NCBI GenBank assembly: GCA_026986575.1
Contig: JALSOH010000009.1
Coordinates: 186,001 to 250,000 of the forward strand
Length of the DNA: 64,000 nucleotides
Source: Thermoproteota archaeon
Lineage (GTDB): Archaea; Korarchaeota; Korarchaeia; Korarchaeales; Korarchaeaceae
Direction of reading: 5' to 3'
The notes beneath the pieces are model-generated. The model was not told the origin of the DNA and made no database searches. It was given only the letters and a program-made list of their open reading frames with translations. Position 1 is the first letter of the stretch, and each line of letters starts with the position of its first letter. Shown here piece by piece: positions 1-64,000 of this stretch. Position numbers and translations under genes: made by a program.

Positions 1-1008
1 AAGTTTGTGGATCCCTACCTTCCAAGGAGGGCTAGGAGGGGGATAGTGGACATGAGGGGGTGGGGATGGGAGACCCTCACCTTGGGCCCCGGGATGAGGC
101 CAGAGTGGAGACCCATAGCGGGCGCCCTGAGGCATGTGAACGATAAGGAGATATACGAGATCGAGACGGCCACTGGGAGGAAGATCAGGGTCACTGAGGA
201 CCATAGCCTGCTCGTCACCCCTGACGGGACTAGCGTCGTACCGGTCAAGCCCAAGACGCTTATGGCCATGAGGAGCAAGTACCTGATAGTGCCTAGGGGG
301 GCTCCTTTACCGAAGCCCAAGTCCACCAGCTTGTACATGGACAGGCTCATAGGCATTGCCCTAGCCTCGGGGGTCCCCTACTTCGAGGGAGGGATCCTTA
401 TAATGGATCCATCGCCTGCAGACGTGAGAGTAGCATGTATGGAGGCAGGAGTGGACTGCGAGAGCATGGGCAGGGCCGCGATACGCGCTAGGTCGGAGCT
501 TCTCATGGACGCGGTGGCAGAGGGGCTGGCTTCGATCCTCAATCTCCCGATGAGTCACCAGCACTTCACCGGTTCCTTCCTGTATCCCCTGCCCAGCGCT
601 CTCAAGGAGTACCTCTACAGGAGGCTCCTTCCCTACATGAACGGGAAGTCATTGGTGATGATGGAGAGCGAGGACAGGATCCTCTCGGCCTCCATACTGC
701 TCTCATTGGTTGGGGTGACGACCCTAGAGATGTGCGAGAGGGGACTGAAGCTGGATCCAGCCACCGCCGCCATGCTCAGGGACAAGCTGGAGATGCCGCA
801 TATGTTCGTGGAGGAGATGGATGGAGCTCTAACGCTCGGCGATCCGAGGAGGGAGACCAAGGTAGCTGAGGGAGTCATCCAGAAGGGATGGGTGGATTTG
901 GAGAGGGTGGTCAGGGTCGAGAGGCTCTACTCGAGGCAGGAGTTCGTTTACGATCTGGATGTGCCGGGAGCCCAGAACTTCCTAGCCAACGGGATCTTCG
1001 CCCACAAC
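1..1008 (+). other. Intein (C-terminal part) with degenerate LAGLIDADG region
   Basis: The splice junction is His-Asn|Ser, with Asn encoded at 1006-1008 and the +1 Ser at 1009-1011. Between the Hint blocks lie about 200 residues. One segment, RLIGIALASG, resembles the LAGLIDADG-type helix (consensus LLGLxLADG) but has Ser where the catalytic acid is expected. A second possible helix (RILSASILLSLVGV) is also without an acid. I infer that splicing is intact while the homing endonuclease has decayed. The N-terminal Cys/Ser and block A are outside the window. Confidence 0.8.
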
Positions 1009-1977
1009 AGCAGTTTCGTCTCCAGCCTCATCTCGAAGTCATCGCGGCTCCATCCTAGGCCCGGTTTCCTTGTGCTGGACAGGAGGGGGGAGTACGTCGG
1101 ACTTGCGAAGAGAGGAGCCGTGATTTACGACTACACAGCATTCCTCCCCAAGCACGGCCTAGCTAGGCCTGCTGACGTGGCGAGGAGGTTGGGATACAGG
1201 CAGGGGACTCTCTCCCACAGGCTAGTGCTCTCGGCAGCCGAGGAGGTCATGAGTGAGGGCGAGGAGCCGGACCTCCAATCCCTGATCAGGGCGCTCAGGA
1301 GGTTAGCGAGGGAGATGAGGGTCAAATCCTCCCTCGTGGCTGAAGTAGAGGCGAGGTTGAGGAGGGAGTTCCCCAACTTGGTAGCTGGGGGCGGGGGCCT
1401 CGACGTGGTCGAGGAGGTGAGGAAGAACCCCCTCGTCGTAGTGGACTTCTCCTCAGACACGAGGTACGAGGACCAATTCTATGCGGTCAGGGAGATGGTA
1501 AGGAGGCTCACCAATTACGCCGTGTCTAGGAGGAACGAGGGGGATTTCGCCCTCATCGTCGTCGTAGAGGAAGCCCAGTATCTGGTTCCGGAGAGGGGTT
1601 ACACCATAGTCGGGGATCCCTACGAGGCAGGGGCTGCTCAGGCCATAATAGAGGCGATAAGCCAGGCCGGCGGCTACAATTTGGGCTTCGTGGTGGTGAC
1701 CCAGAGGCCGGCATACGTGAGCAAGAGCGTTATAAGCCAGACCAACACGGTGGCGGCCTTCAGGTTGAGGAACGGGAACGATCAGGAGGCCATCATGAAG
1801 TACACTGAGGCGGAGGATCTCTCCAATTACTTGGCGATGCTCTCCGACCACGAAGCCTTGCTATGGGGCATGGCCAGTCCCATACCCTTCCCGGTACAGG
1901 TGGAGGTTGAAGTAGTGAGCCTGCCGGCGAAGGCCTCTAGGCCGCCAGAGGAGGCTTGGGCGCGCATGCGCGGATAA
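1..1977 (+). CDS. HerA/FtsK-like ATPase with intein (5' partial)
   Basis: The reading frame is open to the window edge. The first 1008 bases encode the C-terminal part of an intein: a block-B motif (RKIRVTEDHSLLV) near residue 65 counted from the GTG at base 7, and a C-terminal splice block ending NFLANGIFAHN followed by Ser. The host protein then continues with a HerA/VirB4-type ATPase core: Walker B VVVVEEAQ, an arginine-rich VVVTQRP segment and a C-terminal domain. The C-extein begins Ser-Ser-Phe, as expected if the intein sits in the P-loop GK|S; the P-loop glycines lie upstream of the window. HerA hexamers act in double-strand DNA end processing with NurA and Mre11-Rad50, but no such partner is visible here. 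The family is clear; the exact HerA subfamily is not. Confidence 0.85.
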   Translation, partial: KFVDPYLPRRARRGIVDMRGWGWETLTLGPGMRPEWRPIAGALRHVNDKEIYEIETATGRKIRVTEDHSLLVTPDGTSVVPVKPKTLMAMRSKYLIVPRGAPLPKPKSTSLYMDRLIGIALASGVPYFEGGILIMDPSPADVRVACMEAGVDCESMGRAAIRARSELLMDAVAEGLASILNLPMSHQHFTGSFLYPLPSALKEYLYRRLLPYMNGKSLVMMESEDRILSASILLSLVGVTTLEMCERGLKLDPATAAMLRDKLEMPHMFVEEMDGALTLGDPRRETKVAEGVIQKGWVDLERVVRVERLYSRQEFVYDLDVPGAQNFLANGIFAHNSSFVSSLISKSSRLHPRPGFLVLDRRGEYVGLAKRGAVIYDYTAFLPKHGLARPADVARRLGYRQGTLSHRLVLSAAEEVMSEGEEPDLQSLIRALRRLAREMRVKSSLVAEVEARLRREFPNLVAGGGGLDVVEEVRKNPLVVVDFSSDTRYEDQFYAVREMVRRLTNYAVSRRNEGDFALIVVVEEAQYLVPERGYTIVGDPYEAGAAQAIIEAISQAGGYNLGFVVVTQRPAYVSKSVISQTNTVAAFRLRNGNDQEAIMKYTEAEDLSNYLAMLSDHEALLWGMASPIPFPVQVEVEVVSLPAKASRPPEEAWARMRG

Positions 1978-2023
1978 AATTTTAACATGCTCACTTTTTA
2001 TAGAACGGAACGGCCTAAGCCCT

Positions 2024-3544
2024 ATGAGTTCGTTCAACCCCATTCCAGAGGGGTCGAGGCGGGTCAGGATATTCGACTCGACCCTCAGCCAGGGGGAGCT
2101 GGTCCCGGGAATATCCTTCTCAACCCAAGCCAAGATGGAGATAGCCATGAACCTCGACGCCCTCGGCGTTGATGTGATAGAGGCTGGATTCCCCGCTGCC
2201 TCCGAGGGAGAGAGAAAGGCTGTTTCCGAAGTGGTCAAGGCCGTTAAGCGCATATCCAGAGCTGGCTTCTCCGCAGAGATATGCGCCTTGGCTAGGGCCC
2301 TCCCAACAGATGTGGAGCTTGCCTTGGAGACTGAGGCGGACTGCGTTCACATCTTCATGCCAGCAAGCAAGCTCCACTTAGAGAAGAGGCTTAGAATGAG
2401 CTATGAGGAGGCCTTAAATCACGTGATTGACTCGGTGAGCAAGGCAAAGTCGGGAGGAGCCGTGGTGGAGTTCACCGCCGAGGACGCGTCCAGGGCCGAT
2501 CCGGACTTCCTTTGGAGGCTCTGCAAGAGTGCCGAGGAGGCTGGGGCCGACAGGGTAAATCTCACCGACTCTGTTGGCGCGCTTACGCCAGAGGGAGCCG
2601 CTAGCATGGTTAGAGAGGCAAAGAAGCACCTCACCAAGCCCGTAAGCGTGGCCTTCTTCAACGATCTGGGAATGGCCACTGCAAATTCCGTGGCCGCGGT
2701 CCTCGCTGGGGCCGATCAGGTTCACACTTCCGTCAATGGGCTCGGACCCAAGGCGGGATTGGCCCCCTTGGAGCAGGTCGCAGTCGCTCTCAACGTGCTC
2801 GCGAAGGTAGAGACGGGCGTGCAGCTTCAGCTCCTGTCTGAGGTGAGTGAGCTTGTGGAGAGATTGAGCGGAGTGCCTATATACGAGATCGCCCCTATAG
2901 TCGGTCCCCTCACTTACACTTACGAGGCAGGCGTGCATGTCCACGCGATATCGGTTGACCCCTCCACATACGAGCTCGTCCCTCCGGAGAGGGTCGGTAG
3001 GAGGAGGCGTTTCATCGTGGGCAAACTGTCAGGCAGGACTGCCGTGGTGCAGACCCTCAGGGAGATGGGGTATGAGGTGGATGAGGCCAAGGTGGAGGAG
3101 ATACTCGCTAAGGTGAAGGAGCTGGCCGATGAAGGCGTGAGGATAACCGAGGGCGTCTTCAGGTCCATAGTGGAGGAAGTGCTCGGCGAGGGCGGGGGCA
3201 AGTGGTTCGAGGTCCTCGAATGGATGGTCGTCACTGGGAGCGGCGTGACCCCCACGGCCCAAGTGAGGGCGAGGGTAGGAGACAGGGAGCTCAGGTCCGC
3301 GTCCTTCGGCGTCGGTCCCGTGGATGCCCTAGCGAATACCATGAGATCTTTGGAGGGGGTTCCGGACTTCAAGCTCAGGAGGTTCAGGTTGAGGGCCATT
3401 TCATCCGGCACCGACGCGATAGGCGAGGTGCTGATAAGGGTTCTCGGACCTAAAGGTGAGGTGGAAGCGAGCGGGACCAGTCCAGACATACTCGAGGCCT
3501 CACTCAAGGCCTTGGAGGATTCGATAAACAAGATAAAGGGGTGA
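2024..3544 (+). CDS. LeuA/homocitrate synthase-family protein with degenerate active site
   Basis: At 506 aa this has the full length and layout of 2-isopropylmalate synthases: an HMGL-like TIM barrel (about 13-280), a linker with GKLSGRTAV (canonical GKHSGRHA) and a LeuA-type C-terminal regulatory domain (VGPVDALANTM, GTDAIGEV). The catalytic residues are replaced. The canonical DTTLRDGEQ reads DSTLSQGEL (Arg to Ser22, metal Asp to Gln23). HxHNDLG reads A-F-F-N-D-L-G (both His lost, 210-212). GERAGN reads GPKAGL (Asn to Leu246). All four metal ligands known in the family are therefore missing although the fold is well kept. It lies 46 bases after the HerA-like gene. It may be a regulatory or scaffold pseudoenzyme, or have a changed reaction; it should not be annotated as an active LeuA. 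Confidence 0.8.
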   Translation: MSSFNPIPEGSRRVRIFDSTLSQGELVPGISFSTQAKMEIAMNLDALGVDVIEAGFPAASEGERKAVSEVVKAVKRISRAGFSAEICALARALPTDVELALETEADCVHIFMPASKLHLEKRLRMSYEEALNHVIDSVSKAKSGGAVVEFTAEDASRADPDFLWRLCKSAEEAGADRVNLTDSVGALTPEGAASMVREAKKHLTKPVSVAFFNDLGMATANSVAAVLAGADQVHTSVNGLGPKAGLAPLEQVAVALNVLAKVETGVQLQLLSEVSELVERLSGVPIYEIAPIVGPLTYTYEAGVHVHAISVDPSTYELVPPERVGRRRRFIVGKLSGRTAVVQTLREMGYEVDEAKVEEILAKVKELADEGVRITEGVFRSIVEEVLGEGGGKWFEVLEWMVVTGSGVTPTAQVRARVGDRELRSASFGVGPVDALANTMRSLEGVPDFKLRRFRLRAISSGTDAIGEVLIRVLGPKGEVEASGTSPDILEASLKALEDSINKIKG

Positions 3545-3583
3545 ACCCCTCCTCTCCCCCTCCTCCCTCCTTATCCATCCCCG

Positions 3584-4672
3584 CTACCTCACGAGCCCCC
3601 TCCTCACCGCCTCCACCAGCAAGGGGTCAGCCAGCTCGTACAGCCCATCTCTTTTCTCGACGAATCCGTACTCCACGAGCTCTCTCAGATATGTGGTGAT
3701 CTGTTTATCGCTTATCCTAGTTCCCAACGCTATGGTCAGTCCCCTCTTGACGTCTGACCATCTGGAGGGATTCATCAGGATTCTGAGGACCTCCACATAC
3801 CTCTTCCTCGCGATACCCCTGATGGACAGGAAATTCTCCAGCTCCCGAGCAGCCAGGGAAGCTCCTTCATAGATAGTCCTTTCCAGGGCATCCTCGTGCT
3901 CCATCCTCATCCGGTGATAACCGTAGTAGGTGAGCCAACCCACGATCCCATCAAGCTTGTCTACAGCCTCCTCGAGCTCCCTCAGAGGAGGGCTTATCCC
4001 TACCTGCTCGAAACCCTTTGCGAGGAAGTCCAAGGATCTCTCCCGAGGGAACTTCTTGAGCTGAATCTCCGCATAGGCCCTACCGAACAGTGGGGAGGAT
4101 GGATCCTCCCTGCCCAGCAGGCGATCGAGGAGGCCTACTTCAGATCCGGCCAGCAATAGTTTGACCCTCCCCTCATAGTCGTAGATGTGCGCTAGCAGCT
4201 CCGAGAAACCCCTGATGAGCCTGAGGTCCTGCGCTTCATCGAACGCCATCACCAAGTAACTCCCCTCAGACTCGGCCCACTCATTAAGGGCACCTACCAA
4301 TCTTCCAACAGTTGACAGGGACTTTCTCGATATTTCTATGCGGAACCCGGCGATTTCTACCTCCTTTATCTTAGAAAGGAATTTCTTGATCCCCCTTTCC
4401 TGCTCCAAGAGTCTACTCAATTCATCCGACAGGTAAGAGTAGATGTCCTCAGGTGAGATAGATCCGCCGAGCCGCAGATCGATGAGCACGTAAGGTAGAT
4501 CTAGCTCTGATAGAGTGACTCTCACGAGAGACGATTTTCCAGTCCTCCTGATGCCCTTCACCACGGCCATCCTCGAGATAGGATCAAGGAGCTCGGATAT
4601 GAGCGAATCCAGCTCCGCTTCCATGTCGTAGAAATCATCCCTCTTAGATTTCACTTCGAGCGAGAAGTACAA
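3584..4672 (-). CDS. Archaeal AAA ATPase (PF01637 type)
   Basis: This P-loop ATPase has Walker A GIRRTGKSSL, Walker B LVMAFDEAQ and a C-terminal winged-helix region (ISDKQITTYLRELVEYGFVEK) typical of the expanded archaeal ATPase family. Members often begin LYFDLxPKxxREDLYDREEEL; here the TTG at 4672 gives LYFSLEVKSKRDDFYDME, so I choose that start. A GTG at 4699 would add nine residues that are really the palindromic control region. A GGGGGTG ribosome-binding-like stretch precedes the TTG. The function of this family is poorly defined; many members are solitary and mobile. The gene is convergent with the LeuA-like gene. Confidence 0.8.
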   Translation of the reverse strand: MYFSLEVKSKRDDFYDMEAELDSLISELLDPISRMAVVKGIRRTGKSSLVRVTLSELDLPYVLIDLRLGGSISPEDIYSYLSDELSRLLEQERGIKKFLSKIKEVEIAGFRIEISRKSLSTVGRLVGALNEWAESEGSYLVMAFDEAQDLRLIRGFSELLAHIYDYEGRVKLLLAGSEVGLLDRLLGREDPSSPLFGRAYAEIQLKKFPRERSLDFLAKGFEQVGISPPLRELEEAVDKLDGIVGWLTYYGYHRMRMEHEDALERTIYEGASLAARELENFLSIRGIARKRYVEVLRILMNPSRWSDVKRGLTIALGTRISDKQITTYLRELVEYGFVEKRDGLYELADPLLVEAVRRGLVR

Positions 4673-4698
4673 CTTACACCCCCTGTAAGTAACTTGCA
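4671..4698. promoter_or_regulatory. Three-half-site operator at the archaeal ATPase start
   Basis: On the + strand the half-sites ACTTACA, TGTAAGT and ACTTGCA follow one another. ACTTACA and TGTAAGT form a perfect 7-bp inverted repeat around CCCCC. TGTAAGT and ACTTGCA form a near-perfect palindrome around a single A. The element abuts the preferred TTG start, so a bound protein could block expression. Autoregulation by the ATPase winged helix is inferred, not shown. Confidence 0.5.
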
Positions 4699-4783
4699 CC
4701 CCGTGTTATTAAATGATGGTGCGATTGAGGATGAAGGATATAAGAGAAAGAGAAAGTGCCTGAAAAAGGAGGTTGAGGGTGGA

Positions 4784-5842
4784 TCAGAGCTTCCAGGGGA
4801 ACTCGACGCCTACCTGATCGGCTACATCCTTCATGTTGGCCATTACCTTCTTGTAGATGGGTATACCTTCCTTCAGTCTCTTCTGGGTGGTGAGCCAGCT
4901 CTTCTCGCCGTGCACCCATATCTTCTTGAAGTCCGGATGGAGCGGAGCTGACTTCAACTTCTGTATCATGTAGTCCATCCTCTCCTTGAACTCGTCCACG
5001 GGCATGAAGTTCTCTATATTGATGGCCATGAAGAAGTGCCCCACATTGCTCGGCCCGGGGCCCTCGGTCTGGCCCACGTCCTTCAGCAGGGCCGCGCCGC
5101 TCAGCACTCCAGAGAAGAGCTCGACCATAACTGCGAGACCATAACCCTTGTGGCCACCGAAGAGCTCACCAAGGCCTCCCAGCGGTAGCAAAGCTCCTTC
5201 CTTCCTTATGACCATGGGATCGTCGGTGAGCTTGCCTTGAGCATCAATACCCCATCCCAGAGGGGCCTTCTTGCCCATCCTCGTGTACACTTCCATTTTC
5301 CCTATCGGCACAATGGACGTGGCCATATCTAGCACCCACGGAGGCGGAGTCTTCGTCGGAGCAGCGACCGCTATGGGGTTAGTCCCTATCCACTTGCCTA
5401 AGGCACCGGTGTGCGCCACCAAGGGCCTTGCGTTGGTCATCGTGACGCCTATCATGTCGTGGTCTAGGGCCATCATCGCGTAGTAGCCGGCGATGCCGAA
5501 GTGGTTGCTCAGCCTCACGGTCACGAAACCTATACCGGCCTCCTTCGCCTTCTTTATCGCCAGCTCCATGGCCTTCCTACCTACTACCTGACCCAGTCCG
5601 GAGTCGCCGTCGATCAGGGCGTAGGCAGGACCCTCTCTCACGATCTGTATGTTCGGGTTGGTCTTCACGGCTCCATTCACTATTCCATCAACGTACCTCT
5701 TCAGCCTTGCGACCCCGTGGGAGCTTATACCCCTCAGATCGGCGGTAACTAGGTTATCAGCGGTCCAACGGGCATGCTCCTCGGGCACACCAAGTTTAAC
5801 GAAGACGGAGGTGACAAAATCCATCAGATCCTCATACTTCAC
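4784..5842 (-). CDS. Ldh2-family malate/L-lactate-type dehydrogenase
   Basis: This full-length (352 aa) member of the NAD(P)-dependent Ldh2 family (malate, L-lactate, L-sulfolactate and ureidoglycolate dehydrogenases) keeps the hallmark segments SSHGVARLKRYVDGI, VRLSNHFGIAGYY with the catalytic His, TNPIAVAAP and GGHKGYGLAVMVELFSGVLSGAA. The fold is unrelated to Rossmann-type malate dehydrogenase. The substrate cannot be read from sequence; malate is the commonest in archaea. L-sulfolactate is another option, because this family includes ComC and a ComA-like gene lies 15 kb away. A TATA-like ATATAAC lies upstream near 5900. The gene appears to be a single transcription unit. Confidence 0.88.
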   Translation of the reverse strand: MKYEDLMDFVTSVFVKLGVPEEHARWTADNLVTADLRGISSHGVARLKRYVDGIVNGAVKTNPNIQIVREGPAYALIDGDSGLGQVVGRKAMELAIKKAKEAGIGFVTVRLSNHFGIAGYYAMMALDHDMIGVTMTNARPLVAHTGALGKWIGTNPIAVAAPTKTPPPWVLDMATSIVPIGKMEVYTRMGKKAPLGWGIDAQGKLTDDPMVIRKEGALLPLGGLGELFGGHKGYGLAVMVELFSGVLSGAALLKDVGQTEGPGPSNVGHFFMAINIENFMPVDEFKERMDYMIQKLKSAPLHPDFKKIWVHGEKSWLTTQKRLKEGIPIYKKVMANMKDVADQVGVEFPWKL

Positions 5843-6863
5843 AATATAGTAGTCTTCAGGGGGAACAGGTGGTGACTTATCATAGGACAGGTAGGATCAC
5901 CCGTGTTATATGGCTGCATAATATCCTAAAAAAGTTGGCATCCAATGGCTGATGTAGGGGGCGGGCTTACGATTAAACGGAAAAAGCATAGGCATAGCGT
6001 TCCAGCAGATAAATGGAATTACCTCCCCTCACATTCAATATCATTTCCAGTTAGATCCCGACCTAAATTTATATTATGAGATGCTATGTCAGGGTGTAAT
6101 TTGAATCTTTTTTATCATTTTTAAAAAGACTGCTCGCAATAAAAGCGATGTTGAAAGCAAGCGCGCCTAAAACAGAGCTTCTCCTGACGCTTGCCGCAGT
6201 TTCACCCATGTTTCTGAGCTTGTTGATCAAGCTAAAGCCAAACGGTGTGGAGCTACACCCTGAATGGATTTTGCTGTTCCCGATAACGTTGTACCTGCCC
6301 AACATGAACCTAGAGGGATTACACAGGATATTCGATATCAGATGGTGCTGGAGGTCAAGGTCATCTTGAGCGAGAAGACCGACCTTTTACCATCCTCATG
6401 GCCATCGCGCGCTAATCTACTCCTTGCTGTTGCTTGGTGGCACATAGAACCTGCTAGCGCTCCATAGCAACATGTGAGGAGGTGAGTGGGTAAATTAACG
6501 GAGGTGAAGCGCGATTAGATACAATACAGCGAGCTATCGAGGGCATGGAGATCCATACGGGATGATGCTGATCGTTTATCCGTGAGAGGAGCATGGGGGG
6601 TAAAGCAAGAGGCTTCCTCTTCCCCCAAACCTTCTACCCCTAGTATCCTCTCCATAGTTGAAGGTAGTTGAAGGTGTGAATCGGTGGAAACTAGTGAAAT
6701 GTCTTACCGTTTGTAGGAGGGAACTGGAGGGTGGGTCGTGAGGGAAATCCTCTCGTAGGATCATGCCGGTGGAGCTAGAGGTCATGCTTTCCTCATTCCA
6801 GCAGAATAATCCCCCCAGAACCCTTGAAAGCATCGCGCGACCATTATATACCCAAGGAACTCG

Positions 6864-6890
6864 TGTCCGGAAAGTGTTCGTTTCCGGACA
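6864..6890. repeat. Perfect 10-bp stem-loop
   Basis: TGTCCGGAAA is followed after 7 bases by its exact reverse complement TTTCCGGACA. A TATA-like ATTATATA lies about 20 bases upstream (6844-6851). It has no T-tract, so it is not a typical terminator. It could be an operator left from a decayed module or the 5' hairpin of a small RNA. Confidence 0.55.
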
Positions 6891-6937
6891 TAGTGATAGG
6901 CTGGATATCGTGCCTTCCCACCGACTCCGCCTACGCG

Positions 6938-7093
6938 CGCGCTGCGTGAGGTGACTCCCCTAGGCAGAAAAGGAAAGGAAGTCGAAGTTTTGATGATATT
7001 CGGAATGAGTGGTGGAACGGAAGCTGGTGAACTCACAAGAGGTCGAAGAGGTGAGCAAGTGGATGTGCTCCGACACAACGCGTGCGGTTGATG
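6938..7093 (+). pseudogene. Decayed vapB-vapC junction
   Basis: The sequence aligns with the intact vapB/vapC pair at 11935-12503. A 34-base block (7038-7071) matches 12108-12141 with three mismatches, and similarity extends over the upstream antitoxin part (GATGAT..TTCGGAA..GAG). Indels break the antitoxin frame and the toxin aspartate-motif region is scrambled (CGACACAACG against CTTGACACAAGCG). It is a remnant of a second copy of the same VapBC type. Confidence 0.65.
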
Positions 7094-7247
7094 GATCGCT
7101 GCAGACAACTAGAGAGGAGCTTACCTCCAAGTTTACTGGGCTTGATGCTTGATGAGCGTCACTAGTTTATGCAAAGTAAAGTGAGGTAGAAGGAGAAGTG
7201 GATTATGAGGGGTTGGGGGACTAGTGTCACCTCAAGTCACGCATCGC

Positions 7248-7290
7248 TTATATAATAGTAATACTTACTGTGTACGTAATGACAGTAATT
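7248..7290 (+). promoter_or_regulatory. Promoter of vapBC pair 1
   Basis: The TATA box CTTATATAAT lies at 7248-7257, about 27 bases before the ATG at 7279, giving a nearly leaderless transcript. Repeated GTAAT/ATTAC pentamers surround the start and could be antitoxin binding sites. Confidence 0.55.
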
Positions 7291-7515
7291 ACCGTTAGGA
7301 TTGATGATGAGACCAAGAGGATGATGGAGCATATCAGAATAAACTGGAGTGAGTTCATAAGGAGCGCTATAAGGAGTAAGATAATGGAAGAGAGGAGGAG
7401 GAATCTAGCTAAGGCCGTGCTAATAACGGAGAGAGTGAGGAAGAGGAGCAGGGGAGAGGCAAAGGCTGAAGAGATAGTGAGGAGGTTCAGGGATGAGCGA
7501 GGAGGTAGTACTTGA
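7279..7515 (+). CDS. VapB-like ribbon-helix-helix antitoxin
   Basis: This is a 78-aa CopG/RHH-type protein. The N-terminal strand VITVRIDDETKRMMEHI is followed by two helices (WSEFIRSAIRSKIMEE), and a charged tail would bind the toxin. The ATG at 7279 is preferred over GTG 7270 because the RHH strand then starts directly and the TATA spacing fits. It overlaps the PIN toxin gene by 23 bases, the usual VapBC arrangement. It should neutralise the toxin and repress its own promoter. Confidence 0.8.
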   Translation: MTVITVRIDDETKRMMEHIRINWSEFIRSAIRSKIMEERRRNLAKAVLITERVRKRSRGEAKAEEIVRRFRDERGGST

Positions 7516-7945
7516 CGCAAGCGTCGTGGTGAAGTGGTTCGTGGAGGAAGAAGGGTCTAAGGAAGCCTTAGAGATCAGGGATAGGTACGTGGAAGGAGAA
7601 ATACGGATAATCGCTCCTGAGCTCATCACGTACGAGGTGCTGAACGCCCTCTACTACAAGAGGCTCTTCTCGGAAGATGAGCTAAAACTGATTTCCGAGG
7701 CTCTGGAGGCGTACTCCTTCTCCCTTCATCCTTTAAGGGGGGAGTACGCCAAGAAAGTTGTGGAGGTTTCGTACGAGAACGATATAACCCTGTACGATGC
7801 CTCGTACGTGGCCTTAGCGATCGTCAGGGATACTTTCGCCTATACAGCTGATGAGAAGCTCATACGAAAGTTGGGAAGGGAATATAGAAGGTACGTTAGG
7901 AGATTGGGGGGTGATGCTAGCAAACAGAGATGGAGAACTGTTTAA
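7493..7945 (+). CDS. VapC PIN-domain toxin
   Basis: This is a 150-aa PIN-domain ribonuclease. The first acidic residue is in VVLDASVVVKWF, a second is in the ITYEVLNALYYKRL helix, and the later aspartates are in ITLYDASYVALA and YTADEKLIRKL, so the Mg-binding set appears complete. VapC toxins cleave tRNA or rRNA when freed from the antitoxin. It is translationally coupled to the RHH gene upstream. Confidence 0.85.
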   Translation: MSEEVVLDASVVVKWFVEEEGSKEALEIRDRYVEGEIRIIAPELITYEVLNALYYKRLFSEDELKLISEALEAYSFSLHPLRGEYAKKVVEVSYENDITLYDASYVALAIVRDTFAYTADEKLIRKLGREYRRYVRRLGGDASKQRWRTV

Positions 7946-8266
7946 TGGAGGCGTGCGGTACCTGTCAACTTCAGCCATAGTAGGGGATCTCTAAGGTATG
8001 AGTTGAGAGATATTTCTGGCCATCAGAGAGTGAAGCCTGCTTTTTACGACCTATGTTCCCTTAAGCCTTCCGTGCTTGAGCTTAAAAGCAAACCGACGAG
8101 GCTTTGCATACCACTGTAAGAGGAGATAGAGGTCGTGATAAGTGAGTTCCGAGTTTTGTAGGGTGAGTAGATATACATGGTTGGGAGGAGATTGAGGAAC
8201 GTCATTTAAGTCTAGGAGGGCGACTCTATCCCTCGCTGACGTACTTCACGCGCGATCTGAGGGAGC
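7946..8266. other. Intergenic, nothing recognised
   Basis: These 321 bases lie between the convergent vapC and AbiE-type genes. I see no coding signature, tRNA or strong hairpin. Confidence 0.5.
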
Positions 8267-8878
8267 CTACCTAATTCGACTTAGCCAGAGGTCTACCTCC
8301 TCCCCTACCTTCTTACGCCCCTTAACGCGCCTCTCCTCCATCTCGCGAAGGTATTCCCTTAATCTACTCACATCAACCATTTCGAGCAGCCGGGGTATGA
8401 TCTCGTCCCTCGCTGGGTACCCGAGATAAATCAGATCGATCAAGGTCTTCTCGGGATCAGAAACCCTTATCCATTCGCCTATCTCGTCCAGATACTTGTA
8501 CTCATACCCGAAGTACATCTTACCCGAGATCCTCCTGAGCACCACCTTGAAACCAGCTACTTGCCTGATGCCCCACCTCACAGTCTTGGACACGTTTGGA
8601 GAGAGCACGGTCACGGCCGTCACCTGGTTCCATGCCCCGTGGAGGAACGCCGCCGAGCCTAATCCAATGTAGGCCCTTGGAATAGCCTTTACAATCATGT
8701 AGGGGGACTTCTTAAAGGTGTAAACTCCCCTCAACAGCTCGACTATCTGCCCTTTCCTTCTCAAATTGTGGATGAGTAGCTTAGCGTAGTCCCTCCCCAC
8801 GACTGCCTCGACAGATCTGAACGTGAAGATTGATGACCTTCTAAGTCTTTCGATGAATTCTGAGTACTTAGTGGGCAA
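8267..8878 (-). CDS. AbiEi-like antitoxin/transcriptional regulator
   Basis: This 203-aa protein matches the AbiEi ('transcriptional regulator of viral defence') type. An N-terminal winged helix (IFTFRSVEAVVGRDYAKLLI, LRRKGQIVELLRGVYTFKK) is followed by the alpha/beta domain (YIGLGSAAFLHG, TVLSP, SDPEKTLIDLIY). AbiEi binds the operon promoter and counteracts the AbiEii nucleotidyltransferase in type IV toxin-antitoxin systems. It is downstream of the toxin and overlaps it by 11 bases, the reverse of the classic order. Confidence 0.8.
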   Translation of the reverse strand: MPTKYSEFIERLRRSSIFTFRSVEAVVGRDYAKLLIHNLRRKGQIVELLRGVYTFKKSPYMIVKAIPRAYIGLGSAAFLHGAWNQVTAVTVLSPNVSKTVRWGIRQVAGFKVVLRRISGKMYFGYEYKYLDEIGEWIRVSDPEKTLIDLIYLGYPARDEIIPRLLEMVDVSRLREYLREMEERRVKGRKKVGEEVDLWLSRIR

Positions 8879-9503
8879 ATCTCTCCACCTTCCTGACGAC
8901 TGTCTCGAAACTTGGAGGCCTTCCCATCAGGACGATCTCCCTCAATACGGGATAATCGCGTGGAGGTTCCCTTAATAGGGGAAGGATGTGCCTGAGCAGG
9001 TCCTTCACGCTAGCATCCTCGCATAGATCCAAGAGGTAGTATATGTCATATAGATCTCTGGCTTTCCTCCTATTCGCATAGGCATGCACCTTCTCCTCCA
9101 GAAGCGAGCAGGGCGTGAGGGTCTTGACAACGACGGTGCTACCGTCAATCAACCAAAAGTCCCCTTCGATTACTTCTCTCTCCTCGAACATGGGGGAGGC
9201 CTCAAGTTCAACCTCAGCTTCATTGCTGATCCTCAGGTAAAGGACCCTAGAGGGTGTGAGCTTCATCCGAGTGATGTTCAAAGTTGGAGAGAGTATGCTG
9301 GGGATCCTCTCAACGTCTTGGCAGTATATATCCACATCGTACGAGAACCTCTTTCCGCCGTAGATCCTCCATATGGCCGTACCCCCATGAATCACGAAGT
9401 CAACGCCTCTCAACAGTTCCAGTAACAGGACATCCTGCACCTCTGCTATTCTAAGCATGTTGCCCCTCAACACCTTCATTAGAGGGATTTTCCTATACAT
9501 CAC
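8868..9503 (-). CDS. AbiEii-like nucleotidyltransferase toxin
   Basis: This 211-aa DNA-polymerase-beta-fold nucleotidyltransferase has the AbiEii signature FVIHGGTAIWRIYGGKRFSYDVDIY, with the GG and D-x-D catalytic elements. Later residues include KTLTPCSLLEEKVHAYANRRKARDLYDIYYLL, the family's conserved K...R.RDxxDIY region. AbiEii enzymes transfer nucleotides, and the related MenT modifies tRNA, causing growth arrest or abortive infection. The ATG at 9503 is about 27 bases downstream of the TATA element inside the 9519-9538 inverted repeat. Confidence 0.85.
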   Translation of the reverse strand: MMYRKIPLMKVLRGNMLRIAEVQDVLLLELLRGVDFVIHGGTAIWRIYGGKRFSYDVDIYCQDVERIPSILSPTLNITRMKLTPSRVLYLRISNEAEVELEASPMFEEREVIEGDFWLIDGSTVVVKTLTPCSLLEEKVHAYANRRKARDLYDIYYLLDLCEDASVKDLLRHILPLLREPPRDYPVLREIVLMGRPPSFETVVRKVERFAH

Positions 9504-9518
9504 AAATTCATTGACCTA

Positions 9519-9538
9519 GGTTATATTAAATTATAACC
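9519..9538 (-). promoter_or_regulatory. AbiE-type promoter inside an inverted repeat
   Basis: GGTTATA and TATAACC form a perfect 7-bp inverted repeat around TTAAAT. The whole 20-bp element covers the TATA region of the leftward transcript. AbiEi repressors are known to bind inverted repeats at their promoter, so this is a likely operator. Confidence 0.6.
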
Positions 9539-9789
9539 CAAATCAACGATAGATGATACGCGCGAATACCGATGTAACCGGATCGCCATCCCCGCTACTG
9601 ATGGGGTTCCTAGAGCTACAAATGTTTCACGAATTGAAGTTGAAAAAAGAGAAGAAAATAGGAATATGCTGCATTATTTCAAAATATCCACGTTTCTCGT
9701 ACCTTTTCTTTTTTCTCTTAACAAACACATGCTCCCTATGCCCTGCTAACACTTGTCTTCGATAACCGGGTCTCCTCTCGTAGCTCGCT

Positions 9790-10035
9790 TTAGTTAGTTA
9801 TCCCGACAGTATCTAGGATCTTCTGGTATATCTTTTTTCTCACTATTCTCCAGCACTCTGGATATATCTTCCCCTTTCCCTCCCCCTCTCTCATAAGGAA
9901 AGTCTTCATAAGGGCCCCTCCTGTCCTAATAGGCTCATATAGAGGGAGAAAGCCCTTGAGCCTCCTATTATTATACCAATAATGTAGCGAATCCATCAGA
10001 GTGTGAAATCGGGAATCCGTTCTACAGCGCGTCAC
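9790..10035 (-). pseudogene. Possible transposase C-terminal remnant
   Basis: An 81-codon frame contains SLHYWYNNRRLKGFLPLYEP, resembling the WYNxxRxHxxLxxxTP segment near the C-terminus of DDE-type (IS3/IS481-like) transposases. No N-terminal catalytic aspartates, terminal repeats or target duplication are visible. It is at best a short relic. Confidence 0.35.
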
Positions 10036-10456
10036 TCAGGCGGTTGCATTGAACTCGCTTACCTCGCGGCGATGTCGTCATCTCTCTGAAGCCTATACTA
10101 TGCTTAAGCGATAGCAGGCATGGTATGAGGAATTCGCCAGCATATACCTGTACTCCTTTACGTGGCCAATGTAACGCCTTTTAGGGTGGCCTATACTCCT
10201 TGCTCTCCTCTAGCTCTAACTTCACAGGTGTCGCCCTTCTATAGCGGAATTGCACGATCTTGGGTATCTACAGCATTATATCATTCATAACGATCCTCCG
10301 AATCACGAGTAGCGCTGGCTTAGTGTGTTCCCCAGTAATTATAGTAGATACTACCCGGCTCGGATGCAGTGCTCGGTACCACCACTAACCACGCGCGTTA
10401 TCGCGTGCTTAATAACTCTCAACCGTCTTACACCGGATGGAATTCCTAAGGAGGGG

Positions 10457-10670
10457 GCGGAGCAATTAAAGAAGGAAGCCAGAGAGCCTTCGAGAAGGGC
10501 AATTACAACTTCACTCTCCTGTTTGTAGAGCAGGCCATGCAGTTATACCTTAAATACACTCCGGCAAATCGGTGGGTGACTTCCCCAAGGTACAGGGACT
10601 CGTCCGTTTGTTAGAAGCCCTCTCCTCGGCCTTAGGTGAAAGAGTGATAGCATTCCTGCGCTCGCCTTGA
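10457..10670 (+). pseudogene. Frameshifted HEPN-domain gene
   Basis: Three successive frames carry a typical HEPN protein. AEQLKKEARE is in the first, EKGNYNFTLLFVEQAMQLYLKY (split here as EKGNYNF and FVEQAMQLYLKY) is in the second from 10492, and SVGDFPKVQGLVRLLEAL is in the third from 10569, ending at TGA 10668-10670. Two indels therefore separate recognisable HEPN segments. No intact MNT partner is nearby. Confidence 0.7.
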
Positions 10671-10770
10671 AAGATTCGAGAGGGAGATAGAGCCGCTATC
10701 CTCTACTAGTGAGAGGAGGATAGAGGTCCTTAAAGATCTCCATGAGAGGGGAATTGTTACCCAAAATTAC

Positions 10771-10789
10771 CTTTATATACCATGGTATA
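10771..10789 (+). promoter_or_regulatory. Promoter and palindromic operator of vapBC pair 2
   Basis: TATA box CTTTATATA at 10771-10779 overlaps the perfect 14-bp palindrome TATACCATGGTATA (10776-10789). The start codon at 10802 sits where transcription should begin. The palindrome between TATA and start is a likely antitoxin operator. Confidence 0.6.
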
Positions 10790-10801
10790 CCTTATGCTAC
10801 T

Positions 10802-11053
10802 GTGAGCGTGACCATATCCGTCAAGGTCAGGAAGGATGTTGTCGATCTGGCCGATAAGATGGTGAGGTATGGCATAGCTAGGAGCAGATCTCACGCCATA
10901 AACATCATGATAGAGAGGGGAATATCCCGAGCCAAGGAGGAAGTGGAACGCTGGGAGAGGATATATAGGGACGTTGAGAGATTGAGGAGGGAGGGATACA
11001 GGATAAGAAGGGGTGACCTCTGGAGGCTCCTCCAGGAGGGCAGATCGAGGTGA
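10802..11053 (+). CDS. VapB-like antitoxin
   Basis: This 83-aa protein has an N-terminal RHH-like region (VTISVKVRKDVVDLADKMVRYGIARSRSHAINIMIERG) and a basic, helical tail (RWERIYRDVERLRREGYRIRRGDLWRLL). I choose GTG 10802 because it begins the beta strand and lies about 25 bases after the TATA box; the ATG at 10742 would place the promoter inside the gene. Its TGA overlaps the toxin ATG by one base. Confidence 0.8.
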   Translation: MSVTISVKVRKDVVDLADKMVRYGIARSRSHAINIMIERGISRAKEEVERWERIYRDVERLRREGYRIRRGDLWRLLQEGRSR

Positions 11054-11457
11054 TGGGGGTGTACGTAGACACCAACGTGATCGTAGCGTTCATGGATGAA
11101 GCAGATCCCAATCACGGGAGAGCAGTAAAGGTGTTGGAGGGTTCCAATAAGGTCTCCTCCTTCCTCACACTCGTTGAACTGGCTTCAGTGTACTCTAGAG
11201 CTGGGTTTAGCGATCCTCAGGCCCTAGCAATATACTCCATGGAGGAGGCTGGGGTGGAGGTCTCAGAGGTAGGGTTTGAGGAGGTCCTCAAGGAGGCATT
11301 CAGGGTGGCTGACAAGATCAGGTTGAAGACCTTAGATTTACTCCATGTAGCCTCCTGCCTCCTGATGGGAGAGAAGGAGTTCCTGACTTTCGATGGTGAC
11401 ATCCTCAAGAAGAGGAAGGAGCTTGAAGGATTGGGGATAGAGGTCATCGGCGCATAG
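11053..11457 (+). CDS. VapC PIN-domain toxin
   Basis: This 134-aa PIN domain has VYVDTNVIVAFMDEADPNH (first Asp), FLTLVELASVY (Glu), KTLDLLHVASCLLM (Asp) and FLTFDGDILKKRK (last Asp). All PIN acidic positions are present, so it is probably an active Mg-dependent RNase. The start at ATG 11053 overlaps the antitoxin stop (TGATG), indicating translational coupling. Confidence 0.85.
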   Translation: MGVYVDTNVIVAFMDEADPNHGRAVKVLEGSNKVSSFLTLVELASVYSRAGFSDPQALAIYSMEEAGVEVSEVGFEEVLKEAFRVADKIRLKTLDLLHVASCLLMGEKEFLTFDGDILKKRKELEGLGIEVIGA

Positions 11458-11921
11458 GTTGGTAAGAGCTAATGTAGAATGGAATATCGCGCGCGATTCC
11501 TCGATGCTCACTCCACCACCATTTTATGGAGAGCTTCGTCCCTTGGACTCGTAGGTTACATATATACCTCTAATCACTTTATTCTCAGATCCAAGAGCTC
11601 GGTAGCCTTCCCTGAGGATATTATATTGGTCAGTAGGAGCCCCAATACGATGAACATCCTTTCCCTGCAGGGATATGGGACGCGCTCCCAGAATATTCTG
11701 AATTCAAGTTCGCCCATTTGTTCCCTCAGCTGTCGGGATATGGGAGGCTATCCTTCTCCAAGACATCCCTGAGTTTCACCGTCAAGACCTCCACTTCCAC
11801 CGAGTCGTGCAGCCAGCTTTATATCCCTGACTCCAAGAGGAATCAATCACCCGTACCATCCCGTCCTTACCCGCGCCGGACGACCCATCGGCGTGAACAT
11901 CAAACTTTTATCTCTCGGACT
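11458..11921. other. Intergenic, no gene recognised
   Basis: About 460 bases separate two vapBC pairs. Short open frames on both strands have no family signature. The right end carries the TATA-like ACTTTTAT near 11904-11911 of the next pair. Confidence 0.5.
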
Positions 11922-11937
11922 CATACATGCATGTATG
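11922..11937. promoter_or_regulatory. Perfect 16-bp palindrome over the vapB start
   Basis: CATACATGCATGTATG is its own reverse complement. Its last three bases are the antitoxin ATG (11935-11937), and a TATA-like ACTTTTAT lies about 25 bases upstream. It is a likely autoregulatory operator. A looser copy of the motif occurs near 58132-58152. Confidence 0.6.
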
Positions 11938-12156
11938 CCCAAGACGATAACGATATCCGATGATGTTTACGAGGAGTTGAAGAGGATCAAGGGGAGCAGG
12001 AGCTTCTCCGATGTAATAAGGTCTCTCTTGAGGAAGAAAAGCAACGCCGAAATCTTGATGATAGCATTCGGAACGAGGAGCGAAGTGGAAGCCGATGAGC
12101 TCAAGAGAGAGGTCGAAGAGGTGGGCAAATGGATGCGCTCCTTGACACAAGCGTGA
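11935..12156 (+). CDS. VapB-type antitoxin (DUF217/UPF0330-like)
   Basis: This 73-aa protein starts PKTITISDDVYEELKRIKG and continues SRSFSDVIRSLLRKK, the pattern of the small archaeal VapB family paired with PIN toxins. ATG 11935 is preferred to the ORF extension upstream because the promoter and palindrome lie in that extension. It overlaps the toxin gene by 28 bases. A decayed copy lies at 6938-7093. Confidence 0.8.
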   Translation: MPKTITISDDVYEELKRIKGSRSFSDVIRSLLRKKSNAEILMIAFGTRSEVEADELKREVEEVGKWMRSLTQA

Positions 12157-12503
12157 TAATAGAGGTATTCAGGGGTAATGAAAGGGTGAGAGACCGCCTC
12201 ATTGAGCTTGGCCTGAACTACGGGATCTCTACCGTTACACTATTCGAACTGCACTGTGCCCGTCTGAAGCCTAGGGAGGAGCTCATGCTCGAGAAGCTCC
12301 CCAAGCTTCCGTTTGACGAGGGATCGGCGAAGCTAGCTGGGAACATGTACCGGGACCTGAAGAGCGAGGGACGCATTCCTCCCGCTAAGGACCTCTTCAT
12401 AGCCGCATCCGCGATAGCCCACGATAAGCTGCTCCTGACCCTCGATTCCGACTTCAGGGTATTTGAGAAGTACGGGCTCAGGTCGGAGTTCATTAGGGAA
12501 TGA
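12129..12503 (+). CDS. VapC PIN-domain toxin
   Basis: This 124-aa PIN domain has ALLDTSVIIEVFRGNERV (first Asp), STVTLFELHCARL (Glu), PPAKDLFIAASAIAHDKLLLTLDSDF (the two later acidic clusters). It is complete by length and motif and is likely an RNase neutralised by the upstream antitoxin. Confidence 0.85.
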   Translation: MDALLDTSVIIEVFRGNERVRDRLIELGLNYGISTVTLFELHCARLKPREELMLEKLPKLPFDEGSAKLAGNMYRDLKSEGRIPPAKDLFIAASAIAHDKLLLTLDSDFRVFEKYGLRSEFIRE

Positions 12504-12537
12504 GGGTTACATACAAGGGTTTTGCGAGGGCGGAAAC

Positions 12538-12927
12538 CTATTTCTCTGGAGTGACTATGCAGGTCTGCCGTTCCGGACCGTCCATCAGGAGGCGGAGGAA
12601 TCTTAGCACCTCCCTTCCCACTATCATCTTCCCTTTTCCCATCAGCGGCGATTCCACGTAGGTCTCGATCCTCTCGTCACCCAGTAGGACGATAGACTTG
12701 GCTGTCCTCATGGGTATTACGCCGGACAGAGATCTGTAAATCCTCCAGTACTTTCTGGGAATCTCACCCACCTCGAAGAACCTGTAAACGTCCTCGGAAA
12801 CGAGTAGAGACCCCTCAAACCCGGTATCAACCATGAAGTCCAGTTCTTGAGGATATTCCTGCAGAAGGACGTTGAGCAATTTCAACCTCAGTCTGGGATA
12901 GGGGACTATCGATTCTCCGTATTTCAT
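12538..12927 (-). CDS. Retropepsin-like (clan AA) aspartic protease
   Basis: This 129-aa protein has the single-domain retropepsin signature DFMVDTGFEGSLLVSEDVYRFF (Asp-Thr-Gly, then a hydrophobic flap-preceding strand) and a later IVLLGDERIETYVESP stretch. Such small proteases act as dimers, with one D-T-G per monomer. The start is ATG 12927, which overlaps the upstream TGA as ATGA; the upstream-extended frame is unlikely. It is coupled to the RHH-DUF5678 gene, so the pair looks like a toxin-antitoxin-style module with a protease as effector. The substrate is unknown. Confidence 0.7.
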   Translation of the reverse strand: MKYGESIVPYPRLRLKLLNVLLQEYPQELDFMVDTGFEGSLLVSEDVYRFFEVGEIPRKYWRIYRSLSGVIPMRTAKSIVLLGDERIETYVESPLMGKGKMIVGREVLRFLRLLMDGPERQTCIVTPEK

Positions 12928-13325
12928 ACACTCTCCAGCTCTAAAGATCCTCCCAGCCACTCTAGCTCCCTCCTTGTCCTATCATCCTCCCCGATCTTCA
13001 CGACCAAGGCGTTCCTGATCGGGGGCCTCAGGCCCTTGAGAGCGGATGCAACCTCCTCCAGAGAGTCGAAGAGCCCCACCAGCTTTCCCCTCGCGATCAC
13101 CGCGTACTTGCCCTCTTGCTTCCTCAGCTCTTCCTTGAGGGACTCGTAAGCCAGGTTATTGACATCCTGCTCCGTGATCAGGAGCTTATCCTTCAGGTCG
13201 AGCCACACCCTGACCGCCTCTTCGAACGCCTGGGAAAGGGTCAGCCCTCTCCTGATTGCTTCAGCCTTGAACTCCCTCACCAGCCTTTCGTCCGCGTTCT
13301 TTATCACTAGGGTCATCTGATTCAC
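12924..13325 (-). CDS. RHH-like / DUF5678-like fusion protein
   Basis: The 133-aa protein has an N-terminal RHH-like region (LVIKNADERLVREFKAEAIRRGLTLSQAFEEAVRVWL, about residues 5-43). It then has a DUF5678-like domain (EELRKQEGKYAVIARGKLVGLFDSLEEVASALKG, about 70-105, then ALVVKIGEDD). The first region suggests DNA binding and antitoxin-like autoregulation; the second is a small domain of unknown role. The promoter has TATA enclosed by GATTAC/GTAATC repeats. ATG 13325 is used; ATG 13316 is also possible. Confidence 0.6.
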   Translation of the reverse strand: MNQMTLVIKNADERLVREFKAEAIRRGLTLSQAFEEAVRVWLDLKDKLLITEQDVNNLAYESLKEELRKQEGKYAVIARGKLVGLFDSLEEVASALKGLRPPIRNALVVKIGEDDRTRRELEWLGGSLELESV

Positions 13326-13362
13326 CTAAGTGAATTTGATTACATAGGTAATAAAGGTAATC
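13321..13362 (-). promoter_or_regulatory. Promoter with flanking inverted repeats, RHH-DUF5678 operon
   Basis: Reading leftward, the TATA-like CTTTATTAC (about 13346-13354) lies between GTAATC (13357-13362) and GATTAC (13338-13343), a 6-bp inverted repeat. An imperfect palindrome TTCACCTAAGTGAA (13321-13334) overlaps the start region. The design matches the AbrB/PIN promoter at 22415-22441. Confidence 0.55.
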
Positions 13363-13620
13363 GCGGTGGTTCGCACGCTCGGTGTAGTTTGAGTGAGCAG
13401 CTTCAGGCTAGGAGGCGACTCTCTTATCCTCACCCACTTTCTCAATGTTTTCTTTCACATTTTTCCTCTTATCCCACGCTCATGGTGTTCGAAAAGGATG
13501 CTAGCTTTGTCAGGATCGGTATAGCGTTCAGAATTAGCCCGAGTCAATGGAGGGTTGCTACACCCACCATGTAAGCTCTCGTGAGGGGAGTGATATCACT
13601 TGTAGCGGCCCGCAATCGCT

Positions 13621-14208
13621 TCATGTCTCCTGCAACCTCTGGGTCCCCTTTCTCTCTCCCCTCACAGGCCTCTTACGAGGCCTCCTCGTGATGACTTTAA
13701 GATTTCTGATTTCTGAGACATCTCTCTTCAAGATCCTCCTCATGATCCCTTTACCTTCCCTCGACAGTTCGTTCCAGCTGATCACCCCGATGAGCCGCTC
13801 TCTTAGGTACTCCCTCTCGATCTCACTGATGGCTTTCCTAACTAGAATAGTGTAACTCCAAGAGAGGACCCTGATTCCCCTCCCTTCCAGCCAGAGGCGG
13901 ATGAGATCTGCCACGAGTTTCGCCTTATCTACCTGCTTAATCACCCTCCTAGGCTTCAGGGTTGTCTTGAACTCGAAAGCGTGGAGCCATGTCATCCCAG
14001 CCTCTTGAAAGAGGACTAGATCTATCTCACCCAGGATCTTCTCATTCTCACCGGATGTGCTGATGGCCGAGATGCTATGCAGGGATCTGTAGCTGGGGAA
14101 GACCATGATGACGGAGTTCCTCATGGGCATCTCATGGAGTACCTCGACCATCCCCTCGACGAGCTTGAGCTCACCATATTGGGTTGAAGCTCTGGTGAGG
14201 ATCTTCAT
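13621..14208 (-). CDS. PD-(D/E)XK nuclease-like protein
   Basis: At 195 aa from ATG 14208, the protein contains GEIDLVLFQEAGMTWLHAFEFKTT, fitting the D-x(n)-E-x-K core of restriction-endonuclease-like folds, and then KQVDKAKLVADLIRLWL, a helix with the Gln often found after the core. The C-terminus is strongly basic (RNLKVITRRPRKRP), suiting nucleic acid binding. A TATA-like CTTTTTATT at about 14234-14243 places the transcript start near ATG 14208, so the 49-codon upstream extension is probably non-coding. It lies downstream of the ParA-like gene on the same strand. Confidence 0.6.
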   Translation of the reverse strand: MKILTRASTQYGELKLVEGMVEVLHEMPMRNSVIMVFPSYRSLHSISAISTSGENEKILGEIDLVLFQEAGMTWLHAFEFKTTLKPRRVIKQVDKAKLVADLIRLWLEGRGIRVLSWSYTILVRKAISEIEREYLRERLIGVISWNELSREGKGIMRRILKRDVSEIRNLKVITRRPRKRPVRGERKGTQRLQET

Positions 14209-14452
14209 CCAACTCGGCCTCAATTGGATGGAATAAAAAGCAAATTGGCCGAAATTATCATGTAGTCGCCTCTCGGTGAAATTACCGGGCAGTCGTTGGA
14301 CTCGCACCCGACATGGACACAGTCCGAGCCCCTGATGCTCGCGCGAATCACGCATTCAGATGAATCCGATCGGTTAGAAGGGGATCCATCCCAGCTTCTC
14401 GGCCATCTCCCGCAAGACAGGATCTACCAGCGAGAGAAACCCGCTGGTTCCC

Positions 14453-15313
14453 TCACCCCCCCCTCTCCCTGCCGCCCAGATCGAGTCTCAAGATCTGAAC
14501 ACTTCTCGTGATGAAATGCTTGAGTATGGTGATCCTGCCCTCAAGCTCCTTCAGCAATGCGGCCAGGGATTCTATCATTTCGTTCCTCCTGAGGGTCTTC
14601 GCCTCACCTTCACTTGGTTTTCCTCTGTACCCCAGATTTCGGAGCAACCTGTACTCCATCTCACTTGGATTCGAAGGCGCCAGGTTTATTATGCCCACGA
14701 ACCTAGAGTAGAATTCCTTGATGCCTCCCATCTCATCCGCGTAGTACTGCTCCAACTTGTCGATCATCCTCAGAGTCCTCTTACAGTCTATGATGGCAGG
14801 TCTAAGCACCACCGCGTAGGAGGTGGAGAGGAAAATACTTAGAACGGTGTAACGCAGATCGAAGAAGGGAGCGCTGTCCAGTATGACGTACTTGAACTTT
14901 GAGTATACCCCGGCTTTCTCAAAGAGCCGCTTAAATATAGATCCAGGTTTCCCAGACTTCCATGCGTCGTCGATGACATCAACGAAATTCTCTCCGGGAG
15001 AGAGGATCCTGAGCGGAATGTCTCCTATCCTAGCAGGGCTCAGGTAGTCGTCCACCAGGATATTCTTCCTATGTTTGATAGAATCCTCGTACATTGCCTC
15101 TAGGGTCATCCTGCCCTCAACTACACGATCGTATGACACATTGTCCATGACAGCTAGGCTAAGACCGGCCGTGGGATCCATGTCCACCAAGAGAATGTCA
15201 TAGGGGTTGACCTTCAGGATCTTGACCAACCAGGCAGCCAGGGCTAGGGAGAGGGTGGTCTTGCCAACGCCGCCTGAGGCGGATATGAAGGATATTATCC
15301 TAGATGATGACAC
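14453..15313 (-). CDS. ParA/MinD-like SIMIBI ATPase
   Basis: At 286 aa, this has a P-loop SASGGVGKTTLSLALA at about 11-26, Walker A' DILLVDMDPTAGLS, and Walker B YVILDSAPFFD. The classic deviant Walker A begins with a signature Lys (KGGVGKT), but here that position is Ser. Other features follow ParA/Soj. ParA proteins move DNA or protein cargo; here the neighbours are nuclease-like, and no centromere or ParB is visible. The GTG start at 15313 overlaps the upstream gene by 14 bases, so the two are co-translated. Confidence 0.75.
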   Translation of the reverse strand: MSSSRIISFISASGGVGKTTLSLALAAWLVKILKVNPYDILLVDMDPTAGLSLAVMDNVSYDRVVEGRMTLEAMYEDSIKHRKNILVDDYLSPARIGDIPLRILSPGENFVDVIDDAWKSGKPGSIFKRLFEKAGVYSKFKYVILDSAPFFDLRYTVLSIFLSTSYAVVLRPAIIDCKRTLRMIDKLEQYYADEMGGIKEFYSRFVGIINLAPSNPSEMEYRLLRNLGYRGKPSEGEAKTLRRNEMIESLAALLKELEGRITILKHFITRSVQILRLDLGGRERGG

Positions 15314-15695
15314 AGTTCTTATCCATGAGAGAGTAAATGATAAGTCTTATACCCAGCCTTCTCCCCATCGCGGTTACCCGTGACAGGTACCCTTCGTCCA
15401 AAGCATCAACTATATGAAGTAAACCAGCTGAGCCGATACCGGCTACCTCCTCAAGAGCCACGGCCTGACAGAATCCATAAAAGAATCTTTCGGGCTTTAT
15501 TTTCACCTCCAGAGCCTCAGTTCCCCTGAGAACATCAGCTTCAACGCCGTTGATCACTGTGTTGGCATCGCCTCCTACCGAACTTGCAAGAAGCCTGTTG
15601 AAGTCTTTCTCATCTCTCGCCATATCGAGGAGCTGGTGAAACCTGCTAGAGCGAATGAGCTGTTCGACGTCGCTCACGAGACTGGATGTCTTCAT
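15300..15695 (-). CDS. Small PD-(D/E)XK-like protein
   Basis: This 131-aa protein has NGVEADVLRGTEALEVKIKP, matching a D-x(6)-E-V-K nuclease core, followed by FFYGFCQAVALEEVAG with a Gln at the usual motif-IV position, and GIRLIIYSLMD as a later strand. It therefore looks like a minimal restriction-like fold. ATG 15695 is chosen because the TATA box AACTTATATC (15718-15727) predicts transcription starting there; ATG 15710 is the alternative. It is the first gene of a two-gene unit with the ParA-like ATPase. Confidence 0.5.
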   Translation of the reverse strand: MKTSSLVSDVEQLIRSSRFHQLLDMARDEKDFNRLLASSVGGDANTVINGVEADVLRGTEALEVKIKPERFFYGFCQAVALEEVAGIGSAGLLHIVDALDEGYLSRVTAMGRRLGIRLIIYSLMDKNCVII

Positions 15696-15713
15696 ATAGA
15701 AGGATCTCATGCC

Positions 15714-15734
15714 CCAGATATAAGTTAATTCTGG
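15714..15734 (-). promoter_or_regulatory. Promoter of nuclease-like/ParA-like operon
   Basis: TATA AACTTATATC is enclosed by the 5-bp inverted repeat CCAGA (15714-15718) and TCTGG (15730-15734). Similar repeats around TATA boxes occur at the toxin-antitoxin promoters in this window. Confidence 0.45.
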
Positions 15735-16002
15735 TGACGAACTCTTGACGATCTAGCATCGTTCACGACCCCCTGCGCGGTGACACATCGCCACGGCCCA
15801 CAGCTGCATCAGGCTTAAGTCCCAGTGAAGTGGCAGAGCAGCTCGAAATTTGTGGTCGCGCTTCACTATACAATGAGAGGATTTTTCCTCGAGGGTAACA
15901 GAGACGGGCTCTCAGACAATCCCCTCGAGTTGGGGAGGTCCGCAGATCGTCATCTCCTGAGGAAGGTAATAATCGATCCAAGATGAGTGGAGATGGCTGG
16001 AG

Positions 16003-17925
16003 TTAGGTCCAAGGTCTCCTCCACTTCTCCTGCCTTGGCATTAGCGATCTTACCAGCACGTATATTGTGGCCATCAGAGACGCTGCCTGCAAGAGCATGA
16101 GGAGAGGATCCCTGAACACCAGCTCCACCACATGTTTTCCCGGCTCCATGTGGATTAGTATGAGGCCCAGCTCATCCCTCTCGGGAGCCCCCGCATCACG
16201 GCCATCCACTTTGACGGTCCAGTGGGGATACCAAGCCTCCGAGACCCTCACCTCTGCGCTGGAATTGGAGCTGTACCTGAACCTTATGTAGCCATCCCTC
16301 CACTCCTCCATCTTCAGCTCGCACCCCTCGCAGCTCAGCATCGACCCCGAATCCCATCTCAGCACTTCGATGCTACCGTATCTACCCACCTCCACGAATC
16401 CCAAATCCTCAAGTAGATTCAGACCCCTGCTTACGTTCAGGTCCACCAACACGTACTTCACACCAAAAGCCGCTAGCTTCTCACCAACTTCCTTCCTACC
16501 GTTCTCGATCTCCCACTCCATCTGAACATGTTGAGGGTACAGAGGATCCCCTTGTCTGTACCATCCGTTCAAGGAGGGTTTACCAGCCAGTACTGGGGAG
16601 TAAGAGACCATGGAGCCGAGCCTGAATATGATCCCCTGCTGGTGGAACCTAAACGCGCCAGGATCTCGCCCCACCAATCGGAGCGCCCTTCCTAAGTCCG
16701 GATCGAAGTCTGTCCCTGCTAAATAGGTCATTCTTGGTGCTGATTCAACGTAGAGGGGAAATACCAAGAGGATGAGGAGGAGTGGTAGCCACCTCCTCCT
16801 CGAGAGGCCGGCAAGCATCTCAAGCAGGCCTCCCAGCGCCACTGCTGCCGACAGTTGGGTGAGGTCCAGCCACCTGTAGGGCGGGATCATACTCAGGAGT
16901 GGCAGCCTGTTCAGCCAAGGGACGGGGCCCTTAGCCCCCAAACTGAGCAGAAGGGAGACCAGAGCCAGGGACGAGGAGATTAGAGTCGATAATACCCTTA
17001 TATCCGCCTCTTGGGACCTCTTCATCACAAGTATGGAGGCTGGGAGGGAGAGGAAGGCTAGCAGCATCCTAGTGCTTCCCTGATAGAAGCTCCAAGGCCC
17101 CGAGTCGATAAAAGGAGCTACTAAGGGTACGCTCTGCCTCGTGTAGAGGTAATCAATGGAATTCTCATTCAGGAAGTGCGCCAGGTTTCTCTCTAGGATG
17201 AAAGGGAATATCCAGAAGGAAGCGATTATTAGAGCCCACACCACGGTGGAGAGAGTGTTCTTGAGTCTGAGGGCCAAGTCCTCAAGCCTCGGAGTCTCGT
17301 CGACTAGGGCAGCTAACCAGAGGAATCCGGCGAGCGGCGCCACGACTACAGCTAGGGAGTGATGCGTCAGCGGCAGTGCTGCGATCGGAAGGGCGCAGAT
17401 GGGTCTGCTGTCCCTCTCCTTAGCCAATCTTACAAAACATGCTATAGAGAGGGGTGCTAAGGAGGCGGCCACGACCCTCGGGAAGTTCCCCTCAGGTGAT
17501 ATCATTCTGAAGAGCCAGGGGTTGATGGAATAAGAGATGCCCATGATGATGGAGGGTATCTCGGAGAGCTCCAGCTCCCTACCCAGAAGGTAGGCGGATA
17601 GGGAGGCTATCACCAAGCTCAAGGTGATGATCGCCTTGTAGGCTAGAGCTGGGTCTCCCAGAGGCATGGAGGCCGCCCAGGCCATTAGATAGGAGAGGGG
17701 TGGATAGAACCTGAGGAAGGGGTAGCCGGAGTACCAGTCCTTTATCCAAGGGGAGAAGCCCTGAGAGTGCAGCTTCCATATCTTGAAGAGGTGGCCGTAG
17801 GCATCCCCTCCCCAGCCGGGGGGCAGGGGACCGGCGAGGTACATCTCCAACAATCCCGTGGCCGAGAGGAGTAGAGGAAGCGCCACTAGGCTAGCGATCA
17901 CCCCCAGCCTCCTGTCCCAGTGCAT
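16003..17925 (-). CDS. Large polytopic membrane protein, GT-C glycosyltransferase-like
   Basis: At 640 aa, there are about a dozen hydrophobic segments, a GWGGDAYGHLFKIWKL motif after the first helix and DWYSGYPFLRFYPPLSYL. A soluble C-terminal part (about 430-600) ends with one more helix. The layout matches the archaeal membrane family annotated '6-pyruvoyl-tetrahydropterin synthase related' (COG5617-like) and resembles GT-C enzymes with an acidic residue in the first external loop. It probably works on a lipid-linked sugar outside the membrane; the activity is inferred. A TATA-like ACTACTAAATAG lies near 17946-17957. Confidence 0.65.
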   Translation of the reverse strand: MHWDRRLGVIASLVALPLLLSATGLLEMYLAGPLPPGWGGDAYGHLFKIWKLHSQGFSPWIKDWYSGYPFLRFYPPLSYLMAWAASMPLGDPALAYKAIITLSLVIASLSAYLLGRELELSEIPSIIMGISYSINPWLFRMISPEGNFPRVVAASLAPLSIACFVRLAKERDSRPICALPIAALPLTHHSLAVVVAPLAGFLWLAALVDETPRLEDLALRLKNTLSTVVWALIIASFWIFPFILERNLAHFLNENSIDYLYTRQSVPLVAPFIDSGPWSFYQGSTRMLLAFLSLPASILVMKRSQEADIRVLSTLISSSLALVSLLLSLGAKGPVPWLNRLPLLSMIPPYRWLDLTQLSAAVALGGLLEMLAGLSRRRWLPLLLILLVFPLYVESAPRMTYLAGTDFDPDLGRALRLVGRDPGAFRFHQQGIIFRLGSMVSYSPVLAGKPSLNGWYRQGDPLYPQHVQMEWEIENGRKEVGEKLAAFGVKYVLVDLNVSRGLNLLEDLGFVEVGRYGSIEVLRWDSGSMLSCEGCELKMEEWRDGYIRFRYSSNSSAEVRVSEAWYPHWTVKVDGRDAGAPERDELGLILIHMEPGKHVVELVFRDPLLMLLQAASLMATIYVLVRSLMPRQEKWRRPWT

Positions 17926-18044
17926 CCCTCTGTCGAGTCCCTGAACTATTTAGTAGTTTTCCCGCTCATCGACTTTGCGCCGTCCGGTGATGAGGGAATG
18001 CCAATCTTTTAGTTGAAGTCTTGGATGTAGGGCAGGCGTCAGTG

Positions 18045-18287
18045 ATGCTGAGGGTGGTCCCGGTAGGTCGGGAGCTCTTGGATCTTCCCCTCCTTCTTGG
18101 GAATCCCGTCATAGAGAGGGCCTTGGGCATCCTGAAGAAGGCCCATCCCTCGCTGATATCCAAACTCTTTCTCAGAGAAGCCCCGCTAATCGTGTTCGCC
18201 AAGGAAACTGGGAGGAGGATAGCCGACATGATGGAGGAAAGGGTGATCGAGAGAGGTCATCGGAAAGCGCGAGGATGGACCTGTTGA
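18045..18287 (+). CDS. Small protein of unknown function
   Basis: This 80-aa frame (ATG 18045; TTG 18021 possible) follows a TATA-like AATCTTTTA near 18003. The sequence (VVPVGRELLDLPLLLG, IERALGILKKAHPSLISKLFLREAPLIVF) is helical and soluble, with no recognised family. It overlaps the next frame by 13 bases, supporting a real two-gene unit. Confidence 0.45.
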   Translation: MLRVVPVGRELLDLPLLLGNPVIERALGILKKAHPSLISKLFLREAPLIVFAKETGRRIADMMEERVIERGHRKARGWTC

Positions 18288-18520
18288 GGGGGTTCTCCAC
18301 GCATTCGGACCTCCTGGTGTACCTGATGGATGCCTCGCTCAACACGACCCTCGACGCGGAACTGGAGGAAATTCACTGGTGGCTTCTCTCCAAATATGGC
18401 ATGCTATCGAGCCCTGTGGAGGAGCTGAATGCGAGGCTGATGGGTCGCCTCAACTACCTGAGGAGGCGGGTGCTCTCTTATCAGCTCACCTATCTGATGA
18501 GGGAGGGAGCCTTAAGGTAA
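18275..18520 (+). CDS. Small helical protein of unknown function
   Basis: This 81-aa frame starts with ATG at 18275. The composition is helical (LLVYLMDASLNTTLDAELEEIHWWLL, LNYLRRRVLSYQLTYLM). I do not recognise it. Overlap with the preceding small gene suggests co-translation. Confidence 0.45.
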   Translation: MDLLRGFSTHSDLLVYLMDASLNTTLDAELEEIHWWLLSKYGMLSSPVEELNARLMGRLNYLRRRVLSYQLTYLMREGALR

Positions 18521-18582
18521 TCGCTACGTTAGGTGAGCGGTGATGGTCCAAGGGATCCCGTATCCTCCTACCGGAACCAGCC

Positions 18583-19032
18583 TCACCTCCTGAGTACCCA
18601 CTTCTCCCTTACGTGATTCCCCTCCCTATCGAATCCCAGATCTATCAGCTCTGCGGTTATGCCGTGATCCTCGAGGGCCGCGAACATGAGGTTGGTCATG
18701 TAGTGGGAGGGAGCCATCCCCGACTCCACCAGCTCTATGGAGGATTCGAGTACCGACACGCCGTACATGTCTAGAACGAGCTCGTCCTCACTTACCTTAG
18801 TCACCTCGATCCTCTCCATGTACCCCATCCTCTCTAAGAACTTGGCTACTTCCACTAGAGTATCGAGGGGGTCCTCCCTCCACCCTATCAGTCCTCCCTC
18901 CTTGGCCCTCCGGTAGCACACCCTCCCCACTTCCCTGAAGACATCCTCTGTAGCCTCCTTGCCCAACCTCTCGTTCAGGACACGACATATCCCGTAGTTG
19001 ACGAGATCCAAAAAGATGGGATCGACTGGCAT
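18583..19032 (-). CDS. Hypothetical protein, about 150 aa
   Basis: This soluble 149-aa protein has segments LGKEATEDVFREVGRVCYRR, DPLDTLVEVAKFLERMGYM and PSHYMTNLMFAALEDHGITAELIDLG. The pattern slightly resembles small-molecule-binding V4R/HNOB-type folds, but not enough to assign it. A TATA-like AGTTAATATGC lies about 20-30 bases upstream, giving a near-leaderless transcript. It is divergent from the ChrB-C-like gene and may share its control region. Confidence 0.6.
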   Translation of the reverse strand: MPVDPIFLDLVNYGICRVLNERLGKEATEDVFREVGRVCYRRAKEGGLIGWREDPLDTLVEVAKFLERMGYMERIEVTKVSEDELVLDMYGVSVLESSIELVESGMAPSHYMTNLMFAALEDHGITAELIDLGFDREGNHVREKWVLRR

Positions 19033-19113
19033 GCTTCTACTTGAGAGGACTGCATATTAACTTTCCGACCTAGAGAGGTTATAAGGCCCTCTCTCCTTTA
19101 GTTGGGGGATGGG

Positions 19114-19632
19114 ATGAAGTGGGTGACCCGCTCTTTCCCGGGAGTTGACAGGACCGCATCGGCATGGTTGATAAAGAGATTCGTTGATCCTGAAGCTGAG
19201 TTCATCTTAATCGACTGGCCTGAGGAGGAATTGAAGCCCGAATACGGGATACCCTTCGATATCAAGGGAGTCGAGCACGGGCACAGGGATGGCAAGTGCA
19301 CCTTCGAGGTCATAGTTGAGAGGTACTCGATCGAGGATCCGTACGTGAAGCGAATGACTGAGATCGTGCATGCCGCCGACATAAAGGGAGAGGAGAAGCG
19401 AGCTCCGGAGGAGATGGGGATCAAGGCCGTTCTGGACGGTCTCAGGTTCGTCACGAGGAGCGATAGCGAGACGTTGAGGAACGGAATGATGCTATGGGAG
19501 GCCCTATATGTTCACTTAAGATTGGAGGATCTGAAGAAGGAGCTGCAGAAGGAACTGGAATCCCTATCTAGGACGGAGAGGCTCCGCCTTCTCAAGAGGA
19601 AACTTCAGGAGAATAGAGGTATCTTAGAATGA
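19114..19632 (+). CDS. ChrB C-terminal domain (chromate resistance-related) protein
   Basis: This 172-aa protein fits the ChrB_C family: WVTRSFPGVDRTASAWLIKRFVDPEAEF, IPFDIKGVEHGHRDGKCTFEVI with conserved His and Cys, YSIEDPYVKRMTEIVHAADI. In bacteria this domain accompanies chromate export regulation, but stand-alone copies are common and have other unknown roles. No ChrA transporter is present. ATG 19114, with GGGGGATG just upstream, is preferred over TTG 19102. A TATA box GGTTATAAGG lies at 19077-19086. Confidence 0.75.
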   Translation: MKWVTRSFPGVDRTASAWLIKRFVDPEAEFILIDWPEEELKPEYGIPFDIKGVEHGHRDGKCTFEVIVERYSIEDPYVKRMTEIVHAADIKGEEKRAPEEMGIKAVLDGLRFVTRSDSETLRNGMMLWEALYVHLRLEDLKKELQKELESLSRTERLRLLKRKLQENRGILE

Positions 19633-19860
19633 TGATAGGATTCTAGGCATATCGCTCGGAGCTACGCCATCATACGCCAGCATTCCCAATAGGAGAGGTC
19701 ATTTTGGTCAAACATAGGAGTGGTATTGGATGTGAATTAGGCGTGGTGGGGTAAGCCTTATCGGCATATCTCTCAAGCACTATCTTGGGAGAAGAGAGCA
19801 CGGTTTTCATGGATATTCGGTTCGGTAAATATATATGAGAACAAGGGACTTTTGGCAGGA

Positions 19861-20397
19861 TTAATGAGGAGAGATTCGCATGTGTGGAACAAAGAGATCT
19901 CCGATAGTCCCCTCCTCGGGATGCTCATGCGCCACCCCTGACTCAGTCCTGTGTGGAGATCGGGCGTTAAGTGACTCTGCGCAATCGGAGTTTCTCTTCT
20001 TCCCGTATTGTATGTAGGCCTTTTTGATTGAGCATAGGGGTTCCAGCAACCTTCCTATCAGGAATTCTCTTATTATCGCGAGGAAGGTGACCCCAACTAG
20101 GAGAAGGGCGAAATGAACGATCCCCAGTACTATAAGGGGGGCGAAAGTCGAAACGAGCCCCAGAGTGTAGGGCACCGTGATGAATGCGGAAAGTATTGCC
20201 AGTAATATGACCAATAGAATTGAAGAGACTACCGAAAGATGGGACAGCTCTAATGCTTCCTCCAAATCTCTCCTAATGATAAGGAGCGGCGAGATGAGGG
20301 ATACAAGCGAGACGTAGGTGAAGAAATCGATCCTCCCTGCATGATGTGCCCAGCGCGCGATCCAACACCCCGACACGAGTGCGATACATGCCTTCAA
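19861..20397 (-). CDS. Small membrane protein of unknown function
   Basis: This 178-aa protein has about four hydrophobic segments (FFTYVSLVSLISPLLII, VVSSILLVILLAILSAFI, LGLVSTFAPLIVLGIVHFALLLVGVTFLAII) and a hydrophilic C-terminal tail. There is no family match I can name. It lies 78 bases downstream of the ComA-HTH gene on the same strand. Confidence 0.5.
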   Translation of the reverse strand: MKACIALVSGCWIARWAHHAGRIDFFTYVSLVSLISPLLIIRRDLEEALELSHLSVVSSILLVILLAILSAFITVPYTLGLVSTFAPLIVLGIVHFALLLVGVTFLAIIREFLIGRLLEPLCSIKKAYIQYGKKRNSDCAESLNARSPHRTESGVAHEHPEEGTIGDLFVPHMRISPH

Positions 20398-20475
20398 GAC
20401 TGGGCTTCAAAGCTTCACATGAATACACGATGGTTAAGCTAAATAAGTTAATCGTTAAGTATTTTTATAAGTATT

Positions 20476-21456
20476 TTATCTGTGAGATGCTGCCCATACC
20501 GTTGTTCCACCCAAGGAAAGCTGTTCCACGAGGCCCTTCTCCTTCAAATTCTTTAGGGCTTTATATATGGTTCTCGGTGGCAATCCAGTCTTTTTCTTTA
20601 TTTCCGAGGAACTCATCGGTCCAAATTGCCTTAAAACGTATAGAACAAATTTTTCAGAGGGAGAACCCCCTGTCAGACTCTCTCTCGACTTTATCAGAAA
20701 AGTATCTCCTCTCACACCCAACCTGAGACTCTCTAGCGAGAGAACATCCTCTATCCTTATATTTCCCAAGTTCACGTTAGGTCCGAGTCTCCTTATCAGC
20801 TCGACATGCTGCTTCACCAGCGGTGCCTCGAATATGATGTCCTCATGATTGAATGTCGATATCAGAGCTGAGAACCAGTCGGACTTGAGGTTCCCCTCCT
20901 CGTCGAAAAGGCAAGACGCCTTACCGAACTCCCTGCCCTCAATAATGACCTTCCACACTCTGCTGAACTCAAGCGCCAATCTTATCTCTTCTATGACGCT
21001 ACGAAGTGGAAGTTTTCTACTGGGATCCTTCTTACCTACCTCAAAAGTCACCCTGAATCCCAAGGAATGAGCATAATCTGCCAGCTCCAGCCTCTCTTGC
21101 ATGGGAATGTCCACTATACCGGAGCTTATCTCCACTATGTTGAAGCCGAGTGACCATGCTTCCTCGAATAGATCCTTGACCCTGCCCTTCACTGTTGCCA
21201 GCTCCATTAGAGTGCCGCTCAGGCCCACATCTACGTCATGCTCGTGATACAACCGGATTCTCTCCTTCAACACATCCTCGTGGATAAGGATGGGGAGTCC
21301 CCAGCCTATCTTAACGTAATCCATGTAGGGAGCCCTATACTCAAGTCCTAGACACGAGGGGGGCTGACTGAGCTTATCGAGTACCATAGTGATGCCCTTC
21401 TCTCTCGGCTTGCTGGATCTCCTCTCTACAACGCTCCTCCTCAGATCGCTTAGCAT
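20476..21456 (-). CDS. ComA-type phosphosulfolactate synthase-like protein fused to HTH
   Basis: Residues about 15-250 match the ComA fold: SSKPREKGITMVLDK, MDYVKIGWG, GFNIVEISSGIVDIP, KVIIEGREFGKASCLFDEEGNL, DIIFEAPLVKQHVELI, LGPNVNLGNI and LRLGVRGDT. ComA adds sulfite to phosphoenolpyruvate in coenzyme M synthesis; related proteins occur outside methanogens. Residues about 258-326 are an added winged helix (SEKFVLYVLRQFGPMSSSEIKKKTGLPPRTIYKALKNLKEKGLV). No ComB, ComD or ComE gene is in the window. A regulator that senses a ComA ligand is one reading. ATG 21456 fits the TATA box at 21481-21490. Confidence 0.75.
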   Translation of the reverse strand: MLSDLRRSVVERRSSKPREKGITMVLDKLSQPPSCLGLEYRAPYMDYVKIGWGLPILIHEDVLKERIRLYHEHDVDVGLSGTLMELATVKGRVKDLFEEAWSLGFNIVEISSGIVDIPMQERLELADYAHSLGFRVTFEVGKKDPSRKLPLRSVIEEIRLALEFSRVWKVIIEGREFGKASCLFDEEGNLKSDWFSALISTFNHEDIIFEAPLVKQHVELIRRLGPNVNLGNIRIEDVLSLESLRLGVRGDTFLIKSRESLTGGSPSEKFVLYVLRQFGPMSSSEIKKKTGLPPRTIYKALKNLKEKGLVEQLSLGGTTVWAASHR

Positions 21457-21780
21457 TCACAAAGTCAGAGGTGTCTCCCAAATATAAGTTACGCTTCCTC
21501 CTCAGATTTTTAACAGGATCGTGCCATTTAGAATCACTTATTCCATGATCCCATCTTGGCAAGCAGAGGGGAGTGCATTACCGGGAAGCTCAAGCTCCCA
21601 CTAGATCAAAACGATGAAGCTTGTTCCATTGAAAGCGCATGATCGAATTGGGTATGGTACTAAGCGGTACATCATCGATCCCACTTAACTAAAACCCACA
21701 TCAAATACCCTACTGGTGCCCTCGAGCGGCCGTCTCCACACTACATATGCACATCCGCTGTCAAAAGGGCCAATTAACTC
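21457..21780. other. Intergenic with promoter of the ComA-HTH gene
   Basis: Reading leftward, CTTATATTTG at 21481-21490 is a TATA box about 27 bases before ATG 21456. Nothing else is recognised in these 324 bases. Confidence 0.5.
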
Positions 21781-22188
21781 CTACTCATCCCCATCGATTC
21801 CCAGTACTATCGTGTCCTCAAAGAATTCAGCTATCTTTTGGTTGGAGGTCACCACGGCAGCGTCTTTGTCCATGGCCGTGGCTATCACAACGGCGTCTTG
21901 AAGAGATACCCCAGACTCCACCGCTATTCTACCGGCAGAGAGGGCTATTCCCTCATCTAACGGTACTAGGGAGATGGGCCATTTCTTCACCGCAGCCACG
22001 GTCTCGTTAGCCTTCTTAGTAGTGTACTCGCTACCTATCACGTGGTAAAGCTCTGAGATGGTTAGACAATTCACATAGATCCTCGCCTTACCTTTAGACG
22101 CCTTTTCAAGGATCTCTTCTAGGAGATCGGCCCCCTTTAAATCGGAGAGGTAAGTTATGATGGCCGTTATGTCGAGGACGAAGCTCAT
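21781..22188 (-). CDS. VapC-like PIN-domain toxin
   Basis: This 135-aa PIN protein has FVLDITAIITYLSD (first Asp), YVNCLTISELYHVIG (Glu), SLQDAVVIATAMDKDAAVVTSNQKIAEFF (Asp in the third motif). The fourth acidic position is a less clear SNQK. Its start overlaps the AbrB antitoxin stop by four bases (ATGA), so the two are translationally coupled. Confidence 0.8.
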   Translation of the reverse strand: MSFVLDITAIITYLSDLKGADLLEEILEKASKGKARIYVNCLTISELYHVIGSEYTTKKANETVAAVKKWPISLVPLDEGIALSAGRIAVESGVSLQDAVVIATAMDKDAAVVTSNQKIAEFFEDTIVLGIDGDE

Positions 22189-22397
22189 GATGATCTCTCC
22201 CTGACCCCCCTTACCAGTTCCAGCGGGTTACCCCTGAACTTCAGGATACCCCTGCCCCTACCTGGTGGCGGCGCAACGATCACTATCTCATACCCGAAAT
22301 CCAGCACCTCTACCTCCTTGCCCGGTGAGATACCGTATTTCCTTCTTATCTTCACAGGTAAGACGAGTTGGCCCTTGGTGGAGACCTTCGTCGGCAT
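22185..22397 (-). CDS. AbrB/MazE-type antitoxin
   Basis: This 70-aa swapped-hairpin AbrB domain has VSTKGQLVLPVKIRRKYGI, SPGKEVEVLDFGYEIVIVA and a short arginine-rich tail for toxin binding. It pairs with the downstream PIN gene and should repress the operon through the repeats around its TATA box. Confidence 0.8.
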   Translation of the reverse strand: MPTKVSTKGQLVLPVKIRRKYGISPGKEVEVLDFGYEIVIVAPPPGRGRGILKFRGNPLELVRGVRERSS

Positions 22398-22414
22398 AGG
22401 ACTGACCGTTCAAA

Positions 22415-22441
22415 GTAATACGATCAAAATAAAAGTATTAC
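22415..22441 (-). promoter_or_regulatory. AbrB/PIN promoter with TATA between inverted repeats
   Basis: GTAATAC (22415-22421) and GTATTAC (22435-22441) form a perfect 7-bp inverted repeat; the TATA-like CTTTTATTTTG of the leftward transcript lies between them. The predicted transcript starts close to ATG 22397. It is a probable operator. Confidence 0.6.
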
Positions 22442-22807
22442 CACAATGATGACGCTTCTCCTGCCACGTCACAGCAGATTATTATCGATTCTGTCATCTA
22501 AATGTTTTTAAATAGACTGATAATAGCAGTAACTTATAAAAAATCTTACATAATAAAAGCCATATTATCATTTTGACCCAGATGCTAATTTAGTAATACT
22601 AAATCTAGAAACGTATTACCACAGAGCACTCCCTAGTAAAGCTACCATCAGGGTGTGAAGCGGCGAATCAGCAGGTCACAACAAATCTCGAATGAAGGAG
22701 GTTACCCACTGGCATCAGGGCGGCAATCGAAGGCGAATCGTTCAACGCTTTATCACCAATAGGGTTAAATTAAGTGCGTAGTTGAACTATCTTAAGAGGA
22801 GTTGGCA
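22442..22807. other. Intergenic between divergent units
   Basis: The left part is AT-rich. I recognise no gene. A GAGGAG ribosome-binding site at 22796-22801 precedes the next start. Confidence 0.5.
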
Positions 22808-23944
22808 ATGGGATGGAGGTCCCTCTTTCTCCTATTGCTGCTCTTCCTCATCCTTCAAGCGTTCTTTCCTGACATATTTACCCCGAGAATCCGATCTCTA
22901 GCCTTTTCAGGGAAGGATGCTGGCTTATCCAACTCCACATTGCAAGTTCAAGGAAAGGTACTGAGGGAGATTCCCGACACCCTGCTTGTGCTCACCAGAG
23001 AAGGATTGTTGAAGATTTCAGGAGGAAGTGCGGAGGTCCTCAACAAGAATGTTACAGGGTATACTCTAACCCTTTACGGCGATAAGCTTTACACGGGATG
23101 CAGGCCTATGTACGAGATCTCTCTAGGTGGGGACATTCTCAAGGAGATAAATGTGAAAGCCCCCTATTGCCTCACCACAGTACCTCTCCCCGGTGGGAGA
23201 TTCGCCGCGCTCGATAACAAGAATGATAGAGTTTACATACTCGACGGTGAGGGCGGAGTAGTGGCGATCGCCAACCTGACCAACCAGCCCAATGAGCATC
23301 TTCAGAACATGTACGGGATAGTCGTTGGGAATAAGCTCATCGTTTCAGAGGACGGAAATGGCAGGATAATGAGTATGGACCTGAGCACATACGAGGTGTC
23401 CGTACTCAAGGACCTGTCTATGGTAGACCATAAATGGGGACCCATCACCTACGACGACGGCACTTACTACGTAGGTAGTCAGTCCATGTTGTACCGCTTC
23501 AAGGCAGACGGACCTGCAGAACCGGTCGTTGACAAGATATTCGACCACATCACCGGCATAGGCCTTGTTCAGAACAGACTCTACGTGGCTAGGTATGTAG
23601 GGGATATATATGTGGTGTATCTCGATAGCGGAGAGGTGGAGAAGGTCGTTGAGGGCTTGAATAGAGTCATGGATATGGTAGTGATCCCGGGAGCTGGATC
23701 CGGGCCGGGATCTGGAAGTGGAGAAGGGACTACAGCCAAACCATCGCCTAAGCCCGCATCAACCACTGAAATCTCCCACCCAGGTTCGGGTTCTCGACAG
23801 CCCGGTCTCACCACCATCGTCACAACGGTCATAGAGAGTGAGGGGGCCTTTGGACCCATAGAAACCGCCTTACTGGTACTGATAATGGTGCTAGCGGCAA
23901 TCATTACAGTCCTCTATCTCAGAAGGGGAAGGTCATCACCTTAA
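22808..23944 (+). CDS. Surface beta-propeller-like protein with C-terminal membrane anchor
   Basis: A 378-aa secreted protein. The N-terminal segment LFLLLLLFLILQAFF is a signal peptide or anchor. Residues about 45-290 are repeated beta-rich blades (GDKLYTGCRPMYEISLGGD, RVYILDGEGGVV, NRLYVARYVGDIYVVYLDSGEVEKVV). A Gly/Ser/Pro/Thr-rich spacer leads to a C-terminal helix IETALLVLIMVLAAIITVLYL and a basic end, so the propeller is held outside the membrane. ATG 22808 is 6 bases after GAGGAG. It heads the surface-protein region and may bind a ligand or a partner. No enzyme motif is seen. Confidence 0.7.
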   Translation: MGWRSLFLLLLLFLILQAFFPDIFTPRIRSLAFSGKDAGLSNSTLQVQGKVLREIPDTLLVLTREGLLKISGGSAEVLNKNVTGYTLTLYGDKLYTGCRPMYEISLGGDILKEINVKAPYCLTTVPLPGGRFAALDNKNDRVYILDGEGGVVAIANLTNQPNEHLQNMYGIVVGNKLIVSEDGNGRIMSMDLSTYEVSVLKDLSMVDHKWGPITYDDGTYYVGSQSMLYRFKADGPAEPVVDKIFDHITGIGLVQNRLYVARYVGDIYVVYLDSGEVEKVVEGLNRVMDMVVIPGAGSGPGSGSGEGTTAKPSPKPASTTEISHPGSGSRQPGLTTIVTTVIESEGAFGPIETALLVLIMVLAAIITVLYLRRGRSSP

Positions 23945-23999
23945 CAATACCCTTAACTTTTCTGACGTGGAATCATGGAAAAAACCGGGGGTGAGGTAA

Positions 24000-25196
24000 C
24001 TAAGAGGGCACTGAGTATACCTTTTCCAATTCCTCCGGTTGAATGATACCATCCATGTCCGTATCATTCCATCCGACGACCACGAGGGTCTTGTCCACCA
24101 ACTTCCAACGGTTTTCCAACACCCATATCAGCGCCGCTCTAGTTCCTACCTTGGTCGTTCCAGCCAGCCTCGCGTTGAAACCACCCTCGCAAGTGAGATG
24201 TACTATGCCGAAATCCCTGTGCTCGTCCGAGATGAACATCGAGTTGTTCATGGTGATCCTGCCTTCACCGAGCTGGATGTTATACTTGCTCCAAGGTTGG
24301 GGTCTGACTGCCAGCCAACCGACGAACATCACATTTCCCTCTTCCCCTAGTCCGGCCTTCCCGGAGAGGTTCCCTAGGATATCTGAATTATATTCAAGGT
24401 CCTCGCTGTATCCCCTGTATTTGGCGGATCTGGGCCATCCATCGGGCAATGGACACGTTTTAATGGGCTGTGGCATGGGAATGCTGACCGTAACATGTCT
24501 CTCTTTCTTGTTGAAGTGAGCTACAGCTTTGTGATCGCTGTTCATCTTGATAGAAAGCTTCTTAGTGTACTTGGCGACTCCATCGAGTGTCCAGTGACTG
24601 AATTCCCATCCAGCGTGGGCATTGGGATTGAGGGTCACAACAAAGCCGTGAGAGAGGGTGTGGACTCCCACACCGTAGGGGCTCACTTCACCCGATCCCA
24701 CCGGGTCCACCGCCACCGTCAAGCGGTGTCCGGTCCTCTTCAGGTAGAGGGTAACCTTCGCTGACGACCCCTCGTTGATGTACACGTAAGCCCTGTTACC
24801 AGTTATAACCACGCTGGTGAGTTCCCTTGATGGTTGGGTACCGGAAATCATCGCCTCGACCGTACCTATACCGTCTGTGATGTCTCCACCGTAGGATAGG
24901 GATACCACCCAGTGATCGAAGGAGTACCCAGAACAGGGATGTGGTGTGAGTCGGTACCAGAGAGAAGGCTCCACTAGGGTTGTATCGCCGTGTCCGTAGG
25001 TCCCTGCTGGACTATAGGGTCCTGAAAGCGAGGAGGAGACCTCCATCTCTATGGGATCGCACGCCGTGATCGCGGTCCCGGCGCTCACCTCCTTCACTCC
25101 AAAGCCGATGTCAGAAACATTGATGACTATGGCTAGCCCGGTTAACGGGGTGACCAAGAGGATCGCTACTAAGGTTGCCACCAAAATGCGCTCCAT
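24000..25196 (-). CDS. Secreted protein with InlB-type repeats and shared C-terminal domain
   Basis: This 398-aa protein has an N-terminal signal (ILVATLVAILLVTPLTGLAIVI) and two InlB/Flg_new-type repeats (YSFDHW, WEFSHWTLDG followed by DHKAVAHF). A C-terminal domain of about 150 aa is common to three other proteins in the window. That domain includes KYRGYSEDLEYNSDILGNLSGKAG, KVGTRAALIWVLEN, LVVVGWND and a final EF-hand-like DTDMDGIIQPEEL. It is likely exported and calcium-binding, perhaps part of a cell envelope. A TATA-like ACTTTATTAC lies near 25222-25231. It is separated from the larger paralogue by about 280 bases. Confidence 0.75.
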   Translation of the reverse strand: MERILVATLVAILLVTPLTGLAIVINVSDIGFGVKEVSAGTAITACDPIEMEVSSSLSGPYSPAGTYGHGDTTLVEPSLWYRLTPHPCSGYSFDHWVVSLSYGGDITDGIGTVEAMISGTQPSRELTSVVITGNRAYVYINEGSSAKVTLYLKRTGHRLTVAVDPVGSGEVSPYGVGVHTLSHGFVVTLNPNAHAGWEFSHWTLDGVAKYTKKLSIKMNSDHKAVAHFNKKERHVTVSIPMPQPIKTCPLPDGWPRSAKYRGYSEDLEYNSDILGNLSGKAGLGEEGNVMFVGWLAVRPQPWSKYNIQLGEGRITMNNSMFISDEHRDFGIVHLTCEGGFNARLAGTTKVGTRAALIWVLENRWKLVDKTLVVVGWNDTDMDGIIQPEELEKVYSVPS

Positions 25197-25474
25197 CGCT
25201 ATCTAAGATTGAATGAGCATTAAAGTAATAAAGTTTTCTGTTGGAAATTTTATATGGAAAATATCATCATCTCTTTTGGGAAATCAATTTAATTTAGTAA
25301 ATGTCTATTTTGATTTACAAATAAGCGTTCGCAAAGACCTATCAAGACACATTCTGGGTCTTCTAATGGGTTGCGAAGTTGAAGATGAGCCGCAAGCAGT
25401 TCCCACAGCGGGAGCATCAGATGATTGCTTGAAGGACATCCGATCTGATTCGTAAAAAAGAGGAGAAGAGGGGA

Positions 25475-28045
25475 TCACGGAACCTCATACACCACTGTGA
25501 TCTCCCCGTCCTGCACCTGATGGTCATAGTTGGCATCGATCCATTCAACCACTATAAGCAGCTTACCGCTTGCCTCGTCCGGATGATTCAGCAGCCACAT
25601 AAGCGCGGCCCTAGTCCCGAACCTGTTTACGCCCGCGACCCTCACCACCATGTTGTCGCAGTCGAAGAGTATCGCGCCATAGTCCTTCTCTCCATATGTC
25701 GCTGTGTACACTTGATCCTTGACCCTCAGAGTGTTGTCCTCGAAGTAGACCTCGTACTGCTCCCATGGATACGGGATCACGTTAGGTCCACCGAGCACGA
25801 TCACCTTCTTCTCCTCACTAGGTCCTGCCTTACCCGCCAGTCTGCTCAGCAGGTCCTGATTGAACTGAATGTCCTCGTACATGCCCCTGTACTTCATCTC
25901 CTTCGGAAATCCGAAGGGCAGGATGCATCCCTCGTAAACCGGTGCTGCGACAGGGATAGTTGGAGAAGGCGGTGGCGTTTCCCTCTCCTTGAAGTGCGCA
26001 ATGACCTCGTGATCCCTGTTCATGGAGAAGGTCAGGGTGAGGCCAGATCCCCTGTTGGAGCCATCGAGCTCCCAGTGATCGAACTCGAAGCCAGCATGCG
26101 CGGTTGGATTGAGGCTGATAACCGTGCCTCTATCTATCTGGTAAGTGCCGACGTGGTAGGTGTGAGTGTCTCCAGCGGTAGAGGGGTTCGCCTTTATGGT
26201 GAGAGTGTACTGCTTCCAGTACACGGCCTTTATGGTACGGTCGTCGTTCATGGAGAAGGTGCTGCCGGACCAATGGGAGCCGTCCAGCTCCCAGTGATCG
26301 AACCTGTAGCCAGGGCACGAGCGATAGCTGGGAGATACATCCGTTCCTCTGTAGAGATCTGTCACGCTATCTCCATCGCCGTAGTCACCGTCGGGATCGG
26401 GTGGATTGTTCTGCGCACCAGCTGGGGGTGAGAAGTCCATGTGCACCGTGCATCCCACAGGGGCACCGAGTTCGTCTCTGACCTGAACATCCAGATCCAC
26501 CAGTTTCCAATAAACCGCCCCCAGGGTCTTATCTCCGTCCATGGTGAAGGAGCATGCCCCCGTTCCGGAGCAAGGCCCACTCCAGTGATCGAAGTTGTAG
26601 CCACTGTAGGAGTTAGGTGAGGCAGTGATCTCCGTGCCGATGTCCATGGTCAGGGAATCCGAGTTGTCGTAATCTCCATCGCTGGGGATGTTGGGGTTGT
26701 GAGCTCCAGCAGGCGCGGTGAATGAGAGGTGTAAACTAGCCCCAACGGAGCCTCCTAAATCGTCCTCTATGTCGAAGTCGAGGGTCACCTGCTTCCAGTA
26801 CACAGCCTTTATGGTGATGTCGCTATCTCCCACAGTGATCCCAGCTCCAGGGTCACCGCTCGCACCGCTCAGCTCCCAATGATCAAAGCGGTAACCTGAG
26901 CATGTGCCTGGGCTTGCAGTTATCACCGTGTACTTGTACACATCCCTCAACGATGCACCATCAGCGTACCAGCCACTGTAATCGGGTGCCTGTTCTGCAT
27001 TATCCGGCAGGGTGAACTGCAGCCTCACCTTGCATGAAGAGGGCATGCTGGCTCCGTCCTGATCCACGACCTCCACATTCACGTCAACCACTTTCCAGAA
27101 GAAAGCTGCCGCGGCCTTATCCTCGGTCATGGTTAAGGTGCAGTCGCCTGTACCGGTGCAGTCGCCGGTGGTATGGCCGTTCCAGGTCCCCCAGTGGTCG
27201 AACACTCTTTGACCGCATGGCGTGTTCGGGCTGAGCGTGATGGTCGTACCGTCATCGTACACCAGAGTATCTCCGTGGTAAGCATCCGACTTCCCGTTGT
27301 TATCGGCAGGTCTCGCGTGAATGGAGCATCCAGAGAGTGGGAAACCGTCCTCATCACCTATTTTCACCTCAAGTCTCCAGGTCTTCACGAAGACCGCCGT
27401 CAGTGTGTGATCTCCATCCATGGTCACGGTGATGCTCGTATCAGTACCTGCATTGCTTCCATCCAGCACCCAGTGATCGAAGCGGTAGCCTGAGTTAGGA
27501 CTGGCTGTTACGGTGACCTCCGTTCCCTCGTCGTACGTGAGAGTGCCGTCCGCCCCGGAAACTAGGTTGCGACCGTTCACATCGCTCGGTTTGGCCTTGA
27601 CCCTTCCGGCATCGTCGGGATCGATATCGATGTAGAGATCCGCCCTCTGCTTCTTCAGATATAGGGTGGCCTCACCCACGCTTCCTTTAAGCTTGTACTC
27701 TAGGACTCCACCGCTGTTCCTTATCACATCAACGTTACCGGATGCCTTCCAGTGATCGAAATCATAACCGGCGCATTCTCCCGGCCTGTAAGTGAACCTG
27801 TAATAGCCCTTGCCCCTGTATGCCGTTTGGCCGTCCATGAAGTTACCGACTAACTGGTACGAATCGCCCTCGTGTTCCTTGAACTCGACCTTCACAGCCT
27901 TGCATCCGGTCACATGCCGGCCCGTCTCGACATCCTTGACGTGCACATTGGAGTGACAAGCGGATGCCTGCTGGAGGATGAGCACGCTGCCCAACAAAAG
28001 GAGGGCTAGTCCCAGCATCACAAGACGACGTAATTCCACTGTCAT
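25475..28045 (-). CDS. Large secreted protein with seven InlB-type repeats
   Basis: At 856 aa, a signal peptide (LVMLGLALLLLGSVLILQQASAC) precedes seven repeats, each with a (Y/F)xFDHW motif followed by a turn and an A(V/H)F or AVYWK strand. Cys pairs recur between repeats and may form disulfides. A Pro-rich spacer leads to the shared C-terminal domain (YRGMYEDIQFNQDLLSRLAGKAG, VLGGPNVIPYPWEQYEV, GEKDYGAILFDC, RVAGVNRFGTRAALMWLL, then an EF-hand-like DANYDHQVQDGEI). InlB-type repeats usually extend proteins away from the surface. A TATA box GACTTATAAG lies near 28079-28088. Confidence 0.78.
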   Translation of the reverse strand: MTVELRRLVMLGLALLLLGSVLILQQASACHSNVHVKDVETGRHVTGCKAVKVEFKEHEGDSYQLVGNFMDGQTAYRGKGYYRFTYRPGECAGYDFDHWKASGNVDVIRNSGGVLEYKLKGSVGEATLYLKKQRADLYIDIDPDDAGRVKAKPSDVNGRNLVSGADGTLTYDEGTEVTVTASPNSGYRFDHWVLDGSNAGTDTSITVTMDGDHTLTAVFVKTWRLEVKIGDEDGFPLSGCSIHARPADNNGKSDAYHGDTLVYDDGTTITLSPNTPCGQRVFDHWGTWNGHTTGDCTGTGDCTLTMTEDKAAAAFFWKVVDVNVEVVDQDGASMPSSCKVRLQFTLPDNAEQAPDYSGWYADGASLRDVYKYTVITASPGTCSGYRFDHWELSGASGDPGAGITVGDSDITIKAVYWKQVTLDFDIEDDLGGSVGASLHLSFTAPAGAHNPNIPSDGDYDNSDSLTMDIGTEITASPNSYSGYNFDHWSGPCSGTGACSFTMDGDKTLGAVYWKLVDLDVQVRDELGAPVGCTVHMDFSPPAGAQNNPPDPDGDYGDGDSVTDLYRGTDVSPSYRSCPGYRFDHWELDGSHWSGSTFSMNDDRTIKAVYWKQYTLTIKANPSTAGDTHTYHVGTYQIDRGTVISLNPTAHAGFEFDHWELDGSNRGSGLTLTFSMNRDHEVIAHFKERETPPPSPTIPVAAPVYEGCILPFGFPKEMKYRGMYEDIQFNQDLLSRLAGKAGPSEEKKVIVLGGPNVIPYPWEQYEVYFEDNTLRVKDQVYTATYGEKDYGAILFDCDNMVVRVAGVNRFGTRAALMWLLNHPDEASGKLLIVVEWIDANYDHQVQDGEITVVYEVP

Positions 28046-28283
28046 AGAAAGTAACCTAAAAATTCGTAGAAAGTGTTCTTATAAGTCTTTTGGTTAAATT
28101 AACTCCGAAATCTATAGTCCGAATTCAAGTTCGTACGAGCTCTCGTGAGGCCGAGGGGAATAAAGCTTCTCATGGATCGACCAGTTTCAGGAAGATCGTG
28201 GGACCAGATGCGACGAATTCTTGGAGATAGTAAGAAGGAGCGGAGGAATAGAAACTGATAATTCTCACGCATGGATGCATTTA

Positions 28284-29105
28284 CTACCACTCAACAATGG
28301 GAGAGATCTCCCAGTATTCGACCTCACCATTGTCATTTAGGTCAATCCACTCCAGTATAATGAGATCTTTACCGACAAGAAATTCATACTCCTTGAGCAA
28401 CCAGATCAGTCCAGCTCTGGTCCCGTATCTGGTGATTCCAGCTATTCGAATGTCCCCATCATCTTTTATCAGTATGACAGCGTAGTCCCTTTTACCAAAA
28501 ACAGCATTGAATCTATCATCCGCTACCACGAGGGAGCACTCTTGGAAGGACACATTATAGTTCCCCCAAGGGAAAGGGATAGCCATCGGGCCCCCTAGAT
28601 ACAAGACTCTGCTACCATTACCTTTTAAGTCGCCTATAAGATCTCCATTTAGGGATAAATCGATCTCTCCAGCGACCAACCTGTAATCCATCGGAAATCT
28701 CCATTCAGCGCCTCCGGCCATGCTTCCCGCTCCCTTTTCGTCTCCCTCACTCGAACTCACACTCTTCAAAGGAGCGACGAGGGTTTCTTTAACGAATAAA
28801 GCTCTCAAGAGGTGGTCTTCACTCATCTCAATCCTTATGATAGGTGAGTTCCTCCCGACCCTCTTGCCATCGATCTCCCACTGGTAGAAAACGTAGCCCT
28901 CGGCGGGTTCCGCCCTAACGGTGACTACCTGTCCTTCATCATATGAGTGAATGCCGGGTGGGGGAAGTGTGGTGCCCTCACCCACGACGATTATCTCCAA
29001 CGTGTGTGGGCCGGATGCCACAGTCTTAGGTACATATGCGATCAAAGATAGCAGCACCGCGACCACGATGACGACAGGGCCGAGTATACTGATTTTTCTT
29101 AGCAT
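28284..29105 (-). CDS. Secreted InlB-type single-repeat protein with shared C-terminal domain
   Basis: This 273-aa protein has a signal or anchor helix (ILGPVVIVVAVLLSLIAYV), one InlB-type repeat (GYVFYQWEIDG, DHLLRALF), a short linker and the common C-terminal domain (YLGGPMAIPFPWGNYNV, GKRDYAVILI, RIAGITRYGTRAGLIWLL, LIILEWIDLNDNGEVEYWEI). It is the smallest of the four paralogues. The leader ATAGCG before ATG is shared with the 24000-25196 gene (ATAGCGATGGAG), so their upstream regions are related. Confidence 0.75.
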   Translation of the reverse strand: MLRKISILGPVVIVVAVLLSLIAYVPKTVASGPHTLEIIVVGEGTTLPPPGIHSYDEGQVVTVRAEPAEGYVFYQWEIDGKRVGRNSPIIRIEMSEDHLLRALFVKETLVAPLKSVSSSEGDEKGAGSMAGGAEWRFPMDYRLVAGEIDLSLNGDLIGDLKGNGSRVLYLGGPMAIPFPWGNYNVSFQECSLVVADDRFNAVFGKRDYAVILIKDDGDIRIAGITRYGTRAGLIWLLKEYEFLVGKDLIILEWIDLNDNGEVEYWEISPIVEW

Positions 29106-29583
29106 CGCTATTTCTGAAATTTAGGTGGTAGGGTAGTAGATTTAAAGATATCCCAAGACGCCCATCGAGTGGAAGGGAATAGGACCTTCTCTTTTTTCAT
29201 CATAACGGACGTTTAAAGTAACCAACTTCTCTATTCCATTTGAGGAAAACTACATGTCTCCACGGCTGGTGGTCCATTACGAACACAGATAGTAACCAGC
29301 TTGATGAAAGGACATCTACTCAAAGGACTTGCAGTCATAGGAGCGGAGGGGCCGATCCTGCTCTCGATGATTAGAGCGGACCTGTAAGCGATAAAGCCCC
29401 CGGTCACGTCGGTCCCCATTCTTCATGGAGTGTCTTCGCGTAAAATATTTTATCGGCTCTTCCCGACTCACCGCGATTCTCCTCCCCATGAGACACACAA
29501 CGTTCCACATTTCGTTGAATTACTTCGAAAAAAATGTAGTTTAAGGAAATATTTTTATTACATCACCGGTACAATCTTAAACG
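29106..29583. other. Intergenic between divergent surface genes
   Basis: These 478 bases contain no recognised gene. TATA-like CTTTAAATCT (about 29136-29145) serves the leftward gene, and ATATTTTTATT (about 29547-29558) the rightward one. Confidence 0.5.
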
Positions 29584-30738
29584 GTGGTGCGAGTAGGCTC
29601 CCTGCGCGTCTTGGCGATCGTTGCGGTGCTCTTTGCTTCCCTACTTCTTATAGGTCTGTTATCCTCCTTTGGGGCACCAAAAAGTTGTTCTTCAACGACG
29701 ACTGTCACAATACATGATGAGGACGAAGTCTCGAAGCTCAGAGAGGAAAACGAGAAATTGAGGAATGAAATAGCGAGATTGAGGGCCGAGATACAGGACC
29801 TCAAATCGAAGTTATCGGCTCTAAGGGAAGGTAAGATTGGGTGGAATGAGACCAGCACTAGGACTGAATCCATTAACCTAGAGGACCGCGTTCGCGAGCT
29901 CTCCGATAGAATGCAGAAATTGAATGAGAGCTACCGCAGCCTCAGGATGAAGTATGACGAACTGCTGCAGAAATACAACGAGCTCAAGACGGAGCATGAG
30001 CAGCTCAAGAGGAAGTACAACGACTTGCTGTCTAGGTATGAGAACCTGAGCGAGAGCATGAGCGTTCTGAAGAGATACAGATCCTCAGCCGTGGTCGTGA
30101 GGAGTTACGTGAAGGAGGCCAGAGATTTCCTGAACACAAGCACGTACAAGGAAGAGTTCTACGATTGGAGATTATGGATGATAGGCGAGAACTATAACTC
30201 CCAGATGAGGGGCGCCGTGGCCAACAGGAGCATCGCCAAGATATTCGCCCTCATGGTGGAGAGGGATCTCAAATACAACCACGAATTGTACAGGAAGATG
30301 TTGGAGGAATGGCTTCGTTACCATCCCGCCAATGACACCGTGCCCCTCGCTAATGAGGTTGCCAGGCTGTTCTATTCGTTGGATCACCGGTACGCAGTTC
30401 CGGGGAAGGATGAGCCCAACGCTGAACTGCCCCTGTTTCCTATCGAGCTGCTCGCCTACGGTCTGGGCGACTGTGAGGATCACGCCATGTTGATGGCGGC
30501 CCTCTACAAGGTTGCCGGGATAAGGACGGCGATAGTCGTTGTGAAGGATCACACCGATGTCGCGATAGACATCAACGGTTCATGGATTTTCCTGGAGTCG
30601 TCCCTGCATAAATCCGATCAGGAGGACATGCCCAGTGGATTCTACTCGAGCGTAACCATCTGGGAGCTCCAGAAGGAGTTCAGGGAGAGATGGGGGGGAT
30701 ATCCGGCCTACTTCGTGGAGGTAGGATCGGAAAGCTGA
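29584..30738 (+). CDS. Membrane-anchored coiled-coil transglutaminase-like protein
   Basis: At 384 aa, one N-terminal helix (VLAIVAVLFASLLLIGLLSSF) is followed by a long heptad coiled coil (about 48-165: KLREENEKLRNEIARLRAEI, YDELLQKYNELKTEHEQLKRKY). The C-terminal domain is transglutaminase/protease-like, with GLGDCEDHAMLMAALYKVAGI (Cys), DHTDVAIDI (His) and a following Asp. It probably sits outside the cell at the end of a stalk and acts on envelope proteins as a protease or cross-linking enzyme. GTG 29584 or GTG 29587 is the start. It lies next to the InlB-type surface genes. Confidence 0.8.
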   Translation: MVRVGSLRVLAIVAVLFASLLLIGLLSSFGAPKSCSSTTTVTIHDEDEVSKLREENEKLRNEIARLRAEIQDLKSKLSALREGKIGWNETSTRTESINLEDRVRELSDRMQKLNESYRSLRMKYDELLQKYNELKTEHEQLKRKYNDLLSRYENLSESMSVLKRYRSSAVVVRSYVKEARDFLNTSTYKEEFYDWRLWMIGENYNSQMRGAVANRSIAKIFALMVERDLKYNHELYRKMLEEWLRYHPANDTVPLANEVARLFYSLDHRYAVPGKDEPNAELPLFPIELLAYGLGDCEDHAMLMAALYKVAGIRTAIVVVKDHTDVAIDINGSWIFLESSLHKSDQEDMPSGFYSSVTIWELQKEFRERWGGYPAYFVEVGSES

Positions 30739-30865
30739 ATAATCCGTCTCCCGAACTTATCCCCCGTCGGGGATCAATCGAGCCCCGATCCCGTCTCGAC
30801 CTTCGATGGCCACCAAGCAAAGGCAATACCTTCATTTTTAACTAAACCATCCCGGGAGAAGCTCG

Positions 30866-31996
30866 ATGGAGAATCGGAAGCTGGTGGTGAACCTTGCATC
30901 CGTGGCTCTCTACTTCCTCTCTCTATGGCTCGTAGCTTCCGTACTCGCTCGTTACGCTAGGGACCTAGGAATAGGTCTCACGGAGATAAGCGTGGTTTGG
31001 TCAGCTATCTCGCTGGTCACTCTGGTTATGAGGCCCATAACTGGCTACTTAGCGGACAGGTGGTCGAGCAATGCGACCATGTTCATAGGCTCCGTCTTTT
31101 CACTCCTGTCCTCGATCATCTTCCTACATGCATCCAACTTCACGTCGCTACTTATGGGGAGGGTTGTGCAGGGCTTGGGTAACTCTTTCTTCATCGCTCC
31201 CTCAGCCGTGGCCGTGGCATCCAGCGCATCCAGTGTGGGCCTCGCTCTGGGCCTCAGATCCATGCTCATATCCCTTGGAGGTGTACTGGGACCTCCGGCG
31301 GCTGGACTGCTGGTTGACTCCTTCGGTTACTGGGCGGTCTTCACCCTAGCTGCGATATCCTCACTGATCATAGCCGCGATGAATGTCCGCATGAGAGGTG
31401 AAACCAGCGAGAGGAGGAGGGGAAGGGCCGGATGGGGAGACGCCGTAGGTGGGGTCGTTCTCCTTACCATGTCCCTGGCCGCCTTGGGTGGGGCCGCCCT
31501 GATGGTCATCTTGGAACTGGTTCAAGTCCACTACAGGGATCTCGGCTACGGAGCTTCCATCTTCGGGTACTTCAGCATGTTCTTCGGAGCCGCTGGCCTC
31601 ATATCAAGGTACCTGTCGGGGAGGATGGCAGAGAGCAGACCCATGGCTGCCATATCTCTAGGTTACGGGATCATGCTACTCTCACTCGTGGCCCTCTCTA
31701 TCTGGTACATCCCTCCACTGAGCTACGGTATCGCCGCCCTGTTTGGCTTGGGCCTCGGATTCACGGTTCCGGCCCAACAGTACGTGACCATTGAGTTGGT
31801 CCCTGAGGGTGCGAGAAATAGGGCAATGGCCCTATACTCTATGGGGGCCGACGTGGGTCGCTTCTCAGGTCCCATAGTCATGAGCTTCGTCGCCTCGCTG
31901 TCGGATTACTCCCGAGCATATCTCTTCACGGCCTTGTTTCCCCTAGCATCGGCCCCCATGCTGATCATGCTGTCGAGGAGGATGAGGGATGCGTGA
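30866..31996 (+). CDS. Major facilitator superfamily transporter
   Basis: This 376-aa protein has about 11-12 transmembrane segments and the MFS loop-2/3 motif GYLADRWSSNATM (consensus GxLxDRxGRR). Its closest patterns are sugar- or drug-type efflux permeases; the substrate cannot be told. The stop overlaps the next methyltransferase gene by 8 bases, so the two are co-translated. TATA-like TTCATTTTTAAC lies about 30 bases before ATG 30866. Confidence 0.85.
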   Translation: MENRKLVVNLASVALYFLSLWLVASVLARYARDLGIGLTEISVVWSAISLVTLVMRPITGYLADRWSSNATMFIGSVFSLLSSIIFLHASNFTSLLMGRVVQGLGNSFFIAPSAVAVASSASSVGLALGLRSMLISLGGVLGPPAAGLLVDSFGYWAVFTLAAISSLIIAAMNVRMRGETSERRRGRAGWGDAVGGVVLLTMSLAALGGAALMVILELVQVHYRDLGYGASIFGYFSMFFGAAGLISRYLSGRMAESRPMAAISLGYGIMLLSLVALSIWYIPPLSYGIAALFGLGLGFTVPAQQYVTIELVPEGARNRAMALYSMGADVGRFSGPIVMSFVASLSDYSRAYLFTALFPLASAPMLIMLSRRMRDA

Positions 31997-33845
31997 ACTC
32001 CAAGGTAAAAGGCTCTACCTCCGCATTCTGGGATCCTGCATCAGGATCTTAGAGGAGTACCTCGACCTCAGCGATCTCCAATCTCTGAAAATCCCGCTCT
32101 TGAGCGAACTACCACGAGAGGTTGTGGAGAGGGCCAGGGAGGAGAGACCCCTGTCCCTGCATCGATGCCAGCTCATGGTTCAGAGGACCGTTGGTTCAGA
32201 TAGGAGGAGGGAACTGGCCGTGTACTACTCGAAGGACGAGGCGCTCCGGCTCATGGAGGAGGCGCTGGACTTGGTGGAGGGCGACATAGTGCTGGGCGAT
32301 CCCTTCATGGGTTCCGGGAGAACGCTCTCCCACCTATTGTCTCTGGCTAAGGATAGGGTAATCAAGGTGTGGGGTGTGGAGAGGCTCCATCTACCGGCGT
32401 TGGTAGCGTTCACCTCTCTCCTCCATATCTTGGAGGGTGAAGGGGGAATCTTGGATGTGAGGGTGGGGGATGCCTTCACCATGTATCTCAGGGGGGAGCT
32501 CCCATCTTCCAACCTGATAGCCACTAATCCGCCCTTCACCAGGTGGGACAAGCTTCCTGAGGATTACAGGAGGGCGCTGGTGGAAACATTCAGGAGAACC
32601 CATCCGGAGTTCGTGGGTAGGGGATCCATCAGCCTCCAAGCCCTAGCGATGCTACTGATCGACGGCATTCTCGAGGACGGGGGTGTTGTGGCGACAGTGC
32701 TCCCAGCTTCCACATTTTACACGATATACGGGAGGGGGTACAAGAGGCTCCTCAGGGAGAGCTATCACTTGGCGCTGCTGGCTGAAGGACGGGACTCCTT
32801 CTCTGAGGGAAGTGGATTCAAGGAGCTGGTACTCGTGGCTATAAAAGGAGCGAGAAGAGGCCTTACAAAGGTCCTGAACGCGTCGGGTAAACGCTCTCTC
32901 CTCGACTTGAGGGAAATACCCACATTCTTTGACAGGAATTGGCTGTCCCTCTTCGACCGGGATCTTCGCGATCTCGTGCTCAAGTTCGTTGGTCCGGCAC
33001 TCAGGGCCGGGACCCTCGTGAGGCTCTCGGATTTGGGAGTGCGAGTGGTCAGGGGAGTTGAGATGTATGGCCCCCAGTTCTTCTTCCTCCCCAACGGGTA
33101 CTGGGATCTCAAGCCGGGCGACTCGGACTTCATCCTCTCTGACGGTCGGGAGCTTAGGATAGGCGGGAAATACTTGGTGAAAGCCCTGAGGAGGCCATCC
33201 CTGTACTCAAGCTCAATAGAGGTGGATGTAGGGACCTATTTGCTCGCCGTGCCCCCCGTACCATTGGAGGACCTTCCAAGGGACTTGGTGGAATTCATCA
33301 GGTGGGGCTTGGAGGAAGGCACCGCCGCCCCGGCAGTCAAATCTAAAGGAAGCAGGTGGTACAGCCATGTCTGGAGACAGCTCAGGACTAAGAAGCCCTT
33401 CGGATACCTCTTCCTCCCCGACAAGGTGGGCGATCCCCTTAGGAGATCCTCCTTGGCCAACCTGACGGGAGAGAAAGTGACAGCCTCCAAGAACTTCTAC
33501 ATTGTGATCACGAGTAGGATGAGGTCTTTGATGTTGGCAGCGTGGTACAACAGCACGTTCTTCGCTTCGCTGCTCACGCTCATGGGTAGGAAGATATCGG
33601 GGAGGTGGACCCGCTTCCTCCTCGCTGACTACTTGGAGATGCCTGTGCCGAGGGGGGAGGATGAAGGAGTAATAAGCGCCTTCAGGGAGCTCTCGAAGGA
33701 CCCGAGGCCTATTGAAGAGGAATTATCCGCCGAGGGAAGCAGGTATCGTCTGGATATGGCCCTAGGCAGGGCTCTATCTGTACCAAAGGTGGACCGGCTA
33801 CTGGAATCACTGTATTCGAAACTGGCGGACCTAGCGATGGAGTGA
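31989..33845 (+). CDS. N6-adenine DNA methyltransferase (type IIG/BREX-like architecture)
   Basis: At 618 aa, motif X-like VYYSKDEALRLMEEAL, motif I GDPFMGSGRTLSHLL (about 103-116) and motif IV ATNPPFTRW (178-186) mark an N6-adenine methyltransferase. A long C-terminal half (about 330-600) ends YNSTFFASLLTLMGRKISGRWTRF and DYLEMPVP, similar to the target-recognition parts of type I/IIG enzymes. No nuclease domain is evident in this protein, and no restriction gene is adjacent. It may be an orphan methylase or belong to an unrecognised system. It overlaps an MFS gene by 8 bases, which is unusual. Confidence 0.75.
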   Translation: MRELQGKRLYLRILGSCIRILEEYLDLSDLQSLKIPLLSELPREVVERAREERPLSLHRCQLMVQRTVGSDRRRELAVYYSKDEALRLMEEALDLVEGDIVLGDPFMGSGRTLSHLLSLAKDRVIKVWGVERLHLPALVAFTSLLHILEGEGGILDVRVGDAFTMYLRGELPSSNLIATNPPFTRWDKLPEDYRRALVETFRRTHPEFVGRGSISLQALAMLLIDGILEDGGVVATVLPASTFYTIYGRGYKRLLRESYHLALLAEGRDSFSEGSGFKELVLVAIKGARRGLTKVLNASGKRSLLDLREIPTFFDRNWLSLFDRDLRDLVLKFVGPALRAGTLVRLSDLGVRVVRGVEMYGPQFFFLPNGYWDLKPGDSDFILSDGRELRIGGKYLVKALRRPSLYSSSIEVDVGTYLLAVPPVPLEDLPRDLVEFIRWGLEEGTAAPAVKSKGSRWYSHVWRQLRTKKPFGYLFLPDKVGDPLRRSSLANLTGEKVTASKNFYIVITSRMRSLMLAAWYNSTFFASLLTLMGRKISGRWTRFLLADYLEMPVPRGEDEGVISAFRELSKDPRPIEEELSAEGSRYRLDMALGRALSVPKVDRLLESLYSKLADLAME

Positions 33846-33875
33846 TTTTTAGGGTATTATGGAGGGGGCGGGCAC

Positions 33876-34415
33876 ATGCAACCATGGGCGCTGCTTCTCG
33901 GCTCGGCATTCGGTGCCTTCATAGGGTACGCGGCCAACAGGGTGGCGATATGGATGCTCTTCCATCCTAGGAAGGCCATACGGCTGGGTCCCATTAGGGT
34001 GCAGGGGGTGTTCCCCAAGAGGAGGAGGGAAATTGCCGAGAACATAGCCAATACTGTTGAGAGAAATATCCTCTCCCCGGAAGATGTTAGGGAGATGATC
34101 TCGGAGGCCGTGGAACTAAAACTGAGGGAAGTTAAGTTGCCAATCCCGCTTCCTTCGGAGACGAGGGAGATGTTGGAACTAGCTATAATAAGGGTCGTGG
34201 TAACTGTGACTACGTCTCTTCTCTCTCAGATGAGCGAGAACATGAGCGTGAGCGAGTTCATTTTAAGGAAGTTCGAGGAGGTGAGCGATGAGGAACTTGA
34301 GAGGATGTTTCTAGATGCCGTGGGTAAGGAACTCAGGTACATCGCTCTGAACGACGCCCTCATCGGTGCCCTAGTTGGCGCCCTTGAGATGGCCCTCCTC
34401 TCGTTCCTCCACTGA
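33876..34415 (+). CDS. DUF445-family membrane-associated protein
   Basis: This 179-aa protein begins LLGSAFGAFIGYAANRVAIWMLFHPRKAI followed by GVFPKRRREIAENIANTVERNIL, the hallmark of the DUF445/YheB family (N-terminal helix, NxxAI(K)MLFRP-like motif). Its function is unknown. It has no C-terminal second helix beyond ALIGALVGALEMALLSFL. It lies 30 bases after the methyltransferase. Confidence 0.8.
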   Translation: MQPWALLLGSAFGAFIGYAANRVAIWMLFHPRKAIRLGPIRVQGVFPKRRREIAENIANTVERNILSPEDVREMISEAVELKLREVKLPIPLPSETREMLELAIIRVVVTVTTSLLSQMSENMSVSEFILRKFEEVSDEELERMFLDAVGKELRYIALNDALIGALVGALEMALLSFLH

Positions 34416-34875
34416 TTTCTTTAACATTCGATGACGTAGAAGAATTATGGGCTGATGTGGGGCCATCAATGAGCAGTTCAGGATGGAGGGAAGCGTTCGA
34501 TTTCTTGAAGAAGGGACCACCTCAATAAAATCAGGTGCGAACCTGAAAGAGGCAGCTAGACTCAGAAAAGAGCATGACATCGGTTTTACCGATAATTGAA
34601 GAGTCGGGGCCACTTGGTTGGTGTCCTATCTGAGGGGGACACAACTAGGCTCTCATCTAGGGCGAGGTGTACTCCAAGGTATTTGGAAGTCGTGAGGACC
34701 GACATGATCATAGCGAGCGACGATACCGTAGCTATTACTGCCTAACTCCTAGACGAATAGGGATCGGGAACCTAGTAGTGGTAGGAAGGTGAATTGGAGG
34801 GGGTTTCCCACAAAGGCCTCCATAGGGTCCTGACCTGCGGTGAGGAGCCCTCCTCTCGTTCCTCTTCCAACCCTT
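34416..34875. other. Gene-free stretch with PIN relic
   Basis: These 460 bases are without an intact gene. A frame at 34495-34599 carries the C-terminal half of a PIN domain. Otherwise nothing is recognised. Confidence 0.5.
34495..34599 (+). pseudogene. VapC-like PIN-domain relic
   Basis: In one frame the sequence reads LEEGTTS...LKEAARLRKEHDIGFTD then a stop, matching the PIN segment that precedes the third catalytic Asp (AAxLRKKYxLSFxDA). No start or upstream acidic motif remains in the frame. Confidence 0.5.
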
Positions 34876-35325
34876 TTAGGATGAGGGCACCATACGCTGA
34901 AACTCGTAGGGCGTGATTACAAGGGAAGTGGACCATCCTCTATCTTCTAGGAATTTAATGAAGCTCCTGTCAATTGTCAGGAAAAAGAGGTTTGATTCCT
35001 TGGCTGATGCATAGAGGAGGTTATCTATTAAGTCCTTGTGGCCAGAATCGTAAATTCTGAACGCCAGAGAGTAGGCGCTAGGTCCTGGAATCAGCAGGTC
35101 GTAAGTAAGCCTCACAGCCTCTAATCCCAGTTCAAACGGCTCAGAATTGAGTCCCAGTTTAGTATAAATCCAAGAAGCCTCCAACAGGCTCACTTCCATG
35201 TAATGGACCCTCACTTCCCTGAATAGGGGGATCACCTCTTCAGCTTCCCTTTCAACCTCCATGCCAAGGGTGGGTAGGAGGAATGTCGTGTCAATCAGCA
35301 CGTCCAGCTTCTTCCTGTCTCTCAA
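34876..35325 (-). CDS. VapC-like PIN-domain toxin
   Basis: This 149-aa PIN-domain protein has DVLIDTTFLLPTLG (first Asp), YMEVSLLEASWIYTKLGL (Glu), DSGHKDLIDNLLYASAKESNLFFLTIDRSFIKFL (the later acidic residues). All are in place, so activity is likely. Its 5' end overlaps the AbrB gene by 35 bases. Confidence 0.8.
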   Translation of the reverse strand: MRDRKKLDVLIDTTFLLPTLGMEVEREAEEVIPLFREVRVHYMEVSLLEASWIYTKLGLNSEPFELGLEAVRLTYDLLIPGPSAYSLAFRIYDSGHKDLIDNLLYASAKESNLFFLTIDRSFIKFLEDRGWSTSLVITPYEFQRMVPSS

Positions 35326-35539
35326 GACTCTCCTCCTCCAGCTCTTCTAGGGTCACTTTGGCGACCTTCTTCCCATGTAAAGCCAACCAGACCGCGTCCT
35401 TCTTGGGTTCTATGATAATCTTCTCACCCTCGACCTTCATAGCTACTAAGGTTCCCTCCTCAATTCCCACACTCTGGGCGATCTTCTTGGGGATCACTAT
35501 AGTCCGACGCCTCCCGACCCTTACCTCTACTACTGACAT
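35291..35539 (-). CDS. AbrB/MazE-type antitoxin
   Basis: This 82-aa protein has an AbrB domain (VVEVRVGRRRTIVIPKKIAQSVGI, TLVAMKVEGEKIIIEPKKD) and a helical acidic tail (KVTLEELEEESLERQEEAG). It is the partner of the PIN gene it overlaps. It probably represses itself through TCAGAAA/TTTCTGA sites. Confidence 0.8.
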   Translation of the reverse strand: MSVVEVRVGRRRTIVIPKKIAQSVGIEEGTLVAMKVEGEKIIIEPKKDAVWLALHGKKVAKVTLEELEEESLERQEEAGRAD

Positions 35540-35577
35540 CAGAAAACAACAACTTTCTGAAAATATAATATTTCTGA
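35539..35577 (-). promoter_or_regulatory. AbrB/PIN promoter with three half-sites
   Basis: TCAGAAA (35539-35545) and TTTCTGA (35554-35560) make a perfect 7-bp inverted repeat, and a further TTTCTGA lies at 35571-35577. The AT-rich TATA region AATATAATATT sits between the last two sites. Confidence 0.6.
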
Positions 35578-35597
35578 TTCTGATGCGTTCTACCAGC

Positions 35598-36290
35598 TCA
35601 TTCAGTGGCCCTGCCGAGGAACGTCATTCCTGCCATCTTCCTCCTGTAGTCCTCCCTAGTGTATTCTCTGATGACCCCCCATCGCTTTGCGTCCTCTTCC
35701 TTGTCGAAAACTTCGAGTTCGAATAGATCGTAGGTCTTGCAGTTCTTCAGCTCCTCCTCCGACAGTTCCCCGCCCTCGAGTATTATCTTCTGGAGCCTGT
35801 TACCCACTACCCCATTGATCTCTCCCTCAATCCTTATGGCCTCGCCCTTTGCCTTCTTCAGGTCACCTTCCACCACGATCATGCAGTCTATGTCCCTTCC
35901 CATGTAGTAGCGGAACTCGTGGAGTCCCTCACCGCCCATCCTGTCGGCTATGATGAACTTCCTTACCTTCACCTCCCTCAGCTCGAAGAGGCGCCAGATG
36001 ATGAACCAGCACCTTTCCTCCAAGTACTTCTTGAAGAACTTGTAGAACTCCAAGTAAACGAGGTCCAGCTTCTCTAAATCCTCGAACTCGAAGCCAGTGG
36101 TGAAGAGATACATGCACCTCAGGAACGTGCGTGGGACATCTGATCTACTCAATTTCATTCCGTTATGGCTCAGTCGGGAGAGGGCGTAGTCAACAGCCTC
36201 TTCAACCATCCTCTCCAGCTTGTAAAGATAGTAATACTCTTCGCTCTCCTCTCCGATCTTGGTACCCTCTCCCGACATCACACGGCTCAC
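35598..36290 (-). CDS. Unknown protein with nucleotidyltransferase-like motif
   Basis: This 230-aa soluble protein is helical at the N-terminus. A central GGEGLHEFRYYMGRDIDCMIVV has the G..(x)D-x-D look of pol-beta-type nucleotidyltransferases. A later LFELEVFDKEEDAKRWG follows. The family is not recognised; the D-x-D reading is tentative. It is divergent from the coiled-coil nuclease-like gene at 36395, with about 105 bases between. Confidence 0.5.
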   Translation of the reverse strand: MSRVMSGEGTKIGEESEEYYYLYKLERMVEEAVDYALSRLSHNGMKLSRSDVPRTFLRCMYLFTTGFEFEDLEKLDLVYLEFYKFFKKYLEERCWFIIWRLFELREVKVRKFIIADRMGGEGLHEFRYYMGRDIDCMIVVEGDLKKAKGEAIRIEGEINGVVGNRLQKIILEGGELSEEELKNCKTYDLFELEVFDKEEDAKRWGVIREYTREDYRRKMAGMTFLGRATE

Positions 36291-36364
36291 TACACCCTAC
36301 CAGTAAAGAACATTTCGCTGTGGTAAGTTAACAAGGACCTTGAGGAACCGCTCGTTCGAGGAAC

Positions 36365-36394
36365 ACTTATATAAGCTCGAAGGAGGAAGATTCG
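36365..36394 (+). promoter_or_regulatory. TATA box and ribosome-binding site
   Basis: CTTATATAAGC (36365-36375) is a strong TATA box. GGAGGAAG follows at about 36380-36388, close to ATG 36395. Confidence 0.5.
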
Positions 36395-37078
36395 ATGTCT
36401 CTCTCGGCCGAGGAGAAGAAAAAGTTCTTGAAAGCATTGGAGGAGGATGAAGAGTTCAAATTCGCAGTAGCTGGCCTGATCGGTTACAGGGAAATTCTTG
36501 AGCGCATAGTCGAGCTGGAGAGCGGCCAGAAGGAGCTGAAGGAGAGCGTGGAGGGGTTAAAGGAGGGCGTTGAGGGACTGAAGAAGGGGCAGGAGGAGCT
36601 GGAGAGCGGCCAGAAGGAGCTGAAGGAGAGCGTGGAGGGGTTAAAGGAGGGCGTTGAGGGACTGAAGAAGGGGCAGGAGGAGCTCAGGAGGACAGTCAAC
36701 GTCATAGCCCACAGGTTCGGGGTTATATCAGAGATGTCATTCAGGGAGGGGTTGAGGCATGTCTTGGAGGAGGAGTTCGGCGTCGCTGATGTGGGCAGGT
36801 TCGTGATGGAGGACGATGAAGGTCAGGTCTACGGCCATCCGAGTGAGGTGGAGGTCGATGTACTGGTCAAGGACGGCAAGCACATCCTCATAGAGGTGAA
36901 GTCGAGGGTCTCGAAGGGAGACGTGGCCGAGCTCCACAGAGTCGGGAAACTTTACGAAAGGAAAATTGGAATTAAACCTTCTCTGGTGATAATAGGTGGT
37001 TTAATTGATGAAGGGGCCAAGGAACTGGCGGACAGACTAGGCGTGAGGATAATACCCGCTGTCGATTCATCTAGATGA
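36395..37078 (+). CDS. Coiled-coil PD-(D/E)XK nuclease-like protein (DUF3782-like)
   Basis: At 227 aa, the N-terminal helix is followed by a coiled coil built from two identical 28-aa units (ELESGQKELKESVEG...). Residues about 135-215 form a restriction-like fold: EVEVDVLVKDGKHILIEVKSRV with Asp and E-x-K, then HRVGKLYERKIGIKPSLVIIGG. This is the archaeal/cyanobacterial DUF3782-type architecture. DNA cleavage is inferred. The internal 84-bp duplication shows the coil can change length. Confidence 0.75.
   Translation: MSLSAEEKKKFLKALEEDEEFKFAVAGLIGYREILERIVELESGQKELKESVEGLKEGVEGLKKGQEELESGQKELKESVEGLKEGVEGLKKGQEELRRTVNVIAHRFGVISEMSFREGLRHVLEEEFGVADVGRFVMEDDEGQVYGHPSEVEVDVLVKDGKHILIEVKSRVSKGDVAELHRVGKLYERKIGIKPSLVIIGGLIDEGAKELADRLGVRIIPAVDSSR
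36512..36679 (+). repeat. Perfect 84-bp tandem duplication
   Basis: Two identical copies (36512-36595 and 36596-36679) start GAGCTGGAGAGCGGCC and encode 28 aa each, four turns of a 7-residue heptad. The identity implies a recent duplication or gene conversion, or an assembly artefact. Confidence 0.9.
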
Positions 37079-37177
37079 CGACACACTTGGGTAATCTCAC
37101 CACCTTCTAAACCCCCTGATAGTCCCTTGGAGGGGGAACTCCATCCCTCTCGACCTGGATTCGCCCAGAAAGAGCTC

Positions 37178-37555
37178 CTAACCCGATAAGCTCAGGAGGC
37201 GAAGATCATCCCTCAATACCACCGCCTCCCTCAGTATCCTCTTCCACCAAGCTTTCTTGAATTGAGAGAGGGCTTCTTGGGGTGTGAGGCACCTTATCTC
37301 GAATCTCGGAGGAAGGAGATCCACTATTAGGTCCACCCTCTCGAGGAACGGTACTCCCCCAAAGGCATCTGATATAACGATCAGGTCCACATCGCTCCAT
37401 AGGTTGAAGTCGCCCCTAGCGTAGCTGCCGTATAGCAGGATCGTAACCTCTCCAAGCCTCTCTTTCAGTTTATTAGATAACCTCACAGCCTCTTCAATAA
37501 CCGCCCTTCTCTCATCCCTCCTCCTCTCCAGCAATTTCCTCAATCCTCGATGCAC
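37178..37555 (-). CDS. MNT-type minimal nucleotidyltransferase
   Basis: This 125-aa pol-beta-like nucleotidyltransferase has ILLYGSYARGDFNLWSDVDLIVIS: GSxARG plus the D-x-D motif. Together with the upstream HEPN gene it forms an MNT-HEPN (type VII) toxin-antitoxin pair, in which MNT inactivates the HEPN RNase by AMPylation. Its start overlaps the HEPN gene by 44 bases. Confidence 0.85.
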   Translation of the reverse strand: MHRGLRKLLERRRDERRAVIEEAVRLSNKLKERLGEVTILLYGSYARGDFNLWSDVDLIVISDAFGGVPFLERVDLIVDLLPPRFEIRCLTPQEALSQFKKAWWKRILREAVVLRDDLRLLSLSG

Positions 37556-37934
37556 ACCTCTTCACCCCCTCCAGAACTTTCCTCGCCATGTCACGGGCAG
37601 CTTCGGCATCCTCCAAGCTGAAGAACTCGTAGGGAGATCCTCCGGGGAAGGCGTCAGGATATCTGGCCGGTATGTAGAACTTGCTCAGGTGAAGGACTTC
37701 CCCCTCGAGGTCGGAACCGCATATCTCCTTGAACTCCTCATGTAGCTTCTTGAGATCGTGGCTGAAGGCCTCCCTTCCAGCTCCCCTCAGGAGAGCCTTG
37801 AATGCTAGTTCAGCGGCCTGTTGAGCCTTGAAGCACGCCCAGTCGAAGCTGCCGTTCCTGATATCCGCTTCAATTGACCTGAGCGTATGTTCCGCCTGAG
37901 CGATCCACCTCCTGTACTCCTCCCAGTCAAACAT
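37512..37934 (-). CDS. HEPN-domain toxin
   Basis: This 140-aa four-helix HEPN protein has AEHTLRSIEADIRNGSFDWACFKAQQAAELAFKALL, then HDLKKLHEEF and FYIPARYPDAFPGG. The family includes HEPN RNases that are balanced by MNT partners, as here. The Rx4-6H motif is not obvious, so the catalytic state is uncertain. It is promoter-proximal to the MNT gene. Confidence 0.85.
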   Translation of the reverse strand: MFDWEEYRRWIAQAEHTLRSIEADIRNGSFDWACFKAQQAAELAFKALLRGAGREAFSHDLKKLHEEFKEICGSDLEGEVLHLSKFYIPARYPDAFPGGSPYEFFSLEDAEAARDMARKVLEGVKRCASRIEEIAGEEEG

Positions 37935-37992
37935 CCGGTGAAATGGGACTTTCTCTCCAATTAAAAATTCCTGATCGTGTTAACTAGCCTCT

Positions 37993-38571
37993 CTAGCAAC
38001 CCGGCCTGACCAGCTTTCTCGTCACGGTTATGTGGTTGAAAGGCCTACCGTGCACCTCTTCGAAGACGAAGGATCCCATCTCAAGGCGAGGGGTAGTGTA
38101 TTCCGGTCCCTCGGGTTTGCCCACAGTAATTATAGCGACTGGAACCCTGTCTCTAGGAGCTCCGACAATCCTCAATACCTCTTGATCGCGAAATGCTCCC
38201 ACCCAACAGGTCCCGTAGCCCAAAGCGTGGGCTGCGAGCATAGCGAATGTGGCAGCTATGGCGGCGTCCTGCAGCGAGTAGAGCCTCGCCCCTCTCCTCC
38301 CATAAATGGCCGCGGACCTCTCAGGGTATGCTAAGAAGACTAGGTGCACTGGTGCTTGGGCCATGAACATCTGATTTAGGGATGCCTTGGCCAGCTCAAC
38401 CCTCCTCTTCCTATCCCTTACCACGACTATCTCATAGGCCTGAAGATTACCAGCTGAAGGAGCGGAGCATGCAGCCTCTAGTATCAGGTTCAAGTCATCT
38501 TCACTCACTTCCTCACTGGAATACCTTCTAACGGACCTACGCCTCGCCATTACGTCGAAGATGTCCGGCAT
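37993..38571 (-). CDS. Nitroreductase-family FMN oxidoreductase
   Basis: This 192-aa protein matches the nitroreductase family: MARRRSVRRYSSEEVSEDDLNLILEAACSAPSAGNLQAYEIVVV (FMN phosphate-binding Arg cluster and Ser-Ala-Gly-Asn), YSLQDAAIAATFAMLAAHALGYGTCWVG, and VAIITVGKPEG near the C-terminus. It probably is a homodimer that uses FMN and NAD(P)H. The substrate is unknown. It appears to be monocistronic. Confidence 0.87.
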   Translation of the reverse strand: MPDIFDVMARRRSVRRYSSEEVSEDDLNLILEAACSAPSAGNLQAYEIVVVRDRKRRVELAKASLNQMFMAQAPVHLVFLAYPERSAAIYGRRGARLYSLQDAAIAATFAMLAAHALGYGTCWVGAFRDQEVLRIVGAPRDRVPVAIITVGKPEGPEYTTPRLEMGSFVFEEVHGRPFNHITVTRKLVRPGC

Positions 38572-38840
38572 CTCCCCTTCATAACTGACCGAGAATAAAT
38601 ATGTTCAGTTGCGATGACATAATGACTCATTGATGTAGAATTTCCGGTCGGTGATACGCGTAAATTCAGTTATTTCTCACACAAGAACAATTAAGAGGTT
38701 CTATCGCGTCACCACGGCATCTTTTCACGATTTCCGTCCTCGTACTAATTTGCAATAATTTTGATTTGTCAAGGGATCTGAGATAAATGCGGAAGCTTAA
38801 TATTAGAACGGTTCGTCCAAAAACAAAAGGAGGTGTTCTT

Positions 38841-39782
38841 ATGGATTCTAAGGGAGTTTTAGCCATAGGTCTGATTGTGGCCTTCATAATAGGTGCCGCG
38901 GTGGGCTACATTGCGAAGCCGAGCGCCCCAGCTGAGGTCAAGACTGTCACAGTTACGAACACCATCACTCAGGGCGCTCCTGGGGCCAAGACCGTTACCC
39001 AGACCGTTACGAAGACGGTAACGCAGGCTGGAGCTGCGCCAGGAGGAGTGCTAGCAGAGATAAAGAAGAAGGGCAAGATAGTTGTGGCCACCTCACCTGA
39101 CTGGCCACCGTTCGAGTTCATTGACCCCAAGACTAACAAGATAGTGGGTTACGAGGTCGACATAATGGAGGAAGTGGCGAAGAAGCTGGGGGTCAAGGTT
39201 GAGTGGAAACCCATGGACTTCGATGCCATAATCCAGGCGGTCAAGAACAAGGAGGTCGACATGGGAGTCAGCGGCTTCTCGGTCACTCCCGAGAGGTTGA
39301 AGGAGGTCCTGTTCACCATGCCCATTCACATAACCAAGGTCCAGCTCATAATGCTAGAGCCCAAGGCCAAGGAGCTAGGCATAACCACCCTTGGTTCGTT
39401 GGAGGAGGCGTTCAAGTACAACTTGGTAATAGGAACCGGTAGCGGAACCACCGAGGAGGACGAGCTGCTCCAGCTGGTGAAGCAGGGCAAGCTGAAGTCC
39501 TCGCAGGTGAAGTCCTACCCGGACTTCGAGGTGGCCCTCGAGGACATGAAGAAGGGAACCATAGATGCCGTTTACGCGGAGACCCCGATCACCACCTACT
39601 GGAACTCCACCTCCGAGGTGCCGCTGAAGGTGGTGTACAGCAGGAGTTACTGGCCCGTGGCCTTCGTCCTACACAAGGATGCCATTGACCTGATGAAGGA
39701 GATCGACGGCATCCTAGCTGAGATGTACGCCAACGCGAAGATCGACGAGATAGCCGACAAGTGGGGAGTGCCCAAGGGCTGA
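38841..39782 (+). CDS. Polar amino acid ABC transporter substrate-binding protein
   Basis: This 313-aa family-3 solute-binding protein has an N-terminal anchor helix (VLAIGLIVAFIIGAAVGYIA), a Thr-rich linker and two lobes: IVVATSPDWPPFEFID, VGYEVDIMEEVAKKLGVKVEWKPMDFDAIIQAVKNKEVDMGVSGFSVTPER, VIGTGSGTTEEDELLQ, AVYAETPITTYW. The ligand is probably an amino acid, with specificity not evident. ATG 38841 is preceded by AAGGAGGT at 38827-38834; the upstream 18-codon extension lacks a better signal. It heads the importer operon. Confidence 0.9.
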   Translation: MDSKGVLAIGLIVAFIIGAAVGYIAKPSAPAEVKTVTVTNTITQGAPGAKTVTQTVTKTVTQAGAAPGGVLAEIKKKGKIVVATSPDWPPFEFIDPKTNKIVGYEVDIMEEVAKKLGVKVEWKPMDFDAIIQAVKNKEVDMGVSGFSVTPERLKEVLFTMPIHITKVQLIMLEPKAKELGITTLGSLEEAFKYNLVIGTGSGTTEEDELLQLVKQGKLKSSQVKSYPDFEVALEDMKKGTIDAVYAETPITTYWNSTSEVPLKVVYSRSYWPVAFVLHKDAIDLMKEIDGILAEMYANAKIDEIADKWGVPKG

Positions 39783-39814
39783 GAGAGGCAAGGTAAGTTG
39801 AGGGAGGTCAGGCT

Positions 39815-40468
39815 TTGTTCACCCTCGAGAACTTCCTTTTTTTACTCCAAGGAGTACCCAATACTCTGGCAATTTCTTTCCTCTCGTTCGCTCTAGGTTT
39901 CGCCCTCGGCATACCTACAGCCATAGTCAAGCAGTTTTCCCCATACGGTCTGGGGCATGTGGCCGATGCCTACATTAGCGTCATGAGGGGGATCCCCGTT
40001 CTAGTGATAATGCTCCTCTTCCACTTCGGTATGGCAGGGATAATCCCCGTTTTCAAGAGCGCTTTCCTATCCGCCACATTCGCCCTAGGATTAAGGAGCG
40101 GCGCCTTTCAGTCCCAGATATTCAGGGGTGCGATAAATTCCGTGGGTAGGCAGCAGATGATGGCTGCCACCTCACTGGGAATGAACAGATGGCAGGCATT
40201 CAGGTACGTGATCCTTCCGCAAGCCTTCATAGTGGCCCTTCCCGGGCTGGGCAGTGAGATAGCTTTGCTGATAAAGGACTCATCCTACGCATTCGTATTG
40301 GGTGTCTTGGAACTGACCAAGTATTCGGATATAGTGAGGAAGGCGACCAGATCCTTCCTTTACCCCTACCTGATAGCGGCCATCCTGTACATCCTGATCA
40401 CCTTCCCGGTGGCCAATTACCTCGACAGGCTCGGGTCGAGGCTGAAGACAAAGTACGGTTTGAGGTGA
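39815..40468 (+). CDS. Amino acid ABC transporter permease (HisM/GlnP-like)
   Basis: This 217-aa HisMQ-type permease has five predicted membrane spans, GVPNTLAISFLSFALGF, RGIPVLVIMLLFHFG and the EAA loop AATSLGMNRWQAFRYVILPQAF, which contacts the ATPase. TTG 39815 is the likely start, with an SD-like GGGAGGTCAGG before it. It presumably pairs with the second permease at 41213-41914. Confidence 0.87.
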   Translation: MFTLENFLFLLQGVPNTLAISFLSFALGFALGIPTAIVKQFSPYGLGHVADAYISVMRGIPVLVIMLLFHFGMAGIIPVFKSAFLSATFALGLRSGAFQSQIFRGAINSVGRQQMMAATSLGMNRWQAFRYVILPQAFIVALPGLGSEIALLIKDSSYAFVLGVLELTKYSDIVRKATRSFLYPYLIAAILYILITFPVANYLDRLGSRLKTKYGLR

Positions 40469-40472
40469 TTCG

Positions 40473-41216
40473 ATGGGCGAGGTAGTTCTCGCGTGTGAGG
40501 GGTTGAAGAAGAGGTATGGGGACCTGTGGGTCCTCAAGGGTATTGACTTCGAGATAGAGAAGGGGCAGACCAAGGTGATAATCGGGCCCAGCGGGTCCGG
40601 TAAGTCCACCTTCCTAAGGCTGATGGGCTTACTAGAGCCACCGACCGAGGGTAAGATATACTTCGAGGGGAAGGATGTGTACGGCTCCGGACTGGACCTG
40701 AACATGATCAGAGCGAAGATAGGCTTCGTTTTCCAAGAACCGAGCCTCTTCAGGCACCTCACAGCGTTGGGGAATGTGAAGCTCGGCCCCAAGGTCGTTC
40801 TCAAGATGAAGGATGACGAGGCAGAGAGGAAGGCCTTAGAGGCCCTTAAAACGGTCAGATTGGAGGAGTGGTCCCATCATTACCCGGCCCAGCTCTCCGG
40901 CGGACAGCAGCAGCGGGTGGGTATAGCTAGGGCCTTGGCGATGGATCCGGACATAATACTGTTCGACGAGCCCACCGCCTCTCTGGACATAGAGCTCACT
41001 TGGGAGGTCATCGATGTAATGAAGGATCTAGCCAGAAGGGGCGTCACCATGCTAGTGGTCACTCACGAGCTCGGGTTCGCGAAGGAGGTGGCCGATGAGA
41101 TCTTATTCATGGATGACGGGCGCATAATAGAGTCAGGTCCTCCGGAGGAGCTCTTGAAGAATCCGAAAAGTCCGAGGGCAAGGGAGTTCCTAAGGAGGCT
41201 CATCGGGGGGGTCTGA
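40473..41216 (+). CDS. Amino acid ABC transporter ATPase (GlnQ/HisP-like)
   Basis: At 247 aa, it has Walker A GPSGSGKSTF, Q-loop FVFQEPSLF, signature LSGGQQQRVGIARALAM, Walker B DIILFDEPTASLD and the H-loop VVTHELGF. The SD-like GAGGTGATT overlaps the end of the preceding permease gene, so the operon is translated as a unit. The ATPase drives import with the two permeases. Confidence 0.92.
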   Translation: MGEVVLACEGLKKRYGDLWVLKGIDFEIEKGQTKVIIGPSGSGKSTFLRLMGLLEPPTEGKIYFEGKDVYGSGLDLNMIRAKIGFVFQEPSLFRHLTALGNVKLGPKVVLKMKDDEAERKALEALKTVRLEEWSHHYPAQLSGGQQQRVGIARALAMDPDIILFDEPTASLDIELTWEVIDVMKDLARRGVTMLVVTHELGFAKEVADEILFMDDGRIIESGPPEELLKNPKSPRAREFLRRLIGGV

Positions 41217-41914
41217 AGACGGCGGCACCTCTGGATCCCGTATCATTCATCATCAGCTTCGTCACCGAGTACTATCCTTTCATCATAGAGGGGTTCCTCA
41301 CTACCGTGGAGATGACGTTCTTGGGCTTGGCTGGGGGCTTCGTGCTGGGAATCCTCTCCGCTCTGGGGGATGTCTACGGAACCAAGCTGATGAAGGTGAT
41401 TATCGCCGGCTATGTGGAGTTCTTCAGGGGAAGCCCACTGATAGTCCAACTCCTGTTCTTCTACTTCTCCATACCGGCCCTGACAGGCCTTAACTGGGAC
41501 GCGTTCACCGCGGGCGCCGTGACGCTCATGCTGAACAGCGGTGCCTACCAGAAGGGCTACTTCAAGGGGGCGATAGAGGCCGTCTTCAAGGACCAACTGA
41601 TGGCCGCCAAGTCGCTGGGGATGACCTTCAGGCAGACGCTGAGGCATGTGGTCCTACCTCAGGCCCTCAGGATAGTCATACCACCGTGGACCAACGAGTA
41701 CATATCCCTCGGTTTAAGCACCTCCGCCCTCATAGTCCTCGGTATCAGGGAACTCACTAACATATCCAAGAGCATCGCTGCCCAGACCTTCAGGCCGTTG
41801 GAGGTCTACCTCTTCGCTTCCGCGATATACTTCATCTGGATAACTGTGTCGATGAAGGTATTCGACTGGATATACGAGAGGGTGAGGATCCCGGGACTGG
41901 AGGTGAACATATAA
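41213..41914 (+). CDS. Amino acid ABC transporter permease 2 (CTG start?)
   Basis: This HisMQ-type permease has FRGSPLIVQLLFFYFSIP, the EAA loop AAKSLGMTFRQTLRHVVLPQAL and TNEYISLGLSTSALIVLG. The in-frame sequence upstream of GTG 41306 encodes FIISFVTEYYPFIIEGFLTTVEMTF, the usual first helix of this family, without any ATG, GTG or TTG codon. CTG 41213, overlapping the upstream TGA as CTGA and preceded by a G-rich GGGGGGGT, is the most likely start. If GTG 41306 were used, the first helix would be truncated. Confidence 0.75.
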   Translation: MKTAAPLDPVSFIISFVTEYYPFIIEGFLTTVEMTFLGLAGGFVLGILSALGDVYGTKLMKVIIAGYVEFFRGSPLIVQLLFFYFSIPALTGLNWDAFTAGAVTLMLNSGAYQKGYFKGAIEAVFKDQLMAAKSLGMTFRQTLRHVVLPQALRIVIPPWTNEYISLGLSTSALIVLGIRELTNISKSIAAQTFRPLEVYLFASAIYFIWITVSMKVFDWIYERVRIPGLEVNI

Positions 41915-42102
41915 AAACAACGCGAGCCAGGCTAAGGACATCCCTCTTAACCTAATTTTGTATCTCGTAATAAGTAAGACGTCCCTGAGCGATCGCAATC
42001 AGCAGGTAGGGTGACGGATAAGGGACAACGGATCTTCCATATATGAGGGAGTTTACTTTATTAAGAATAAATTTAAGTTAATAAAGAGCTATACTTTCTC
42101 GG

Positions 42103-43389
42103 ATGGACATGCGTTCCACCACGATAATACTCATGTTGTTGCTAGTTGTCCCCTCCATCGCCGCCTTAGCAGTACATCCCGGTGACTCTGAAATGGCAAC
42201 ACTCACGTTAAATGAGGATCTGGAGGAGGTGACTCCCTCGGGACCCACTTTCATTGTATACATTTATGAAGGAGGCAGCTGGAGGAATTATTACGAGGGG
42301 AGCAATCCGCCTGATGTGGAGGTCCCTCCTGGATCTTCCGTCCAACTGGCAGTCAAGATGAATGTAAGTAGGAGAGGGGAGTATCGTATCGGCAGCGGCG
42401 TGTATACAATTACCGATCTACCTGATGACGAAGCCAATGACATAGTGAGGGTCTCGGCTCACGCTTTCATTTACAGGCCACTAGGAGTGCTAAGTGCCAC
42501 CGCGACCGCCGGTATATTAAGGTGCTACCCTAACCTCAGGGTTAGGCTCTCGGTGAGCTACAGCAAGAGGTACGAGGGCGAGACTCGTGAGCATATCGGA
42601 GGGAGGACGATCACAGTGACCTGCAGGTCCTCAGGAATGCCCCCTTGGATCCATCCCCCCACGACTCCTCCACCGACCTCCCCACCCATCCCACCGTGGC
42701 TCACCTCCACAGGCACGGGGACAGCTACCTCAACTACCTCGTCATCCACAAGTACTTCCTCGTCCTCCACAGCATCGACCTCGACTACCCAAGGATCGAC
42801 CGAGACCCAAGGTTCCGGAACCGCATCCATGCCCGCATCAGGATCCACGTCCACATCCGGGTCCAGTTCAGGCTCAGGCCTCTCACTCAACCCGACCTCC
42901 CAAGAGGTGGACGCAGGAGACGTAGCTTATTACGACTTCTGCACTCCCCTGAGCAATCCCTCCTTTAGGGTGGAGGGGTTGCCCACTGGCTACAGGTACG
43001 TCATATCCAAGGAGGGGAGCTGTTACAGGCTGAAGATATTCACCCATCCCCTCTCCTATGGGAGGTTAGATATGACCCTGGTCGTGAGGTCCGGGGGCAG
43101 CGAGGAGAGAGCTGATTTCTCCGTGCTGGTGAGGAAGGCTACCACCAGCGCGACGGCTGGTGCTGGTGGTACATCCGGACCCACATCGCCCATACCCACC
43201 ATGGAGATGGGCACCGGGACGGGCGGCAGCTTCTCGCCTTCGCAACTTACTCGATCATCTCCATCCCCCCAAGTGGTCACCGTCACAACCGTGGTGGAGG
43301 AACCGGGTGGAGATCTGCTCCTTCCCCTAGGAGGGATCGCTGGAGTGCTGACCCTGCTCGTGGTGCTCATGATCAAGAGGAGGAGATAA
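42103..43389 (+). CDS. Secreted Ser/Thr-rich surface protein with C-terminal membrane anchor
   Basis: At 428 aa, a signal peptide (TIILMLLLVVPSIAALA) precedes a beta-rich N-terminal domain, a Pro then Ser/Thr/Gly-rich linker (about 190-265), a second beta domain (LNPTSQEVDAGDVAYYDFCTP) with paired Cys, another Thr/Gly/Pro-rich spacer and a C-terminal helix (LGGIAGVLTLLVVLMIKRRR). The linker is a likely O-glycosylation target. It has no recognised enzyme domain. TATA-like AATTTAA lies about 30 bases before the ATG. Confidence 0.75.
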   Translation: MDMRSTTIILMLLLVVPSIAALAVHPGDSEMATLTLNEDLEEVTPSGPTFIVYIYEGGSWRNYYEGSNPPDVEVPPGSSVQLAVKMNVSRRGEYRIGSGVYTITDLPDDEANDIVRVSAHAFIYRPLGVLSATATAGILRCYPNLRVRLSVSYSKRYEGETREHIGGRTITVTCRSSGMPPWIHPPTTPPPTSPPIPPWLTSTGTGTATSTTSSSTSTSSSSTASTSTTQGSTETQGSGTASMPASGSTSTSGSSSGSGLSLNPTSQEVDAGDVAYYDFCTPLSNPSFRVEGLPTGYRYVISKEGSCYRLKIFTHPLSYGRLDMTLVVRSGGSEERADFSVLVRKATTSATAGAGGTSGPTSPIPTMEMGTGTGGSFSPSQLTRSSPSPQVVTVTTVVEEPGGDLLLPLGGIAGVLTLLVVLMIKRRR

Positions 43390-43403
43390 CTCCTCCTTTT
43401 TTT
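43378..43403 (+). terminator. Hairpin plus T-tract terminator
   Basis: AGGAGGAG and CTCCTCCT form a perfect 8-bp stem with an ATAA loop that overlaps the stop codon of the surface protein. Seven Ts follow. This is a clear intrinsic-type terminator. Confidence 0.7.
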
Positions 43404-43797
43404 GTTTGGATCTATCATGCATCTCAGAGGGGAATCCGCCTATCAGCCCTCCATCACCAGTTAGGGACTCTCTAGGATGGGTGAGATGCCAGAATCTGGA
43501 TCGATTGCTGAATTATCGCAAATCAGGGTTCGCTCGCCTCCATTCACTTGGACGGATAGGTCCGAACCCCCCATTACGATGAAATAGATCACCAAGCGCG
43601 GAAAGTAAGGCATCACCACTGGTCTCCTATAGGAGACTGTATAAAACGTGCTTCGGGACGATCCAAAGGTTAGGTAGCTGAAGAGAAAAGGTTATATTGG
43701 CTAAGTATGGAGATCCTTACAGGAAAGGCTCTCTCGGAGCCCTCACGTTCGTTTCTCGTCCTCAATATTGAAAATTCTTTTACAGGGGGGTGAGAGG
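43404..43797. other. Intergenic, nothing recognised
   Basis: These 394 bases contain no gene, tRNA or repeat that I can see; the right end carries GGGGGGTGAG before the next start. Confidence 0.5.
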
Positions 43798-44022
43798 TTG
43801 AAGACTAGGCTCGTCAGGGGTCTAGTGAGATTGCCTAGCGATGTGCTCGAAGCTCTGGGGTGGAGGGAGGGCATGGTCGTTAGGATAGAGGCTGACGGGG
43901 ATAAGGTGGTGATAAGACCAGCCTTCCCCACCAGCTGCACGGGGTGGTCGGCTGACGCAAGCCCTCCACCCTCATCACTTCATCTAGTAAGAGTCACACA
44001 TCAATTCCCTCAGCCGATGTAA
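43798..44022 (+). CDS. Orphan AbrB-like DNA-binding protein
   Basis: At 74 aa from TTG 43798, the AbrB-type strand TRLVRGLVRLPSDVLEALGWREGMVVRIEADGDKVVIRP fills the first half; the rest is a Pro/Ser-rich tail. A GGGGGGTGAG ribosome-binding-like sequence precedes the TTG. There is no PIN gene next to it. It may be an orphan antitoxin or a simple regulator. Confidence 0.55.
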   Translation: MKTRLVRGLVRLPSDVLEALGWREGMVVRIEADGDKVVIRPAFPTSCTGWSADASPPPSSLHLVRVTHQFPQPM

Positions 44023-44285
44023 ATAAAGTGTTCCCAATATACGAGTTAGGAGGATCTGTATTGAGGGAACAAAGCCATTCCATGCAAAGGGAAATCTCTA
44101 GCATAGGTCCACTCATTTGGATTAATAAATATATTTTCATATGTAATAATAATTATTGTTATATTACATTTAGATTATTTCTATCCCTAATAAAGCTAAA
44201 CGCAGTTCTATCTAAATTAAATTTCCAAAAATGCTGTTATAACATAATCTATTTAAGCATTCCAAGGAAGCGGTCGAGGGAGATC

Positions 44286-45461
44286 ATGAGAAAGGTCCTA
44301 ATTCTAGGTGGTGGTCCGGTAGGATCTATGGTCGCCAATAAACTCTCCCGCGAGTTTAGAAGGGAGATAGCTAAGGGTGAGCTCGAGGTAACTCTTTTGG
44401 ACAAAAGTTCAATGGGCATCAACAGGGCTGGCTTCACATTCATTCCCTTTGGTTACTACGCCTCGGACGATCTGGTCAGGCCCATCAGATCCTACATAAG
44501 CCCCAGAGTAAAGACATATTTGGGCGAATATTTCAAAGTTACCGACGTGGACTTGGGAGAGAGAAGAGTGAAGACCAAAGGAGGCAAGGTCTTCGAGTAT
44601 GACTACCTTTTAATAAGTACTGGTGCAAGTTTCGATCCTACTTCCGTGCCTGGAATGAGGAGACACTTCAATAGCTTCTACACGAGTCTAGAAGACTCCA
44701 TATCGTTAGGAAGAAAGATAAGGGAGATGGATGGTGGTAACATCGTCATCTTAACGCCTAAGATGCCGATAACGTGTCCTGGCGCTCCGAGCAAGTTTAC
44801 CGTGATTCTCGATGATTACCTCAGGTCGTTTAAAGAGAGGGAAAAGTTCAAGATCACGTACCTGTGGCCAGTACCTAACATAGGTCCCCCAGCTTACAAC
44901 GAGAACATAACAAGGAACTTGAAAGAAAGGGAAATAAAAGATGTGAGGGACTTCAAGCTTGTTGAGGTCGATGAGAAGAGAAAGCTGGTAGTGGGTGAGG
45001 ATGGAGAGTACTCCTATGATCTCCTCATAACCATACCACCTCACATGGGATCGTTGAAGGGACTAAGCATAGCTGATGAGGAAGGATGGGTTCCCAACGA
45101 CAAATTCACTCTCCAATACAGGGGACCCGCTGGCAATTACGACGAAGTTTACGTGGCTGGAGACGCTGGGTCCAAGAGCCTGCTTAAGACCGGAGTTACC
45201 TCTCACTTCCAAGCTCTTGTAGTGGGGGAAAACATAGCTAGGGACCTTCAAGGCGTAGAGGATAAGGTCTACTACAGAGGACACATGGGATGTCCCTATG
45301 TGGAGGAGGCACCGAGTCCGAACAGTAGAGGCAAGGGGATGCTAGCGGTCTGGAAATACGGTGTGCCTCTTAATCCCTTTAGACCTGCTAGATCCGGGTG
45401 GAAGATTTACAGGATGTACTACTACCTTTTCTGGGATACTACTGCTAAGGCCCTGCTATGA
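44286..45461 (+). CDS. SQR-like FAD-dependent oxidoreductase
   Basis: This 391-aa pyridine-nucleotide-disulfide-type flavoprotein has the FAD motif VLILGGGPVGSMVANKL, the LLISTGASFDP strand, TCPGAPSKFTVILDDYL with a catalytic-type Cys, and VYVAGDAGSKSLLKTG near the C-terminus. It resembles sulfide:quinone reductases and related type-II NADH dehydrogenases. The coding part starts at ATG 44286; the long upstream frame is AT-rich non-coding DNA with TATA-like CTATTTAAG near 44250. DUF1641 follows 12 bases downstream, a common pairing. Confidence 0.82.
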   Translation: MRKVLILGGGPVGSMVANKLSREFRREIAKGELEVTLLDKSSMGINRAGFTFIPFGYYASDDLVRPIRSYISPRVKTYLGEYFKVTDVDLGERRVKTKGGKVFEYDYLLISTGASFDPTSVPGMRRHFNSFYTSLEDSISLGRKIREMDGGNIVILTPKMPITCPGAPSKFTVILDDYLRSFKEREKFKITYLWPVPNIGPPAYNENITRNLKEREIKDVRDFKLVEVDEKRKLVVGEDGEYSYDLLITIPPHMGSLKGLSIADEEGWVPNDKFTLQYRGPAGNYDEVYVAGDAGSKSLLKTGVTSHFQALVVGENIARDLQGVEDKVYYRGHMGCPYVEEAPSPNSRGKGMLAVWKYGVPLNPFRPARSGWKIYRMYYYLFWDTTAKALL

Positions 45462-45473
45462 GGAGGTGATCCC

Positions 45474-45830
45474 ATGAGTGTGAAGATTATGGGTTTGTCT
45501 GAGGAAGATTTAAACACCCTCTCCGATATGTTGACTCTCTATCGTCTACTAATGGACATGATGAACGATCAGGTCATTGAAGAGTTGAGTAAACAGCTCT
45601 CTGTTTTAGCCAGGCTCCTGAACGGATTGATAAGCAGTGATCTCCCATCACTAATTGAGAGAGCGTTGCAAGATCCTGAGCTTGATAGGGCCCTGATTGA
45701 TCCGCCCAAGATGGGACTCTCTGGCCTCCTTGGGGCTCTAAGAGATGAGGATTTTCAGAGAGGATTAGGCATAGCTGTTGAGCTGCTGAAGGCTTTGGGA
45801 AGGGCTTCTAAGGGGATGGAAGAGGTTTAA
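45474..45830 (+). CDS. DUF1641-family protein
   Basis: This 118-aa helical protein matches DUF1641 (SDMLTLYRLLMDMMNDQVIEELSKQLSVLARLLNGL, LGALRDEDFQRGLGIAVELLKALG). DUF1641 genes often follow SQR or formate dehydrogenase genes. The role is unknown, perhaps in electron-transfer complexes. It has GAGGTGAT before the ATG and is 12 bases from the SQR-like gene. Confidence 0.75.
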   Translation: MSVKIMGLSEEDLNTLSDMLTLYRLLMDMMNDQVIEELSKQLSVLARLLNGLISSDLPSLIERALQDPELDRALIDPPKMGLSGLLGALRDEDFQRGLGIAVELLKALGRASKGMEEV

Positions 45831-46111
45831 TTCCCGCTGTAGAACGGTCACCCCTTCCTTCTTTTTGAAACCGTTAAAATTGCCCTCCTACTGAACATCC
45901 AAAATGCGCGACACTAGGCAAGGCCTCCCTGTGAGGAAAGTTTTTCAGAGAACTGGAGCTATATACTAGAATGTTTAACGAGATTCGCCCTACTCGCGCG
46001 ATCCGAATTTGCTTGCGCTCCATGAGATGTTTAGTGTTTAAGGAAGAATGATTGAAACGTCTTCATAAATGATTAATTATCTTATAATCCTTACTCTCTA
46101 ATTGGGGGAAG

Positions 46112-46888
46112 ATGAGAGTAAGGGAGTTCATGAGTAGAGATCCGCTAGTGGTGAGTCCCGATATCACGGTAGCTGAGGCACTGGAGCGGATGAGCGAGAG
46201 AGATGTCTGGAGTCCGATCGTTCTGAAGGAAGGCGAGATTATTGGATTTCTTACGGAGAGGGATGTAATGACCGGAATAATCGCAGCTAGGCTGACTCCT
46301 CACCAAGTAAAAGTGGAGGATGTCATGAGCAGGAGATATGGGGTGCTCAGGCCGGACGAGACGGTGGCCGATGCTGCTAGGGCGATGATGAAGGTGAAGG
46401 CCAGGCTCGTGGTGCTAGATAATGGACAGCTTGCTGGCGTCGTTACGGCAGCTGACATAGTGAGGGCATACGCTGAGACCACCACGACAAGTCCTCCTCT
46501 GAAACCCTACGCCACATGGGAGGTCCTGAAGATCCATTCTCAGGCCAGTGTCAGGGAGGCCGTTAGGATAATGAAGGCGGAGAGAGTTGGTAGCCTCTTG
46601 GTAGAGGAGGAGAGAAAAATCAGGGGCATATTCACCGAGAGGGACGCAGTGAAGAGGTTCCTTGTAGGTGGAGGTGATCCCTGTGATCCGGTCGGCCGGT
46701 ACTCCACCTATGATCTCGTGACCCTAGATGCAGGCGCCACACTAGTTGATGCTGCGAGGTTGATGGCCAGTTCGAGGATAAAGAGGCTCCCCCTCACCTC
46801 TGAGGGAGAGGTAAGGGGAATAATAACGGCTAGGGATGTGGTGGAAGCCATATGGCGGATGACGACGGAGGAGGAGCTGGTGCCCTGA
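46112..46888 (+). CDS. Four-CBS-domain protein
   Basis: The 258-aa protein is two Bateman modules, each with two CBS units: VREFMSRDPLVVSPDITVAEALERM, VEDVMSRRYGVLRPDETVADAARAMM, VLKIHSQASVREAVRIMK and YSTYDLVTLDAGATLVDAARLM. Each pair ends with GxxTxxD-type residues (FLTERDV, VVTAADI, IFTERDA, IITARDV). CBS modules bind adenosine nucleotides and regulate partners. A TATA box (CTTATAAT, 46079-46086) and a GGGGGAAG site precede the ATG. The 3' end overlaps the TusA-like gene. Confidence 0.88.
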   Translation: MRVREFMSRDPLVVSPDITVAEALERMSERDVWSPIVLKEGEIIGFLTERDVMTGIIAARLTPHQVKVEDVMSRRYGVLRPDETVADAARAMMKVKARLVVLDNGQLAGVVTAADIVRAYAETTTTSPPLKPYATWEVLKIHSQASVREAVRIMKAERVGSLLVEEERKIRGIFTERDAVKRFLVGGGDPCDPVGRYSTYDLVTLDAGATLVDAARLMASSRIKRLPLTSEGEVRGIITARDVVEAIWRMTTEEELVP

Positions 46889-47157
46889 GGTCATCCCAGC
46901 TCCAATCCCTGAAGGGTATCAAGGTGGTCGGAAAGGTAGTTATGACCAGGCGGCAGTACAAGTGCAACTACGTCCCGCTCGTGAAACTTGCCAGCCTCCT
47001 CACCAAGCTAAAGGAGGGAGAAGGGATACTCGTGGCTATCGAGACTGCTAGATTTAGTATAGAATCAGTTGCAGCCCTGGCGAAGGCTTACGGGGCGAAG
47101 ATAGAGGCCCTGTCATCTGAAGAGGGGCTGGTCACCCTACTCATTAGGAAGGGTTGA
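46852..47157 (+). CDS. TusA-like small protein with atypical Cys motif
   Basis: At 101 aa, residues about 34-100 resemble TusA/SirA: QYKCNYVPLVKLASLLTKLKEGEGILVAI, ESVAALAKAYGAKIEAL. The family motif CPxP is replaced by CNYVP, with the Cys kept but the first Pro missing. TusA carries persulfide sulfur between desulfurases and acceptors, and the SufS and YeeE/YedE genes are close. The overlap with the CBS gene is 37 bases; an internal ATG at about residue 31 is another possible start. The sulfur role is inferred. Confidence 0.5.
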   Translation: MADDDGGGAGALRSSQLQSLKGIKVVGKVVMTRRQYKCNYVPLVKLASLLTKLKEGEGILVAIETARFSIESVAALAKAYGAKIEALSSEEGLVTLLIRKG

Positions 47158-47178
47158 AGGTTTATAGCAGCATTACTC

Positions 47179-47817
47179 GTGAATCGGCCGGATGATGTAG
47201 ATCGTTTTAACATTCCCCTTCCACTCTCACTGATGCATCTTGGAGATTACATCTTCCTCCTGCTGACTGCGGTCATGGGGATTGCGGACTTCATCCCCAC
47301 ACTCCTATACTGGATTCAATCCTTGATGAGTAAGGGTGTCGCTAGGGCCCTAAATGCACCCATAGCCAAAAGGAACTGGCTGGACCGGATCTTTACGATC
47401 ATTTGGGTTGCTGTAGGAGCCGTCAGCCTGCTGGTGAGTAGACCTCCGTCTATCTACACCCTGTTCGTCTTCCTGGCCTTCAAGGGGGGCGCTGACCTAG
47501 GTGCCAAGGTCCTCTACAGCATCCACGACTTCAGGGTACTCAAAGCTGGAACCCCCATGAGGGGAGCACTGCTCATGGCTGTCCTGGTGGCAGCACTACC
47601 CAGCATCATCTTCCTATTGACTTGGAAGCTCTTCTATCAGCTCCTCCTGAACGTGAGCGCCGGTCTTCTCGGGGCCTCGGTCTCCAGAGTCTCGTTGTAT
47701 CTATGGCTTGCTGGGATGGTCTTCGGTGCTGTTTTCGGTGCTCTCAGGTCCCGAGGAGAGGGAGGCATCCTCTTGAGGGGTGAGTTGGCTTTGGTGATGG
47801 GCTCCGTGTTTCTCTGA
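47179..47817 (+). CDS. Membrane protein of unknown function
   Basis: This 212-aa protein has about five hydrophobic segments (YIFLLLTAVMGIADFIPTLLYWI, IFTIIWVAVGAVSLLVS, LLMAVLVAALPSIIFLLTWKLF). No family is recognised. GTG 47179 or ATG 47233 may be the start. It lies between the TusA-like and SufS-type genes. Confidence 0.6.
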   Translation: MNRPDDVDRFNIPLPLSLMHLGDYIFLLLTAVMGIADFIPTLLYWIQSLMSKGVARALNAPIAKRNWLDRIFTIIWVAVGAVSLLVSRPPSIYTLFVFLAFKGGADLGAKVLYSIHDFRVLKAGTPMRGALLMAVLVAALPSIIFLLTWKLFYQLLLNVSAGLLGASVSRVSLYLWLAGMVFGAVFGALRSRGEGGILLRGELALVMGSVFL

Positions 47818-47869
47818 CCGAAAGGTTTTCAGCCTCTCCCTTCGAAAACTATCGTTGTAGGTGTGGCTC

Positions 47870-49087
47870 ATGGACTTGGGTGTGAGGGAGGACTTCCCAA
47901 TCCTACGAATTGAGGTTAACGGTCATCCTCTCATCTACTTCGATAACGCTGCCACAACCCAGAGGCCCATCCAGGTAATAAACGCCATAAAGGAATTTTA
48001 TGAGACCCTCAATGCCAACGTCCACAGGGGGATACACTACCTGAGCAGGGAGGCATCTGAACTCTACGAGGGGGCCCACGAGACCTTATCCAAGTTCATA
48101 AATGCCGACTTCGATGAGGTGGTCTTCACATCTAACACCACGGAGTCCATAAACATGGTGGCATGGGGCTGGGCCATTCATCACCTGGGGGAGGGGGACA
48201 GAATAGTCACCACGGTGATGGAGCATCACAGCAACATGCTACCTTGGAGAACGATAGCCGAGTTGACCGGGGCCGAGGTGGTCTACGCCGATGTGGATGA
48301 GGAGGGAATGCCCCTCATGGACGAACTTGAATCCTTGATAGACGAGAGGACCAAGATTGTGGCTATATCGGGCATGTCCAATGTGACTGGTGCGATTCCC
48401 GACGTTGAGAGGGCCGTCAGGGCCGCTCATCAGGTAGATGCTATCGTGGTGCTCGACGGCGCCCAGATGGTGCCTCACATGCCTGTCGATGTAAGGAAGC
48501 TGGATACGGATTTCCTAGCATTTTCGGGCCATAAGATGCTCGGGCCAACCGGCACGGGAGTCCTCTACGGGAAGAGAGATCTCCTAGAGGAGATGAGACC
48601 GGCTAGGCCCGGAGGGGGTACGATAAGGGATGTCACGCTCGAGGGGGTGGAGTGGGCCGAGCTGCCGTGGAAGCATGAAGGTGGAACTCCCAACATAGCT
48701 GGGGGCATAGGGCTAGCCGAGGCTGCTAGGTACCTCATGAGGGTGGGCATGGACAGGATAAGGGAGCACGAGAAGGAGCTCACTAATAAGGGGATGGAAC
48801 TGCTCTCTGAGATGGAGGGTGTGATCGTCTACGGTCCTAGAGATGTGGAGAGGAGAGGAGGCATCCTCACGTTCAACGTTGAGGGTATGGATCCCCATAT
48901 GGTAGGAGCTCTGCTTGACGCTCGGGGGGTAGCTGTCAGGACCGGGTTGCACTGCGCTCATCCACTACACAGGCGACTGGGAGCTGAAGATGGCACCGTG
49001 AGGGCCAGTCTCTACCTGTACAACACCATGGAGGAGGTTGAGAGGTTCGCCAGCATCCTCAGATCCATCGTTGAGGGAGGGTGGTAA
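47870..49087 (+). CDS. SufS/CsdA-type cysteine desulfurase
   Basis: The 405-aa class-V aminotransferase-fold enzyme has YFDNAATTQRP, EVVFTSNTTESINMVAWGW, TVMEHHSNMLPWR, VVLDGAQMVPHMPVDV, the PLP-lysine motif FLAFSGHKMLGPTGTGVLYG and a catalytic-Cys loop RTGLHCAHPLHRRLG. It releases sulfur from cysteine as a persulfide for Fe-S clusters and thiolation. It is group II (SufS-like) by motif. ATG 47870 is preferred over GTG 47861. No SufBCD genes are adjacent. Confidence 0.9.
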   Translation: MDLGVREDFPILRIEVNGHPLIYFDNAATTQRPIQVINAIKEFYETLNANVHRGIHYLSREASELYEGAHETLSKFINADFDEVVFTSNTTESINMVAWGWAIHHLGEGDRIVTTVMEHHSNMLPWRTIAELTGAEVVYADVDEEGMPLMDELESLIDERTKIVAISGMSNVTGAIPDVERAVRAAHQVDAIVVLDGAQMVPHMPVDVRKLDTDFLAFSGHKMLGPTGTGVLYGKRDLLEEMRPARPGGGTIRDVTLEGVEWAELPWKHEGGTPNIAGGIGLAEAARYLMRVGMDRIREHEKELTNKGMELLSEMEGVIVYGPRDVERRGGILTFNVEGMDPHMVGALLDARGVAVRTGLHCAHPLHRRLGAEDGTVRASLYLYNTMEEVERFASILRSIVEGGW

Positions 49088-49126
49088 TCTTTATCTAAAC
49101 TTGTTTCTTATAACAATGGTGAATTA

Positions 49127-49582
49127 ATGATAGGCGTCGGATCCGAGGCACCCGACTTTACTCTCCCCGATCAGTTCGGCGAGGAAGTGAGCCTCTCGAA
49201 CTTCAGGGGAAAGAGGGTCGTTATATCCTTTCATCCACTCGCTTGGACGAGCGTCTGTGAGGAGCAGGTGAGGGATCTCGAAAGCCTCCACAGTGAGCTG
49301 ACGGAACTCAATGCTGTAGCCCTGAGTATAAGCGTGGATCCCGTTCCCACGAAGAGGGCGTGGGCCAAGCACATGGGCGTGGTGAAGACACCCCTACTAT
49401 CGGACTTCTGGCCCCATGGAGAGACTGCTCGCGCGTACGGGCTGTTCGATGAGGAGAGGGGGATCTCAGGAAGAGCTGTTGTGGTTGTCGACGAGGAGGG
49501 CAGGGTGATCTACGCTAGGGAATATCCCCTTAGGGAGAAGCCAGATATGAGGGAGGTCCTCGAGTTCCTCAGGTCCAAGTGA
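49127..49582 (+). CDS. Peroxiredoxin (AhpC/TSA family, AhpE/BCP-like)
   Basis: This 151-aa thioredoxin-fold protein has ISFHPLAWTSVCEEQVRDLESL, with the peroxidatic Cys in the P-x(3)-T-x(2)-C motif, PDFTLPDQFGEEVSLSNFRGKRVVI and GLFDEERGISGRAVVVVDEEGRV. No clear resolving Cys is seen, suggesting 1-Cys chemistry. It probably removes hydrogen peroxide or organic peroxides. It follows the desulfurase by 39 bases. Confidence 0.9.
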   Translation: MIGVGSEAPDFTLPDQFGEEVSLSNFRGKRVVISFHPLAWTSVCEEQVRDLESLHSELTELNAVALSISVDPVPTKRAWAKHMGVVKTPLLSDFWPHGETARAYGLFDEERGISGRAVVVVDEEGRVIYAREYPLREKPDMREVLEFLRSK

Positions 49583-49787
49583 CGCGGTCAGCGCCCTTAG
49601 GAGGACGGGGTGATCTCCACCAGAAGCAACTCCCCATCCCGAACTCGCTTGATCGATTCAATGATCTTCAATTAGTTCGTCCGAGGCCGTTTCCGTGCAG
49701 GCCGTGCGTATCCGACTGTACTCAAGTGCAAATAAGACAGATGCCTGCTTATAAACAGCGTAATATCGTCAAGTGCCTAGTGAGATT

Positions 49788-51377
49788 ATGAGCTTCCTGA
49801 AGAAGCAGTGGCCTTGGTGGACCGCCGGTGTACTGACCGGCCTTGCTGAGGCCATAAATTACTGGTTCCTCCCCTTAGGGCACCCTAAGCACAAGTTCAT
49901 AGGCGTGACTTCAGGAATGGCTAGGATGCTGGCCGGCTTGGAGGCCAGGCTCACGGGGCACAGCCTAATCGCCACCAAACCGGACTACCAGCCCGACATA
50001 CAGTGGGTGATACTAGGTGCTATTCTGACGGGGCTTGTTCTGGCCTACCTAGAGGAGGACATAAGGAGCTGGGTGAGGTATCCCAAGGGCTTCCTCGTAT
50101 TCACCGCTCTAGGAGCCTTCATGTTCGCTTGGGGCACCAGGGTTGCAGGAGGGTGTACGCTGCACCACCTCCTAGGAGGCTGGGCGGCGATGAATGTGAA
50201 GAGTTTCGTGGTGATGATCACCGCGACGATTGCAGCAGGGATAGGCATAATGATAATGAGCAAGTTCGGACTGGTCCAGTACTTCAAGTCCCAGGACACC
50301 AAGTGGTACGTGGAGGATGCGAAGAAGAGGGGATGGGCTGATGGCCTTACATTGGACTTCAACTACAACCCAGGGAGGGATTGGCTGAGGGTCCTGCTCT
50401 ATGCGTTCTGGGCTGTTTTCGCGCTGGTCATACTAGCCAACGCCCTGTTCGGCATTGACTATGCTGTCCAGATGGGATGGGCAGAGAGCTTGGCCAAGAC
50501 CAAGATAGCGAAGCACATGCTCACACCTCAGAACCTGCCCAACATAATCATGCTAATGGTGGTCGGTGGTCTCCTTGGTGCAAGCGTGGCCAAGACCGGA
50601 ATAGGTACTGAGTGCGCCGTTTTGAACGCGGAGATGGGTCCCATAATAGAGAAGGACGAGTTGAAGTTCGCGAGGAGATGGAAGATGCCCTACTCGATAA
50701 GGACCATATTCATGGGGATGCAACCCTTCACCGCCCTCGCGGTTCACATAATCATAGCGAGCACGGCGTTTTTCGTGGGCTTTGCCCTCTTCGGTATCAT
50801 GGAAGGCCATCACTGGGCCACGAAGGAGTTCGCAGAGGCCTTCGCCCGCGCCACCGGTTTGGAGTTCCACAAGACGGGTGTGGCCATAAGGGAGATGACT
50901 ACCCTACCGATGGACATATTCGGCGGCTTCCTCTTGGGGATGGGCACCGTGTTCATGCTGGGGTGCGAGTTCAGGAACTACGGAAGGACAGGTCTCCTCT
51001 ACATAACTGGACTACTGATATGGCCGTTCTTCTATCTAGGTTACCTGCCTTACACCCTTGCTAGAGACTTCTGGGATGGTCTGATGGCTTGCTGCTCTTA
51101 CTCCCCGACCACGTTCCTGCCAGCGCTCATAACCATGGACAGAACTGGGCAGATAGTGGTGTGGGCCCTGTACATCCTGCTCTGGGTGGCTTTGCTGGTG
51201 TGGGCCCTCAGGTTTGGGGCCAAGAAGCTCGGCGTCTCTGTGAAGGACTTACTCACTAAGAACTCCGAAGAGCTCTACATTCAGAGGATAAAGCTTCTCC
51301 AAGAGAGAGATCCTAAGTACTTCGAGGAGCTCGGCAGGGTGGAGAGGGAGCTAGCCAAGGAGGCAGCTTCCCTCTGA
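49788..51377 (+). CDS. YeeE/YedE-family sulfur-compound transporter
   Basis: At 529 aa, the protein is polytopic with many hydrophobic segments and the conserved Cys motifs of YeeE/YedE (TsuA-type) proteins: RVAGGCTLHHLLGGWAAM, TGIGTECAVLNAE and MLGCEFRNYGRTGLL. In the TsuA structure such Cys residues relay thiosulfate. It probably imports thiosulfate or a similar reduced sulfur species, passing it to the TusA-like/SufS system upstream. ATG 49788 is preferred over GTG 49773. A T-rich stretch at 51386-51399 may end the transcript. Confidence 0.82.
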   Translation: MSFLKKQWPWWTAGVLTGLAEAINYWFLPLGHPKHKFIGVTSGMARMLAGLEARLTGHSLIATKPDYQPDIQWVILGAILTGLVLAYLEEDIRSWVRYPKGFLVFTALGAFMFAWGTRVAGGCTLHHLLGGWAAMNVKSFVVMITATIAAGIGIMIMSKFGLVQYFKSQDTKWYVEDAKKRGWADGLTLDFNYNPGRDWLRVLLYAFWAVFALVILANALFGIDYAVQMGWAESLAKTKIAKHMLTPQNLPNIIMLMVVGGLLGASVAKTGIGTECAVLNAEMGPIIEKDELKFARRWKMPYSIRTIFMGMQPFTALAVHIIIASTAFFVGFALFGIMEGHHWATKEFAEAFARATGLEFHKTGVAIREMTTLPMDIFGGFLLGMGTVFMLGCEFRNYGRTGLLYITGLLIWPFFYLGYLPYTLARDFWDGLMACCSYSPTTFLPALITMDRTGQIVVWALYILLWVALLVWALRFGAKKLGVSVKDLLTKNSEELYIQRIKLLQERDPKYFEELGRVERELAKEAASL

Positions 51378-51385
51378 ACACCTTC

Positions 51386-51400
51386 CTTTTACCTTTTTAT
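51386..51400 (+). terminator. T-rich termination signal
   Basis: TTCCTTTTACCTTTTT follows the YeeE/YedE stop and has no clear stem; archaeal terminators are often simple T-runs. Confidence 0.4.
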
Positions 51401-51428
51401 CTGACCATCCTTGCTGAGAGGGAGTTGG

Positions 51429-51968
51429 ATGGAGGTAAAGGCCATCTGGTTGAGGAGGCTCGCGGACATTTCGGGGATGATGGCCTTCTTCCCGCTGCTG
51501 TCCCTGATATCCTACGTATCCGAACTGGTTGGACTGACCTTGGCGCTCCACCTCTACTTGACACTCACCGTCGCATTAGCTTCAATATTTCTCTGGAAGG
51601 TCAGGTGGCCGGATCCACGGAGGACCACGCTCTCGGCTCTGGTGATGGGCCTGAGCGCGGTCCTACTGATCGCCGCCCTAGTCCCAAATACACATTCCGG
51701 GATGATGTCCAACTTGGGCACCGTCGCTTCCATGCTCGTGATGGGGTTATACGCCCATAGCGTTGCTAGAGTGACCGGCATCAGGAAGTTGGATAGATTT
51801 GGAGGTCTGGTCGTTCTGGGGTCATTCCTCATCGTGATAAGGGAAAGCTTGATTGTCCTGATCGCGCTGCTCCTCCTCAGCTTGGGATTAGGAGGGATAA
51901 GTCAGTATCTCAGGATGGTTCTGGCCCTATCCAAGCAGGGAGGTTGGAAAGGAGCGAGTGGGGGCTGA
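51429..51968 (+). CDS. Membrane protein of unknown function
   Basis: This 179-aa protein has about five hydrophobic spans (MMAFFPLLSLISYVSELVGLTLALHLYL, ALVMGLSAVLLIAALVP, FGGLVVLGSFLIVI). Its sequence resembles that of the next gene (similar length and span positions), so the two could be tandem paralogues. No family is recognised. ATG 51429 is chosen over 51411 because GAGGGAG precedes it. Confidence 0.55.
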   Translation: MEVKAIWLRRLADISGMMAFFPLLSLISYVSELVGLTLALHLYLTLTVALASIFLWKVRWPDPRRTTLSALVMGLSAVLLIAALVPNTHSGMMSNLGTVASMLVMGLYAHSVARVTGIRKLDRFGGLVVLGSFLIVIRESLIVLIALLLLSLGLGGISQYLRMVLALSKQGGWKGASGG

Positions 51969-52061
51969 GCCAAGATCTAGGGAATGGTGGAGATGCAACC
52001 AAAGATAGCCTGAGGATGTCCCCTCTTTGCTTTTTATTATACTAGGGGGTATGGGATTAGA

Positions 52062-52583
52062 ATGGATCCTCTGGAGCACATGTCAGCCGCGCTTATGATG
52101 GCCTCTCTCTATCCAGTGCTGGTCGTCGTTGCGGTCCTCATGATAAGCCTGCCCGTGTTGGCCATAGTTGAGATGTACTTCCTCATCACCTTCCTCTACC
52201 TCTCCGCATCCACTTACATGACGGGGAAATCCTTGGGTTCCAAGAGGCTCACCGTCTACTCCTCACTCGTGATCCTAGTCTTGGCAGTAAGTGAGATAGC
52301 TATATGGATTGTCAGACCTTCGGAGATCACGGGTCTATCTGTCCTCCTATCCAAGGCGGTGGTCTACCTGCTCACTGGTTCGTCCCTCATGCTCCTGTCC
52401 TCGCTGCTCCGAATAGACAGGTTGAAGATCCAAGGGCTCGTGGTAGTCGTGGGAAGCGGCCTGGTAGTGATCCCCTATCCGATCTCTGCCATCACCGGCC
52501 TCGTACTCATGTTCTTGGGATGCTGGTCATCCTCGCATCTAATAGCGATGACTCGAGGGAAGGCACGAGAAGGGGAGCAGTAA
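52062..52583 (+). CDS. Membrane protein of unknown function
   Basis: This 173-aa protein has five or six hydrophobic spans (PVLVVVAVLMISLPVLAIVEMYFLITFLYL, LTVYSSLVILVLAVSEIAIWIV, IQGLVVVVGSGLVVI). It may be a diverged relative of the preceding gene. It ends 30 bases before the ZIP transporter. Confidence 0.55.
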   Translation: MDPLEHMSAALMMASLYPVLVVVAVLMISLPVLAIVEMYFLITFLYLSASTYMTGKSLGSKRLTVYSSLVILVLAVSEIAIWIVRPSEITGLSVLLSKAVVYLLTGSSLMLLSSLLRIDRLKIQGLVVVVGSGLVVIPYPISAITGLVLMFLGCWSSSHLIAMTRGKAREGEQ

Positions 52584-52613
52584 GGCTTATCCGGTCTTGG
52601 GAGGGGTGGTCCC

Positions 52614-53411
52614 GTGGGCTCGGTGCTCGATCTCGCCATCTCGGTGCTAAGGGATCTGTCCGGCGATGATGTGATAGTGGCGAGCTTCTACTCCGGCCTT
52701 TTCGTAGCCATGACCACCACCTTGGGCTCTGTACCTGTTCTCGCTAGGAGAAAAGGTAAGGATATGGAAATGACACTCTCCTTGGCGTTTGCAGCCGGGG
52801 TCATGCTCGTAGCGAGCTTCACCAGCCTGATACTGCCAGCCCTCGAGATGACGGACTTCTACGTGGTGGGCGTTGGGATACTTCTGGGGGTCCTCACCAT
52901 ATTCGCCGTGGACAGGTTGATCCCACACGAGCACTTCCTCAAGGGATACGAGGGTCCCGAGCATGGGAGGAGGATGTTGAAGAGGATCTGGCTGATAGCG
53001 ATGGCGATGTTGATACATAACCTGCCAGAGGGCCTTGCGGTTGGGACGACGATGGCCTACTCGGTCCCGGTGGGCGTGGCCACGGCAGTGGCAATAGGCG
53101 TTCAGGACATGCCCGAAGGGCTAGCAGTAGCCCTTCCCGTCGCCGAACTCAGAGGCAGGTGGATGGGATTCGTGATTGGGGCCCTCAGCGGTTTAAGTGA
53201 GATGATCATGGTCCTAGTAGGTGCATCCCTCTTCTCTCACTTCAAGGTGATCCTCCCTCTCGGCATGGCCTTCTCCGGGGGGGCGATGCTATACGTAACC
53301 CTCAAGGAAGCTATTCCCGAGATATACGGGGAGGGCTCGTCCGAGCTAAAGGCCACTATCGGATTGCTGGCGGGCTTCTACCTGATGCTCTTCTTGGATT
53401 CAATGCTCTGA
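52614..53411 (+). CDS. ZIP-family divalent metal transporter
   Basis: This 265-aa protein has an N-terminal region (FYSGLFVAMTTTLGSVPVLARRK) and membrane spans with the ZIP motifs HNLPEGLAVGT and QDMPEGLAVALPVAELRG, both carrying conserved His/Glu or Asp/Glu metal residues. It probably imports zinc or iron. The stop region overlaps the 3' end of the opposite-strand gene by 12 bases. Confidence 0.87.
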   Translation: MGSVLDLAISVLRDLSGDDVIVASFYSGLFVAMTTTLGSVPVLARRKGKDMEMTLSLAFAAGVMLVASFTSLILPALEMTDFYVVGVGILLGVLTIFAVDRLIPHEHFLKGYEGPEHGRRMLKRIWLIAMAMLIHNLPEGLAVGTTMAYSVPVGVATAVAIGVQDMPEGLAVALPVAELRGRWMGFVIGALSGLSEMIMVLVGASLFSHFKVILPLGMAFSGGAMLYVTLKEAIPEIYGEGSSELKATIGLLAGFYLMLFLDSML

Positions 53412-54314
53412 TTCCCCACTGTCCAGAGCTGGGGTCGGAAGCTTCTCCTCAATCACGTAGGGCATCCTCGCCCTAGATACCACGAACGGAGACTTCATCT
53501 CCTCTAGGTATCGGAGGGCTATCCTCTTCCCCAGCCTGGTGAGCGCGAACACCGGTATCCCTATCCCCAGCTGCATCAGGGCCCTCCTCCTAATCCTCCT
53601 GAGGACAAGCCTCGAGGCGCTCGAGCATACTATGTCAGCCATCTCCAAGTACCTTAAATGCTCCTCAGGGACCAAGGTGTTGCATGTCGAGAAGATCGCT
53701 AGTTTCGCTCCCTCAACACTCTCCTCCAATTCCCTCAATTGCGGGATTATCTCCGCGTTCAATCCGATTACGGTAACAGCCACCCTCCTGAAACCCTCCC
53801 GGAAGGCCCTCCTCACCCCTTCAACCTGATCTATCCTCGGCGGATCGAGCACCTCCCCACCCATACCCTCTACCCTCCTGACCACCTTGAGTATCGGAGT
53901 TGTCCTGATGAGACCGGTCATGGCGGCGCCTATGCCTTGCACCAATTCCGGGTTCTCGGTGATCACGGTACCGACCCCATCGCAAACCACCACCGCCGCA
54001 TCGAGGATCTCACCCATGACCGCACTTATCATCTCTGAACTTCCGAACGGAACGATCCTGTCGGACTTCAAGGACCTGTGCGGACAGAAGTGACCGTACT
54101 CCTCGATCTTTCTCTTTATTATCCTCCTGACAGCTTCCCTGTCCACCCTATCTATCCCATAAACGGCCCTGACGTAGGGACAGCTGACTACAGCGGGATC
54201 AGTAAGTACCTCGACTTTACAGCCCCTGATTCTCACCCTAGCTCCTCTGCAGAGGAGTTCGTGGACCGGTTCCCCCAATCTCTGATCCGCCTTCTCGTCG
54301 GTCAAGCCACTCAC
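53400..54314 (-). CDS. DUF2099 / methanogenesis-marker-8-type protein
   Basis: This 304-aa protein fits the DUF2099 family (methanogenesis marker protein 8): ARVRIRGCKVEVLTDPAVVSCPYV, YGHFCPHRSLKSDRIVPFGSSEM, DAAVVVCDGVGTVITENPELVQGIGAAMTGLI, DQVEGVRRAFREGFRRVAVTVIGL, CSSASRLVLRRI and GIPVFALTRLGK. The family is widespread in methanogens and of unknown function. Several Cys/His residues could bind an Fe-S cluster or metal. GTG 54314 fits a TATA-like ATCTTTATCC near 54342-54351. No mcr gene is in the window. Confidence 0.75.
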   Translation of the reverse strand: MSGLTDEKADQRLGEPVHELLCRGARVRIRGCKVEVLTDPAVVSCPYVRAVYGIDRVDREAVRRIIKRKIEEYGHFCPHRSLKSDRIVPFGSSEMISAVMGEILDAAVVVCDGVGTVITENPELVQGIGAAMTGLIRTTPILKVVRRVEGMGGEVLDPPRIDQVEGVRRAFREGFRRVAVTVIGLNAEIIPQLRELEESVEGAKLAIFSTCNTLVPEEHLRYLEMADIVCSSASRLVLRRIRRRALMQLGIGIPVFALTRLGKRIALRYLEEMKSPFVVSRARMPYVIEEKLPTPALDSGESEH

Positions 54315-54480
54315 CAGTACGTAGGACGACTCCTGACAAAAGGGATAAAGATTGTCGGTGATTTATCCCAACTTAGGATGGGACTGCCCGTTCGTCCAAT
54401 AGAAAGGTAGTTTTGTGTTAGAGTTGATTGACTGTTTGCAAGGGCTCTCATTAACTTTATTGATCCAAAATCCTCGGGGA

Positions 54481-55653
54481 TCAACTTCCGCCCGACCCTA
54501 TAGAGTTCAGCCTGTAAATGCACGCAAGATCCTCGCCCAGTATGTCCCCAGTCAATGCAAGGGCCCTAGCTCTACTACCGCCGCATACGTGTCTGTACTC
54601 GCAGCTCCCGCATCTCCCCCTGAATTCAGCCCTCTTAATCCTTCTCAGGATCTCGTTCTCCCTGTATATCCTCACGATGTCCTCAGACCTCACGTTACCC
54701 AGTCTGTAAGGCGCGAAACCGCTGGGGTACACATCCCCGTTGTATGAGACGAATAGAATACCATATCCGTCCCTAGTTTGAGCTGATCTCATTGAGGGCT
54801 TCCCCATTTGAGGACCCATCAGGTCTGTGAGTCTCCTCGTGAGCCTTCTGTAGAGGTCTCCCAACCCGTGCTTCCGGGCGATCCTGTCCACGTAATCACC
54901 ACCGCCACTCACATCCTCCACCATCTCCCCCCTCCTAGTGAGGTAGACCCTTCTGAAGAACGGAGCCTCGACGGTCCTCACCTCAATCCCGTACTTGGAG
55001 ACCTCGAAGAGGAAGTGAACCACATCCTCGTACTCCCGGGGGGATAGGTCCGTTAGCTCCACCCCCCTACCCACCTTGATTAGGAAGAAGAGCTCCCAGA
55101 TCTTCACGCCCAGCCCGGTGAGGAGGTGAGCTATTTCCGGGAGATCGATCACGCTCTCCTTTGATACGAGGGTGTTAACTTGAAGTATCCACCTATCGCC
55201 GTCATCAGCGAGCCCCCTTAGAACCTCAAGCGTGGCCTCGAAGTGGCCCCGAACCCCTCTTATGTAATCGTGCGTCTCACGCATGCCGTCCAGGCTTATT
55301 GATATGAAGCGAACTCCGTACCTCGAGAGCATTTCCAGCGAGCTCAAGAGTTTCTCGGTTACCGCCGGGGCTATGCCCACCCTCAAGCCCGAATTCCTCG
55401 CGTACCTCAAGATCTCCTCCAAGTCCTCCCTCATTAGTGGATCCCCGCCGGTGAGAATCAACACAGGATAGGGCTCGCCGAATCCCCTGATCTGATCGAT
55501 CAGCTCCTTACCCTCCTCCGTAGAGAGTTCCCCAGGCAGAGGATTGGGAATAGCCTCGGCACGACAATGCCTGCACTTCAGGAGGCAGGCCTTGGTCATC
55601 TCCCAGAAGATTAGTATGGGTTTCTCATCTAAGTTCAGTCTTGAATGAGGCAT
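54481..55653 (-). CDS. Radical SAM/SPASM protein 2 (Ahb/NirJ/Cmo-like)
   Basis: At 390 aa from ATG 55653, the radical SAM Cys motif is CLLKCRHC (Cys23, 27, 30). Other segments are LILTGGDPLMREDLEEIL, RFISISLDGMRETHDYIRG and a C-terminal SPASM Cys-rich part (CGSCEYRHVCGGSRARALALTGD). It is close in pattern to the TIGR04053 family and to radical SAM proteins placed near tungsten enzymes or alternative-heme genes. ATG 55653 overlaps the upstream gene by 19 bases. It may modify a peptide or a cofactor of the neighbouring aldehyde oxidoreductase. Confidence 0.8.
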   Translation of the reverse strand: MPHSRLNLDEKPILIFWEMTKACLLKCRHCRAEAIPNPLPGELSTEEGKELIDQIRGFGEPYPVLILTGGDPLMREDLEEILRYARNSGLRVGIAPAVTEKLLSSLEMLSRYGVRFISISLDGMRETHDYIRGVRGHFEATLEVLRGLADDGDRWILQVNTLVSKESVIDLPEIAHLLTGLGVKIWELFFLIKVGRGVELTDLSPREYEDVVHFLFEVSKYGIEVRTVEAPFFRRVYLTRRGEMVEDVSGGGDYVDRIARKHGLGDLYRRLTRRLTDLMGPQMGKPSMRSAQTRDGYGILFVSYNGDVYPSGFAPYRLGNVRSEDIVRIYRENEILRRIKRAEFRGRCGSCEYRHVCGGSRARALALTGDILGEDLACIYRLNSIGSGGS

Positions 55654-56744
55654 GTGGGATCCTCTCCCAGTAGGTCTCCAGTGTAGATGTATGCCTTCAC
55701 CCTCGATCCCCCGCACATGTCTCTGTAGGGACAGGAGCCGCACCTACCCCTCAGCTGCGAGGAGTCGCCAGCGGCCCTGTATAGTGGATGGTTCAGAAGC
55801 TCCCTGAGATCATCTTGGAGGGCGTTCCCCAGTCTGAAATCCGTCAGGTAGTTGCTCAGGTAAACATCGCCGGTGGGCGAGATCGAGATGAAACCCCTGC
55901 CCTCCACGGAGAGCCTCCTAGTCCGCATTCTCTCCTCAGCGGAGGAAGTATCGTAGCCCTTCTCCCTGAGTCTCTCCATAACGTAGATGGCGGTGGATGG
56001 GTGCAATCCAATATCTATCTCCGCGCCTCCATGAGCATCACCCAAGATCATCTCATCTATGAACCAGTCGAGCAAGGACCTCCATTCATCCTTAGAAGGG
56101 ATCTCCTCCCTAAGTAAGGCCCCTCTACCCACCGGTATGAAGTCGCAGAGGTAAACCGCCTTGGCCCCATACCTCTCGGCCACGTCGAAGAGGTACCTGA
56201 TATGGGGGAGCACCCTCCTCGCCACCACGGTCTTTATGGTCAGGTTCAAGCCGTGGTCCCCCAGCAGCTTGAGCGCCTTGATTACCCTTTCGTGGGAACC
56301 GGGCATCCTAGTGAAGGCATCGTGCACATCCTCGGGTCCGTAGAGCGGGATAGCCACGTTGTCCACCCCCAGGTCGGCCAGCTCCCTTGCCACCTTCTCA
56401 TCAACAAGGGTCCCGTTGGTGCTCAGGATGACCCTGATGCCTAGATCCTTCAGCTTCCTCAGCAAGATCATTATATCATCCCGGAGGAGGGGTTCCCCTC
56501 CGGAGACGAATGTAAGGGGTCGCCCAGCCTCCCCCAGTCTCTCAGCTATCTTGAGCACCTCCTCAGTGGAGAGCTCGGGCGTGACCCTGCCCCCCTCGTA
56601 GCAATGGATGCACCTGAGGTTGCACCGCTCGGTGACGACCCATATCACCGAGCTGATCCCTCCCATCCTCAGGGAGGCCATAGCCGCCCTCTCCGCGGCC
56701 GAGAGGGCATCATTACCCGCGAACAGGGACTTGAGATGGGTCAT
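55635..56744 (-). CDS. Radical SAM/SPASM protein 1
   Basis: At 369 aa, it has CNLRCIHC (Cys41, 45, 48), LTFVSGGEPLLRDDIMILL, VILSTNGTLVDEK, ISISPTGDVYLSNYLTDFRLGN and the SPASM region CGSCPYRDMCGGSRVKAYIYTGDLLGEDPTC. It shares the SPASM ending with protein 2, so the pair likely arose by duplication. In this family, two such proteins often act in sequence on one substrate. It lies 4 bases after the S-component-like gene. Confidence 0.82.
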   Translation of the reverse strand: MTHLKSLFAGNDALSAAERAAMASLRMGGISSVIWVVTERCNLRCIHCYEGGRVTPELSTEEVLKIAERLGEAGRPLTFVSGGEPLLRDDIMILLRKLKDLGIRVILSTNGTLVDEKVARELADLGVDNVAIPLYGPEDVHDAFTRMPGSHERVIKALKLLGDHGLNLTIKTVVARRVLPHIRYLFDVAERYGAKAVYLCDFIPVGRGALLREEIPSKDEWRSLLDWFIDEMILGDAHGGAEIDIGLHPSTAIYVMERLREKGYDTSSAEERMRTRRLSVEGRGFISISPTGDVYLSNYLTDFRLGNALQDDLRELLNHPLYRAAGDSSQLRGRCGSCPYRDMCGGSRVKAYIYTGDLLGEDPTCLIQD

Positions 56745-56748
56745 AGCA

Positions 56749-57282
56749 TCACCAGCGCATCTCGATCCGTGGCATGATGTACTTGGGGACGAGGATACCA
56801 GCCAGCAAGTTGGATGCTAGGGCCACCAGGAAGATGGTAGAGACGATGAAGGCGCCGAAGTCTACCAACTTCCCTAGGAAGAGGGTTATGAAGAGGTACT
56901 GGTAGATGCCCGCGAGGAAGCTGGAGATAACCATGGTGAGGGCTATCGGCACTACCCTGTATCTGCCCTCCTCTGCCTCCCTGTAAACTCCCGTGAGCCA
57001 GAAGGCGGCATCTATCACCACACCTCTGACGAGGAAGGCCCCCAAGATCAGGAGGAAGAGGATGGATTGGAAGCTGTATAGAAGTCCCGCGACGAACGAT
57101 ATCGCAGTAGCCGAGTAGGGTTCCCTGATGACCAGAGCACCGATCAGGAGCACGATCGCGTAGACTATGGCCCCGTAGCTGACGGTCAGCTTGACGAAAA
57201 GGGCCGCCAGGAAGGCCAGAACGGAGAACATGGCAATTAAACTAACCTTCACGCTAACGCTACGGCTGCGAGGGACCCCCAT
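56749..57282 (-). CDS. ECF S-component-like membrane protein
   Basis: At about 177 aa from ATG 57282, it has roughly six hydrophobic spans (VSLIAMFSVLAFLAALF, AIVYAIVLLIGALVI, SATAISFVAGLLYSF, LILGAFLVRGVVIDAAFWL). Size and span pattern match ECF-transporter substrate-binding components. No ECF T or A gene is nearby. TATA ATTATATAAAAG at 57311-57322 fits this start. It is the first gene of the radical SAM operon and may take up a precursor. Confidence 0.55.
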   Translation of the reverse strand: MGVPRSRSVSVKVSLIAMFSVLAFLAALFVKLTVSYGAIVYAIVLLIGALVIREPYSATAISFVAGLLYSFQSILFLLILGAFLVRGVVIDAAFWLTGVYREAEEGRYRVVPIALTMVISSFLAGIYQYLFITLFLGKLVDFGAFIVSTIFLVALASNLLAGILVPKYIMPRIEMRW

Positions 57283-57310
57283 GCTCCCACTTGGCGGGAT
57301 CAGCAATTGC

Positions 57311-57322
57311 TTTTATATAATA
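57311..57322 (-). promoter_or_regulatory. TATA box of the radical SAM operon
   Basis: Reading leftward, ATTATATAAAAG is a strong archaeal TATA box, about 30 bases upstream of ATG 57282. Confidence 0.5.
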
Positions 57323-57376
57323 GTTGCGTGTTCGGCAAAAGAGTACGTAGACCCCACACTTTGGAGGACTCTTGGG

Positions 57377-57781
57377 CTAGGGTTCCAACCTCCTCAACCC
57401 TCCCACTTTATCGAAATCCGTATCGTAGCTGACTAGGGTCGTTATACCATTCTCAAAGGCGGATGCAGTGTGTATAGAGTCTCTAGGTTTCATTCCGTAC
57501 TTCTCCATGATCTCCTGAGCCCTTAACAGGGTATTCTTGGTCACAGCCAAGAACCTCAGGTGAGGAAAGTTCAGGAAGAGTCTACCAGCTCTTACAGATG
57601 ATTCCACACCATCCACCTTCCGGACCACCCAGACCAGTTCGTCCCAGCTCAATGTGGAAGTGTAGGCCATCACCTCACCCGATGCTATCCTCTTCAGGAA
57701 CTCCCTCGACCTTCTTGCCTCCTCCACCTCGGTGTCGTATATGAGAGGGTAAATGAAGACGTTCGAATCAACGTAGAGCAA
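57377..57781 (-). CDS. VapC-like PIN-domain toxin
   Basis: This 134-aa PIN protein has LYVDSNVFIYPLIYDTEVEEARR, TLSWDELVWVV, GMKPRDSIHTASAFENGI and LVSYDTDFDKVGG, giving the full acidic set. Its start overlaps the AbrB gene by 14 bases. Confidence 0.83.
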   Translation of the reverse strand: MLYVDSNVFIYPLIYDTEVEEARRSREFLKRIASGEVMAYTSTLSWDELVWVVRKVDGVESSVRAGRLFLNFPHLRFLAVTKNTLLRAQEIMEKYGMKPRDSIHTASAFENGITTLVSYDTDFDKVGGLRRLEP

Positions 57782-58025
57782 ACCTCTCCTCCACCTCCTC
57801 CTCGATAACGCGCTCCAGGTCCACTTTCTCCCTCAGCTTGTTTCGGACTATCCCACAGAATTCCTCTAAAAATTTCTCAGGATCCTTCCCTGGCCTTATC
57901 ACGATCTCTCCTTCCCTCACCTCGATCAGCACATCATCGCCGGGGCCTATGCCGAGGGCATCCCTGAACAGCTTCGGTATGACTATCTGACCCCGGGGTC
58001 CCACTCTCTTCCTGACTGTAATCAT
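57768..58025 (-). CDS. AbrB/MazE-type antitoxin
   Basis: This 85-aa protein has an AbrB domain (TVRKRVGPRGQIVIPKLFRDALGIGPGDDVLIEVREGEIVIRPG) and a helical acidic tail (EFCGIVRNKLREKVDLERVIEEEVEERF). It is coupled to the downstream PIN gene. Confidence 0.83.
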   Translation of the reverse strand: MITVRKRVGPRGQIVIPKLFRDALGIGPGDDVLIEVREGEIVIRPGKDPEKFLEEFCGIVRNKLREKVDLERVIEEEVEERFALR

Positions 58026-58240
58026 ACTGGTCGATATGAATAATTCCTACACCATAGTTAAATTTTGCTTCGGTCCCGTCCCCGCCGTTAGGAGCACCTC
58101 CGATAATGTAGAGGCGCGCTCTGGCATGCATGTTGCATACATGAAATGGGAAGAGGCGCCATGCCGGCGGTAGAAGCTACGAGATGAATTTTAGTGCCTG
58201 AATCCGGGTAGATGAAAAAGCAGAAAAGGTAGAGGGGGAT

Positions 58241-60097
58241 TCAGGAGGGTAGGACCCCCATCTGCTCCATCCTGTCGGCCACTTCCTTCAGGCCGAGCCT
58301 CTCTAGGGTCTCCCTGGTGGGCCTGCCCTTGATCCAGCCCCTCACTTGGTAATACTCGGGAAGCATCTCGCCCAGCCTAGCTACGTGTCCCTTAGAGGGG
58401 CCGCCAGGTATGGGCACCTTGGTCAACCTGTCAGGCAGGGTATCATACTCCTCCCCATCCCCGAAAGCCATTGCGTTAAATGCCCTCTCGGCGTTGTAGA
58501 TGCGCTCTCCCACGGTCCTGAACTCCTCGGGAGTCATGTCCCATCCGGTCACGGCGCTCACTTGGGCAGCGAGCTCCTGATCCCAGTAGGCGAAAGTGAC
58601 GAACTTGCACACCACCATGCTGTCCAACGCCGCGAACACGTCCTGGAACTCCTTCAGGAGCTCAGCTTTGCCCTCGGTGGTGTATGGGTCGAGCTTCTTG
58701 GGAACTCCCAATATCTCGGGGGAGATCATGTAGGCCCTGAGATGGCATCCTCCCCTGTTGCTGGTCGCGTAACCGAGAGCGTGACCCTGCACCCCTCTCG
58801 GGTCGTAAGCGGGAAGGGACTGCCCCCTCACATGCATGGAGAACTCAGGCTTTCCATACTTCTTGGCCAATCTGTAGCCTCCGAGCGAGATGTCATCTCC
58901 GAAACCGCTCCTGTAGGCGGCGCGCCATGTCATCTCCACCACTGCCTGTGGGTTTCCGAAGTTAAGCTCCACACCGTCCAGCCTCTCCTTCTCCTCTTCC
59001 GGTATGGCTCCCTTCTCGTAGAGCTCCATCGCAACCGCTATTGCATTTCCGGTCTCTATAGTGTCCATCCCTAGCTCGTTGCACAGGAAGTTCGCCTTGG
59101 TGACGGCATCGAGATCGCCAGTTCCCGTGTTAGCACCGAGGGCCCAGACCGTCTCGTACTCCGGTCCATCACCGATCCCGGCCCAAGGTTTCTTCGTCTT
59201 GGAGAACCTGCCGCACGCTATTATGCATCCCCAGCACGGTTGCTTCTTCAGCAGGATCTCAGCAGCGATCCTCTCACCGCTGAGGTTCTCCGCCTCCTCA
59301 AACACGGCCTCCTGGAAGTTCCTGGTCGGGAATATGCCCGCCTGGTTAATTATGTTCACGAGAACGGCGGTTCCATAGTTCGGAAGTGCCTCGTTGGTGA
59401 CACCGCTCTGCTTCTTCTTGTCCACGGCATCCCTCAGCACCTCCTGGAACTTCTGCTCGTCCCCTATCGGCACCTTCATGCTCCCCACAGCAACTATGGC
59501 CTTCAGCTTCTTGGAGCCCCAAACGGCGCCGTGAGCGCCCCTACCAGCGGCTCTCCCCATGTCGTTTATTATCGCTGCCAGCAGGGAGAGCCTCTCACCG
59601 GCGGGCCCTATGCAGGCCACCTTTGCGTTCTTCCCATGCCTCTTCTCCAGTATCCTAGTGGTCTCGTGAGTGTCCTTGCCCCAGAGGTCCTTGGCGTCCC
59701 TCAGTTCAGCTTTCCCTTCCTCCAGCACGAGGTACACGGGCTCCTCTGATGCTCCCTCCAGTATGACCAGATCGAAGCCAGCGAACTTCATGTAGGGCCC
59801 GAAGTGCCCTCCGGACTGGGAGTCGTGCACCGTGTTTGTCAGGGGTGACTTGGTCACGCTCGTCCATCTGCCGGCCTCCAGTCCAGCAGCAACACCAGTT
59901 ACAGGTCCGGTGAGGACGAAAGCCTTGTTCTCAGGGCTCAGGGGATCTACTCTAGGATCCACTTCCTTCAGCATCAGGTAAACTCCTAGACCCCTGCCTC
60001 CAATCCACTGCCTCATTACCTCCTCGGGTACTAGGTCGAAAGTGTTCCCGACGGTGACCTTGCCCGAGGTCAGATCGACCCGGGCGTACCTACCCAT
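58241..60097 (-). CDS. Aldehyde ferredoxin oxidoreductase family (tungsten enzyme)
   Basis: The 618-aa protein matches AOR: VDLTSGKVTV at the N-terminus, WIGGRGLGVYLMLKE, GRWTSVTKSPLTNTVHDSQSGGHFGPYMKFAGFDLVIL, the 4Fe-4S motif CWGCIIAC (Cys288, 291, 295) with a fourth ligand probably in DSMVVCKF (about residue 500) and tungstopterin-binding segments. AOR-type enzymes oxidise aldehydes to acids with ferredoxin. Which branch (AOR, FOR, GAPOR, WOR) is not clear, but size is close to FOR. A TATA-like GTTATATTAG lies near 60149-60158. Radical SAM genes follow on the same strand. Confidence 0.9.
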   Translation of the reverse strand: MGRYARVDLTSGKVTVGNTFDLVPEEVMRQWIGGRGLGVYLMLKEVDPRVDPLSPENKAFVLTGPVTGVAAGLEAGRWTSVTKSPLTNTVHDSQSGGHFGPYMKFAGFDLVILEGASEEPVYLVLEEGKAELRDAKDLWGKDTHETTRILEKRHGKNAKVACIGPAGERLSLLAAIINDMGRAAGRGAHGAVWGSKKLKAIVAVGSMKVPIGDEQKFQEVLRDAVDKKKQSGVTNEALPNYGTAVLVNIINQAGIFPTRNFQEAVFEEAENLSGERIAAEILLKKQPCWGCIIACGRFSKTKKPWAGIGDGPEYETVWALGANTGTGDLDAVTKANFLCNELGMDTIETGNAIAVAMELYEKGAIPEEEKERLDGVELNFGNPQAVVEMTWRAAYRSGFGDDISLGGYRLAKKYGKPEFSMHVRGQSLPAYDPRGVQGHALGYATSNRGGCHLRAYMISPEILGVPKKLDPYTTEGKAELLKEFQDVFAALDSMVVCKFVTFAYWDQELAAQVSAVTGWDMTPEEFRTVGERIYNAERAFNAMAFGDGEEYDTLPDRLTKVPIPGGPSKGHVARLGEMLPEYYQVRGWIKGRPTRETLERLGLKEVADRMEQMGVLPS

Positions 60098-60274
60098 ATA
60101 CCCGCCTTTGGGCAGAAAACATCACCTATTGAGAATGAAGGGAAATCTAATATAACGTTTTAGAGTAAATAGTTCATACGGTTTCCTTTTAGTGATAACG
60201 TTAGAACATTCTCATTATCTTCCAATGAGATAACGCGCGTGGGATCTGGTGGGTGAAGAGGGAGGAGGGGACCC

Positions 60275-62128
60275 CTAACCGGATGAGTCCCTCCACGCCC
60301 TGAATCTCTCACTCAGGAGGCCAAAAAATTCGAACGCGGGCTTTATTATGATGAGGGCGGTTCTCCTATTTTTAACCAGCAGGTAGGCCGTTAGCATGAA
60401 GGTAGAGATGGCCAGTATATCTAAAGCTATCTGGGCGAATGGGAGGAAAGCCACTATCGTAGGCGGCAGAGCTCCCATCGCGGAGAGGCCCTTCATCGCC
60501 TCTATGACCGCTGGCGAGGAGATTAGCGCTATGAGAGAGGTGACGAGCGTTAGGAGCTCCACAACCTCAAGCTCGTATGCCACCACACCTAGAGAGATGG
60601 TGGCGGCTAGGATGAATAGCACCCCACCGAAGGCCACATCCGGGGACACGACGGCCAGTACAAAGGCAGCCATACCCGTCAGGAGTACAGAGGTCAGAGG
60701 AAGAGCCACCTTCTCCTCCATGCCCGCCATCTTCTCTAGCCTCGTCACGCTCCAAGCTATGGCGATCATGGAAATTAGTACACCGAAATCGGTGAGCTCC
60801 ACGAGGTAAGTGGCATCCGCGGATAGGAGGATGAGCACGAAGAAGGCCACCAGGTACCTGCCCACCGGAGATTCAGCCACCTCCCTCCTGACATCGAAGA
60901 TGTCGATCAGCATCTCCCTTAGGTGATTTGATGCAGTGACCAGGGCAGGGATGAACGTGGTCGCTATGCCCAAGAGTAGTGCTCCCTCGGTCAGGGCCCT
61001 AGCCCAGCCGGTGGTCAGGTCCACGGCTGGTATGGGTGTCTCGGGAACCTCTCCAAGCAGGTAGATAGCGAGCGAGTACACGATGAAAAGAGCCGCGGGC
61101 AGCACCACGCTGATGGCGAGAGCGTTCTTCAACAACCTCTCCCTCTCATCCCCCGTTCCCGGGATCCCCTCTGCTAGACTCTGTATCTCTTGAAAACCGA
61201 AAACGACCATATACACGAAGGCCATCGCTGGCAGGGCATCAAGCGAGAGGAGGGGGCCGGGAGAGGGATGACCACTCGCAGGTGACGCTAGGAGGGTTCC
61301 TATGTGTACCACGAAAAGTAAAACGAAGAAGGGACCCAGTACGTACTGAAGCTTAACGAGCGACGCCTCGTCGTTGGCGTACTTGAGGGCGACCAGGGTG
61401 AGAACGAATATGAGGATCTTGAGAGGGGTGTTCAGGCCAGGCGCCATGTCCTCCCTGCCGATGAGGGCTAATGCGTCCGGTACTATGTATGAGGTGACGA
61501 CGTCCATCAGGACTAGCATGTTGAAGGCCGCTAGGGATGTGTTGGCCACCCACATGCTGAACCTGGACGCCAAGTAGGAGGGGTGCTTGGGTCCGTAGGC
61601 CCTCCTGACGAAGGCCGGTCCGCCCACGGCCGAGCCGCCCATATCTTGGGTGAGCCTGTCCATCCTTGCATAGAGGAGCGCGAGGAGGAGGGCCGATGTG
61701 GAGGCTAGCACCACTCCCCAGATCGAGCTGAAGCCGTACCTCTTGACGGCCTCGGGCAGTACCACGAAGACGGATGGGCCAAGTGTAGCCCCTATTCCGA
61801 ATATTATGAGTTGGCCTAGACCATACTTTGCTCCCAGATGGACCCTCGCACCCGTCCTCTCCTCGCCCCCGAAGTTGATGAGTATCCTAAGAGCTAGGGC
61901 GAGGGTGAGCAGCAAAGGCACGATGAGCAGCACCAAGTAGAGTAGGGGGATCCCCGGTGACAGGACGAATATGTCTACCAGCAGGGGGAAGGCCATGAAG
62001 AGACTCAGTAGCCCCGGGCTCTCCTCGAAGGAGAGAAGACCAAAGGCTACCAGCAGCACCAGCGCGGCCAGAGCCGCCAAGACACCTATGACCACCATCA
62101 GGTAGTCCATCACACCTCTTATCCTCAT
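60275..62128 (-). CDS. APC-superfamily amino acid permease
   Basis: At 617 aa, two or three extra N-terminal helices (VVIGVLAALAALVLLVAFGLL, PLLYLVLLIVPLLLTLALALRIL) precede a typical APC core: LGQLIIFGIGATLGPSVFVVLPEAV, SAVGGPAFVRRAYGPK, FVYMVVFGFQEIQSLAEGIPGTGDER. It probably imports amino acids; the substrate is unknown. ATG 62128 overlaps the upstream stop by four bases (ATGA), so it is translated with the small membrane protein. Confidence 0.83.
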   Translation of the reverse strand: MRIRGVMDYLMVVIGVLAALAALVLLVAFGLLSFEESPGLLSLFMAFPLLVDIFVLSPGIPLLYLVLLIVPLLLTLALALRILINFGGEERTGARVHLGAKYGLGQLIIFGIGATLGPSVFVVLPEAVKRYGFSSIWGVVLASTSALLLALLYARMDRLTQDMGGSAVGGPAFVRRAYGPKHPSYLASRFSMWVANTSLAAFNMLVLMDVVTSYIVPDALALIGREDMAPGLNTPLKILIFVLTLVALKYANDEASLVKLQYVLGPFFVLLFVVHIGTLLASPASGHPSPGPLLSLDALPAMAFVYMVVFGFQEIQSLAEGIPGTGDERERLLKNALAISVVLPAALFIVYSLAIYLLGEVPETPIPAVDLTTGWARALTEGALLLGIATTFIPALVTASNHLREMLIDIFDVRREVAESPVGRYLVAFFVLILLSADATYLVELTDFGVLISMIAIAWSVTRLEKMAGMEEKVALPLTSVLLTGMAAFVLAVVSPDVAFGGVLFILAATISLGVVAYELEVVELLTLVTSLIALISSPAVIEAMKGLSAMGALPPTIVAFLPFAQIALDILAISTFMLTAYLLVKNRRTALIIIKPAFEFFGLLSERFRAWRDSSG

Positions 62129-62574
62129 CTCCCGCCGCCCCAGTGCTCCTCATACGCCTGTCTCAGGATGTGGGCCTGATAGAAGGCGACGACAGCGACT
62201 ACGAGCATAGCGAAGCCGAGCAGCTTCATGACAGGATCGGCGACTCCCAGCAGGTCAGGGTTCTGGGCCACAGCCTCCAAGAACGAACGCATCATCTGGG
62301 AAGTGTTACCCGAGACGGCGTAAGCCGGTGTGAGCAGATATATGCCGGCTATAAGGGACATAGCAGCTACGACCACCCAAGCCACTTGGAGCAGAAGGAA
62401 GTAGATCCTGTTCACCATCCAAGGATTGCAGATCAGTATCCTCAAGCTCCTCATTCTCCTAGTCTCGGACTTCCTCAGCTCCTCCGCCAGCTCCCTCGCT
62501 TCTCGGGGGGTGAGGGAGTCCAGCGCTCTCATAATGTCCGCTACCTTCTCGGACCTCGACCCCAACTCGGACAT
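62125..62574 (-). CDS. Small two-helix membrane protein next to APC permease
   Basis: This 149-aa protein (ATG 62574) has a soluble helical head (SEKVADIMRALDSLTPREARELAEELRK) and two membrane spans (FLLLQVAWVVVAAMSLIAGIYLL, LLGFAMLVVAVVAFYQAHIL). TATA-like GTTTATCTTTTA at 62592-62603 fits this start rather than the 16-codon extension. Its tight coupling suggests that it is a permease partner. Confidence 0.65.
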   Translation of the reverse strand: MSELGSRSEKVADIMRALDSLTPREARELAEELRKSETRRMRSLRILICNPWMVNRIYFLLLQVAWVVVAAMSLIAGIYLLTPAYAVSGNTSQMMRSFLEAVAQNPDLLGVADPVMKLLGFAMLVVAVVAFYQAHILRQAYEEHWGGGR

Positions 62575-62661
62575 CCCGCTCACTCCTGGGTCTAAAAGAT
62601 AAACACTCCGGCCAGCGACCACCTATGGGTGGGAGGAGATGTAGCCAGGTAAGAAAAAGGA

Positions 62662-64000
62662 TTATGGGGTGATGATGGTCAGCTCAAAACTCTCCACCAG
62701 ACCGTTCCTGTTAGTGTCCGACCACTTCACCAGAAAGATGCCCTCGTATCCTAGACTCCTCACATGGTTTACAGCCCATATTAGCCCTGCCCTCGTCCCA
62801 TACCTGGTGACCCCGGCGACCCTTACATCCCTCGTCGAGCAGTCCACCAGCACGACGGCGTAGTCCTCGTGACCGTAGGCGGCCCTGTAAACTCTCCCCC
62901 CGTACTTCATGGCCGTGTACTTCCTCCCCTCTCTGATGAACGTGACGCCGTATCTCTCCCAGCGGAAAGGGATCTTGTCCGGTCCACCTACGTAAAGGAA
63001 GGGCCCGTGGTAAATCCCACTGCTCCAGTTAACGTTGATTATGTAGCCCCTCAGCATTGAGAGGATGTCCTCGTTGAACCTGAAATCGGAGAGGGCAGTC
63101 ACATAGTAGTGAGATCGAGGGAACTGGTTCATTGAGAGAACGCACTGCATCCTGCCTGGATCGGGCGTCTTGATCCTCCTTCTCGGTTCTTCCTCCGATA
63201 CTTCAGGGCCTAAATGGCCCTTCAAGTCAGGTGTCTTCCTTAGGAATGTCCTGCTGAGCGAGAGGGATGAATCGCTGACTAATAGGGAGCTGTCGCTGGC
63301 CGTGAGGGCGGGCGTCACGAGAGTCAGGGTGCTGTCGGTCATTGAGAGGGATATGATTTGATAGGTCAGAGAGGAGTTCTCGAAGGTGAATTCGGGATCT
63401 ATGGATACTTGGTTGAGGAGCCAGTATATCCTCGTCACCATGGCGTCCTTCGCACCCGAGCCCATGGTGTCGGTGAATCCTCCCAGGTATATGTAGTCGT
63501 CCAAGCCAATTATCTCATTCATCCACTCGTTTCCCGCTCCTCCGTAGCGCCTCGATGCAACCAAATTCAGATCCGCGTCCAGCTTCAGGACTAGAGAATC
63601 CCTGCTCCCCCTACCCTCGGAATCGGTGAAGCCGACGACGTATATGTGTCCCTTGTAGGGCCTCAGGGTCGCGAAACCGTCATCAGCAGCTCCCCCATAG
63701 GCCCTCTGATCTATGAGGTTCAGGTCCCTGTCGAACTTGACGAGCAAGCCGTCGTGTCCTCCCGAACCGGCGGAATCGACCCAGCCAGCCACGTAAAGAT
63801 ATCCTCCTGAAGCCGCCACTCCGTAGAAGAAGTCGTAACTTGGCCCCCCGTATATCTTCGCCGCTATGAGGTTCAGGTCCCTGTCGAACTTGACGATAAG
63901 CCCGTCTTCGTTACCGAAACCGTTTTTGGTCACACCCACGGCATAGATGTAGTCACCGCTGAGGGTCACATAGTGGAAGCCATCGTAGGTTGAGCTTCCT
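62662..64000 (-). CDS. Secreted SBBP-type propeller with shared C-terminal domain (5' partial)
   Basis: The frame is open through the window edge, so the N-terminus is outside. The visible part starts with four SBBP-like blades (DGLIVKFDRDLNLIAAKIYGG, DGLLVKFDRDLNLIDQRAYGG, DSLVLKLDADLNLVASRRYGG, and a fourth ending GSGAKDAMVTRIYW). It ends with the C-terminal domain shared with the proteins at 24-29 kb: YVGGPDKIPFRWERYGV, GHEDYAVVLVDC, VRVAGVTRYGTRAGLIWAVNH, WSDTNRNGLVESFEL. It is likely exported and calcium-binding. Confidence 0.75.
   Translation of the reverse strand, partial: GSSTYDGFHYVTLSGDYIYAVGVTKNGFGNEDGLIVKFDRDLNLIAAKIYGGPSYDFFYGVAASGGYLYVAGWVDSAGSGGHDGLLVKFDRDLNLIDQRAYGGAADDGFATLRPYKGHIYVVGFTDSEGRGSRDSLVLKLDADLNLVASRRYGGAGNEWMNEIIGLDDYIYLGGFTDTMGSGAKDAMVTRIYWLLNQVSIDPEFTFENSSLTYQIISLSMTDSTLTLVTPALTASDSSLLVSDSSLSLSRTFLRKTPDLKGHLGPEVSEEEPRRRIKTPDPGRMQCVLSMNQFPRSHYYVTALSDFRFNEDILSMLRGYIINVNWSSGIYHGPFLYVGGPDKIPFRWERYGVTFIREGRKYTAMKYGGRVYRAAYGHEDYAVVLVDCSTRDVRVAGVTRYGTRAGLIWAVNHVRSLGYEGIFLVKWSDTNRNGLVESFELTIITP

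Follow-up and report, generated by a model that had tools for sequence, protein, structure and literature searches.

A two-gene archaeal module of a ParA-type ATPase without the signature lysine and a small protein of predicted PD-(D/E)XK nuclease fold

A stretch of 64,000 nucleotides (the window, to which all positions refer unless stated otherwise) from the archaeal assembly G000 (1.91 Mb, 11 contigs) harbours three open reading frames (ORFs) on the minus strand, located at 15300-15710, 14453-15313 and 13621-14355. In a preliminary description, which was made from the sequence alone, they were taken for a ParA/MinD-like ATPase flanked by two PD-(D/E)XK-like proteins and were proposed to form a new system serving defence or element maintenance. 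The locus thus raises the question of which of these genes belong together and what their products might do. The arrangement of the three ORFs on one strand, the 14-base overlap between the small ORF and that of the ATPase, and the motifs D...EVK and D...EFK of the first and the third protein, respectively, were all found as described.

The gene boundaries were corrected with the help of the sister genome G015, the closest relative in the comparison. The gene of the small PD-(D/E)XK-fold protein (15300..15695, minus strand; ~131 aa from the conserved ATG) lies in an ORF that runs to 15710, yet its start is probably the ATG at 15695 and not that at 15710, since the latter reads ATA in G015 and a TATA-like element, CTTATAT (15718..15724, minus strand), which is kept in G015, is found ~25 nt before position 15695, at the spacing expected of leaderless archaeal mRNA. 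The inverted repeat noticed earlier around this TATA element consists of 5-bp arms, and its interpretation as an operator was rejected, because a comparable repeat arises in 57% of shuffled 80-nt stretches and the one observed is broken in G015. The gene of the ParA/MinD-family (SIMIBI) ATPase without the signature Lys (SASGGVGKTT; 14453..15313, minus strand) overlaps the small gene by the 14 bases mentioned above. Compared with the 95% identical protein of G015, its product is missing the last residues owing to a frameshift at a run of eight C/G. The remainder of the C-terminus, LVDPVLREMAEKLGW, is encoded out of frame past this run (14375..14460, minus strand); in G015, where it is in frame, the ATPase frame is open through to the end, and the frameshift of the window copy may be an assembly error. 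The third gene (13621..14208, minus strand; 195 aa) starts at 14208, the point at which all seven relatives begin, and not at 14355.

The third protein resembles the nuclease domain of Cdn1, VC1899, Card1 and Can2. Its model (pLDDT 78) matches Cdn1 in Foldseek with an E-value of 7.5e-5 and a probability of 1.0, and the residues E61, D63, E79-F-K81 and Q92 are invariant in seven of seven sequences. The PD-(D/E)XK domain is common to this protein and to Card1, Can2 and Cdn1, but the third protein has no CARF sensor domain and is the product of a stand-alone gene. It adjoins the other two genes only in the window and in G015, and in five relatives (G001, G002, G005, G014, G016) its homologues have no ATPase beside them. 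Since the gene stands alone in these five genomes, and since it begins ~245 bp past the ATPase stop in the window, it was placed outside the conserved module, and the three-gene system was rejected. What remained of the system proposed in the preliminary description is the association of the small gene with the ATPase, which is strongly conserved, whereas that of all three genes is not.

In G015, G025 and G008 the small gene is located directly upstream of the ATPase, and in G003 it is found at a contig edge. A scan of the whole collection revealed further ATPase copies in Thermoproteus, Pyrobaculum, Caldivirga, Lokiarchaeota and Baldrarchaeota, nearly all of them beside a similar small gene. 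A search with the profile of the small protein alone, a test that does not presuppose the ATPase, yielded 46 places: 37 in the class of Pyrobaculum (81 genomes), five in the phylum of the window and four in Asgard archaea (228 genomes). At 42 of the 46, the small gene has a family ATPase, intact or in broken remains, no more than 85 bp away, and the two genes overlap in 29 of these 42 modules. The four exceptions comprise one weak partial match, the copies of G020 and G621, which are interrupted by internal stops, and that of G640, which lacks the ATPase; the profile match in G102:C19 (E-value 5.7e-5), being weak and having no ATPase nearby, was taken as false. The small gene precedes the ATPase in 20 modules and follows it in ten, while nine are convergent and three divergent, and at least four changes of arrangement are required by the tree. 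Because the adjacency survives all four arrangements, it is very unlikely to result from chance or shared descent alone, and we have little doubt that the Lys-less ParA-type ATPase and the PD-(D/E)XK-fold protein are conserved together as a functional pair.

The distribution of the module is patchy. Of 45 Thermoproteales, 20 carry the family ATPase, and 32 of the 81 genomes searched in the Pyrobaculum class carry the small gene. Both are rare outside these groups: a broader search gave seven of 394 genomes, two being repeats of the class set, and that of Asgard archaea four of 228. Some genomes hold two or three copies (three family ATPases in the case of G134). Intact small genes are located beside broken ATPases in G127 and G128, where the breaks may be assembly errors, and in some other genomes the ATPase persists after decay or loss of the small gene. 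No copies of the module were found in the IMG/VR, phage and plasmid collections, and its origin from a virus, phage or plasmid was rejected for lack of matches there. The open-access literature yielded no described ParA-nuclease pair in archaea, so that the two-gene module is apparently undescribed.

The window ATPase matches the Pfam families AAA_31 (1.2e-11) and CbiA (2.9e-10), both above the gathering scores, and the nearest PDB sequences are those of ArsA, Get3 and Soj. In its Walker A motif (FISASGGVGKTT) Ser replaces the signature Lys, just as had been noted at the outset, and this proved to be a property of the whole family: all 44 members carry the loop SA[S/P/A/G]GG[V/A/T]GKT, and the signature Lys (xKGGxGK) is found in none of the 44 but in 14 of 14 outgroups of the ParA/MinD/Get3 type. 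All 44 do retain the GKT of Walker A and the aspartates of Walker A' and B, without variation. The family is split from the outgroups with an SH-aLRT value of 91, and, judging by this tree, the Lys-less ATPases paired with the small protein form one monophyletic clade. With ParA/Soj, MinD and SegA (AAA_31, CbiA; PHROG 164) they have in common the SIMIBI P-loop fold, the GKT, the A' and B aspartates and an adjacent small partner gene. They differ in the complete loss of the Lys, a residue thought to define the ParA family, and in the partner, which is a PD-(D/E)XK-fold protein and not a ParB or SegB, as in ParABS and SegAB, or a MinE.

In addition to its near identity with the G015 copy (95%), the window ATPase shares 31-35% identity with the copies of five other relatives, and on the tree it clusters with G471 and G475, two copies from the Pyrobaculum class, and apart from the copies of its own phylum. 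This grouping suggests a horizontal transfer of the window copy, and horizontal spread of the module is likewise argued for by the patchy distribution and the multiple copies per genome. The setting suggests an accessory module which moves horizontally and is retained by its hosts.

A distant paired ATPase of G468 has the canonical KGG loop with the signature Lys. In this locus (L188, G468:C135, 2000-3344) a KGGVGKTT ParA overlaps by 8 bases a distant PD-(D/E)XK protein, which carries FEVK and in which GLGE replaces GxGQ. Since the KGG loop is retained in a paired ATPase, the pairing may be older than the loss of the Lys, and the G468 pair is possibly the ancestral form of the module.

The small protein, which ranges from ~110 to 137 aa in the family, is covered by no Pfam, NCBIfam or PADLOC family, and its profile found nothing among the PDB sequences. 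The window protein carries E34, D59, E68-V-K70, G79 and Q82 (numbered from 15710), in agreement with the order E...D...E[VI][K/E]...GxGQ seen in an alignment of 24 divergent members, none of which deviates at E, D, E, G or Q. In an AlphaFold model obtained with these 24 sequences in the alignment (pLDDT 91.1, pTM 0.85), E34 is part of a helix, D59 and E68-x-K70 lie on neighbouring strands, and the helix that follows carries Q82; the elements of the model have the alpha-beta-beta-beta-alpha-beta order of the PD-(D/E)XK core. XisH, PspGI, NucS/EndoMS, Mus81, N.BspD6I, Ecl18kI, FokI, Can1 and XPF were among the best Foldseek matches in the PDB; the single matches are weak (best E-value 0.04, TM ~0.45-0.49), with one fold common to them. 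From the model and the invariant residues, the small protein is predicted to be of the PD-(D/E)XK nuclease fold, so that the fold first suspected for both flanking proteins is supported in each, although no homology between the two was detected (probability 0.3%). The core of helix, three strands, helix and strand, in which E, D, ExK and Q stand where they are expected, is also that of XisH, NucS/EndoMS, PspGI and archaeal Hjc. The small protein is unlike these nucleases in its short length, in having no Pfam match, in its nearly constant link to a ParA-like ATPase and in the ExE found in about half of the family.

The motif III position is held by K in 17 and by E in seven of the 24 aligned proteins; over all modules the counts are 21 for K and 19 for E, with two unread, and at least three changes between K and E are required by the tree. 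An ExE motif could mean that DNA is bound without being cut. BamHI, on the other hand, is an active enzyme with ExE, and Glu in motif III therefore leaves the activity unsettled. Values of dN/dS between 0.04 and 0.28 for the small gene and the ATPase gene indicate that both are under purifying selection. Within the Pyrobaculum-type clade, an intact ATPase is in several cases accompanied by a degenerate small gene or by none at all. The small protein of one decaying copy shows a D-to-S change.

Taken together, these features are compatible with an ATP-switched DNA-processing module in which the Lys-less ParA-type ATPase controls a mini-nuclease, a reading to which we give an even chance. The ATPase, in which the Walker A, A' and B residues are intact, would use them to bind ATP and would dimerise on DNA in the manner of ParA, with the missing Lys altering its nucleotide cycle. 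The nucleotide state of the ATPase would recruit or license the mini-nuclease, whose E-D-ExK/E-Q active site would nick or cut DNA. The likeliest purpose would be either defence or genome surveillance, with action on DNA that is foreign or aberrant, or else the processing of DNA intermediates, the sequence evidence favouring neither. We regard it as evenly poised whether the small protein cuts DNA under the control of the ATPase. Against the reading as a whole stand the weak single Foldseek matches, the Glu in about half of the modules, the mostly housekeeping neighbours, which make for a weak defence-island context, and the ATPases that outlive the small gene.

The established role of ParA-type ATPases is to move plasmids, chromosomes and organelles, for which they rely on dedicated adaptors. 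The main alternative, which we consider unlikely, is the partition or positioning of DNA or some other cargo, with the ATPase as a ParA motor, the nuclease-fold protein as a DNA-binding adaptor in the role of ParB, SegB or McdB, and cutting lost or irrelevant. Apart from the ParA type of the ATPase, it is favoured by McdA type 1, the ATPase of cyanobacterial carboxysome positioning, which is a working ParA-family ATPase likewise without the signature Lys (PMC8262871); McdA, however, is bacterial, and its partner McdB lacks the nuclease fold. In pNOB8, the adaptor genes overlap and precede parA (PMC5120986), an order matched by 20 of the 42 modules, and the ExE variants and the D-to-S change in the decaying copy would suit binding without cleavage. 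Binding alone, on the other hand, would need no E-D-ExK/E-Q set, which is nevertheless retained. Nor was a clear repeated or palindromic centromere-like site seen by the window module, a scan of which, together with the sister locus, gave nothing convincing, and a partition role is further opposed by the patchiness of the module even within one order and by the lack of plasmid or virus copies. A Lys-less clade tied to a nuclease-fold partner across four gene orders would widen the repertoire of the ParA switch.

The overlap of the two genes, their patchy occurrence in multiple copies per genome and the further toxin-antitoxin modules near the window copy are also reminiscent of a toxin-antitoxin pair, with the small nuclease as the toxin and the ATPase as its antidote. 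In the same direction points the retention of the ATPase without the small gene in some genomes. We consider this improbable: G127 and G128 have an intact small gene by a broken ATPase (unless these are assembly errors), the convergent and divergent orders are atypical of such pairs, and we know of no ParA-type ATPase acting as an antidote.

It seems just as improbable that the module assists DNA exchange or recombination in a way similar to the VirC1/ParA-like ATPase reported from the Ted DNA-exchange loci of Thermoproteales. The Ted loci carry a ParA/MinD ATPase together with HerA and Rad50 (PMC9905601), and the two ATPases are both ParA-like, occur in Thermoproteales and have HerA or Rad50 among some of their neighbours. 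One Thermoproteus module has herA-mre11-rad50 on one side and a nurA-like gene on the other, and one Pyrobaculum module faces a radA-like gene, but neither context recurs. In G135, taken as P. calidifontis by its TedC (AVA/QA signal-peptide site, at the position expected for Pcal_0765), the ParA (711145-711762) neighbouring tedC (721020-721481) is a canonical one with the signature Lys (HSKGGTGKTT), a different protein at a different locus, and the members of the Lys-less family lie ~440 kb away. Identity of the module ATPase with the Ted gene was rejected on these grounds.

The Thermoproteus module belongs to genome UBA157 (L065, 5711-10096); among its neighbours only HerA is supported by a profile, the other names being given by reading. 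The Pyrobaculum module, from WP30 (L066, 6683-8807), is head to head with its radA-like gene, a homologue of which is found near tedC in the P. calidifontis genome (L193).

The preliminary description had derived defence or element maintenance from the setting among toxin-antitoxin and AbiE modules. AbiE and VapBC/PIN genes are indeed located near the window module. Comparison of window positions 5950-13650 with G015:C48 (L150), however, showed that ~5.7 kb between shared flanks are absent in G015, and this stretch, which the module adjoins, contains the AbiE genes, two VapBC-like pairs and a pair of a ribbon-helix-helix and an aspartic-protease gene. Other genes occupy the space in G015, one VapC being next to the third gene. 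Elsewhere, 146 neighbours scanned with Pfam and PADLOC are mostly housekeeping genes, and an all-against-all comparison of the neighbours at 32 loci revealed no third broadly recurring partner, only the ATPase and the small protein. No PADLOC model matched P0001 or P0002, the relatives gave only weak P-loop or short matches, and membership in a known defence family was rejected. The original proposal thus found no backing in PADLOC models, in the neighbourhoods elsewhere or in viral, phage and plasmid collections; a role of the module in defence or surveillance is possible and fits its accessory, horizontally moving character, short of proof. The boldest interpretation, a new archaeal class of ATP-switched nucleases in which a permanently Lys-less ParA-type clade aims a PD-(D/E)XK nuclease of ~110-137 aa, probably in defence or surveillance, is put forward only tentatively and with more doubt than confidence. 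Few DNA-segregation or defence systems of hyperthermophilic and Asgard archaea have been worked out, and the module would offer a small, directly testable two-gene system in these organisms.

Several other loci of the window deserve mention. The aspartic protease of Clan AA and the ribbon-helix-helix gene which it overlaps (12538-13325) possibly represent a two-gene regulatory or toxin-antitoxin-like unit; the protease matches NCBIfam TIGR03698 below the cut-off (E-value 5.5e-11) and a PADLOC protease with an E-value of 0.001. At 36395-37078 a coiled-coil nuclease-like protein with DUF3782 and PDDEXK_10 is encoded (Pfam E-value 3.6e-23). Scattered proteins at 24000-29105 and 62662-63969 have a similar C-terminal region with the pattern D-Y-A...V-R-x-A-G...G-T-R-A, one of them with InlB B-like repeats, and apparently form a family of surface proteins. 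Finally, the N-terminal half of a HerA-like ATPase ORF at 7-1977 matches Pfam Intein_splicing (E-value 3.8e-16), and the intein appears to be located at the P-loop.
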